IMG/VR virus record: IMGVR_UViG_3300025030_000294
Span: 1 to 34,921 of that record
Direction: 5' to 3' (one strand)
Origin: a virus
Length of the DNA stretch: 34,921 nt
Shown: one piece after another, positions 1-34,921 of the stretch
How positions within the stretch are numbered: position 1 is the stretch's first letter
Layout of the letters: every line of letters starts with the position of its first letter
Notes under the pieces: model-generated
Told to the model about the DNA's origin: nothing
What the model saw: the letters and a program-made list of their open reading frames with translations, nothing else
Database searches by the model: none
Program-made: the position numbers and the translations under genes

Positions 1-1
1 T

Positions 2-535
2 TCTCGAATGAAGAGTATTGCTAAGAAGCGGTGTAAAAACACATCTCTTGATGCAGATGATCTCTTTCAAAAGCTTGCCGTTGCAAGTTGGAAAATATAC
101 AAGAGATATGGTTCAGACAATTTGAATGAAGTTCTTGGTGTTGCAATCAATCGTACTATTATTGATCACTGGCGCACTACACAAAAGCCCTTTGAAAAAT
201 ATCCTCACGAGTCTCTTACTGAAGATCACTACAATTTGTCTATTACTGATCCTGTGACCTCAGAAGATGTGATTGACCTTCTCTTCGATATTGCCCACAG
301 AACAGGGAATTTAACGGCTGTACGCCTTATTAGAGCCTTTGTTAACCCCAACAAACTTCAGTTGGAACAAGAAAGAGGCAAGCTTACTTGGCAAAAAGTC
401 TATCAATTCGTAGGAATAACGGATAATGAAAGACGAAGTGCCTTCAAGCTACTTAGAAAAGCGTTTTTAACAAGGTATCCTGAAAATACTGAACAAATCG
501 TTTCCAAGAGTGAGTACCATGAAGAACCTATTTGA
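2..535 (+). CDS. Sigma-70-like factor, 5' end cut by window
   Basis: The reading frame is open to the window edge, and an ATG at 8 is available, so the true start probably lies upstream. Near the N-terminus the pattern DADDLFQ, followed by an aromatic helix and AINRTIIDHWR, resembles sigma-70 region 2, where DxxDLxQ and a closing arginine are typical. The C-terminal third (LTWQKVYQFVGITDNERRS) could be a region-4-like helix-turn-helix, but this is weak. A sigma factor would direct host RNA polymerase to phage promoters. The stop overlaps the next gene. Loss of the first helix fits truncation by the window rather than a short protein. Alternative: another helical DNA-binding protein. Confidence 0.5.
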   Translation, partial: SRMKSIAKKRCKNTSLDADDLFQKLAVASWKIYKRYGSDNLNEVLGVAINRTIIDHWRTTQKPFEKYPHESLTEDHYNLSITDPVTSEDVIDLLFDIAHRTGNLTAVRLIRAFVNPNKLQLEQERGKLTWQKVYQFVGITDNERRSAFKLLRKAFLTRYPENTEQIVSKSEYHEEPI

Positions 536-1151
536 AGAACTGGACATTGAAGGACTCTATGGGCTATGTCAAGATGACAAAGCACGTGTTGAGTGTTTAC
601 GAGCACAAATCGGTTTGTTTGCTTCCACACGTGGTTTCTCGGAAGCGTTGTTAAAATTTATGAAACTTCATAATGTTACTATAGGTGAAGGTTTAAGACC
701 AAGTAGCCCGATTCAGCTTGAAATGCAAACCCCAGAAGAACAGGAGACAGTCAGTATGGCAAAGAACGAAGTCAATTACGAACTTGCAGGCGCGTTGGCT
801 CTTTTGATCCCAAAGATCATCGAAGAGCTTACCGAAAATGGAAAAATCAGCCTCAAGTTCGACGGCGAAACGCTCGATGTGGGCGACAAGAAAGAAAAAT
901 CCGACAAGAAGGACAAACCGGAAAAGCCGGAAAAGTCCGACAAGAAGGACAAAAAGAAACTCGGTGGTTTGACTCAAAAAGAGTTTGAGGAAGAACTCGC
1001 TGATGGCGGCAAGTACGAAGACACGGATGAACTCGCAGAATTTTGCGAAGAGAACGATGTCACGTGGAACAAGCATGACAAGGAAAGTCTCAACCGTAAG
1101 CGGATGATCAAAGCCGCATACGAGAAGATGGGATGGGAATTGCCTGAATAA
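519..1151 (+). CDS. Lysine-rich protein with internal start
   Basis: I do not recognise this protein of about 210 residues. ATG 519 is preferred over the in-frame GTG at 510 because AAGAG at 506-510 sits eight bases upstream of it. The first 80 residues are ordinary. Then comes a region beginning MAKNEVNYELAGAL, a low-complexity stretch of DKK/EKP/SDKK repeats, and a compact acidic C-terminus ending in GWELPE. An excellent Shine-Dalgarno lies in front of the internal ATG at 756, so a second product of about 131 residues is likely. Codon choice changes at about 756, with many more C- and G-ending codons, as in the phage's capsid gene. The stop codon sits in the loop of a hairpin. Confidence 0.75.
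   Translation: MKNLFEELDIEGLYGLCQDDKARVECLRAQIGLFASTRGFSEALLKFMKLHNVTIGEGLRPSSPIQLEMQTPEEQETVSMAKNEVNYELAGALALLIPKIIEELTENGKISLKFDGETLDVGDKKEKSDKKDKPEKPEKSDKKDKKKLGGLTQKEFEEELADGGKYEDTDELAEFCEENDVTWNKHDKESLNRKRMIKAAYEKMGWELPE
742..758 (+). promoter_or_regulatory. Internal ribosome binding site and ATG
   Basis: AGGAGA at 742-747 is followed after eight bases by ATG 756-758, in frame with the surrounding gene. The spacing and strength are better than those of the upstream start at 519, so a shorter in-frame product of about 131 residues is expected. The change in codon choice at the same point supports real initiation here. Confidence 0.65.
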
Positions 1152-1159
1152 CAGGCAAT
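1139..1159 (+). other. Hairpin around the stop codon
   Basis: ATTGCCTG at 1139-1146 pairs perfectly with CAGGCAAT at 1152-1159. The five-base loop AATAA contains most of the stop codon of the preceding gene. There is no T-run after it, so it is more likely an mRNA 3' stabiliser or processing site than an intrinsic terminator. Confidence 0.6.
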
Positions 1160-1187
1160 CACATTTATATCGGCTCGGCATGTTGTA

Positions 1188-1221
1188 ACACTTCCCGGCT
1201 CCTCAGAAGTTGGGGAAGTGT
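1188..1221 (+). other. 9-bp perfect hairpin before tRNA-like element
   Basis: ACACTTCCC at 1188-1196 is perfectly complementary to GGGAAGTGT at 1213-1221, with a 16-base loop. It lies seven bases before the tRNA-like element. No T-tract follows, so intrinsic termination is not indicated. It could mark an RNA processing boundary. Confidence 0.55.
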
Positions 1222-1228
1222 GAAAGAA

Positions 1229-1335
1229 GGGGATGTATATCAATCGGCAGAACTGTGGTAGCCTGAGCTTGTGGTTTTAATAGTCCACATGATGACAGTA
1301 TCGTAGTGTTGTAGGTTCGAGTCCTACCATCCCTT
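1229..1335 (+). tRNA. tRNA-like element, over-long, possibly degenerate
   Basis: The 3' half is clearly tRNA-like. GTAGG, loop TTCGAGT, CCTAC at 1311-1327 form a canonical T-arm. The next seven bases CATCCCT pair with GGGGATG at 1229-1235 (one G-U) as an acceptor stem. The 5' half contains a D-loop-like AATCGGCAGA. The element is 107 bases long, longer than normal even for class II tRNAs. The middle holds TGTGG/CCACA (1270-1274 and 1285-1289) around a ten-base loop with TTTTAATA, and ACTGT/ACAGT pairs around that. No seven-base anticodon loop with a clean five-pair stem can be drawn, so the anticodon is not assigned. CCA is not encoded. It may be a tRNA with an insertion, a pseudo-tRNA or a tRNA-mimicking RNA. 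Confidence 0.45.
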
Positions 1336-1378
1336 CAAAGTATTTTGTTTTAAAAGTTATAACAACGAGGATATGACA

Positions 1379-2278
1379 ATGATTCCAATGTCATGTTTAA
1401 ATGTTACTGATCTCTATTTGCAGACGATGAATTTCATGCAACAAGGTGCGGATCACACACCGGAAAGAGGACAGTATTCTCTCAGCAATATTTGTGCTCA
1501 GGTTGCCTATCCTGAGCACTTTGCATTACAGTTGGATTGGTTGGCCGATGATCTCCCTATGGTATTCAGTACGGCACTCAAACGGATAACCTCTAATGAA
1601 CAATTGCGGAGACACTACACCTGTGGTGATCAGTTGTACTCTGCAATTCAAGAATTAAAAGCAAGACCCTTCAAATCCGTACACCTGTTGGAAGAAACAT
1701 GGGCTTCCTACAATGTTCAATTAGTTCCAACAGACGGGGATTACACGGTTGAGATTGCCAGTTTCATTTATGACGCTGATCTTTTCGGAAGTTGGGATGT
1801 CTACATGGAACTGTGCTTTCAATATGTCCTTATGCACGTTCTATGTACAGAATTAAAGAAGGAAACGGGAGTTGTTACATTCTTCCCCGGAAAGCTTATT
1901 GCACTCTTTGGACAAATAAAAGTCACAGATTCAGAGTACAAATTTATCTGTGACAGCATACAGCAATATCAAAAGGACTTTGGAAGAGAAAGTTCCGACT
2001 GGATGAGACAACTTACGATGGAACAGCCTGAAGAAATATCTCTTCCTTATGGGTCACTTGTCTCTCTGGTTGAAAATGTTCTAAGAGGTGGAACACTCAA
2101 TTTGAGAACAGAAGATGATATTACACAAGCACCAAAAAGTGTTTGTCTTCTTCCCTCATTGAATGTTTCACAAGCAAGAGAAGATGCTTACCACCTCATT
2201 ATGAAATCAGGCATTTCGGGGATGCTGGCAACGAACCTTCATAGGTGGTTGGATACACGCTTTCCCAATGAAAATTAA
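1379..2278 (+). CDS. Thymidylate-synthase-like protein lacking catalytic Cys
   Basis: About 299 residues. ATG 1379 is chosen over 1373 because GAGG at 1367-1370 is then eight bases away. The middle aligns by eye to thymidylate synthase: DQLYSAIQELKARP followed by a W-ending strand matches the DQxxxxxxxLKxxPxSR block, and YDADLFGSWDVYMEL, then a long helix, ETGVVTFFPGKL and LFG match the R-S-x-D...PFN...GDTHLY region. The expected Pro-Cys-His nucleophile segment has no cysteine, and the terminal D-x-H-x-Y is not kept. Asp stands where thymidylate synthase has the pyrimidine-selecting Asn, as in dCMP hydroxymethylases. The fold assignment is inference. If right, it is a pseudoenzyme or binding protein next to the replication genes. 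Confidence 0.45.
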   Translation: MIPMSCLNVTDLYLQTMNFMQQGADHTPERGQYSLSNICAQVAYPEHFALQLDWLADDLPMVFSTALKRITSNEQLRRHYTCGDQLYSAIQELKARPFKSVHLLEETWASYNVQLVPTDGDYTVEIASFIYDADLFGSWDVYMELCFQYVLMHVLCTELKKETGVVTFFPGKLIALFGQIKVTDSEYKFICDSIQQYQKDFGRESSDWMRQLTMEQPEEISLPYGSLVSLVENVLRGGTLNLRTEDDITQAPKSVCLLPSLNVSQAREDAYHLIMKSGISGMLATNLHRWLDTRFPNEN

Positions 2279-2468
2279 ATACGAGAAATGCAACAACTCG
2301 TTGCATGCAGACTTCAAAAATACAAGTCTACAAGTATTTGTCTTCTTGAATCCTAAACTGTGGGAATGGATTCCAAGAGGACACGTTCTGCCCTTCAAAA
2401 TTGGTTTCGGAAGAGAGTTCGGCCCTATTGTTCTCGTAACTCCTGATCATGAAGATTCGTTGCGTTAA
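2268..2468 (+). CDS. Small protein of unknown function
   Basis: A 66-residue product, not recognised. Its ATG overlaps the end of the upstream gene and its stop lies 20 bases into the polymerase gene, so translation is probably coupled on both sides. There is no strong Shine-Dalgarno of its own. The sequence starts MKIKYEKCNNSLH and ends with a hydrophobic stretch (GPIVLVTPD). No domain motif is visible. Confidence 0.55.
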   Translation: MKIKYEKCNNSLHADFKNTSLQVFVFLNPKLWEWIPRGHVLPFKIGFGREFGPIVLVTPDHEDSLR

Positions 2469-4887
2469 GTGTCCACTACATGAGTTTGCACATACAAACT
2501 GTATGGATGGTTCTGGAGAGGAACACCCTACAGTTGTTTTTGTAGGGGAAGCACCGGGTCGTAATGAAGATGAACAGGGGATACCCTTTGTTGGAGAGTC
2601 TGGAACATTGTTGCGAAGAATGGTTGAGATCGCAAATGGGGAAGAGTGGCCTGTTTATTATACTAATGCAGTACGTTGTCGGCCACTGAACAACAAAACA
2701 CCGGAAGCAGGAACAATAAGAAAATGTAACTGGCATCTCCGGGAAGAGTTGAAACGGTTAAACCCAGATATTGTTGTTCCTTTAGGATCAGTTGCCTTAA
2801 AAGCGTGTTTGGATGTTAAGAGTATTAAGAGAGCGAGAGGACGTAAGATTGTAAAAGATGGAACAATCTTCTTTCCTACTTGGCATCCTTCATTTGTTAA
2901 AAGAAACAAATTGAAAGAGGGAAAGTCTCCTGTAGAAAAAGAGTTCATTGAAGACCTTTCTGCCCTATTTGACCCTTCTATTTTTGAAGAAGCCAATGCA
3001 GATATAAAAACTGTAACTCTTCAAGAGGCTTATAATTATTTAAAGCAGTTCCCCGCATGGGCCTTTGACTTGGAAACAAATACAAAGGACATGTTTCGTA
3101 AGGATGCGAAGATTCTCTGTTGTTCCTTCTCTGCCGAAGATGATAAAGCCCTTGTTGTTGATCTTCAATTGACAAGAGACAGCGACAGTGAAGAAGACTT
3201 AGAAAAGATTGCTTGGCTCAGAAAAATATTTGCTCTGGATGCAGAACAGATCGCACAGAATGGAATGTTTGACTGTCAGTTTCTTTTCGTTCTGCTCAAT
3301 ATTTGGTGTGAACATTGGACATGGGACACGATGTACCTCTGTTACACTGATGATGAGAAAGCACCACTCGGATTAAAAGCACAGACTGCAAAATACATCC
3401 CAAAGTATGCAGGGTACGAACAAGAACTACATCAACAGTTGAAGGTTAAAGAAGATGATGTTGAATTTGTTATAGGCGGATATGAGGGAGTAGACATTGC
3501 AATTTTGCATAAATACTGTGGGATGGATTCTGTCGTTGCCTTCTTGATGTGGAAATATTGGTTGAAGAAGTTGGAAGAGACAGGTGCAGATGATGATGGG
3601 GTATGTTGGGGGACAGGAGTAAGCAGACTGGATTACTATCGAAATGTACTTCACCCCTGTATTATTACGTTACTCCGCATGCAGATCAATGGTTGTCATA
3701 TTGACATTGATCGAGCACAGACAATTCAAGAGAAATTGGAAGCGGAAGTTGCTGTTGCTAAGAAAACTCTTTGGAACTTTTCAGCTATAAAGAAGTTTGA
3801 AAAGGAAAATGGGGAACTCAATCTCAACAGTTCCCGGCAAAAAGCAGAACTTCTTTTCAAGTTTCAACATCTGAAAGCGAAGAAATTTACCAAAGGGAAA
3901 GCTCCTGCTGTTGATGCTGAAACATTGAAACTCCTACATGATCCTCTTGCGGATGCGTTAATAAACTTCTCACAGTTAAGAAAGTTACAAACAACGTATT
4001 CTGGGGAGGCGTTGAAGGAATGGATTCGTGATGATGATCTTGTTCATTCAAGTTTCGGATTCTTTGCCGCTAATGGACGATTAACAAGTAGTAACCCTAA
4101 TCTTCAGAATATCCCAAATCCGAAACTGAAGAAGGGCAAAGACTTTAACATACGATCTCTTTTTACTTCTCGTTTTGATGGTGGGGAAATTATATCGGCT
4201 GACTATAAGCAATTCGAGTTGCGAGTCTTTGCGATCTTTACAGAGTGTGAAATGCTCATGCGGGTTTTCCGTAAAGGAGGTGATCCTCACAGATTAGTTG
4301 CCGCAAAGATAAAGGGGTGTAAATTAGAAGAAGTTGCTGATGGTGAAAGAGAAGATGCAAAGAGGGTTAACTTCGGAGTTCTGTATGGCGAGGGTGCAGA
4401 AGGCTTAGATGAGCGACATGGAAAGGGTGTTCAATATTGGAGGGATTACATCACAGATTGGACAAAAGCTGTTCCTGAGATCATTGAATACCGAAAGATC
4501 ATTAAGTTTGAACTGAGAACAAAGGGATTCATTGAAGCACCATCGGGAGCAAGACGTTATTTCCCTGATTACAGTCGGGCCAGCAAAAAAGATCAAGCAG
4601 GAATGGAAAGACAAGCAGGAAATCACCCTGTTGCCAATGCCGCTAATGTTATAAATCTTATAAGTGGAAATCGTGTCGTTGCTTATTTATTGAAGCATAA
4701 TTATAGAACACTGCTGATCAACTTTATTCATGACTGTAACCTTTTTGACAATCACCCAAGTGACCCTGAAACGCTTTTCCTTCACATTAAATATATCATG
4801 GAACATCCAAACATACAATGGTTGACATTGCCAACCCCTGTTGACATATCTTGTGGTAAGTCATGGGGTGAAGCAGTAGAAATCTAA
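2449..4887 (+). CDS. Uracil-DNA glycosylase-DNA polymerase I fusion
   Basis: An 812-residue replicative polymerase with a repair domain at its front. Residues 1-175 are a family-4 type uracil-DNA glycosylase: cluster-type cysteines C5, C8, C77, C93, motif GEAPGRNED at 33-41 and TWHPS at 144-148. Residues about 200-370 are a DEDD 3'-5' proofreading exonuclease (D207, E209, N271, D275, Y356, D360). Residues about 390-812 are family A polymerase: motif A SADYKQFELR with D585 and E590; motif B with R634, K638, F642, Y646; motif C HDC at 761-763. Motif C usually reads HDE, so Cys763 is unusual. All other key residues are present, which suggests all three activities. It is followed at 13 bases by the ssDNA-binding protein gene. 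Confidence 0.95.
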   Translation: MKIRCVKCPLHEFAHTNCMDGSGEEHPTVVFVGEAPGRNEDEQGIPFVGESGTLLRRMVEIANGEEWPVYYTNAVRCRPLNNKTPEAGTIRKCNWHLREELKRLNPDIVVPLGSVALKACLDVKSIKRARGRKIVKDGTIFFPTWHPSFVKRNKLKEGKSPVEKEFIEDLSALFDPSIFEEANADIKTVTLQEAYNYLKQFPAWAFDLETNTKDMFRKDAKILCCSFSAEDDKALVVDLQLTRDSDSEEDLEKIAWLRKIFALDAEQIAQNGMFDCQFLFVLLNIWCEHWTWDTMYLCYTDDEKAPLGLKAQTAKYIPKYAGYEQELHQQLKVKEDDVEFVIGGYEGVDIAILHKYCGMDSVVAFLMWKYWLKKLEETGADDDGVCWGTGVSRLDYYRNVLHPCIITLLRMQINGCHIDIDRAQTIQEKLEAEVAVAKKTLWNFSAIKKFEKENGELNLNSSRQKAELLFKFQHLKAKKFTKGKAPAVDAETLKLLHDPLADALINFSQLRKLQTTYSGEALKEWIRDDDLVHSSFGFFAANGRLTSSNPNLQNIPNPKLKKGKDFNIRSLFTSRFDGGEIISADYKQFELRVFAIFTECEMLMRVFRKGGDPHRLVAAKIKGCKLEEVADGEREDAKRVNFGVLYGEGAEGLDERHGKGVQYWRDYITDWTKAVPEIIEYRKIIKFELRTKGFIEAPSGARRYFPDYSRASKKDQAGMERQAGNHPVANAANVINLISGNRVVAYLLKHNYRTLLINFIHDCNLFDNHPSDPETLFLHIKYIMEHPNIQWLTLPTPVDISCGKSWGEAVEI

Positions 4888-4900
4888 GGAGATCAAACTT

Positions 4901-5635
4901 ATGAAAGTCTCGCTCGGAAGTGACTCCCATCCATCCGGTAAGGGTAAAAAGACAGCAAAGGATACTAAGCTGGATCGCACTGAACTCATGCAACAGGAAC
5001 TCGATGACCTCAAAACAGCGTCAGGCGACTTCTATCAGTGGAAAGAAGGAAAGAATATGATTCGTATTCTTCCTCCTGTTGAAGGAACAAAACTTTGGTA
5101 CTCTCGTGGGCACTATCACTATCGTATTGGCCCGGAAAGTCGTACAATTGCTTGTCCCAACAAGATCAATGGTGATAAATGTCCAATCTGTGAGAAGGCT
5201 GAAGACATGAAGAATAAAGGTACTGAGCGATCTAAGAAGATTGCAAAGCACCTTTACCCGAAAATTCGTATCTTTGCCAATGGTTATGTTATCGGAACTG
5301 GAACACGTGTTCTTGCTTTCGGTCGCAAAGTCTTTGAGAGCCTCTTGGGGTATTTCGTTGACCCTGAGTGGGATGACCTTGATGATATTGTAAAAGGCAG
5401 AAATATCAACATTCATCGTGAAGGATCGGGCTTGAACACGAAGTACGAAATTCGGCCCAATCCCAAAGCACGTCCATTGGAAGACATGGTGGATGATGTT
5501 GATGCGATCCTCGATGCTCGTAAGGATTTGCGGGACTATACGGAATGCTTGCCTTACGAAGATATTGAGGAACTTCTTGAAGCAACAGACCTTGATGCTT
5601 TGACAAAGAGCAACAAGCCGGAAAAGCAAGACTAA
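4901..5635 (+). CDS. gp32-like single-stranded DNA-binding protein
   Basis: 244 residues. After a flexible basic N-terminus come FYQWKEGKNMIRILPP and a zinc-finger-like set H71/H73, C85, C94, C97, with GDKCPIC. This spacing is close to the His-Cys-Cys-Cys zinc site of T4 gp32. The C-terminus is acidic with repeated D/E, as in replication ssDNA-binding proteins that recruit partners. The start is fixed by TAAGGAGAT, whose TAA is the stop of the polymerase gene. It lies between polymerase and flap endonuclease, so it should coat single-stranded DNA at the fork. Assignment rests on motif and context. Confidence 0.85.
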   Translation: MKVSLGSDSHPSGKGKKTAKDTKLDRTELMQQELDDLKTASGDFYQWKEGKNMIRILPPVEGTKLWYSRGHYHYRIGPESRTIACPNKINGDKCPICEKAEDMKNKGTERSKKIAKHLYPKIRIFANGYVIGTGTRVLAFGRKVFESLLGYFVDPEWDDLDDIVKGRNINIHREGSGLNTKYEIRPNPKARPLEDMVDDVDAILDARKDLRDYTECLPYEDIEELLEATDLDALTKSNKPEKQD

Positions 5636-6603
5636 TGATCAAAGTTCTCTTTCACACCAAAGAGAAACGCACACCAGAGCGGATTCTGGTTGTAGATGGC
5701 AATCCTCTTATCTACCGTGCGTTTGGAGTGCATGACACACTTTCCACGGATGGTAAGAAGACAGGTGGGTTGTATGGGATGGTCGAAATTCTGGTAAACT
5801 TGATAGACAGTTCTATACAACCCACCTCCGTTTACATTGTTTGGGATGATCAAACTCCTAATTGGAGGAGGAAAATTTGTTCTGAATACAAATCAGGACG
5901 GAGAGCAAAGACCCCTGAAGAGTTTGAACATAAAGCAGATATTAACAGACAGGTAACAGAGGGTGTTAAAATGATGAAACACCTCCCTGTTAGGCAGTGG
6001 CAGTGGCCGGGGTTGGAAGCTGATGACCTCGCATTTTGGATCACGCGAAGAATGTATGGGGGTATTGACCGTTATTTAAATGACAACATCATTCCACCTA
6101 ACTTTACACTGGCTACCATAGACAGGGATTGGTTACAACTGGTTCGATGGGATGTTGATGTTTATTTAACTGATATTGATGAAACGGTGACTGTTGAAAA
6201 CTTCAGAGATTTCGATTGCAAACAGAAACCGAGGGGGTTGTCTCTTGGAGATTTTGTAAGATACAAGTGTCTTATTGGTGATAGTAGCGACAGTTTACAG
6301 GGGATTCCTCAAATAGGCCCGAAAAGAGGACTGCCGATTATTTATGCTACCCAAAGTTATGACGATCTCATTGATGCTGATGATCGTATCTTAAAGAACT
6401 TTGAACTCATTGAACGAAACCAAATGCTAATGGACTTAGCACTTTTTCCCTATACAAAGGACTTGGATACTGCACTGTCCATTTCCCCATTGCCAACAGT
6501 TGATTATGACTGGCTGTATAAATTCTTTGTCAAGAATCGGTTTCTTAGCTTTATAGGTGAATGGGACAGACTGCAACGTATCTTTAATACTTTAAAAGTG
6601 TGA
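5635..6603 (+). CDS. 5'-3' exonuclease / flap endonuclease (FEN)
   Basis: 322 residues. Metal-binding blocks are visible in order: ILVVDGNPLIYRAF near residue 17, WDDQTPNWRR, GLEADDLAFW, ATIDRDWLQL, and GDSSDSLQGIPQIGPKR, the last being the helix-hairpin-helix of FEN enzymes. It would remove RNA primers and flaps during lagging-strand synthesis, a job done by a domain of bacterial Pol I that the phage polymerase upstream lacks. The ATG overlaps the stop of the ssDNA-binding protein gene (TAATG), so the two are probably translationally coupled. Confidence 0.9.
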   Translation: MIKVLFHTKEKRTPERILVVDGNPLIYRAFGVHDTLSTDGKKTGGLYGMVEILVNLIDSSIQPTSVYIVWDDQTPNWRRKICSEYKSGRRAKTPEEFEHKADINRQVTEGVKMMKHLPVRQWQWPGLEADDLAFWITRRMYGGIDRYLNDNIIPPNFTLATIDRDWLQLVRWDVDVYLTDIDETVTVENFRDFDCKQKPRGLSLGDFVRYKCLIGDSSDSLQGIPQIGPKRGLPIIYATQSYDDLIDADDRILKNFELIERNQMLMDLALFPYTKDLDTALSISPLPTVDYDWLYKFFVKNRFLSFIGEWDRLQRIFNTLKV

Positions 6604-6604
6604 A

Positions 6605-6868
6605 ATGACAACACTCCCTGCACAAACACATCCTGAGTTAAGAAAAGATGAACTCTTTCTCACGAACTCAAATGAGACAAACTACATGCCGATAAAGCGT
6701 ATCTTTAACAGTGCGCGTATGGGTGTGATTGCATACAACGACAAAGGGGAGCATCTTCGGTATGATCTGGGACTTTTCCCTGTCTTCGTCAACAAATGGG
6801 ACTTTGAACAAAATAAGGCACTCCTTGAAGAAAATCCTATTGCGTGGCAGTGGGAGAGCACATGGTAA
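6605..6868 (+). CDS. Small protein of unknown function
   Basis: 87 residues, not recognised. It starts one base after the FEN stop and ends inside the start region of the next gene, so it belongs to the same operon. The protein is soluble, with a tryptophan-rich end (WQWESTW) and no visible motif. Confidence 0.65.
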   Translation: MTTLPAQTHPELRKDELFLTNSNETNYMPIKRIFNSARMGVIAYNDKGEHLRYDLGLFPVFVNKWDFEQNKALLEENPIAWQWESTW

Positions 6869-7089
6869 TAGGTTATGTATTAGACTCAGGTGAAGTGATC
6901 TGTGTTTCATGTTTTGAGGAGCTTGATGTTATAGAACGTGAAACTATTAACAGAGAGCCTATACACTCTGAAGACTCTACTAAAGCTATGGAACAAGCTG
7001 TCCGTGATGGAAAACAATATTTTATTACAGGTTTCTTTAAATGCAGGGATTGTGATACGTTTTTACGAACTGATATAGCTGTTATCTAA
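6862..7089 (+). CDS. Small zinc-ribbon-like protein
   Basis: 75 residues from ATG 6862, which has GGGAGA close upstream; an in-frame GTG at 6844 is an alternative. Two Cys pairs, CVSC near residue 14 and CRDC near 63, suggest a small zinc ribbon. The start overlaps the preceding stop. Function unknown; such proteins often bind nucleic acid or RNA polymerase, but nothing here shows that. Confidence 0.6.
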   Translation: MVIGYVLDSGEVICVSCFEELDVIERETINREPIHSEDSTKAMEQAVRDGKQYFITGFFKCRDCDTFLRTDIAVI

Positions 7090-7091
7090 TA

Positions 7092-7337
7092 ATGCTTAAC
7101 ATTCATTCAATCTTTCTTCTTTACGAGGAAAAGGGATTTGTAGTTACACCGTTTCGTAACGGGTTTTGTTTATCCTCTACATCTTTACATATAGTAAGTG
7201 CTTATAATAATCGTAATACTAACAACGTAGAATCGGTTTCTTATTGTGTTTATAAAAGAGGAAGTGGGCTGTTGGGGTGCATTGAAAAGGCAACAAAGAT
7301 TATTGATGACTTTGAAAAAGAATTAACCCTCTTATGA
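7092..7337 (+). CDS. Small protein of unknown function
   Basis: 81 residues, two bases after the previous stop and overlapping the methyltransferase start by four bases. The first half is hydrophobic and aromatic, the C-terminus is a charged helix (KIIDDFEKELTLL). No motif recognised; operon context is the support. Confidence 0.6.
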   Translation: MLNIHSIFLLYEEKGFVVTPFRNGFCLSSTSLHIVSAYNNRNTNNVESVSYCVYKRGSGLLGCIEKATKIIDDFEKELTLL

Positions 7338-8053
7338 AAATACGAGGTATCGCAAATCCGTATGCACTGCAACCCTTTCTTAATCGTGTAATCCATGCAG
7401 ATTGCTTAGAACTTCTACAAGAGTTTCCTGATGAATGTATAGATATTCTACTTACGGACATTCCTTATGGCATTTCTTACCAGTCAAACAGAAGAGTTAA
7501 AACAAAGAAGTTTAGAAAACTTCACGGTGATCGGGACATTGCTGAATGGTTCCCAGATTTCCTACACTGTGCCGTCAGGATACTTAAACCTCAAAGTAAC
7601 TTCCTCTGCTTCTGCCACGCAAAGACCTTTGCTACCATCTACCCAATCATTTCAAATACAAGGGAGCTTCACTATCGCACCCTGCTCACTTGGGACAAAG
7701 AGTGGCATGGTTCTGGCGACCTTAAAGCTACTTGGTCTCCAACTACGGAGTTTATTCTTCACGCACAAAAAGGCAGACGGGCATTGTTTGGTGGACGCTC
7801 TCAAAATATTATTCGAGTTCAACGACTCGCAAGTACCCACTTGCAACACAGTACGCAGAAGCCTTTGTCGCTTCTCACACAACTCATCGAACCAACGACC
7901 CAACCCGGTGAAGTAGTTCTTGACCCTTTTTGTGGATCAGGGAGCACTTGTAAAGCGGCAAGTTTGTTGGGGAGACACTACATCGGTATTGAGATTGATT
8001 CGGACAATTATCGTGTTGCAGTAACCAATATGAAAAGTTTAAAGCATGAATGA
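7334..8053 (+). CDS. DNA methyltransferase, N6-Ade/N4-Cyt type
   Basis: 239 residues. Motif order is catalytic motif first and SAM motif last, as in the beta class (Pfam N6_N4_Mtase). The catalytic motif reads TDIPYG at 41-46 rather than DPPY; D-I-P-Y variants occur in this family. The SAM-binding block is DPFCGSGST near residue 197, followed by GRHYIGIEID. No restriction endonuclease lies next to it, so it is an orphan, probably protecting phage DNA from host restriction or marking it for regulation. Base specificity cannot be read from sequence. ATG overlaps the previous gene (ATGA). Confidence 0.9.
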   Translation: MKIRGIANPYALQPFLNRVIHADCLELLQEFPDECIDILLTDIPYGISYQSNRRVKTKKFRKLHGDRDIAEWFPDFLHCAVRILKPQSNFLCFCHAKTFATIYPIISNTRELHYRTLLTWDKEWHGSGDLKATWSPTTEFILHAQKGRRALFGGRSQNIIRVQRLASTHLQHSTQKPLSLLTQLIEPTTQPGEVVLDPFCGSGSTCKAASLLGRHYIGIEIDSDNYRVAVTNMKSLKHE

Positions 8054-8414
8054 ACGTGTAATCATCTCCAAAGATCACTTCGACGATAGCACAGGTCTTC
8101 CCTATCGTATAGAAGGAGAGCGCGTTTATACTGCAATAGAGTTTTTATTGAACACTATTGAAGACAGAAGAGTGTTTCAAGAGATCAAACTTGCAATTTT
8201 GGTTACAAAGGTGTTTGGTGATCGAGATGGATTTCATATCTCTCTGTCTTTTCATGATAAAGAAATCCATGTTTTCTTAGATGCACAACCACCTGTGCAG
8301 TTTTGGGACAACCGAGGGGTATTAACAATGTCAGGACACTATATTGAGAACGCAATATTTCAACTGTGCGGAGTTAATCTGCCTGTCCCAATAAAGGTGT
8401 TGAAATATGAGTAA
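8046..8414 (+). CDS. Protein of unknown function
   Basis: 122 residues, overlapping the end of the methyltransferase gene by eight bases and the next gene by eight. No known domain is visible. It has a central amphipathic segment and a predicted beta-rich middle (GFHISLSFHDKEIHVFL). Operon position is the main evidence that it is real. Confidence 0.65.
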   Translation: MNERVIISKDHFDDSTGLPYRIEGERVYTAIEFLLNTIEDRRVFQEIKLAILVTKVFGDRDGFHISLSFHDKEIHVFLDAQPPVQFWDNRGVLTMSGHYIENAIFQLCGVNLPVPIKVLKYE

Positions 8415-8616
8415 CACACCCTCTCTTATTTGTCGTAACAATGTGGTAGGCCCACAGCCCTGTTCTGTAACTATTCCTCATAAAGGGGAGCAGATACTTG
8501 TTACTTCTTCAACCTATGAACAGTTGTTGGAGTTGACAATCCTTATTAAATCAGGAGCAATGGACATTTCTTTGGGTTTGGAAAAAGGAACCCCAAATAT
8601 TCATATTCGGCACTGA
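8407..8616 (+). CDS. Small protein of unknown function
   Basis: 69 residues. The start overlaps the upstream stop (ATATGAG). Sequence begins MSNTPSLICRNNVV and has a helix YEQLLELTILI. Not recognised. Confidence 0.55.
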   Translation: MSNTPSLICRNNVVGPQPCSVTIPHKGEQILVTSSTYEQLLELTILIKSGAMDISLGLEKGTPNIHIRH

Positions 8617-8619
8617 CTC

Positions 8620-8937
8620 ATGCAAGAATTAAAGATATATACTTATGAGCTTCAAAACAAAGAAACAAAGATACGTGTGGGTGTTGTAGCTAAGGATAAA
8701 GAAACGTCGAAAAAATATCTTTACAAAAGTCTTTATTTCAATCCTCCTCTTCTTGGCATCTACAAGATAGAGTTTGTCGAAGAACGAAGTATGCAACCAG
8801 AAAATACGAAAATCACTTTTTGTTCCTCATCGGAGTTACGTGAAATACAACCTCCTGATAAAGTCAAAATATCCGTCATTGACGAAAATGATAGGGTCAT
8901 CTGCTGGAGGGATGATAAAGAATGCGGCAGTTACTAA
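8620..8937 (+). CDS. Protein of unknown function
   Basis: 105 residues, three bases after the previous stop. Charged, mixed alpha/beta composition with an N-terminal KIYTYELQNKETKIRVGV. Its 3' end overlaps the RusA-like gene. A parallel frame opens at 8774 but belongs to that next gene. Not recognised. Confidence 0.6.
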   Translation: MQELKIYTYELQNKETKIRVGVVAKDKETSKKYLYKSLYFNPPLLGIYKIEFVEERSMQPENTKITFCSSSELREIQPPDKVKISVIDENDRVICWRDDKECGSY

Positions 8938-9325
8938 AGTAGCAAGAGAGCTGCTTACACAGATTGTTCCAATCAAGAAACCGACCTTTGAACGTTGCTA
9001 CATCATTTATCAACTTTATTACTGTGGGGTAGCCAGAGATAAAGACAACATTTGGGCCTCTGTGGTCAAGATCACAAATGACGCATTGCAATGGATCGGA
9101 GTGATCCCAGAGGATAATGAGAAGACTGTTGAGTCTGTTGTAAGACCACAAATTAGGGTTAAAAGACGAAAAGATGTACGTGTTGAAATTTCGTTAATCT
9201 CTTACCCAAGTGATGTTGTTTTCAACACATTCATTGAAAGAATGGTAGGTTCCAACAGTCTGAATACTGCGAGAAGTAAATCACAGAAAATAAAAGTCGT
9301 TTTTCACAGGAGAGCCAAAAAGTGA
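8912..9325 (+). CDS. RusA-like Holliday junction resolvase
   Basis: 137 residues. The block RDKDNIWASVVK, NDALQWIGVIPEDN (residues about 42-69) matches the phage RusA pattern DxDN...K...DAL...GVIxxD, with D43, D45, K53 and D68 as metal or catalytic residues. It would cut branched recombination or replication intermediates before packaging. The start is uncertain: ATG 8912 has GGAGG only one base away, ATG 8888 has no Shine-Dalgarno, and the frame stays open to 8774. The usual RusA N-terminus is short, favouring 8912 or 8888. Its stop overlaps the next GTG start. Confidence 0.7.
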   Translation: MIKNAAVTKVARELLTQIVPIKKPTFERCYIIYQLYYCGVARDKDNIWASVVKITNDALQWIGVIPEDNEKTVESVVRPQIRVKRRKDVRVEISLISYPSDVVFNTFIERMVGSNSLNTARSKSQKIKVVFHRRAKK

Positions 9326-9588
9326 GTAACCCAAGAAACAAAAGAATGCAGATACGCTTATCATATTCTCGCCACATGTATAATGTTGCAAGTGTTCGCA
9401 GAGCGTATGTAAGCAGAGCGAGATGGAACCATTGGTGGGCAAGTAAGACAAGAGAAGAAAAGATTGCTTTTAACAAGAAGAACAAAGCAGGCGGGACAAT
9501 CTGGGAACTTGTGAGAAGCGCAATTTCTTTGTTTCAACGGGAAGAGAAGCCACAACGTAAAAGTGTTGCTAAACAAAAGAGAGTATAA
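9322..9588 (+). CDS. Small basic protein of unknown function
   Basis: 88 residues from GTG 9322, with AGGAGA at 9308-9313 eight bases upstream. Strongly basic (arginine at the N-terminus, lysine at the C-terminus) with a tryptophan-rich middle RWNHWWASK. The charge suggests nucleic acid binding; no domain recognised. Confidence 0.6.
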   Translation: MSNPRNKRMQIRLSYSRHMYNVASVRRAYVSRARWNHWWASKTREEKIAFNKKNKAGGTIWELVRSAISLFQREEKPQRKSVAKQKRV

Positions 9589-9590
9589 AA

Positions 9591-10121
9591 ATGGCTCTCA
9601 TCAACATTAAACAGTGTGCAATAGACAAAACCCTTGTTAAGCGCACTGATCTTCTTGAAACAATCCAAGCAGACGGATTCTTCAAGTCTCGTCATAATTC
9701 AAATACTTATCATAATGTAAAGTTTGCAGATATTAGTCATGAAGAGTGGTGTATAAAAGATACTGAAGCTTTCCACATTCCGGGGGGATCAGCATATCGT
9801 GATATGACTATACTTTTAATAAAGGAATCCGAAGAAGAGTTCATTCTTCTTAAAAGAAAAGTAACAACACTTCTGGATACCAAAGTTGTGCCTTTTGGAA
9901 GTGAGACAAGTGAAGTCATACAAAGGCTGATTGCCTTAATTGACACTCATGAAGCAAGATGGAATTGCCTAATAGAAAACAGCAATCTTGAGCTTACTCC
10001 TTGTGTAAGTCCGGGTTGGGTTTTGTGGCATGAAAATTCAAGAGAAATTATGGGGAGTGGAAAGACACCACAAGAAGCAGTTGATAATGCTCTTAAGGAG
10101 AAAGAGAGTGCTCACAGATGA
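9591..10121 (+). CDS. Protein of unknown function
   Basis: 176 residues, starting two bases after the previous stop and ending with a four-base overlap with the next gene. The C-terminal part, SPGWVLWHENSREIMGSGKTPQEAVDNAL, looks like a small domain with a terminal helix of the kind seen in phage proteins of unknown role. No catalytic motif is seen. Confidence 0.65.
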   Translation: MALINIKQCAIDKTLVKRTDLLETIQADGFFKSRHNSNTYHNVKFADISHEEWCIKDTEAFHIPGGSAYRDMTILLIKESEEEFILLKRKVTTLLDTKVVPFGSETSEVIQRLIALIDTHEARWNCLIENSNLELTPCVSPGWVLWHENSREIMGSGKTPQEAVDNALKEKESAHR

Positions 10122-10411
10122 GTAATGCACAAGAATTTCTTGATACAATTAACAGCATCTTTCCAAAATTGCAACCTACAATTGAAGAAATTGAGGACTG
10201 TCTTCCTGTTCATGGCTCTCATGACTGTCTATTGGGAAATCTTGTAGGTGCAATCACTCGTCATAGAAGACTTAAAAAGTTGCGTGAAATGCAACCAAAG
10301 AGAAGAAGGGAAGTAGCAAGTTGTGCTCCTGATCTCACTCAATGTGGTCATTGGAATCATGTGGGCATGTCACAGAAAGCAAGAACAACAAGAGATGAAC
10401 GTTCTTACTAA
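10118..10411 (+). CDS. Small basic protein of unknown function
   Basis: 97 residues, ATGA overlap with the gene before. The middle is helical and basic (RHRRLKKLREMQPKRRRE), followed by a Cys/His-containing tail (CAPDLTQCGHWNH) that might bind metal. Not recognised. Confidence 0.6.
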   Translation: MSNAQEFLDTINSIFPKLQPTIEEIEDCLPVHGSHDCLLGNLVGAITRHRRLKKLREMQPKRRREVASCAPDLTQCGHWNHVGMSQKARTTRDERSY

Positions 10412-10416
10412 GAGCT

Positions 10417-11097
10417 ATGGCGAAACGGAACCTACAACGTTTACGAAAAAAGCATCTTCCCTTCTATGAGAAAATGACTCAAAAAGAGTTTGAAGAGTGG
10501 CTTGAAGAGGAGGTAGTTCGTAGACAAAGAACTGAGTTGATCACATCTGATCTCATTGGAGGGATCGCTCGTGTAATTCGACCTATCATCATGTTGACTT
10601 GTAAGAGTTACAAGGTTCCCGAAGCATTTGATGACCTTTTACATGACATTATTATTAAGCTGGCAGAGAAGGATACAAGACAATGGAATCCTTTTCGTGG
10701 CAGGGTAACTTACTTCTTAGCATTTCGTGCCTTGTGGGGGTCAATCGCTTTTGTGAGAAACTACATTCCCTTAGACAGGGATGACCCTGATCTCATTGAA
10801 GCACTGCCTGTAGACCCACAATTCATTGTTGAAGACTTTCTTCATGCTGACTTGAAAAGTCTTCCGTGGGCTTTCGACTCCAATATTTGTGTGTTTATTG
10901 CAATGCAAGTACTTGTAGGTGTTAAAAGAAAACGAGTTATTACGCTGTTACGGAAAACGTTTTTCAAGAAGTCAGAAGACCGCCCTTTAGCAATAAACGT
11001 CTATGAACATGTCATTGCCCTGCTACGGCTTGAACTATCATCCAGAATGGAGCGTTATGAACTGGTTGGAGATACTGAAACAACACTGGTCGGGTGA
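10417..11097 (+). CDS. Sigma-70-like (ECF-type) factor
   Basis: 226 residues. After a basic N-terminus, residues about 50-115 resemble sigma region 2: a helix ARVIRPIIMLTCKSYK, then FDDLLHDIIIKLAEK, and GRVTYFLAFRALWG. A linker follows, and a C-terminal part with repeated K/R helices (KRKRVITLLRK) may be region 4. It would redirect host RNA polymerase. The window also carries a second sigma-like protein at its left edge; the two are not close copies. It is followed directly by a possible Mor-like regulator, which fits a transcription-control cluster. Family assignment by pattern only. Confidence 0.45.
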   Translation: MAKRNLQRLRKKHLPFYEKMTQKEFEEWLEEEVVRRQRTELITSDLIGGIARVIRPIIMLTCKSYKVPEAFDDLLHDIIIKLAEKDTRQWNPFRGRVTYFLAFRALWGSIAFVRNYIPLDRDDPDLIEALPVDPQFIVEDFLHADLKSLPWAFDSNICVFIAMQVLVGVKRKRVITLLRKTFFKKSEDRPLAINVYEHVIALLRLELSSRMERYELVGDTETTLVG

Positions 11098-11269
11098 TCT
11101 CATACTGTTGTTTCACAGAGCCTTTGGCACAGTTGCAACTAAGAAATTCATTGATCTTTTTGGGGGACTGACTTTTAGAGTCCCCACATGGACAGAGATA
11201 AACAGGAAATCGCAAGAGGAGTTATACGGGGGTGAAAAAGAAACCACGAAAGAAGACTATGATGAATAA
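11057..11269 (+). CDS. Possible Mor-like transcription regulator, short
   Basis: 70 residues from ATG 11057, which has GGAG four bases upstream; the frame is open to 11003. The core FIDLFGGLTFRVPTWTEINR resembles the FGG..(Y/F).(I/V)P block of the Mor/C activator family of phage Mu. The usual C-terminal helix-turn-helix is missing or very short, so if related it is a stripped-down version. It overlaps the end of the sigma-like gene by 41 bases in another frame, which suggests coupled translation. Confidence 0.4.
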   Translation: MNWLEILKQHWSGDLILLFHRAFGTVATKKFIDLFGGLTFRVPTWTEINRKSQEELYGGEKETTKEDYDE

Positions 11270-11552
11270 CCAACAAGAAGAATCATTCGACGACGAAATC
11301 AAACATATACCAGAGTGTATTGAAGATTATAACAATTTTCTGCACTGTGACGATATTTGGGAATGTAAATGTGGGTATGATGAACGACTGCACAGTCGAA
11401 TCAAAACACTTACTGCTGATCTTGCAGAGATGACTTTGAGGGCTTCCTTTAATCGAAGTTGTGCATTGTGCGGGGAGATATGGACACAAGAGGCAGAAGA
11501 TCGTGCAGGAATACTTGCAAAAAGATGTAATAATGAACTCACATCAACGTAG
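11232..11552 (+). CDS. Small Cys-rich protein
   Basis: 106 residues if the GTG at 11232 is used (GAGGAG about 11 bases upstream); ATG 11259 or 11262 are alternatives. Cysteine pairs CKCG near residue 47 and CALC near 77 suggest metal binding. Basic lysine-rich N-terminus, acidic middle. Starts inside the upstream gene and ends inside the next. Not recognised. Confidence 0.55.
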   Translation: MKKKPRKKTMMNNQQEESFDDEIKHIPECIEDYNNFLHCDDIWECKCGYDERLHSRIKTLTADLAEMTLRASFNRSCALCGEIWTQEAEDRAGILAKRCNNELTST

Positions 11553-11682
11553 AGTAGCTGTGCGTAGTCCAAGTGGTAAATATCGCAAGAATGGAAAATT
11601 TGTACGTTGTTGGGAGAGATGGATATTGAGACTCCCTTTTTCTACTCCAAGATCAGTTACATGTAAACCAAAAATAACATGA
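11533..11682 (+). CDS. Tiny basic protein
   Basis: 49 residues starting MNSHQRRVAVRSPSGKYRKN, very basic. The ATG lies within the upstream gene's end and the stop TGA overlaps the ATG of the next gene (ACATGACA), the same four-base overlap style as its neighbours. No strong Shine-Dalgarno. Not recognised; supported by the overlap and composition only. Confidence 0.45.
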   Translation: MNSHQRRVAVRSPSGKYRKNGKFVRCWERWILRLPFSTPRSVTCKPKIT

Positions 11683-12323
11683 CACGCATTCCCGATACAA
11701 CTGTAAAACGTTTTAAGATAACTCGTGAGGGAATCACTCTTGCAGTTATTAAAAGCACGAGTACACACGAAGCACAACGCGATGCAGAACAAGCTTATGG
11801 GCCAATGGCACGTGTTGTGGAATTAGGCCCGGATGAGCCTGAAGTTACCGCTATCGAACAGATGCAGAACAGAACACTAATGGTTGTTCCGTCTTATAAA
11901 ATTGCCACGATTGAAATCCTTGATCCTAATTGGGAATGTTCAAAAGGAAGTGAACAACATGAGACACCTCAAATGCAGTTAACCATGTGGTTAGATAATC
12001 ATTTGGGAATCTGTGTCGTTAGTTACACACTTAGAACTTCGGAAAGTTATTCACGTCCTTTCACCTCGTATTGGGAAGTTCTGTACTATGATCTTGTGGA
12101 AATGCCAACTGTCAAAACGATAGACGAAGTATTTGACAAACTGAAGAGAGACATGTCAGAACAGATAGACTTCTTCTATGAACTTCTTCACACATATACA
12201 AGCAATGAGTTGTTGATCGCTTATGCGGAGTCTCTTAGTTGTGAAATCAATGTGTTAAGCGATCCTGTCAGAACACGATACTCTGTTATTCAGGCAATTC
12301 GACGTAAGAAAGGATGGATATAA
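11679..12323 (+). CDS. Protein of unknown function
   Basis: 214 residues, last gene of the left operon. No known motif. The N-terminal 60 residues form a small basic alpha/beta unit (TRIPDTTVKRFKITREG), the middle is beta-rich with many aromatics (SYWEVLYYDLVEMP), the end is helical and basic (IQAIRRKKGWI). A stem-loop follows 15 bases after the stop. Confidence 0.65.
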   Translation: MTRIPDTTVKRFKITREGITLAVIKSTSTHEAQRDAEQAYGPMARVVELGPDEPEVTAIEQMQNRTLMVVPSYKIATIEILDPNWECSKGSEQHETPQMQLTMWLDNHLGICVVSYTLRTSESYSRPFTSYWEVLYYDLVEMPTVKTIDEVFDKLKRDMSEQIDFFYELLHTYTSNELLIAYAESLSCEINVLSDPVRTRYSVIQAIRRKKGWI

Positions 12324-12337
12324 TAAAATAATGTGTA

Positions 12338-12361
12338 ACCAGAAATTTGTCCGTTTCTGGT
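12338..12361 (+). other. Stem-loop after left operon
   Basis: ACCAGAAA at 12338-12345 pairs perfectly with TTTCTGGT at 12354-12361 with an eight-base loop. It sits just after the last gene of the left operon. No T-run follows, so it is a possible RNA 3'-end or processing structure rather than a clear terminator. Confidence 0.5.
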
Positions 12362-12387
12362 GTCAAGGCTTTCCAGACAGGACATAA

Positions 12388-12441
12388 AGAAAGGAGGTGA
12401 TATTCCGTGTTAGTATACTTGAAACCACCGTAGTAACGGAA
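12388..12441 (+). promoter_or_regulatory. 14-base anti-SD complement with mini-ORF
   Basis: AGAAAGGAGGTGAT at 12388-12401 is complementary over all 14 bases to a 16S rRNA 3' end of the ATCACCTCCTTTCT type. Nine bases after the GGAGG core, GTG 12407 opens a frame of eight codons ending at TAG 12433 (M-L-V-Y-L-K-P-P). The start region (TTCCGT, 12403-12408) can pair with ACGGAA at 12436-12441, and a terminator follows at 12507. This looks like a leader-peptide or attenuator arrangement, or a ribosome-binding small RNA; both are inference. Confidence 0.45.
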
Positions 12442-12506
12442 ACAGTGTGACCTTCAACTGAAGAAAAAGGTGTTGTAGACATAATAATTAGCACTCGTCT
12501 CACAGC

Positions 12507-12540
12507 AAAAGCCCTCGCCGTTGTTCTTTGGAGGGCTTTT
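12507..12540 (+). terminator. Intrinsic terminator 1
   Basis: AAAAGCCCTC at 12507-12516 pairs with GAGGGCTTTT at 12531-12540 around a 14-base loop. The A-run and T-run on either side make it usable in both directions. Its stem is almost the same as that of the terminator at 14321. Confidence 0.8.
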
Positions 12541-12557
12541 CTGTTTATGAGAATTAC

Positions 12558-12640
12558 AACCCATGAAATGCAGAATGGGAGACACTCATAGAGAAACATC
12601 AACCCATACAGTGCAGAAAGGGAGACTGTGAGATTTTGTG
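12558..12640 (+). repeat. Control repeat, module 1 (two copies)
   Basis: AACCCATGAAATGCAGAA at 12558-12575 and AACCCATACAGTGCAGAA at 12601-12618 are 43 bases apart. The second is followed by GAGATTTTGT at 12630-12639. The same two-copy arrangement and following block recur at 14373-14450. They may bind a regulator; no function is shown by the sequence. Confidence 0.6.
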
Positions 12641-12796
12641 ATACCCTCCATGTCACTGTGCGCGATCTTCATACAATTTTGCTACCCTCCAGAGAGTTTG
12701 ATAGACTTCAAAGCACTTCTCTAAGGTCTTAACTTTATTTATCACTTACGAAAGGGAACAACAGAAAAAATATTGTTGACAGAAATAAAACACCTC

Positions 12797-12825
12797 TTGA
12801 CTTTCGGTTATTCCTGTTGTATATT
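12797..12825 (+). promoter_or_regulatory. Sigma-70 promoter P1
   Basis: TTGACT at 12797-12802, a 17-base spacer, and TATATT at 12820-12825. Transcription should begin near 12832. This places ATG 12869 at a normal distance and makes the upstream TTG at 12836 an unlikely start. A further TTGACA at 12776 has no matching -10 box. Confidence 0.75.
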
Positions 12826-12868
12826 AAGGCAGTGATTGAAACAACACAAACACGAAAGAGAGAGAACA

Positions 12869-14131
12869 ATGTTTATTAACGTGATTCCTTGCTGGCCCTT
12901 TAATCTCTTAAATGAGAAGACAAAGGAAAAAGTACTCAATGAGTACGGAAGTTGTAAAGTTGAAGACTCCTTTTGGTATGAGTCGGAACTTAATAACTAC
13001 AAAGATGATCTTGCCTCTGTGGGTTTTCTTGACTGTGAGATATTTTTCGAGTTAAACCCGAATGACTGTGTTTTCAAATGTGGAAGCATTGACCTCAAAG
13101 CAATGCGAACAGTTGAGAAAGCTACTGACTTTGTGAATCATGATGGAAAACATTCTATCATTGACAGAGTTAACGAAAAACTCTCTCAAGTTCAAAAGCT
13201 TCTAAATAATCCAAGAATGATCGAAGCCGTAGACTCCGGCAATGACGAGGCCTCTGTTACTTATCATTCAAACAGAAACTCAGGAAGTGCAGAGATTTCT
13301 TTTGAGTGCAGTCTGCCCGACAGTATTGAAGAGGACGAGTCCGAAAAAGAGAAGTTTCTTATTTTAGTGGCGCAAACTGAAGAGGCTCTTGAAGAACTGC
13401 GTTCATTATACTGTGAGTTGTTCATGCACTATCTGAGTGAGAACTACGATTATCTCACAAGTGAAGCTTCACTCTTGGAGCATTTTGAAGCTAACGAGTG
13501 GTTGTTCGATTCTTACGGGAAAATCAATCAAGTGACTCCCTACAAAATGAATCATGATTTCTTTGATCTCATGAGTGAGAATGAAGTCACACAAGACGAA
13601 TGGGAACATTTAGAGCAGTTCATTCTCTTGCCAGAAGAGTCAGAACTTGACCTTGACAAGGTTGAAACTGCTATAAACAACCTCCGCAGAAATAAGCAGT
13701 GTGACTTTTTCCTCGTTGCTTTGGATGAGACTGAATACGTTGTTAAGGACTTTTTGAAAGAGTTCAAAATCGAAAGCATTTCTTGTGTATCACTTCTTGA
13801 CAAATCTGAAGAGACTCATTTGTGTGAAGTTACTCCCTCTTATTGTTTGCATCCTGTTTACTATGCGATAAAAATGTGTGAAGGTGCAAGTGAAGAAGAT
13901 CGTGAAAAGGCAAAAATGGCAGTTGATAGAGATGCAAGTTTTGACCTCACTGAAGTGTCTTATACCCATTGTTCTGATCTTCTCAAGATACTCTCCAAAG
14001 AAACGAAAGAGGGGAAAGAGAGAAATGTGTACCACTGGAGTGCAGAGAATGAATGGGATGATCTTACAGCCAGTTACGAGGAGTTCTTTGAGTATACGTT
14101 AAACGACTGCCGCACCTCTCAGTATCTCTAA
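12869..14131 (+). CDS. Acidic early protein of unknown function
   Basis: About 420 residues, first gene after promoter P1. The start at ATG 12869 is preferred because the promoter makes the upstream frame extension almost leaderless; AGAGAGAG lies upstream. The protein is strongly acidic. Its N-terminus (LLNEKTKEKVLNEY, W-Y, LASVGF, then a G-S-I-D-L strand) resembles a widespread phage protein family of unknown role that begins with an L-x-x-K-x-K-E-K helix and a D-F-x...GF segment. The rest is helical with many E/D and no catalytic motif. Acidic early proteins can be host-enzyme inhibitors or DNA mimics, but that is conjecture. Confidence 0.75.
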   Translation: MFINVIPCWPFNLLNEKTKEKVLNEYGSCKVEDSFWYESELNNYKDDLASVGFLDCEIFFELNPNDCVFKCGSIDLKAMRTVEKATDFVNHDGKHSIIDRVNEKLSQVQKLLNNPRMIEAVDSGNDEASVTYHSNRNSGSAEISFECSLPDSIEEDESEKEKFLILVAQTEEALEELRSLYCELFMHYLSENYDYLTSEASLLEHFEANEWLFDSYGKINQVTPYKMNHDFFDLMSENEVTQDEWEHLEQFILLPEESELDLDKVETAINNLRRNKQCDFFLVALDETEYVVKDFLKEFKIESISCVSLLDKSEETHLCEVTPSYCLHPVYYAIKMCEGASEEDREKAKMAVDRDASFDLTEVSYTHCSDLLKILSKETKEGKERNVYHWSAENEWDDLTASYEEFFEYTLNDCRTSQYL

Positions 14132-14143
14132 AGGAGGTGAAGT

Positions 14144-14287
14144 ATGTCAACTCTTTGGAGTCTTCTAAGAAGTCTCATGCACAATTATGATGATGGAATG
14201 AGATACAAGATCAAGAGAAAGGATACTCGTAAGAGAGTCGGTCGAAAGAAAAGCAGGAAACGAAAAATTTTCACACTGAAACACTGA
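14144..14287 (+). CDS. Tiny basic protein, family member 1
   Basis: 47 residues from ATG 14144 with a very strong ribosome binding site, AAGGAGGTGA at 14131-14140. It begins MSTLWSLLRSLM and ends in a K/R-rich tail with KKSRKRKIFTL. The tail resembles KRKSRKKRFSL of the small protein at 15666 and, less closely, NKKSVFTL of that at 14707. The charge suggests RNA, DNA or ribosome binding. It follows the acidic protein in the same transcription unit and precedes terminator 2. Confidence 0.7.
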   Translation: MSTLWSLLRSLMHNYDDGMRYKIKRKDTRKRVGRKKSRKRKIFTLKH

Positions 14288-14320
14288 GATAGGTAACTCT
14301 CTCCCTGTCGAAGTCGTAAC

Positions 14321-14353
14321 AAGCCCTCTAACGCATTGTTTGGAGGGCTTTGT
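14321..14353 (+). terminator. Intrinsic terminator 2
   Basis: AAGCCCTC at 14321-14328 pairs with GAGGGCTT at 14343-14350 around a 14-base loop, followed by a short T/G run. The stem is nearly identical to terminator 1. It ends the unit carrying the acidic protein and the first tiny basic protein. Confidence 0.75.
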
Positions 14354-14372
14354 GTTGTGTGCTTAAAAGATC

Positions 14373-14450
14373 AATCCAAACAGTGCAGAAGCCCTTAAAC
14401 ACGATTTGAGATATACTAACCCATATAGTGCAGAAGCCCTGAGATTTTGT
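14373..14450 (+). repeat. Control repeat, module 2 (two copies)
   Basis: AATCCAAACAGTGCAGAA at 14373-14390 and AACCCATATAGTGCAGAA at 14418-14435, 45 bases apart, then GAGATTTTGT at 14441-14450. The two copies and the block match module 1 in order and spacing. Confidence 0.6.
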
Positions 14451-14647
14451 CGGCTATATGGAGAGATTTTCAAGTCACTTGTGAAAGTCGTAACAAGACA
14501 ATAACTCTATAACAGGATATTGTTATCTTGTTAGTTGTAAGTGTAAAAAGCATTTACTGAACTTACGAAAAGCCGTGTTTCAACTGTTGAAATTAGGCAC
14601 GTTTTTTGCTCACTATAAAAATAAATGCCTGTTGAGTGTCTACTCAC

Positions 14648-14676
14648 TTGACAACTCAATAAAAATTGATTATCTT
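14648..14676 (+). promoter_or_regulatory. Sigma-70 promoter P2
   Basis: TTGACA at 14648-14653, a 17-base spacer, and TATCTT at 14671-14676. Predicted transcription start near 14683, 24 bases before ATG 14707. The perfect -35 box and spacing argue against translation from the frame opening at 14575. Confidence 0.75.
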
Positions 14677-14706
14677 ATGACTGTCGAAACAATGCAGGAG
14701 GTTCTT

Positions 14707-14883
14707 ATGAGTTTTCTAAGATTATTAGGCTTTTCAATTCAAGGAAAGCATACAGACTCCCGAAAGAGACAGAGTTACTCTTTTGAGGGTAGTAAGAAGA
14801 TACATCCTAAGAAATACTCAAGCAATCGGGTTAAAACTGTTAGAAGTAATAAAAAGAGTGTCTTTACTCTTTCCGCTTTTTAG
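14707..14883 (+). CDS. Tiny basic protein, family member 2
   Basis: 58 residues from ATG 14707, with AGGAGG at 14696-14701 five bases upstream and promoter P2 just before. The open frame reaches 14575, but that part precedes the promoter. It begins MSFLRLLGFSIQ, is rich in K, R and S, and ends NKKSVFTLSAF, giving it the same plan as the protein at 14144: short hydrophobic head, basic body, F-T-L near the end. Function unknown; nucleic-acid or ribosome binding is a guess from charge. Confidence 0.65.
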   Translation: MSFLRLLGFSIQGKHTDSRKRQSYSFEGSKKIHPKKYSSNRVKTVRSNKKSVFTLSAF

Positions 14884-14917
14884 GTCAAAATAACAATTCA
14901 GACATGGAGAATCAAAA

Positions 14918-15673
14918 ATGACGTGGCAAGAAATCAAAAAAATTCATACTTGGTTGCCTGAAACAAGCGAGAACTGGCATCAGCACGAAAATGGAGGTGG
15001 TTGGGTAGAAAACTCAACACATGTAGCTTTCTCCGCACGGGTGTACAGTAAAGCACTGGTGTACGGTGAAGCACTGGTGTGCGGTGAAGCACTGGTGTGC
15101 GGTGAAGCACTGGTGTGCGGTGAAGCACGGGTGTACGGTGAAGCACAGGTGTGCGGTAAAGCACGGGTGTACGGTGAAGCACAGGTGTACGGTGAAGCAC
15201 AGGTGTACGGTGAAGCACTGGTGTGCGGTGAAGCACAGGTGTGCGGTAAAGCACGGGTGTACGGTGAAGCACAGGTGTGCGGTAAAGCACGGGTGTACGG
15301 TGAAGCACAGGTGTACGGTGAAGCACTGGTGTACGGTGAAGCACTGGTGTGCGGTGAAGCACAGGTGTACGGTGAAGCACTGGTGTGCGGTGAAGCACAG
15401 GTGTACGGTGAAGCACAGGTGTGCGGTAAAGCACAGGTGTACGGTGAAATAAGTAAAACTCCTCCACAAGTTATCTTTCTTCCGTTTTGTGTTTGTCAAT
15501 GCAGTAAAAATGAGGTTGCTGTAGGTTGTCAACACGGGACTCTTGACTGGTGGTTAGCAAATGGTAGAACAGTTGCAACTCAATATAATATCAGTGAATC
15601 AGATATGCTTATTTATGAGAAACTCATCCGTTTCTGTTTTGATCTTATGAAAGAGGAGGAGGTTAGTGCATAA
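14918..15673 (+). CDS. Hexapeptide-repeat beta-helix-like protein
   Basis: 251 residues. An N-terminal cap (MTWQEIKKIHTW, then HENGGGWVENSTHVAFSA) leads into 23 tandem six-residue repeats of the form A-x-V-x-G-x (residues about 40-177), then a C-terminal domain with CQHGTLDWWLANG. The A-x-V-x-G pattern is that of left-handed beta-helix hexapeptide proteins found in phages and plasmids; no acyltransferase active site is seen. It is the second gene after promoter P2, with TGGAGA upstream. Twenty-three units make a long rod if folded as a beta-helix. The many cysteines (repeat position 4 is Y or C) are unusual. Confidence 0.85.
   Translation: MTWQEIKKIHTWLPETSENWHQHENGGGWVENSTHVAFSARVYSKALVYGEALVCGEALVCGEALVCGEARVYGEAQVCGKARVYGEAQVYGEAQVYGEALVCGEAQVCGKARVYGEAQVCGKARVYGEAQVYGEALVYGEALVCGEAQVYGEALVCGEAQVYGEAQVCGKAQVYGEISKTPPQVIFLPFCVCQCSKNEVAVGCQHGTLDWWLANGRTVATQYNISESDMLIYEKLIRFCFDLMKEEEVSA
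15035..15448 (+). repeat. Minisatellite: 23 tandem 18-base units
   Basis: Twenty-three 18-base units without interruption, each coding six residues. Codons GCA (1) and GTG (3) never vary, and GGT (5) varies only in the first unit (AGT). The other differences fall at codon 2 (CGG, CTG, CAG), codon 4 (TAC, TGC) and codon 6 (GAA, AAA). AAA at codon 6 occurs only with CAG and TGC, apart from the first unit. The array has no stop in several frames on both strands, giving long false reading frames. Confidence 0.95.
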
Positions 15674-15794
15674 ACTACTCCGCTGGAAAAAGCAAGGGAG
15701 TAACTCTCTGCCGAGAGCAAAACCGATACGAAAACGAAAACGGAAAAGCAGGAAAAAACGTTTCTCACTTTGGGAACTCTTAACAAGATCATAA
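15666..15794 (+). CDS. Tiny basic protein, family member 3
   Basis: 42 residues from GTG 15666, which overlaps the end of the hexapeptide-repeat gene in another frame. AGGAGGAGG at 15654-15662 is an excellent ribosome binding site. It begins MHKLLRWKKQ and has a core IRKRKRKSRKKRFSLWELL that resembles the tail of the protein at 14144. Extremely basic. Three related small proteins within 1.7 kb suggest duplication within the early region. Confidence 0.65.
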   Translation: MHKLLRWKKQGSNSLPRAKPIRKRKRKSRKKRFSLWELLTRS

Positions 15795-15816
15795 CACAAA
15801 AAAGGATACTCTTCTC

Positions 15817-16593
15817 ATGGGATTTTCACACTCAAACCCTCTCTCCCTTGCCACATGCATAACTCTTTTAGGCAAGAAAGACAGTAAAAAACTCTGTAAC
15901 AATACTTATCTCATGAATAAATCTCAAGACAAGTATTTTGAGTTTGCTGTTTTGCTCCATTCAACTCGTATCATGACTCTCTCTCGGAGTCTGCTTACAA
16001 TCAATACGGGAGGCTTTCACACTAAAACCACAAAGGAGAGGCTTTCTTGGTTCTTGCCTTGTGGCTTTAGCATTTTCTCAGAGAGAGGAGTTTGGTATCT
16101 TGTTTATTCTTCTCTAACTGATGGAGGCTTTTACTCTAACCCGAATGCTTATCGTATCCTTGCCAAGATTGAAAGCACTCCTCTCGCTATCCCACTTGTC
16201 AAAAACACCTCCTTAGAGGATGCACTGCCAAAGAATCTCTCTCACTATCCTTCTTGGGATAAATGGCAAACTGAGAGAAAAGCAAACGTGAAAGAGACAA
16301 GAGCACTCTTGCGGAAAGTCAAACTCTTTATTGCAGAATATCTCAAGAGGCTTTATGCTGGAGAGATACTGCCTCCAAAGAAAAACGACATTTCTTGCTA
16401 TTCTGCAAAGGAACTCCTTGAGAATTTCGACTACTCTCCTCACTTGCTTTTGAAAGCGACAGAAAGCGGAGTTAGTCAATATGTGAGAGATACTGTTTAT
16501 CTGTGGCAAAATGGGCAGAGTATCTCTGACAATTGGCAACTCGAAAACATCCTCTATCGCTATATGAAGAGAGATTTAGGTTTGCAATCCTAA
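15817..16593 (+). CDS. Early-region protein of a widespread unknown family
   Basis: 258 residues. The N-terminal half has KKLCNNTYLMN, then FAVLLHSTRIMTL and TINTGGFHTKTTKERLSWFL. I recall this order (N-N-T-Y-L, L-H-x-T-x-I, N-x-G-G-x-x-T-x-T-T-K) from many phage and plasmid proteins of unknown role; that link is from memory. The C-terminal half is helical and lysine-rich. AAGGA lies upstream of ATG 15817. It follows the third tiny basic protein by 22 bases, so it is likely in the P2 unit. Confidence 0.75.
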   Translation: MGFSHSNPLSLATCITLLGKKDSKKLCNNTYLMNKSQDKYFEFAVLLHSTRIMTLSRSLLTINTGGFHTKTTKERLSWFLPCGFSIFSERGVWYLVYSSLTDGGFYSNPNAYRILAKIESTPLAIPLVKNTSLEDALPKNLSHYPSWDKWQTERKANVKETRALLRKVKLFIAEYLKRLYAGEILPPKKNDISCYSAKELLENFDYSPHLLLKATESGVSQYVRDTVYLWQNGQSISDNWQLENILYRYMKRDLGLQS

Positions 16594-16642
16594 AACTCCT
16601 CTTGTATAGCTCAAGACAAACAAACAAAATAAAAGGACTGTT

Positions 16643-17065
16643 ATGAAACTCAGAACATATAAACACTGGAAGAGAGTTAACGACTCCAGACTCATGAGGC
16701 AATATCTCTCCTTGACTGCTTACCCGTCAAAGATTGACTCCAACCTCACAAAGAAACGGATTTTTGATCTTGAGATCTCTGCGGGAACTGAGGACTCAAT
16801 CGAAGTTTACAAGGTTGTAAGTATGTCCGTTTTCGTTTCCCGTGTCTTTTTCTGTGTGTTCTCGTACAACATACATTACAATTATGCAGGAGTGCAATTG
16901 TTCGACTCCAAAGGTCAAGAATGCTGGAATGTCTTTGTGCAAGGCAGAGAGAATCTCATAGAAGCATTAGGCAAGGAGGAGTTTGACCTAATGCCTATTA
17001 CAATTGCGGCAAAACTCCTCTCTTCTTGTGACTTTTCCCATGAAGTCTCTTTCAATGTAGGTTAA
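16643..17065 (+). CDS. Protein of unknown function
   Basis: 140 residues. AAAAGGA precedes ATG 16643. Basic N-terminus (MKLRTYKHWKRVNDSR), beta-rich middle with a hydrophobic aromatic stretch (VFVSRVFFCVFSYN), helical end. No motif recognised. Fourteen bases separate it from the next gene, so they share a transcript. Confidence 0.65.
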   Translation: MKLRTYKHWKRVNDSRLMRQYLSLTAYPSKIDSNLTKKRIFDLEISAGTEDSIEVYKVVSMSVFVSRVFFCVFSYNIHYNYAGVQLFDSKGQECWNVFVQGRENLIEALGKEEFDLMPITIAAKLLSSCDFSHEVSFNVG

Positions 17066-17078
17066 GGAGTTTAACAAA

Positions 17079-17372
17079 ATGAAACGTTATCACGCTTTAT
17101 TTAATCGTTTTCAACTCATAATGACTCTTTGTGAGGCAAAAGAATGCTCGCATATAGGAGATTGCGAAAAGGATGTTAGAGCACTTCTTAGCACTCCAGA
17201 AATGCAAAAGCAATTCAGTAAACTTGCGGTTAATGATATTAGACAGGAGTTGCAAGAGTATGGAGCATGGACTGTAGAAGAGTTAAAGGACGTTGAAATG
17301 AATCAAGTAAGATTGCTATGGATTGCCGCTTGTAACATTTGGGAAGAATACTTTGAAGCTCAAGAGCACTAA
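17079..17372 (+). CDS. Small helical protein of unknown family
   Basis: 97 residues; AAGGAGTTT at 17065-17073 sets the start. The part HIGDCEKDVRALLSTPE, IRQELQEYGAWTVEEL and RLLWIAACNIWEE matches, from memory, a common small protein family in phages, plasmids and metagenomes with E-x-G-A-W and I-L-W-x-A-A motifs. Role unknown. It is the last gene before terminator 3. Confidence 0.7.
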   Translation: MKRYHALFNRFQLIMTLCEAKECSHIGDCEKDVRALLSTPEMQKQFSKLAVNDIRQELQEYGAWTVEELKDVEMNQVRLLWIAACNIWEEYFEAQEH

Positions 17373-17420
17373 TTCATACAAATAACATCAAGTCACTTAT
17401 ACAAGTATCTTACAACAGAA

Positions 17421-17450
17421 AGCCTCTCCAATTATCGGGGAGGTTTTCTT
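17421..17450 (+). terminator. Intrinsic terminator 3
   Basis: CCTCTCC at 17423-17429 pairs with GGGGAGG at 17437-17443 (one T-G pair) around a seven-base loop, followed directly by TTTTCTT. A standard intrinsic terminator closing the early region. Confidence 0.8.
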
Positions 17451-18460
17451 GTCTCTACCACCTCGTAACACTGCCTGTTTTTGCCACTTCTTTTGACCTC
17501 TCCAGCGTTTTTTCCCTATTTCCCGTATCAGTTAACCTTTCCCCTTTCCTCGTCGTTAGAAAGCTTTCCTCATACTTCCTTTTTCTTTGCCATTTCTACC
17601 ACTTCCTACGGTCTTGCAAGCCTCTTGCGTAAGATAGGCTTAAAGTACCTTGCGCAACAGTCTTTAAGTCACTTACACAAGGTAGTTAAAGCTAATTACG
17701 CGAAATAACAGCAATAGACAAAGCCTCATGATAGAGTAGTACTGTCCTCTCAAGATCCTTGTAAGCTACTTGCAATGGGTTATACAACAGGCTTAAAGCC
17801 ATTTGCGCCCACGAGTGAAGCAATTTACGTATTTAATTACGAAACACAAAGAGGCCTTTAACCCAGTATTGTCTCGGAGCGAGAATCATGCTATCAGTGA
17901 GAGTAGGAAAGTACGTTATATTGAATCAAAGACGAGAGGCTAATAGGGCTTTAACGTTTGCAATGAATAATAGCCTTTATAGATCAGTATTAAAGGTAGT
18001 AGACAAGAGACAGAGGAAGATTGATATAAGCATGAGACAGAGTAGGGAAGACATTAAGCATTGTGTGGAGGAGAGAAGAGGCAGTAGGGAGGACACTCAC
18101 ACTCTATGCCTCCTCGATTCTACCCATAGCACTACTCAGGACGTGTCATTCCCTACTGTCCTGTCGCGTAAGTCACTTGACTCTTGCAACACTTACAACA
18201 ACACAAGGGCTAAGGTCGTTGGGAATGGTAGTGAGGTAAAAACGCAACAAACCCCCCCTACCCGGCTCAGTACCCACCACGCCTGTTTTGTAAAATTTTT
18301 GCACAATGGCGAAATTCAGGTATCCCGTTATTTTCGACATTTACTGTTTATCGCAGTTCACTTAGCGACATTTCGTGAAAATGACGAAATTGTTGTCCTT
18401 TACCGTGAAACCTTCTCGTCAGAAGTTAGCAATGCGATAATCGAAAACGTGAAAAAGTGG
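17451..18460 (+). other. Candidate origin/control region, little coding
   Basis: About 1 kb with no convincing gene. It starts with a roughly 130-base pyrimidine-rich tract (about 17465-17600). Near-palindromic 8-10 base elements follow: CTTGCAAG 17613, CTTGCGTAAG 17624, TTGCGCAA 17650, ACTTACACAAG 17671, CTTGTAAG 17758. AGGCTTAAAG occurs near 17636 and 17789. At 18080-18160 CAGTAGGGA and TCCCTACTG form long arms around a further small stem. Iterons, palindromes and strand asymmetry fit an origin or replication-control site; none is proven. A frame is open from 17888 with GGAG upstream, but its composition to about 18300 is unlike the other genes. Confidence 0.45.
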
Positions 18461-19021
18461 ATGGCAAAACTGGCGGCAGATGAGGGAATGGAACTCCACG
18501 GTCGGGCAAAGCGATGGTTGGAAATCTTTCAGAACTACAAAGAAGTCCGTGGACGATACTTGAAAGCAATTCAGGATGAACCTCTCGTCTACTCGGCCAA
18601 CCGCATTCGGGAATACGCTAAACTCTATCGTGAAATCAAACCAGTGCCCGATAAAGTATTGATTGTTCGTGATCACATTCTCGATGATGACGGGGAACCA
18701 ACTTTCAGCGAACATGGCAAAGCCCTGATGAAAGAAACCTACTCCGTGGTCTTCCGCAAGGATCATGGCGCGGCAATGGAAGCGTTGAAGCACATTGCTG
18801 TTGAAAGTGGTGGGTATGTCGAAAACAAGCACACACAGATTACCGTCAAACAGGTGATCGAGCATTTCAGAAAAGAGCGTGGCCTCCCTGTGGATGATAA
18901 CCCGGAAGATGTGGCGTTTGAAGAAATGCAACAAGATGGTCATGGGTTAAGTGAAGCAACACAAGTGCGGATAGCTCTTCCCTCGCCTGTAAATCTTGAA
19001 ACTGATAATGTTGAGGTGTAG
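17888..19021 (+). CDS. Unknown protein; N-terminal third doubtful
   Basis: The frame is open for 377 codons. GGAG eight bases before ATG 17888 would support that start, but residues 1-140 are rich in R, S, T with rare-looking codons and cover strong inverted repeats. From about ATG 18461 (MAKLAADEGMELHGRAKRWL) codon choice switches to the C/G-ending type of the capsid gene, and the protein becomes a regular helical sequence (IREYAKLYREIKPVPDK, VKQVIEHFRKERGLPVDD). The C-terminal 187 residues are almost surely expressed. Helical, charged and first in the late block, it could be a small terminase subunit, but no motif shows this. Confidence 0.6.
   Translation: MLSVRVGKYVILNQRREANRALTFAMNNSLYRSVLKVVDKRQRKIDISMRQSREDIKHCVEERRGSREDTHTLCLLDSTHSTTQDVSFPTVLSRKSLDSCNTYNNTRAKVVGNGSEVKTQQTPPTRLSTHHACFVKFLHNGEIQVSRYFRHLLFIAVHLATFRENDEIVVLYRETFSSEVSNAIIENVKKWMAKLAADEGMELHGRAKRWLEIFQNYKEVRGRYLKAIQDEPLVYSANRIREYAKLYREIKPVPDKVLIVRDHILDDDGEPTFSEHGKALMKETYSVVFRKDHGAAMEALKHIAVESGGYVENKHTQITVKQVIEHFRKERGLPVDDNPEDVAFEEMQQDGHGLSEATQVRIALPSPVNLETDNVEV
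18335..18390 (+). promoter_or_regulatory. Operator-like repeats before late genes
   Basis: CGACATTT occurs at 18335-18342 and 18366-18373, 31 bases apart (about three helical turns). The second overlaps a perfect inverted repeat ATTTCGT (18370-18376) and ACGAAAT (18384-18390) with a seven-base spacer. It lies just ahead of the codon-usage switch, so it may be a regulator site for the late genes. No convincing -35/-10 pair is seen here. Confidence 0.35.
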
Positions 19022-19023
19022 AA

Positions 19024-19401
19024 ATGGTTATTGATCTTTTAGGAACTCAAGATAACCCTGTCGCTTTTGGACACAATTAAGCCATTGTGGGGACTAAATA
19101 CTTCATAACAGACGATCTTGACGTTTCCGCAGTACAAGGATACTTCACAAGAATTACGGATGTTGTTGGAACAGTCGAATTGCAGTTGGAGTTGCAGACA
19201 ACGAATGCTGAAAACCCAGTTGAAACGGATTGGGTAGAGTGGTTGAGCGAGAAAGTGACGTACCGGGAAGCCGGAGGGCATCATTTTGGAGACTTGTTGG
19301 AAGCGACAACTGCAATGCCCTGCAAGTATGTTCGTTGCCTGATGCACCAGAAAACAAGTAGTGGAACCTGTAAAGTATGGGTATCTGTGCAGAAAGTGTA
19401 A
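19024..19401 (+). pseudogene. Small gene split by in-frame TAA
   Basis: ATG 19024 has GAGGTG upstream and opens MVIDLLGTQDNPVAFGHN, then a TAA at 19078-19080. The same frame continues at once with AIVGTKYFITDDLDVSAVQ and runs to 19401. The GTG at 19087 has no Shine-Dalgarno. One C-to-T change (CAA to TAA) would explain the split. The joined protein of about 125 residues has a beta-rich core (VELQLELQTTN) of the sort seen in small virion proteins; this is not a firm assignment. Alternatives: a leader peptide with reinitiation at GTG 19087, or stop read-through. Confidence 0.55.
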
Positions 19402-19408
19402 TCCGGTT

Positions 19409-19483
19409 ATGAAAGTTATAGGTGCGATCCTCAAAGTCTTTGGAATCATTATCATCATCGTCTTGCTGAAAGCTTGCTCATGA
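19409..19483 (+). CDS. Tiny membrane peptide 1
   Basis: 24 residues: K-V near the start, one hydrophobic segment with five isoleucines in a row, ending L-L-K-A-C-S. The terminal Cys in L-K-A-C resembles a lipobox, but Lys at -2 and a single residue after it make lipid modification doubtful. The stop overlaps the next ATG (ATGA). A lysis-accessory role is possible but unproven. Confidence 0.45.
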   Translation: MKVIGAILKVFGIIIIIVLLKACS

Positions 19484-19581
19484 AAAAGATTCTGATTATT
19501 ATAAGTATATCTGTTGCAGTTACAGGAATTGCTTTACTCCTGTTTCTGAAATACGGATTATCCTCTCTCCTCTTTGAATAG
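19480..19581 (+). CDS. Tiny membrane peptide 2
   Basis: 33 residues: MKK, then one membrane span (ILIIISISVAVTGIALLLFL) and a short tail K-Y-G-L-S-S-L-L-F-E. Four-base ATGA overlap with the peptide before it. It could act as a small holin-like or accessory membrane protein, but nothing in the sequence proves this. Confidence 0.5.
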   Translation: MKKILIIISISVAVTGIALLLFLKYGLSSLLFE

Positions 19582-19593
19582 AAAGGTTCTCTC

Positions 19594-19793
19594 ATGTCAG
19601 TCATAAACATTCCTGATGTAGACTTGTCCGCAAACTTCTTTCCGAATGTTAACAATATTGGAACACGATACATCCGATCTTCAAGAGCGGTCAAAGCGAT
19701 CCGTGTAACCAGTGCAGAATCATTGACTCAGATGACTATTTCACCCTGTCGAATGAATTGTTCACACTCTTGTTTGAGTTACCCCCCGCATAA
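19594..19793 (+). pseudogene. Small gene with probable single-base frameshift
   Basis: From ATG 19594 the frame reads MSVINIPDVDLSANFF and continues to AIRVTSAES, then turns into a Cys/His/Arg-rich tail ending at 19815. A shift of one base near 19711 gives instead IDSDDYFTLSNELFTLLF ending in E-L-P-P-A with TAA at 19791-19793. This leaves a clean ribosome binding site gap before GTG 19817. A lost A (TCATTG for TCAATTG) is the simplest cause. The repaired product is about 66 residues, unknown in function. Assembly error is an alternative. Confidence 0.5.
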
Positions 19794-19816
19794 GATAAGG
19801 AAAAGGAGTTTCTAAA

Positions 19817-20302
19817 GTGAAAAACATTCTTGTATTTATCCTGTTGGCAGTGTTGGTAATTGTGACTGCTGTTGCATCCAACACAACTCCAAAAGCATTA
19901 CCGCCAGTGGATTGTGACAGCTTGGTGGTAACATGGTTGCAAGTGGACACTCTGGTTATTATGGATACGATCAAAGTGGTCGTTCATGATACTGTGACTA
20001 CAACGATCTATGATACCGCTATTGTTCCTTGCAATCTGTGGAACATTGAGTACATGATTACCGGATATGACCCTTATGCGTGGCCGCCGGACACTTCAGC
20101 ATGGAAAGCAGAGATGTGGCTTTACGATCCTGTAACAATGACGGGAGCAGGATGGGTAGCACAAATGAGATGTGTCGGGCAGTCTGGAGAAAATCGTATA
20201 TTTGAAATTGATACTACCAGTTTTCCTCCACAGAACATTTGGCATGGGGGAATTGGTGCAAAGGAGTTGTTTAGACGGCTTGACAGTCTTTCAACACCTT
20301 AA
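19817..20302 (+). CDS. Secreted or membrane-anchored protein
   Basis: 161 residues from GTG 19817, with AAAAGGAG upstream. The N-terminus (M-K-N, then ILVFILLAVLVIVTAVA) is a signal peptide or anchor. A threonine/valine-rich linker (DTIKVVVHDTVTTTIYDTA) follows, then a globular part rich in W and Y (YDPYAWPPDTSAWK). Two cysteines flank the linker. The D-T-V repeat style is common in exported Bacteroidota-type proteins, but this does not fix the host. Role unknown; envelope or lysis functions are possible. Confidence 0.7.
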   Translation: MKNILVFILLAVLVIVTAVASNTTPKALPPVDCDSLVVTWLQVDTLVIMDTIKVVVHDTVTTTIYDTAIVPCNLWNIEYMITGYDPYAWPPDTSAWKAEMWLYDPVTMTGAGWVAQMRCVGQSGENRIFEIDTTSFPPQNIWHGGIGAKELFRRLDSLSTP

Positions 20303-20336
20303 GTATCTCTTTTTTGATTTTCTAAGGAGTTTCAAA

Positions 20337-20870
20337 ATGCCTATATTTAAGTGCCCGTGGTGTAATGCTATTATGCAGACTGGTGACAAACACAACTGCC
20401 CAAAAGCACCAAGAGCGGAAAAGATATTCAATCTGTTGAACCTTGAGGGGAACTGTTTTGCCGCCTGCTTGCAGTACATCACAAAACTTCCAATGGAAGA
20501 ATTGATGATCGTTGTTTATGGCCGGGATGGTGTTCCTGATGCTTGGTGGGAAGACACTGTGACATATCTTAATGGAAAAGGGTATCATGCGTTATTCTTT
20601 CCTATTAAAGAAGTACCAGAAATGTTTGAGTACATCAAACAAAACGATGACTACTACATTCTGGCCGGGAAGTCGGCAGAACACCCAGAAAGAGGGCATG
20701 CAGTTGTAGGGATTCATGACAACTTGGTGTTCGCAGAGGAAACAGAGATTCTTGAGCCTAAAGTCGCTTGGGTGTTGTTGAAAATGGAAACAAGAGACAG
20801 TTCTGATTGTCCTGTTTGCAATCTTCAAAGGGATGTTGACAAAAAACTATTGGATGTGACGGAATCATAA
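20337..20870 (+). CDS. C39-like cysteine-peptidase-fold protein
   Basis: 177 residues; ATG 20337 has AAGGAGTTT at 20323-20331, so the longer frame from 20172 is not used. A short Cys cluster (CPWC at 6-9 and HNC at 19-21) may bind zinc. Then EGNCFAACLQYI at 37-48 supplies a catalytic-type Cys40 and RGHAVVGIHD at 119-128 supplies His121, the order of the C39/papain-like fold seen in many phage and bacterial small proteins. The usual third residue after H-A-V-V-G-x-x (D or N in a D-P motif) is not evident. It could be a peptidase, amidase or binding protein. A hairpin element follows. Confidence 0.7.
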   Translation: MPIFKCPWCNAIMQTGDKHNCPKAPRAEKIFNLLNLEGNCFAACLQYITKLPMEELMIVVYGRDGVPDAWWEDTVTYLNGKGYHALFFPIKEVPEMFEYIKQNDDYYILAGKSAEHPERGHAVVGIHDNLVFAEETEILEPKVAWVLLKMETRDSSDCPVCNLQRDVDKKLLDVTES

Positions 20871-20905
20871 GGAATGCCGAGGAGATCAACAGAAAGCAAT
20901 CTTTA

Positions 20906-20923
20906 GCCTGTATGCGGACAGGC
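20906..20923 (+). other. 6-bp hairpin
   Basis: GCCTGT at 20906-20911 pairs with ACAGGC at 20918-20923 around six bases. It lies three bases before the larger structure at 20926, so the two may fold as one RNA. Confidence 0.5.
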
Positions 20924-20925
20924 GT

Positions 20926-20981
20926 GTGAGTACCGGGGATGTGTAGGTTTCTGAAACTCCTCACTACATACCCCGGCTCAC
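20926..20981 (+). other. Large 18-bp hairpin before the glycan genes
   Basis: GTGAG (20926-20930) pairs with CTCAC (20977-20981), CCGGGG (20933-20938) with CCCCGG (20971-20976), and TGTGTAG (20940-20946) with CTACATA (20964-20970, one G-T). Only small bulges interrupt it. The top loop contains GTTTCTGAAAC, itself a palindrome. No T-run follows. The end is 12 bases from ATG 20994, which makes a translation or RNA-processing control plausible. Confidence 0.65.
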
Positions 20982-20993
20982 TCTGGAAACAAC

Positions 20994-21575
20994 ATGAAGC
21001 TTGGAATTATCATAACATGTAATGATCGCATTGGGTATCTTCCGCACTTACTGTGGCTGATTCAAAAGTACAAGTCCTTTGAAGCGAAAACAGTTGTTTG
21101 TTGTAACGGCCCAAAAAATCCCTACAGCAACATTCACGTTTCTAATCAAGGATTAAATGAGGGGGATATTGATCTCACGCTTCGTGGATACCGTGTTCTG
21201 CAAGAGGATTTGATAATAAAACTGTCGGCAGACTCATGGTTGCTTGACGAACACCGGATTCTTCACATTTTCAACAGACTATACTCAGAGACTTGTGGAT
21301 ATGGTGGGAATTACTGGATCAATGATACAACACTCTCTTCGGACATCTTCTTTTTGAATAGAAAAAATTACGATCTGTTAGAAGAGATTGAACATACAGT
21401 GGGAACTTTTGAAGAACGTTTGTTTGCAGTGTTCAAAGACGTAAAATACATTATACCGCAACGAGAACCTGTTCACCCGAATAATCGTCATAGATGTGAT
21501 CGTCTTGGTTGGGTTATGGAACATACACTCGATTTGAACCTTGAATTTCAAAGGAACTATAACAATGCAGTATGA
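20994..21575 (+). CDS. Glycosyltransferase-like protein (GT-A type)
   Basis: 193 residues. It opens with a beta strand and MKLGIIITCNDRIGYLPHL, typical of a nucleotide-sugar binding start, and has RGYRVL, LIIKLSADSWLLDEH (a D-x-D-like metal site position) and TTLSSDIFFLNRKNYDLL. Small for a GT-A enzyme, so it may be a minimal domain. First gene of a cassette with a methyltransferase, two more transferases and UDP-galactopyranose mutase. The acceptor is unknown. Confidence 0.55.
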   Translation: MKLGIIITCNDRIGYLPHLLWLIQKYKSFEAKTVVCCNGPKNPYSNIHVSNQGLNEGDIDLTLRGYRVLQEDLIIKLSADSWLLDEHRILHIFNRLYSETCGYGGNYWINDTTLSSDIFFLNRKNYDLLEEIEHTVGTFEERLFAVFKDVKYIIPQREPVHPNNRHRCDRLGWVMEHTLDLNLEFQRNYNNAV

Positions 21576-22110
21576 AATGCGTCCTGAAGGGTATCTTAGA
21601 GACGGCTTCAAGAGACTCTTGCGTTTTCTGAAACAACACAGACCTGATGCTGAGTTTATTGTTGAAATTGGTTCCTATACAGGTGAAACAGCCGTGATGC
21701 TTGCAGAAGAGTTTCAAAATGCTCTGATCACTTGTGTAGACAACTGGAAAGGTGGTTACTGTGTTGATGAACGTACAACTCCTGAAATCATGGGGAGTGT
21801 TGAACAAGCATTCGATGCGCGAACAAAGAGTGTGCTCAATATATTAAAGGTAAAAGGGGATTCCATAAGTATTGCACAAGAGGTGTCGGAAAAGGCGTAT
21901 GACATCATTTATATTGATGCAGATCACAGCTATGAAGCTGTTCTTTCCGATATTCGTAACTGGCAACCAAAGCTTTCCATAGGTGGGATACTCTGTGGTC
22001 ATGATTATGACCCATCAAACCCCGGAGTCATGAAAGCCGTGGATGAGTGTTTTAAAGGAGTTTCAACAATTCACACATTTGAGGATAACTCATGGGCAAT
22101 CCTGAATTGA
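21565..22110 (+). CDS. Class I SAM-dependent methyltransferase
   Basis: 181 residues; ATG 21565 chosen because AAGGA lies upstream (the frame opens at 21541). FIVEIGSYTGETAVMLAEEF is the SAM-binding motif I, ITCVDNW the second strand, and YDIIYIDADHSYEAVLSDI, then GGILCGHDYD and PGVMKAVDECF match the Methyltransf_24 group often found with glycan genes. It probably methylates a sugar or small substrate in this cassette. Starts inside the previous gene and ends inside the next. Confidence 0.8.
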   Translation: MQYEMRPEGYLRDGFKRLLRFLKQHRPDAEFIVEIGSYTGETAVMLAEEFQNALITCVDNWKGGYCVDERTTPEIMGSVEQAFDARTKSVLNILKVKGDSISIAQEVSEKAYDIIYIDADHSYEAVLSDIRNWQPKLSIGGILCGHDYDPSNPGVMKAVDECFKGVSTIHTFEDNSWAILN

Positions 22111-22931
22111 TTCTCTGTACTGCAATCAATGAAACGTATGCAGAACGCGCCCTGCCTTATTTAAACTCCATAAATAAGAATGGGAACTTTGATCGTCAAG
22201 TTTGTGTTCTCGTAGCTACAGGAAGCGGTGACTTCTCTTGCATCAAAGAAGATGCGTTTGAGAATATCGAATTTGTAGAGTTGCCACTGTCTGAGAAGGT
22301 ACACCCGAATAGCAACGGATGTATCCAACACGGAGACTTCTTAGAAGCACTTCCTTTGGTGGATGCTGATGACATTATTGTTTTCACTGATGCAGACATG
22401 CTTCTTCAACGGAGTTTGTCCGATCATGAAATTGATTTTCTTCAGAACTTGCAAGAGTCACAAGTGTGTGTTTCCTATAACTGGAGTAAAGAAGAAACAC
22501 TCATCCACGAGGCGGCCAAACTTGGAGGGATTCGGGATGAGGCAAAAGCACGTGAATTTTTTGGGGATTCTTGGAGTAACATGCTGATCTTCAATGTGGG
22601 TGTTCTCGTTGCCAGACAGTGTGATATTGAGAGACTGAGAACAATATATAATGAGTGCATCGGAAACTTTCTTCCTGTGTTTTCACATGTGGCAAGACAA
22701 CAGTTTCTCATGTCACTCATTCTGCAAGTTGAAAAACACGGATTCACTCCACGGATTCTTCCAAATAGTTTTCACAGTCATGGACACAGGCATCCACGAG
22801 AACCTCTGTGTTGTTTTCATTATGAGACTCCTGATGGGAAACTGTGTGACTTCAATGACCCAGAAAATATTCTGTTCGTAGATGAGCCAGATTGGAAACC
22901 TGAAGCAGTGTTGTTCCGACATGCATTATGA
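22092..22931 (+). CDS. Glycosyltransferase, GT8-like
   Basis: 279 residues. It begins with an N-terminal strand (ELILCTAINETYAERALPYL), has a central IIVFTDADMLLQ giving the D-x-D metal and nucleotide-sugar site, then SNMLIFNVGVLVAR and several His near the C-terminus (HSHGHRHP). These features suit a GT8-like or related GT-A retaining enzyme. It overlaps both neighbours and so is made with the mutase. Donor and acceptor are unknown. Confidence 0.65.
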   Translation: MGNPELILCTAINETYAERALPYLNSINKNGNFDRQVCVLVATGSGDFSCIKEDAFENIEFVELPLSEKVHPNSNGCIQHGDFLEALPLVDADDIIVFTDADMLLQRSLSDHEIDFLQNLQESQVCVSYNWSKEETLIHEAAKLGGIRDEAKAREFFGDSWSNMLIFNVGVLVARQCDIERLRTIYNECIGNFLPVFSHVARQQFLMSLILQVEKHGFTPRILPNSFHSHGHRHPREPLCCFHYETPDGKLCDFNDPENILFVDEPDWKPEAVLFRHAL

Positions 22932-24018
22932 TTTCTGTATTGTAGGTGCAGGACTCTTTGGGTCTACATTTGCTTATCAAGCGTCTAAGGACAATAAGAA
23001 GTGTCTTGTCTTAGAACGAAGAGGACACATTGCGGGGAATTGTTATGATGAGAGCCGTGACGGAATTTCGATGTGCTTATACGGGCCGCACATATTTCAT
23101 ACTGCATCGAAACGTGTTTGGGATTTCATAACACAGTTCTCAGATTTTAATCATTATCGTGCAGGAACATTCTCCAGAGTTGGGGATAGATTATTTTCAT
23201 TTCCTGTAAACCTTATGACACTTCACCAACTTTGGGGAGTTAAAACACCGGGGGAAGCAAAAGCACGATTGGAAATAGAGTGTGTTCCAATTAAACATCC
23301 GAGAAACTTTGAAGAAATGTGTCTATCTCTTGTTGGACATGAGATATATGAAACTTTCTTCAAAGGGTACACTGAAAAACAATGGGGAGTCCCGGCAACA
23401 GAGGTTCCAGCAAGAATCGCACAGAGACTCCCGTATCGGACAACTTTTGACAATAACTACTTTAATGACGCATATCAGGGGATTCCTGTTTTAGGGTATA
23501 CACACATTGTTGAAGAACTCTTAACGAATGTTGACCTTCAGTGTAAGGTTGACTTTCTGCAAGCAAAAGATTATTGGATGCGTCGTTGTAATGTTGTGAT
23601 TTTTACAGGGTGTATTGATGAGTTCTTTGGTTACTATTTTGGGGAGTTGAAATACAGGTCATTGAAATTTGAACATGAGAAACTTCCAACACAAGATTTT
23701 CAGGGATGTGCCGCCGTACATTATCCTTGTGCAGACACCCCCTTTACACGGATCATTGAACACAAACATTATACTTTTGGAATACAACCTCTTTCATGGA
23801 TCACACGTGAATACCCTGATTCATGGGAAAGAGGAAAAGACCCTTTCTATCCTGTAAGCGATGCTGTGAGCATGGATAGATTAAGAAAGTATCAACAGTT
23901 GGCAAAAGAACACTTCCCGAATGTTGTGTTTGGTGGTCGGCTTGGTTCCTATCAGTATTATAATATGGATCAAGTTGTTGCTTCAGCATTAGCTACTTAT
24001 GAGAAATTTAAATGTTAA
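22921..24018 (+). CDS. glf: UDP-galactopyranose mutase
   Basis: 365 residues from ATG 22921, which overlaps the preceding stop. It is a flavoprotein that converts UDP-galactopyranose to UDP-galactofuranose. The N-terminal FAD motif is VGAGLFGSTFAYQ, then GGNCYD-like GNCYDE, YGPHIFHT, and FKGYTEKQWG; further on LPYRTTFDNNYFND, FTRIIEHKH and the C-terminal GRLGSYQYYNMDQVV match conserved blocks of the family. Length is normal (about 360-390). The enzyme is uncommon in phages. With three neighbouring transferases it suggests galactofuranose is put onto the virion or host surface. Confidence 0.93.
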   Translation: MHYDFCIVGAGLFGSTFAYQASKDNKKCLVLERRGHIAGNCYDESRDGISMCLYGPHIFHTASKRVWDFITQFSDFNHYRAGTFSRVGDRLFSFPVNLMTLHQLWGVKTPGEAKARLEIECVPIKHPRNFEEMCLSLVGHEIYETFFKGYTEKQWGVPATEVPARIAQRLPYRTTFDNNYFNDAYQGIPVLGYTHIVEELLTNVDLQCKVDFLQAKDYWMRRCNVVIFTGCIDEFFGYYFGELKYRSLKFEHEKLPTQDFQGCAAVHYPCADTPFTRIIEHKHYTFGIQPLSWITREYPDSWERGKDPFYPVSDAVSMDRLRKYQQLAKEHFPNVVFGGRLGSYQYYNMDQVVASALATYEKFKC

Positions 24019-24653
24019 ACTTACCTGATGTTCAATTAGTGACTGTTCGTGGTGGTGGGCATCCACCAGAGTACTTTCTCAAAGCATTGATGTACTCTAT
24101 GAGAGGAATTGAATTTGGTGATGTTCTGTTTCTCACAAGTTCTTCTTGTGGAATCCCCTACAAGATGGAAAAGAAGATTCGAGTACATACAATACCAGAG
24201 TTCAATATTGAGGGGTACAACAAGTTCATGATGAAAGAACTTTGGAAATACGTCAGTTTACGTCATTGTTTAGTTATTCAATCTGATGGTTTCGTTCTCC
24301 ACCCTGAATGTTGGGCAGACGATTTTCTGCTTTACGACTATATAGGTGCAGTATGGGGTGAAAATGATATGTGGCCGGGGAGAGTTGTTGGAAATGGAGG
24401 TTTCAGTTTGAGAAGTAGAAATCTTATCAATCAATGCTCACAATTCTCTGACCCTATAAATGACAATGAGGATCATATAATTTGTCGTACTCATAGAGGT
24501 TGGTTTACAGAACGAAGAATCAGATTTGCAGAGCCAGAGGTAGCCAATCTCTTTTCTTGGGAAGATAATGACCCCGGACACCCAACATTTGGGTTTCATT
24601 CATTTCGACAGAAAGAATATTTAGCACAGGTGCTTGTAACACAGCAAATATGA
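24012..24653 (+). CDS. DUF5672-like glycosyltransferase
   Basis: 213 residues. LVIQSDGFVLHPECW, YDYIGAVWG, VVGNGGFSLRSRNLI, NEDHIICR, FAEPEVANLFSWED and PTFGFHSF follow the conserved order of the DUF5672 family of putative sugar transferases. Its ATG overlaps the mutase stop and its own stop overlaps the terminase start, so glycan and packaging genes are on one transcript. It is the likely partner that uses the mutase product, but specificity is inference. Confidence 0.8.
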   Translation: MLNLPDVQLVTVRGGGHPPEYFLKALMYSMRGIEFGDVLFLTSSSCGIPYKMEKKIRVHTIPEFNIEGYNKFMMKELWKYVSLRHCLVIQSDGFVLHPECWADDFLLYDYIGAVWGENDMWPGRVVGNGGFSLRSRNLINQCSQFSDPINDNEDHIICRTHRGWFTERRIRFAEPEVANLFSWEDNDPGHPTFGFHSFRQKEYLAQVLVTQQI

Positions 24654-26254
24654 TGGGTACTCCTGCTGTAGACATGGTTCCAAGAGTAAGTAGTGACGAT
24701 CTCAGAGCAGAGGTTGTTCGTAAGACCTTTAACAATGAACGCTACTTTCTTGAAACCTTTGTAAGCATCAAAACACAGTCACTTGGTATTCAGCCATTTA
24801 TCTTTAGACCTGTTCAAGCAGACTTCTATAAGAAACGTACCTACCGGGATATTGTTCTGAAGTCAAGACGGCACGGAATGTCCACATTGATTATGGGGAT
24901 TGGTTTAGCGAGGGTATTGACACGTGAGGGATACCGTGTATTGATTGTGTGTCATGAGCCTGAAGCGGCAACAACTATGTTTGAAGACTTGAAAGTAATG
25001 TTCAATAGTCTTCCAAAATGGTTGCAACCAAAAGTGGGTTTGGACAATCAAAGGGAACTCACCTTTCCTGATCTTGGAAGTTCACGTATATCTATCACAA
25101 CGGCAGGGAAAGACATTGCAAGCGCACAGGGGTTAGGGCGTTCAGGAAACGTAAACTTCCTTCACTGTTCAGAATTTGCTTTTTGGCCCTTGCCTAAAAT
25201 GTCCATGACCGCTGTTATGCAGTGTGTGCCTTTGGACGGTGAGGTTGTTATTGAATCAACCGCATTAGGGTATAATCAATTTCAACAATTGTGGGCACAG
25301 TCAGTAAGAGGAGAGGGAAACTACAAAATACACTTCTATGGTTGGAACAAAGACCCAAATTGCCAAATTCCTTTGTTTCCAAGAGAAGAAGAAGTGTTGC
25401 GGAGTGAGGATCATCCGAAACGACTTACTGATACTGAAAAGTCATTGATACAAAAATACGATTTGCCGCTTGAGAGAATAAAGTGGCGCAGATGGAAAAT
25501 CAATGACATGGCCGACCCTGAGAAATTCCCACAAGAATTTCCAATCAATGCGGATGAGTGTTTTCTTCAGTCGGGGAGGCCACGATTTAATCAAACGGTT
25601 ATTAAAGCTATGTTGGATAGCACAAGACTTCCTGCACTTCCAACATGGCCGGATGGAAATCCTGTACCACACGGTTTTAGACTTTTTATTCCACCAAGAC
25701 CGGGATTATCTTGTTGTGCCGGAGCAGACTGTGCAGAGGGGTTGTTAAAAGGGGATAATGATAGCATCACGCTTCTTGATCGTGAAACAGGAGAGGAAGT
25801 GCTTCATGTTTGGGGGAAGCTTGGAACAGACTTAGTTACGAAGTATATCATCCTCATTCATTATATGTATAAGAGTGAGGTGTTTTGGGGGATTGAAAGA
25901 AATGCACACGGACAAACAGTGCTTTCAAATCTATTAACACATGAAGGCTTTCCTTCACGATATATTTATCACTATGCAGATTGGGATGACGCTTTTCAAA
26001 GACTGTCTCAACGTCCGGGTTGGTATACCAGTACGAAGAGCCGACCTATTCTAATTGATGAATATGCGAGCGCAGTAAACAGAAGACATGTGCGCCTTCA
26101 TGACGCTGATAAATTGCGAGAACACCTTACCTTTGTTGTTGGTGACAGTGGAAAAGCAGAAGCACAACAAGGTGCAAATGATGACAGTGTTCTAAGTACA
26201 GCAATTGCTTGGCAAATGAGGAAACACGAGCCATTTACCCAAAGAGGTTGGTAA
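24650..26254 (+). CDS. Terminase large subunit
   Basis: 534 residues, ATPase-nuclease that packages DNA into proheads. KSRRHGMST at 71-79 is a deviant Walker A with the lysine at the front, as in many terminases. VNFLHCSEF at 168-176 is Walker B with S-E instead of D-E, and E-S-T at 202-204 suits the coupling motif. The nuclease part has GAD at 358-360, an acidic ERNAHG near 415, and NDDS near 510. No small subunit is certain; the gene ending at 19021 is one candidate. It precedes the portal gene by one base. Confidence 0.93.
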   Translation: MMGTPAVDMVPRVSSDDLRAEVVRKTFNNERYFLETFVSIKTQSLGIQPFIFRPVQADFYKKRTYRDIVLKSRRHGMSTLIMGIGLARVLTREGYRVLIVCHEPEAATTMFEDLKVMFNSLPKWLQPKVGLDNQRELTFPDLGSSRISITTAGKDIASAQGLGRSGNVNFLHCSEFAFWPLPKMSMTAVMQCVPLDGEVVIESTALGYNQFQQLWAQSVRGEGNYKIHFYGWNKDPNCQIPLFPREEEVLRSEDHPKRLTDTEKSLIQKYDLPLERIKWRRWKINDMADPEKFPQEFPINADECFLQSGRPRFNQTVIKAMLDSTRLPALPTWPDGNPVPHGFRLFIPPRPGLSCCAGADCAEGLLKGDNDSITLLDRETGEEVLHVWGKLGTDLVTKYIILIHYMYKSEVFWGIERNAHGQTVLSNLLTHEGFPSRYIYHYADWDDAFQRLSQRPGWYTSTKSRPILIDEYASAVNRRHVRLHDADKLREHLTFVVGDSGKAEAQQGANDDSVLSTAIAWQMRKHEPFTQRGW

Positions 26255-26255
26255 C

Positions 26256-27734
26256 ATGAAACACAGAACTCACCCGCTTTTTAACTCAAACAATGAACTG
26301 TGGAAGTTCTACATGGACTCCTTCATTGGTGGTGATTTCTATGTTGGGCAAGGGTATCTCCATCAACACAGATTTGAAAGCACGGCAGACTATAGAAAGA
26401 GAATCAAACGGGCATATTACCTGAATTATGTAGAGCCTGTTGTGTCAATTACAAGTAAGTATGTTTGTGGTACGTCACTTTCGAGAAAACCAAGTACAGA
26501 GGGAAAAGATTTCTTTGAAAGCAAGTTTTCACTTGACTGTGATGGACAGGGAACAAGGCTTCCGATGTTCATACGGACAGTCTGTGACCAATCAAGCATC
26601 TATGGGGTAACAGGTGTTTTGGTTGACGGTCTTATCTATGATAAAGAGAGCATCCCTGAAACACCTACAGCAATCGTAGATGAGAAAAACCCACCAAAAT
26701 TACGGATTATCCAACCAACAAAACTGTTGGACTGGTCGGTAAATAGAGATGGGAAATTCAATTGGATTCTTCTTACTTATGTAACTCTTGAGGACAATGA
26801 CCCTGAGAAGAATCGTGGGGAAAAGCAGTGTTACGAGTTGTGGACACCCACTGAAATGCGGTTATACTACCGTGACAAACAAACAAAGGGGAATGATCTT
26901 GCCCTGTATAAAAGATACCCACACAATTGTGGCTGTGTTCCTTTTGTGCAGTTCCCACATTCCAATGTGAATATTGATGGTGTTCCCGAAAGCATGATCA
27001 AAGATATTTCGTTGATCAATCGGGCGATCTTCAATTACTGTTCTTTGGCAGATGAAATTTTCTATCTTCAAACATTCTCACAATTGGTAATTGCTGGAGA
27101 CAAAGGAGAGATTAACCCGATTGTTGTTGGGTCAAGCAGAGCTTTTACTGTTCCGAAGACAAGTCCTTTTCCTCCTCGATATATTGCCCCTGATGCAGGG
27201 CAAGCAGAAATTTTGATCAAACACATTGCTCGTTGCGTAGCAGAGATTTATCGGTTGGCTGTGATCCGTAAGGGAGGATCAGATTCAAAAGATGAATATG
27301 CTACTGCTTATGGTCGGGCAGTTGACTTTGAAGATACAGAAGCAATGCTTGCATCCAAAGCACATCAGATGCAGACGTATGAAAATCACTTGGCAGGAAT
27401 TGTCAACTTGTGGAGAGGGCAAAAAGAGCAACTGTGGAATGCAGAGTATCCAAAAACGTTTGAAGTTAAATCTGTTCAACAGGAGATTTCCGATGCAATG
27501 TTGTTGGATGACCTGATGATGGGGAAAACGTTTATGGCAGAACTGCGTAAACACATTGGAAGACTTGTGATGCCTACATTAGGAGAGGACATGTGGAACA
27601 AGATAGAAAAGGAGATTGAAGCGATTGAAGAGAAACTCTTGCCGACTCTCATTGATGAGGAACATGATACGCCTACAAATGTCTCCGGTACTCCTGCACC
27701 TAAAAAAGACACACCACAAGTGACAAAAAAATGA
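26256..27734 (+). CDS. Portal protein
   Basis: 492 residues. It lies between terminase and lysis/scaffold genes. The N-terminus (ELWKFYMDSF, YLHQHRFESTADYRKRIKRAYYLNYVEPVV) resembles portal families of the DUF4055 or SPP1 type, followed by a beta-rich stem and clip region with WSVNRDGKFNW, and a long C-terminal helix-rich part with acidic EKEIEAIEEK. It would form the 12-subunit ring through which DNA enters. AAGAGG precedes ATG 26256. Confidence 0.88.
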   Translation: MKHRTHPLFNSNNELWKFYMDSFIGGDFYVGQGYLHQHRFESTADYRKRIKRAYYLNYVEPVVSITSKYVCGTSLSRKPSTEGKDFFESKFSLDCDGQGTRLPMFIRTVCDQSSIYGVTGVLVDGLIYDKESIPETPTAIVDEKNPPKLRIIQPTKLLDWSVNRDGKFNWILLTYVTLEDNDPEKNRGEKQCYELWTPTEMRLYYRDKQTKGNDLALYKRYPHNCGCVPFVQFPHSNVNIDGVPESMIKDISLINRAIFNYCSLADEIFYLQTFSQLVIAGDKGEINPIVVGSSRAFTVPKTSPFPPRYIAPDAGQAEILIKHIARCVAEIYRLAVIRKGGSDSKDEYATAYGRAVDFEDTEAMLASKAHQMQTYENHLAGIVNLWRGQKEQLWNAEYPKTFEVKSVQQEISDAMLLDDLMMGKTFMAELRKHIGRLVMPTLGEDMWNKIEKEIEAIEEKLLPTLIDEEHDTPTNVSGTPAPKKDTPQVTKK

Positions 27735-28402
27735 ACATTCTTGCATTTATTATCCCGATGATACCTACAATGGTATACAAAGGGATTGGGTTGTTTAGGA
27801 AAGAGAAAGACAGAAAGCAGGATCAAAAAAGACGGGAAATCGTAGAGAAATCTATTGAGTTTCAACCGGATGAACGTTCTGTTGTTTCTGATTTTGAAAT
27901 ATTGCAGTGCCGAGACTTACAACACAACAATGCAAGAAAGTGGGGGACAAGAAAAGTTTCCTCTCTTAAATATCTTGTAATTCACCACACAGCAACAGAC
28001 AACACAAGAAGTGATTGGTCTGGTATTGCTGATTATGCAACAACTCCAAGTAAAGACAATCACATCTCTACAAAGGGAGCACCCTACATTCCATATCATT
28101 TCGGGGTTGATCTTCATGGTGTGTTTCAATTCAACGATTTGACAGAGGTTACTTGGGCCGCTCGTGGTTACAATATTGTCTCCATTCATATTGCTGTTCT
28201 TGGTAATTTTGAAACCAAGAATGTGAATAAAGGAAATAATGAACTGTCTCCTGTGCTTCACAGTCAATTACGATTGTTGGTCAAAAGTCTCTTGGAAGAG
28301 TTTCCCACTCTACAAGTAAAGTCACATCGTCAATTGGGAAAAATTGCGTGTCCCGGTGACGAGTTGCAAAAGTTTGTTGACTTGAAGGAGTGGGAAGTAT
28401 GA
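27731..28402 (+). CDS. N-acetylmuramoyl-L-alanine amidase endolysin
   Basis: 223 residues. Residues about 80-220 are an Amidase_2/PGRP-type domain: YLVIHHTATDN gives the first zinc His, HFGVDLHGVFQFND and TEVTWAARGYN follow, and KSHRQLGKIACPGD gives the second His and the Cys ligand. It cuts the amide bond between muramic acid and the peptide stem. The N-terminus (MNILAFIIPMIPTMVYKGIGLF) is hydrophobic and followed by a basic stretch, which suggests a membrane anchor or SAR-type signal. Its place between portal and scaffold genes is unusual for a lysis gene. It overlaps the portal gene (ATGA). Confidence 0.9.
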   Translation: MNILAFIIPMIPTMVYKGIGLFRKEKDRKQDQKRREIVEKSIEFQPDERSVVSDFEILQCRDLQHNNARKWGTRKVSSLKYLVIHHTATDNTRSDWSGIADYATTPSKDNHISTKGAPYIPYHFGVDLHGVFQFNDLTEVTWAARGYNIVSIHIAVLGNFETKNVNKGNNELSPVLHSQLRLLVKSLLEEFPTLQVKSHRQLGKIACPGDELQKFVDLKEWEV

Positions 28403-28740
28403 CAGAAACAAAATTGGAAGTTGCAGGAACAAAGAACATTGTGTTTGAAATAACATGGGTTAAATTAGTTGTAGGTCTTGTATCTCTTGCCGTAATATTA
28501 GGAGGGTATGTTACACAAATTGCAGTTCAAACAGCACATGCACAGGCATACGAGACAGTTCAAACACAAATAACAACATTTCTAAGTACAGCAAGTGAAG
28601 ATGTATTTGTTCATAATGATGTTCCTGAAGTAACAAAGAACTATATCATGACAAATACAGTAAGTGCAACACAATTTGGTGACTTCTGCACAAAAGTTAT
28701 GTGTCGTTTGGATACAATAGAAAGTAAGTTACGAAATTAA
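28399..28740 (+). CDS. Single-span membrane protein, possible lysis factor
   Basis: 113 residues from ATG 28399 (AAGGAGTGGG upstream), overlapping the endolysin stop. A hydrophilic N-terminus of about 24 residues leads to one membrane span (WVKLVVGLVSLAVILGGYV), then an outside-facing helical domain. Next to an endolysin this suggests a holin-, antiholin- or spanin-like role, but no family motif is seen. Confidence 0.55.
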   Translation: MTETKLEVAGTKNIVFEITWVKLVVGLVSLAVILGGYVTQIAVQTAHAQAYETVQTQITTFLSTASEDVFVHNDVPEVTKNYIMTNTVSATQFGDFCTKVMCRLDTIESKLRN

Positions 28741-28797
28741 AAAGTCTCTGGAGAGCTACGTTATCAACCATTCATCTTTTCTTTAAGGAGTTTGAAC

Positions 28798-29100
28798 ATG
28801 GATTTCAGTAAATTAGGCGGCATGGTAGGAACCATTCTTACCAAAGAAAACGGAAAAAACCCCGTTGTGATGTTGATTCTCAGTCAGTTCTCAACTCTCT
28901 TGTCATTTGCGGCAGGACTCACAGAACATGAAGCTCACGCATACGTGCGTGTCTCCGCTCGCCTGATCCTCAATCTGGAGTGGAAGCTTCGACAGGCTGT
29001 GAACGCTTCCGAAACGCAATACGACGATGCCATTCTCAACGAGTTCGTTGAAGCATGCCGTGAAGTCGAGCCGGGGTACGTGCCTGTAGTCCTCGATTAA
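28798..29100 (+). CDS. Small protein, high-expression codon use
   Basis: 100 residues; AAGGAG at 28785-28790 lies seven bases before ATG 28798. The sequence (MDFSKLGGMVGTILTKENG, then helical regions and an acidic end) matches no family I know. Codons are C/G-ending (CTC, ATC, CGC, GAC), as in the coat gene, pointing to high expression. Beside scaffold and coat, it may be a virion or assembly protein. Confidence 0.65.
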   Translation: MDFSKLGGMVGTILTKENGKNPVVMLILSQFSTLLSFAAGLTEHEAHAYVRVSARLILNLEWKLRQAVNASETQYDDAILNEFVEACREVEPGYVPVVLD

Positions 29101-29130
29101 ACGGCGCAATTGCTTCATAATCTATTCACA

Positions 29131-29147
29131 GGTAAACGGTGTTTACC
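29131..29147 (+). other. 7-bp hairpin with GGT loop
   Basis: GGTAAAC pairs perfectly with GTTTACC around a three-base loop between the small protein and the scaffold gene. There is no T-run. It probably marks mRNA processing or stability rather than termination. Confidence 0.5.
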
Positions 29148-29168
29148 CTTAAACTGAGGTAACAGGAA

Positions 29169-30008
29169 TTGGTGAACAAGAAAAAGCAAACACCTTTCAG
29201 TCCCGGAGCTTTTCCATACTTGGATACTGCTCCTGCTCCTGCACCAGATAACAACGCGCCATTTGACATCAATAAGTTGAATACACGGGATCAGCAAATT
29301 TTTAATGCAGGCTTTGGGAAAGCGAAAGGTGCGGAAGACAAAACTCAGGAAGAATTGGCCAATCTCAAAACTGAGTATCAGGGTGTGTTAACAAAACTCA
29401 CTCAACAAGAACAGTCGGCTACCCTTACAAAGCAGGAATTGGAAGCTCTGAAAACGAAGAAACGTGAGTTGGAAGACGCAACAATGACTGCTGAACAGAA
29501 ACATGCTCGTGACTTGCAAGAAGTGCAAGAAACACACAAGACAGCTTTAACGACGGCACAAGCTGAATCGGCAAACTGGAAAGCACAGTTTGAAAACACG
29601 CTTCTTGAAAATGCCTTGACCTCTGAAGCTGTCGCACAGGATGCTTTTATGCCTTCTCAGGTTGTTGCCATGATGAAATCCATTACGGTAGCACATCCCA
29701 TTCAAGAGGATGGGAAACCAACAAAGTATGAACCTCGTGTCAGCATTGTTGGTGAGGACGGGAAAGCCAAACTGGTTCCCGTAAAAGATGGCATGACTCA
29801 CTTCCTCAAGAGCAACCCGAACTTGAAGAAGTCTCAAGTTGTTCCGGGAACTCAGAGTTCCAAGCAAGGAGAGATTCTTGACAAGGCAGGTGTGGTTATC
29901 ACCAAAGCGCAACTGATGGATGCACGTTGGGTGAATAGCAACACCGAGAAGGTTTCTGAGTTGTTAGCTTCTGGTGACTATGGAAGAATCTTAGCACAGA
30001 AAGACTAA
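29169..30008 (+). CDS. Prohead scaffolding protein
   Basis: 279 residues from TTG 29169 with GAGGT upstream (the adjacent GTG 29172 is also possible). A proline-rich N-terminus precedes a long coiled-coil-forming segment of K, E, Q and A (about residues 50-130), then a basic and mixed C-terminus (KPTKYEPRVSIV and later KAQLMDARWVN). This composition and the position directly before the coat gene are typical of scaffold proteins that guide head assembly and then leave. Confidence 0.85.
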   Translation: MVNKKKQTPFSPGAFPYLDTAPAPAPDNNAPFDINKLNTRDQQIFNAGFGKAKGAEDKTQEELANLKTEYQGVLTKLTQQEQSATLTKQELEALKTKKRELEDATMTAEQKHARDLQEVQETHKTALTTAQAESANWKAQFENTLLENALTSEAVAQDAFMPSQVVAMMKSITVAHPIQEDGKPTKYEPRVSIVGEDGKAKLVPVKDGMTHFLKSNPNLKKSQVVPGTQSSKQGEILDKAGVVITKAQLMDARWVNSNTEKVSELLASGDYGRILAQKD

Positions 30009-30071
30009 CCTCTGTTTCTAAGGGTGTCAGTAACAAGTTAGCATTATCACAACAAACTAAGGAAGACTATC

Positions 30072-31049
30072 TTGAAAAACAAACTGTGGTTCATTGGAGA
30101 GCATGCTCCGCTTTCCAGTTACACCCTGAACACACAGGCTGACTCCCATAGTGACTTTATTCCTACACTGTGGGCTTCACGGGCACTCGCGTTCTTTCAC
30201 CAGAATGCGATTATGGCCGGATTGGTGAATCAGGACTACAAGCAAGAAATTCAGAACCTGGGCGATACCGTCAATGTTCAGATTTTCAACAACCTTGTGG
30301 CGAACACCAAATTGCCGGACACGCCTGTGACCAAGCAGACTGCACAGGGTAAGAAAGTTCCGGTTACGTTGAGCTACCATAAGGAAGCAACTTTCCTTGT
30401 GGAAGACGTGCTCGGAGCACAAGCGAAGTTGGACATCGTAGATGGGTACATGCGGAAAGCCGCAATTGCTCTTGCAAACGATGTTGACAGCGTATTGACC
30501 GCTCAATACGCAAATGTCGGAACTTCGATGACTGTTGGAACAGGTGCAACTGCCATGACTGAAGCATTGATTCTCTCAGGTCGCCGGAAACTCAATATGA
30601 TGGAAGTTCCTTACGAGGATCGTCATATCGTTGTTCCTGACTTTGAGGACATGCTGAAGGTGGACAGGTTCACAGCCAATGACAAACTCGGTTCCAGCGT
30701 TGCGATCCGTACCGGACAGATCGGTATGATTCACGGCTTCCGTGTTTACGAAGACCCTCGCATTTGGAATCTTGTCGGGTCTGGTGGTGCAGTCCACAAC
30801 CTGATGTTCCATCGTGACGGTATTCTGTTTGTCACTCGTCCACTTCCTCTTCCTCCCGCCGATTCCGGCACAAAGGGAATCTATATGGAAATGGACGGCG
30901 TAGGTTTCCGTCTGTTGTACTCTTACGACAACGATTACCTCGCTACAAAGATTACCGTGGACGTTCTGTACGGTGTGAAGGTCGTTCATCACCCGACAGA
31001 TCAAACGATCTACAAAGCTCCGTTGATTGACATTCAAACCAACAACTAA
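30072..31049 (+). CDS. Major capsid protein, P22 coat-like
   Basis: 325 residues from TTG 30072, with AAGGAAG upstream. It follows the scaffold gene. FIPTLWASRALAFFHQNAIMAGLVNQDY, then GDTVNVQIFNN, LSYHKEATFLVEDV, ALANDVDSVLTAQY and the C-terminal VLYGVKVVHH are the pattern of the P22-type HK97-fold coat family. Codon choice is C/G-rich, as expected for the most abundant protein. A 14-bp hairpin follows the stop. Confidence 0.92.
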   Translation: MKNKLWFIGEHAPLSSYTLNTQADSHSDFIPTLWASRALAFFHQNAIMAGLVNQDYKQEIQNLGDTVNVQIFNNLVANTKLPDTPVTKQTAQGKKVPVTLSYHKEATFLVEDVLGAQAKLDIVDGYMRKAAIALANDVDSVLTAQYANVGTSMTVGTGATAMTEALILSGRRKLNMMEVPYEDRHIVVPDFEDMLKVDRFTANDKLGSSVAIRTGQIGMIHGFRVYEDPRIWNLVGSGGAVHNLMFHRDGILFVTRPLPLPPADSGTKGIYMEMDGVGFRLLYSYDNDYLATKITVDVLYGVKVVHHPTDQTIYKAPLIDIQTNN

Positions 31050-31058
31050 GAGCTTTCA

Positions 31059-31102
31059 GTGGGCAGGGGTAGAGTAGATATTTTGGAGCTACCCCTGCCC
31101 AC
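31059..31102 (+). other. 14-bp perfect hairpin after coat gene
   Basis: GTGGGCAGGGGTAG at 31059-31072 pairs without mismatch with CTACCCCTGCCCAC at 31089-31102; loop 16 bases. TTTT comes only 14 bases later, so it is at best a partial terminator. It probably protects coat mRNA or lowers expression of the following GT9 gene. Confidence 0.75.
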
Positions 31103-31138
31103 GTCTAAGTTACAGTTTTAATAAGTAGGAGTTTCGTT

Positions 31139-32269
31139 TTGGCTGTAACAAGTGTTATCAACGAGCATGGTCAGCGTGTTCCTGTACCGTGGAATTGGCA
31201 TGACATCCTGCCTGACTGGTTCGATGGAAAACAAATAATTCCCACGGCACACGTTCATAATTTCAAAAGCCCTGATCCTCCGCAACTATGGATTGAGAGA
31301 ATTGGTGGGGGTTATGGAGATGTTATCCATCTCTTGTCTGCAATAGAGGATAAGATTTTCGAGTTTAAGGAACAGTATGGGCCGCAATCCCGTATTATTC
31401 TCAGTTTCCCCTCTGTTCATCACTTCATGTTAGAACAACTCAAACAATATGGTGTTGAAGTTGTGAGTAGCGAGAATCTTGATGAGCACTTTGGAAAGAC
31501 CTTCAATTTCTTAACTCACGCTATTGTTAATTCGAGGGAACACATAAATCTTCTCTGCCCTTGCGATGATCATGAAGTAGGTACAAAATTCAAACCTTTT
31601 AAATCAAGGGTAGAGATTTTTCATGAAGCGTGTGAAGTCAACCGTCCTGTGCGACCCCCGATTCTCAGATTCAAGGAAAGAGGGGAAAATCCGTTTCCAA
31701 AGAAGCAAAAGGTTGTCTGTATTTGCTTACGTTCAATTGATCGTTTTAAGGATTGGCATTTTGATGGTTGGTTGGAAGTTATCAAAGTCTTGCAGAAAAA
31801 AGGGTATTTCGTCTACACAAGTGATCTTGAGTTCAGTTTTGAAGGTGTTCCCGCCATTGTAAAGAAGTCTATGCCTGAAGTGACTCGTTACCTTGCATGG
31901 ACAGACGCTATCATTGGCCCGGATACAGGCCCGATATTTCTGGCCGCTTCACAAGGGGTCACTACCATTGGATTGTTTGGAAAGACAAGTGGGTACTTGT
32001 TACTTGAGAAACATTATATCAATGGACACGCAGTTCAAGTAATACGTCCTGATCTCTGTAAACGCCCTTGCTACCACAGTAAAGAGCACAGAGGATTCTA
32101 CTGTGATCAATATGGATTCTCTGGTGCGGCAACAGGTTGCATGAACGACATCACCGTAGAGATGGTCGTTAGTATGTTTGAGGGCTTAGAGAAGTATGGA
32201 CAGATCGGTAATACACGTTGGGATAAAGAGGAGTTTCAAAAGTATGTGCCCGACTACTACAGATTCTAA
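31139..32269 (+). CDS. GT9-type glycosyltransferase
   Basis: 376 residues from TTG 31139, with AGGAG at 31127-31131. The second half has KVVCICLRSIDRFKDWHFDGW, VTRYLAWTDAIIGPDTGPIFLAAS and TIGLFGKTS, the heptosyltransferase (GT9) core; near the N-terminus IGGGYGDVIHLL is the usual glycine-rich loop. These enzymes move sugars from nucleotide donors. Its place between coat and connector genes is unusual and suggests virion protein glycosylation or a sugar product tied to the mutase cassette. The C-terminus has several Cys (CKRPCYH, FYCDQYG). Confidence 0.85.
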   Translation: MAVTSVINEHGQRVPVPWNWHDILPDWFDGKQIIPTAHVHNFKSPDPPQLWIERIGGGYGDVIHLLSAIEDKIFEFKEQYGPQSRIILSFPSVHHFMLEQLKQYGVEVVSSENLDEHFGKTFNFLTHAIVNSREHINLLCPCDDHEVGTKFKPFKSRVEIFHEACEVNRPVRPPILRFKERGENPFPKKQKVVCICLRSIDRFKDWHFDGWLEVIKVLQKKGYFVYTSDLEFSFEGVPAIVKKSMPEVTRYLAWTDAIIGPDTGPIFLAASQGVTTIGLFGKTSGYLLLEKHYINGHAVQVIRPDLCKRPCYHSKEHRGFYCDQYGFSGAATGCMNDITVEMVVSMFEGLEKYGQIGNTRWDKEEFQKYVPDYYRF

Positions 32270-32651
32270 ACCAAAAATGTTGAAAGTGTTAAATTCTGCT
32301 GGAGTGATTAAAGAAATTCCAGAAGATGAAAAAGACCTTCTTCGTATTTTGGAGGGGAGTGGTTGTACAATATTAAAACCGGGTGTTGTACATCCTGCAA
32401 TGTTTGCAAACACCAATGAAGAACCAATTGCACCAGAACCTCCGTCTTTTGTCTACTACCCGCCCTTTGACGAACTTCTTAGACGTGCAAATGACGATGT
32501 GGAAGATGCAGAGGAAATCTGGATTATAGCACAAGGCACACAAGGATACAGTGCCTTCACACGAGATGACGCAGACGAATGTTGGACTTACTACAACAAA
32601 AGAAAAGTCTGGTTAAAGGAACAGGAGACAACACGTGGCAATAACGATTGA
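32244..32651 (+). CDS. Head protein of unknown function
   Basis: 135 residues from ATG 32244, with AGGAG at 32229-32233; the longer frame from 32196 is unlikely. It starts inside the GT9 gene. An N-terminal strand (MLKVLNSAGVIKEIPED) with two later helices (DELLRRANDDVEDAEEI) and a basic C-terminus. Placed between coat and connector genes, it may be a head-completion factor; not recognised. Confidence 0.6.
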   Translation: MCPTTTDSKPKMLKVLNSAGVIKEIPEDEKDLLRILEGSGCTILKPGVVHPAMFANTNEEPIAPEPPSFVYYPPFDELLRRANDDVEDAEEIWIIAQGTQGYSAFTRDDADECWTYYNKRKVWLKEQETTRGNND

Positions 32652-33219
32652 TGCAACTGCTGGAGGTAGCAGTTCCAACTCTTACATCACATTAGCCGAT
32701 GCGAACACGTATTGGGCTGATCTTGGTGCTATTTGGGCATCCAAAACTGATGATGAAAAAAAGGTTGCATTGGTTCTGGCTACTCGTGCAATTGATCGTT
32801 TAGAGTTCATGGGTTTGAAAATGAATACGAGTGTTGTGGGTGCTACTGATTACCAAAAGTTGAAGTGGCCGAGGAAATCAACAAACTATTGGGAAACGTG
32901 GTTTGCGGCAGATGAGGAGGGGTCAACTAATCGTATTCTTCCATACAGCTATAACAGTTCTGGAGTTCTGATAATTCCTCCTGAAATTGCAGAGGCATGT
33001 GCTATTCAAGCAAATCACATTTTGGCAACCAATCCGCGTTTGTCACAAGTTGTTGACCACATCCGTTTGCAAAAAGAAGGTGTTGCTTCCTTCTCTGTAC
33101 CGGGGTTAACAGAAACATTTTCAGGTGATGGCGCAAGTCCTTTTTACTTCTTGGCAGAAGAAGCACTTGCGAAGTTAAGAAAATTCGTTAACAGTGAAGT
33201 ACAAGTGATCCGTGCCTAA
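32635..33219 (+). CDS. Head-tail connector, DnaT_2 type
   Basis: 194 residues from GTG 32635. NSYITLADANTYWADLG, then KKVALVLATRAIDRLEFMG, QKLKWPRK and IPPEIAEACAIQANHIL match the small adaptor proteins (DnaT_2 Pfam family) that sit under the portal. Starts inside the previous gene and ends inside the next. The role is joining head to tail after packaging. Confidence 0.75.
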   Translation: MAITIDATAGGSSSNSYITLADANTYWADLGAIWASKTDDEKKVALVLATRAIDRLEFMGLKMNTSVVGATDYQKLKWPRKSTNYWETWFAADEEGSTNRILPYSYNSSGVLIIPPEIAEACAIQANHILATNPRLSQVVDHIRLQKEGVASFSVPGLTETFSGDGASPFYFLAEEALAKLRKFVNSEVQVIRA

Positions 33220-34129
33220 TCCTCTTGACCCAAATAATGTTGCGGCGACTGCTGTTGAGTTCGTAAGTTTCTACCATGACATCTTACGACAAATACAACA
33301 GATGTATGCTGTGGGAACTCCCGGAGGAAAAGAACGAGCGATAAAATTATATCGTCAATATCATTATTGGCTTCACTTGGCAGATACACAAGCAGATAAG
33401 TGGTTAAAAGAAAATATTCCACTGATGTTACAGTATGGGGATGACCACGGGTTTCTAAGTTTGAAGTCACTTGGTTTTCTTACTGTAGATGACTCCTTTA
33501 CACAGCTTCACGAACAGGCAATTGCAGGAGTGATCGCTACAGTCAAACAGGAGATGAATAAAGTAACTGCACAACTGGACAGGTCACTATTGAGTTTTGT
33601 TAGGAGAGTTCAACTGGCAACACCTGAACAGAGAGCAGTACTTGAAGAAATAGCAATATCTGTGGCTTTGGGAAATGATACAGCAATCACAAGTAAGAGA
33701 ATACAGCAACGGATCGTTGCAAAAGCAATTGGTGGATACATTCAAGTAGGGAACAAAACACTTCCACTAAACAAGTATGCTGATTTGTTGGCAAGAACAC
33801 ATCTCCGTGTTGCCTACAGTCGGGGAACTGAAATGCGGTTGCAGGCAAATAATGTTCAGTTGGTTGTGATAAGTGAGCACAACACTACTTGTAAGATGTG
33901 TAAGTACATTGAGGGAAAAGTTTTTTCATTGGATGGAAAACACCCAGATTACCCTTCTATTAAGATACTTCCTAATGGCGGTTGTCCAATACACCCACAC
34001 TGTCTACATGTAGAAAACGGATTTATTGTTGCTCTTGCAAGTGAAGAAGAATTACAGCGTGTGAAGATTGATCCTGCTACATGGCCTTTTAAAGACACTA
34101 AAGACAAACTGATTAAGAGAGCGGCATGA
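33212..34129 (+). CDS. Minor head protein (gpF/min-cap2 type)
   Basis: 305 residues from GTG 33212. The C-terminal part has LARTHLRVAYSRGTEMRL, ISEHNTTCKMCKYIEGKVFS and a Cys/His-containing IHPHCLHVENGF. This is the signature of phage head-morphogenesis proteins of the Mu gpF / Phage_min_cap2 type. The N-terminal part is long and helical. Likely present in few copies per virion and injected or used in assembly. Confidence 0.8.
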   Translation: MPNPLDPNNVAATAVEFVSFYHDILRQIQQMYAVGTPGGKERAIKLYRQYHYWLHLADTQADKWLKENIPLMLQYGDDHGFLSLKSLGFLTVDDSFTQLHEQAIAGVIATVKQEMNKVTAQLDRSLLSFVRRVQLATPEQRAVLEEIAISVALGNDTAITSKRIQQRIVAKAIGGYIQVGNKTLPLNKYADLLARTHLRVAYSRGTEMRLQANNVQLVVISEHNTTCKMCKYIEGKVFSLDGKHPDYPSIKILPNGGCPIHPHCLHVENGFIVALASEEELQRVKIDPATWPFKDTKDKLIKRAA

Positions 34130-34509
34130 GCATTATAGAAGCTTACGCAAACGCACAATTTCGTGTGTACGTGCAGGGAAGCGCACAAACAAATGACTTT
34201 GGCCGCCCTAAAGTAACGACTGCTCCTACTACAGGAACACTCTATAAATGTCGGTATGCACAAGGGAATGTGATGGTTGAAGGTACTGAAACAGGTCGTC
34301 AAAGAGGGTATATTATATCCTGTGAGAGTACAGTTGTTGTTGACGCTGACAGTTTACTTGAACTCTATGGACTTGACAGTGTTCCAACACGTATTGCAAC
34401 ATTACGTGTTGTTGCAAAAGATCAAGGAGACTTGTTAGGAGGAATCACAGGGGTACAAAAACTTCAGTGTGTTGCGGCACAACAAGTAACACCTGTTCCG
34501 GGTGACTAA
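34126..34509 (+). CDS. Probable neck or head-closure protein
   Basis: 127 residues. It overlaps the minor head gene by four bases (ATGA) and the next gene by one (TAATG). Beta-rich sequence (FRVYVQGSAQTNDFGRPK, RQRGYIISCESTVVVDADSLLEL). The location between the minor head protein and a gp10-like gene suits a head-closure or neck protein. Assignment rests on position. Confidence 0.6.
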   Translation: MSIIEAYANAQFRVYVQGSAQTNDFGRPKVTTAPTTGTLYKCRYAQGNVMVEGTETGRQRGYIISCESTVVVDADSLLELYGLDSVPTRIATLRVVAKDQGDLLGGITGVQKLQCVAAQQVTPVPGD

Positions 34510-34921
34510 TGCCTGTACAAGGAGCACGATTCGTTGTTCGTACAACTGACACAGGGGATTTTCAAATAGAGCCTGTTGTACAGAGTGTTATCATGGGAGG
34601 TTTTGCACAAGTAATTTACATGATTTCTGAAGACCTCCTCCGTGAAGCTGTTGGTCGCGCAAACATCAAAACAGGGTTATTGAGGTCTACGGGAAATGTG
34701 CGTTTGGAAGACCAAGAAGTAGTAGCAATGGAACTTTCAAACGCAATTAAAAGTGGGCCAACCAAATCAGGAAAACTTCGTGCAGGGCGTGTGTATGTGG
34801 GGAAAAAAGAAAACCCAACAACTGTTGCTATTCGAGCAATGCAACAAGCAAAGACATCAAGTACTTTTAAATTCGTTGTAGGCTTTGCAACACCCTACGC
34901 AAGATATATTCACCAAGTGAT
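34509..34921 (+). CDS. gp10-like tail-completion protein, 3' end cut
   Basis: The frame runs from ATG 34509 to the window edge with no stop. VVQSVIMGGFAQVIYMISEDLL, KTGLLRSTGN and FATPYARYIHQV follow the pattern of HK97 gp10-like tail-completion proteins (P/K-T-G-x-L-R and a late Y-A-x-Y-x-H). This marks the start of the siphovirus-type tail genes. Its ATG overlaps the previous stop (TAATG). Confidence 0.7.
   Translation, partial: MPVQGARFVVRTTDTGDFQIEPVVQSVIMGGFAQVIYMISEDLLREAVGRANIKTGLLRSTGNVRLEDQEVVAMELSNAIKSGPTKSGKLRAGRVYVGKKENPTTVAIRAMQQAKTSSTFKFVVGFATPYARYIHQV

Follow-up and report, generated by a model that had tools for sequence, protein, structure and literature searches.

Sugar decoration of virions has been shown in few phage systems (actinobacteriophages), and, to our knowledge, none of the sugar-decorated actinobacteriophages makes its own furanose donor. 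According to a passage in one report (PMC11600133, citing Freeman et al. 2023), cluster O (Corndog-type) mycobacteriophages modify the proteins of their capsid and tail tube by means of an O-methyltransferase and three glycosyltransferases in tandem, and virion glycans can change antibody recognition. The window analysed here, the whole stretch of 34,921 nucleotides of IMG/VR virus record IMGVR_UViG_3300025030_000294, contains a cassette of five genes at 20994-24653 that includes a methyltransferase, a predicted glycosyltransferase, and a UDP-galactopyranose mutase. The features considered are as follows.

20926..20980, + strand: RNA hairpin immediately 5' of the first cassette gene (-28 kcal/mol, z -2.9)
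20994..21575, + strand: ORF of 193 aa, no family assigned; the 'GT-A-like' enzyme of the earlier note
21565..22110, + strand: SAM-dependent methyltransferase, Methyltransf_24 (PF13578, E 3.5e-19; alternative start TTG 21541)
22092..22931, + strand: glycosyltransferase (GT) of an unclassified viral family, predicted LgtC-like GT-A fold (fold, invariant DxD)
22921..24018, + strand: UDP-galactopyranose mutase (Glf; TIGR00031, 348.7 bits)
24012..24653, + strand: DUF5672 protein, probable glycan enzyme (PF18922)
24650..26254, + strand: terminase large subunit (TerL), 3' neighbour of the cassette (PHROG terminase families)
30072..31049, + strand: major head protein (P22 coat type), candidate acceptor (phrog_283, PF11651)
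31059..31102, + strand: perfect 14-bp inverted repeat between the capsid and GT9 genes (-33.2 kcal/mol, z -5.4)
31139..32269, + strand: GT9-type glycosyltransferase, flanked by the major head gene and the head-tail adaptor (PF01075)

The earlier note had described five overlapping genes on one strand that end at the terminase start, and the coordinates, strand, overlaps, and terminase junction were all correct. The five frames listed are the most probable ones, and the last of them overlaps the TerL start by 4 nt. The terminase and portal neighbours were confirmed by PHROG profiles. A second contig completed the phage map as a circle of 53.9 kb with siphovirus-type tail genes. The closed 53.9-kb genome showed no match to tyrosine integrase (PF00589), which argues against lysogenic conversion, and the uncultured phage is virulent-looking. 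The terminase, portal, and polymerase shared just 26-29% identity with known phages. When the terminase, the GT, or the DUF5672 protein was used singly as the query, the only match was another contig of the same phage; these scans thus gave no close relative, whether carrying the cassette or lacking it, for a gain/loss comparison or a dN/dS test. The GC3 of the cassette was 0.32-0.38 versus 0.34-0.35 in the terminase and DNA polymerase genes, so a very recent import does not look likely. Promoter and terminator scans remained at chance level, and Rfam gave no match. Just 5' of the cassette, the region 19817-20870 codes for a cysteine-peptidase-like protein and for a 161-aa protein that looks secreted. 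The DNA polymerase of the phage has a uracil-DNA-glycosylase domain, and the phage also encodes an N6/N4 DNA methylase of the ordinary kind.

The mutase assignment was borne out by the profile searches. The protein exceeded the equivalog cut-off of TIGR00031 (348.7 versus 303.75 bits), matched PF03275 with 235 bits, and contained an FAD-binding Rossmann domain (PF13450, 68.7 bits). An alternative start at ATG 22882 adds 13 residues that are missing from homologues. Across 358 aligned columns, the enzyme showed 47% identity with E. coli Glf. It keeps the equivalents of E. coli H59, Y151, W156, R170, Y181, R247, R278, E298, Y311, and Y346, while N stands at the D348 position, a replacement shared by 16 of 81 bacterial relatives. 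Because the H59 equivalent was histidine in all 174 mutase relatives compared, this residue does not discriminate between substrates. The closest solved mutase by sequence was 4mo2 (Campylobacter). It is well supported by sequence that the enzyme would make UDP-galactofuranose from UDP-galactopyranose, and because no epimerase match was found in the phage, UDP-galactose would be supplied by the host. Relatives of the mutase are spread across Bacteroidota, Bacillota, Spirochaetota, and Pseudomonadota, and the phage enzyme lay on a long branch whose placement in the tree is not trusted. The mutase had been called rare in phage genomes; it is indeed uncommon, with relatives in 88 of 50,697 deposited phage records (0.17%), but it is widespread and also occurs on 289 pattern-matched IMG/VR contigs.

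The GT had been described as GT8-like, and this description holds for its predicted fold and motif but not for sequence-family membership. The AF2 model (pLDDT 81.5, pTM 0.84) found LgtC (1g9r), a GT8 galactosyltransferase, as its top PDB match in Foldseek (E 1.3e-8, probability 1.00, TM 0.54). The family alignment (A2) showed an invariant DxD (D100 and D102; TD[GA]D) together with invariant H228, H230, H232, and H277. None of the 13 GT-family members matched a Pfam glycosyltransferase family, GT8 included, and therefore we use the term LgtC-like fold rather than GT8 member. The family also had no PHROG or PDB-sequence match and was absent from approximately 820 bacterial genomes and, by tblastn, from 50,697 deposited phage records. 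A scan of genome contigs with the GT likewise turned up no bacterial relative. The GT is a candidate galactofuranosyl- or galactosyltransferase.

A survey of relatives for co-occurrence, as suggested in the earlier note, supported the pairing of the GT with the mutase. Relatives were gathered by scanning with the GT and were grouped at 95% identity (17 other groups) or 70% identity (13 groups). The mutase was the immediate neighbour of the GT or lay one gene further off in 12 of the 17 viral groups at 95% identity and in 10 of the 13 at 70%. In L169, a Methyltransf_24 (PF13578) protein is encoded in the gap that separates the GT gene from the mutase gene, and genes related to the methyltransferase occupy the same gap in L174, L180, and L195. 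Both gene orders occur, with the reversed order in L192 and L193, and the cassette mutase does not group with other GT-linked viral mutases, a hint at most given the long branch; the pairing thus does not look like one intact inherited block. Since unrelated viruses share it, these phages probably synthesize a sugar coat of their own and attach it. The remaining 5 of the 17 groups showed no mutase in their available records, which are possibly fragments, so the GT may not require UDP-galactofuranose. In L207, a fusion joins the GT domain to a domain of the protein O-heptosyltransferase family TIGR04414 (218 bits versus a cut-off of 200), which points to a protein acceptor there.

Among the other cassette genes, the methyltransferase was confirmed as Methyltransf_24 (70.1 versus a cut-off of 26.3 bits) and the last gene as DUF5672 (PF18922, 72.7 versus 24.4 bits). 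The former probably methylates a sugar or glycan; it weakly matched the PDB sequence 6g7d, 'Methyltransferase domain protein' (E 0.007), which may be a sugar O-methyltransferase but is not counted as evidence. The DUF5672 family has invariant DG and GNGGF.LRS motifs, and its homologues occur within the UGM/GT cluster of L081 and in L209, there at a distance of about 3 kb from the GT relative. The reading of the first ORF (20994-21575) as GT-A-like was unsupported. This ORF matched nothing in Pfam, PHROG, NCBIfam, or PDB, and neither the 50,697 phage records nor the fetched loci contained a homologue; its single-sequence structure prediction reached a pLDDT of just 35.8, too low for a fold to be read from it.

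Directly 3' of the major capsid gene, a GT9 gene (31139-32269) had been overlooked. It scored 48.3 bits against PF01075 (gathering score, 22 bits) and weakly matched the NCBIfam models TIGR02193 (26 bits) and TIGR04414 (18.6 bits), well short of the cut-off in each case; by score it is not a TIGR04414 member (cut-off, 200 bits). The GT9 enzyme is a probable partner of the cassette. The inverted repeat that precedes it (31059-31102) probably acts in transcript-level control.

From these results, we give an even chance to the cassette being a phage-encoded glycosylation module that puts a methylated, furanose-containing glycan on virion proteins. The mutase, with reduced FAD, would turn host-made UDP-galactopyranose into UDP-galactofuranose, the step best grounded in sequence. 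The LgtC-like GT would then transfer this furanose, or a neighbouring galactose, to an acceptor glycan, as suggested by fold and linkage, although its specificity is our reading. The Methyltransf_24 enzyme may O-methylate the glycan, and the DUF5672 protein and GT9 may extend or start it, with GT9 as the best candidate for the protein-priming step. The acceptor would be a head or tail virion protein modified in the cytoplasm during assembly, and the outcome would be particles with a methylated, furanose-containing coat. We infer a virion-protein acceptor because the cassette overlaps the terminase gene on the same strand, GT9 follows the capsid gene, the L207 fusion carries a protein O-heptosyltransferase domain, and the Corndog-type phages provide a precedent. 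Synthesis of an activated furanose and the presence of enzymes for its transfer are well supported by the intact mutase active site, the LgtC-like fold, and the GT/mutase pairing in a dozen other viral groups, where a methyltransferase often accompanies it. We infer likewise the sugar identity, the acceptor, and the enzyme activities. The earlier note had proposed that the phage makes and attaches a methylated galactofuranose sugar; the part concerning an activated furanose and the presence of transfer enzymes stood, whereas attachment to the virion is a presumption and a methyl group on the sugar is at most plausible. More tentatively, and with considerable doubt, the GT could found a virus-specific family that uses mutase-made UDP-galactofuranose and builds a methylated galactofuranose coat on the particles.

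Against a virion acceptor, the adjacency to terminase and capsid genes also fits modification of the host surface late in infection, and GT9 falls under the TIGR04414 cut-off. It is possible, with a probability that we judge to be low, that the cassette instead alters the host envelope during infection (lipopolysaccharide, capsule, or another surface glycan), either blocking superinfection or keeping released virions off debris. Bacterial mutases usually serve surface polysaccharides, GT9 enzymes are mostly lipopolysaccharide heptosyltransferases, with TIGR02193 as the best weak NCBIfam match of the phage GT9, and the secreted-looking and cysteine-peptidase-like proteins are encoded just upstream. 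However, none of the five cassette proteins matched GtrA flippase or polytopic Gtr families in profile searches, and an unsystematic look noticed no flippase-, polymerase-, or membrane-anchored GT-like ORF among them. In addition, the seroconverting phages known so far are mostly temperate, yet this phage has no tyrosine-integrase match; its overlapping cassette genes are placed amid packaging and head genes, and the L207 fusion indicates a protein acceptor in that relative.

The GT and mutase could cooperate on another furanose, such as arabinofuranose or N-acetylgalactofuranose, which we consider improbable. Mutase homologues can use other UDP-pyranoses, as the Campylobacter homologue does with UDP-L-arabinopyranose (PMC10615251), and the nearest solved structure, 4mo2, is from that genus. 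The phage protein, however, satisfies the UDP-galactopyranose mutase equivalog model, and no UDP-xylose/UDP-arabinose pathway enzyme was seen in the phage; the histidine at the H59 position, shared by all 174 relatives compared, carries no weight either way.

That the cassette genes came from a host polysaccharide locus and are neutral cargo or in decay is very improbable. A Streptococcus suis phage record does hold a mutase amid metal-resistance and transposase cargo at the end of the record, but here five intact, tightly overlapping frames have a phage-like composition and retain the mutase active-site residues. Because the GT family is missing from the approximately 820 bacterial genomes, simple acquisition from a known host locus does not account for the cassette.

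DNA modification is a frequent role of phage glycosyltransferases. Arabinose is attached to hydroxymethylcytosine in RB69-type phages (PMC12838424), and an oligosaccharide-modified thymidine has been proposed for YerA41 (PMC9023294). A sugar-bearing hypermodified base in the phage DNA that protects against restriction, in the manner of the glucosylated or arabinosylated cytosine of T4-like phages, is nevertheless scarcely credible here and was rejected for want of a hydroxymethylase: neither overlapping contig matched the thymidylate synthase family (PF00303, which includes dCMP/dUMP hydroxymethylases), the uracil-DNA-glycosylase domain and the ordinary methylase also speak against it, and the cassette sits among late genes, away from replication genes.

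If modification of the virion is correct, phages carry the genes for turning host UDP-galactose into a methylated galactofuranose coat, and a GT family without a Pfam, PHROG, or PDB-sequence match gains a testable donor. Such glycans perhaps also affect adsorption. An enzyme of LgtC-like fold that transfers galactofuranose would be useful in itself.

Compared with the Glf enzymes of E. coli (1i8t) and Campylobacter (4mo2), the phage mutase likewise passes the equivalog cut-off and keeps the catalytic residues, but it is phage-encoded, lies outside a polysaccharide operon and on a long branch, and has N at the D348 position. The stand-alone mutases of Rhizobium/Agrobacterium T4-like phages and Streptococcus prophages are also phage-encoded and share 33-50% identity with the cassette mutase; in the two records inspected, no annotated glycosyltransferase or methyltransferase adjoins the mutase. 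With LgtC-type retaining galactosyltransferases (CAZy GT8), the GT shares the predicted fold and the DxD motif, with 1g9r as the top structural match, but at the sequence level no similarity to GT8 or to any Pfam glycosyltransferase family was detected, and its donor may be UDP-galactofuranose rather than UDP-galactopyranose; we know of no earlier tie between an LgtC-like fold and galactofuranose transfer. The autotransporter O-heptosyltransferases (TIGR04414, Aah/TibC) provide the domain fused to a GT family member in L207, and the phage GT9 has the same wider fold but is unfused and outside that family by score. As in cluster O, several glycosyltransferase-type genes and a methyltransferase, both kinds confirmed here, occur in a tailed phage without an integrase match, and the proposed outcome, read here from the genes, is the same, a methylated virion glycan. 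Unlike the cluster O phages, this phage showed no homology that would make it an actinobacteriophage, its GT comes from an unclassified family, and it adds a nucleotide-sugar mutase that would provide its own furanose donor.

The window is a virus record whose likely genes all lie on the + strand. The earlier note had described a cassette of five overlapping open reading frames (ORFs) ending at the terminase start, and all five were found, with mutual overlaps and a short overlap with the terminase gene. The base composition of the cassette agrees with that of the terminase and polymerase genes. The features are as follows.

upstream of the cassette: hairpin
20994-21575, +, first ORF
21565-22110, +, methyltransferase
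22092-22931, +, LgtC-like glycosyltransferase (the GT)
22921-24018, +, putative UDP-galactopyranose mutase
24012-24653, +, DUF5672 protein
24650-24653, +, overlap of cassette and terminase genes, 4 nt
between the coat and GT9 genes: perfect 14-bp inverted repeat
31139-32269, +, GT9-family glycosyltransferase, between the P22-type coat and head-tail adaptor genes

The methyltransferase (PF13578) and DUF5672 protein (PF18922) scored well over gathering, and the mutase exceeded the curated equivalog cut-off (348.7 versus 303.75 bits), in agreement with the earlier calls. The "GT-A-like" reading of the first ORF found no support: its 193-aa product showed no family match or homologue in any search made, and its fold prediction was unsuccessful. 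Directly upstream of the cassette, the product of 19817-20302 has an N-terminus resembling a signal peptide, and an overlapping gene (20172-20870; phrog_5845, unknown function) carries a papain/C39-like motif (GNCFAAC...RGHAVVGI). A lone gene before the cassette (14918-15673) encodes a YdcK-type beta-solenoid repeat protein (PF18836), a phage family of unknown function. Another contig from this phage, L002 (3300025012_000487), differs from window positions 21118-30216 by short indels, including frameshifts in the DUF5672 and portal genes, which are probably assembly errors in L002.

The mutase shares approximately 47% identity with its E. coli counterpart. Equivalents of E. coli H59, Y151, W156, R170, Y181, R247, R278, E298, Y311, and Y346 were retained, and one conserved aspartate, D348, is asparagine, as in 16 of 81 bacterial relatives; these positions are taken as the active site from what is generally known of the family. 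Judged from sequence, the mutase is probably active. Because homologues begin near the equivalent of residue 14, the ATG at 22921 is the likely start. Of the 93 viral mutases in the comparison (IMG/VR loci L003-L081 and L169-L185), 50 have lysine at the R247 position; of the 81 bacterial ones, none does. Phage mutases are already known from 88 deposited phage records; in the two inspected, the mutase is apart from annotated glycosyltransferases.

The GT, a 279-aa protein, had been called GT8-like. Its confident AlphaFold2 model (pLDDT 81.5, pTM 0.84) had the galactosyltransferase LgtC as best PDB match (E = 1.3e-8), but at the sequence level nothing substantial was matched in Pfam, PHROG, or PDB. 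Profile-guided scans, seeded with one distant homologue adjoining the mutase in L056, recovered family members in 17 further groups of IMG/VR sequences (95% identity). The DxD motif (D100 and D102) and several histidines are invariant across the aligned family, and the predicted structure identifies the GT as an LgtC-like glycosyltransferase. None of the 13 aligned members matched a Pfam glycosyltransferase family, and none of six further members tested matched a PHROG. The profile recovered 6/6 viral positives, most not used in building it. Among bacteria it was run on 25 genomes that carry a mutase and on two phyla (396 and 399 genomes), and it detected no family member in any of them. When three members served as single-sequence tblastn queries, 50,697 deposited phage records yielded no family member.

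In 12 of 17 groups at 95% identity (10/13 at 70%), the GT has a mutase gene next to it or with one gene intervening; because the seed was picked for mutase linkage, near relatives do not count as independent cases. Five GT groups showed no mutase within the sequence available. Three observations favour functional coupling of GT and mutase: the gene order is reversed in L192/L193, the pair is kept in the more divergent L184/L206, and the window mutase branches apart from the other GT-linked viral mutases, subject to long-branch effects in the tree. A PF13578 methyltransferase lies between GT and mutase in L169, with related genes there in L174, L180, and L195, and DUF5672 and other sugar genes surround the mutase in L081. 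In L207, the GT domain forms one protein with a protein O-heptosyltransferase domain of the autotransporter type (TIGR04414, 218 bits against a cut-off of 200); this fusion (L207:3986-6730) also has a middle domain and runs off the contig end.

A second IMG/VR contig, 3300025154_000276, overlaps the window at both ends, by 9,505 bp with 100% identity and by 6,115 bp with 99.98% identity, and the two together close into a 53,940-bp map. The phage looks like a siphovirus, since the extra 19 kb, as read by eye, carries genes for replication and for the tail, one of the latter encoding a 1,076-aa tape-measure-like protein. A family A DNA polymerase (2449-4887; PF00476, 229.7 bits) is fused to an N-terminal family-4 type uracil-DNA glycosylase domain (PF03167, 105.6 bits). 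The head module runs terminase, portal, endolysin (amidase), scaffold, P22-type coat, GT9, head-tail adaptor, and minor head protein. The sequence places the predicted mutase, GT, methyltransferase, and GT9 among head and packaging genes.

In the proposed mechanism, host-supplied UDP-galactose would be converted to UDP-galactofuranose; no epimerase match was found in the phage sequence. The GT may transfer galactofuranose or linked galactose, the methyltransferase would cap the transferred sugar, and GT9 and the DUF5672 protein may begin or lengthen the glycan. The acceptor, the weakest step, would be a virion protein. Modification of the host envelope by the cassette is a serious rival. Attachment of the sugar to DNA is disfavoured; no thymidylate-synthase-family match was found in the phage sequence from both contigs. 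A virion protein is favoured as acceptor because of the gene position, the lack of a tyrosine-integrase match in the closed genome, the L207 fusion, and the precedent of cluster O mycobacteriophages. Phage virion glycosylation itself has been described before; the novelty is that viruses repeatedly pair a mutase with a glycosyltransferase family not yet classified, and that in the window this pair sits within the head and packaging region. In cluster O mycobacteriophages, three glycosyltransferases and an O-methyltransferase are reported to modify the capsid and tail tube (PMC11600133).
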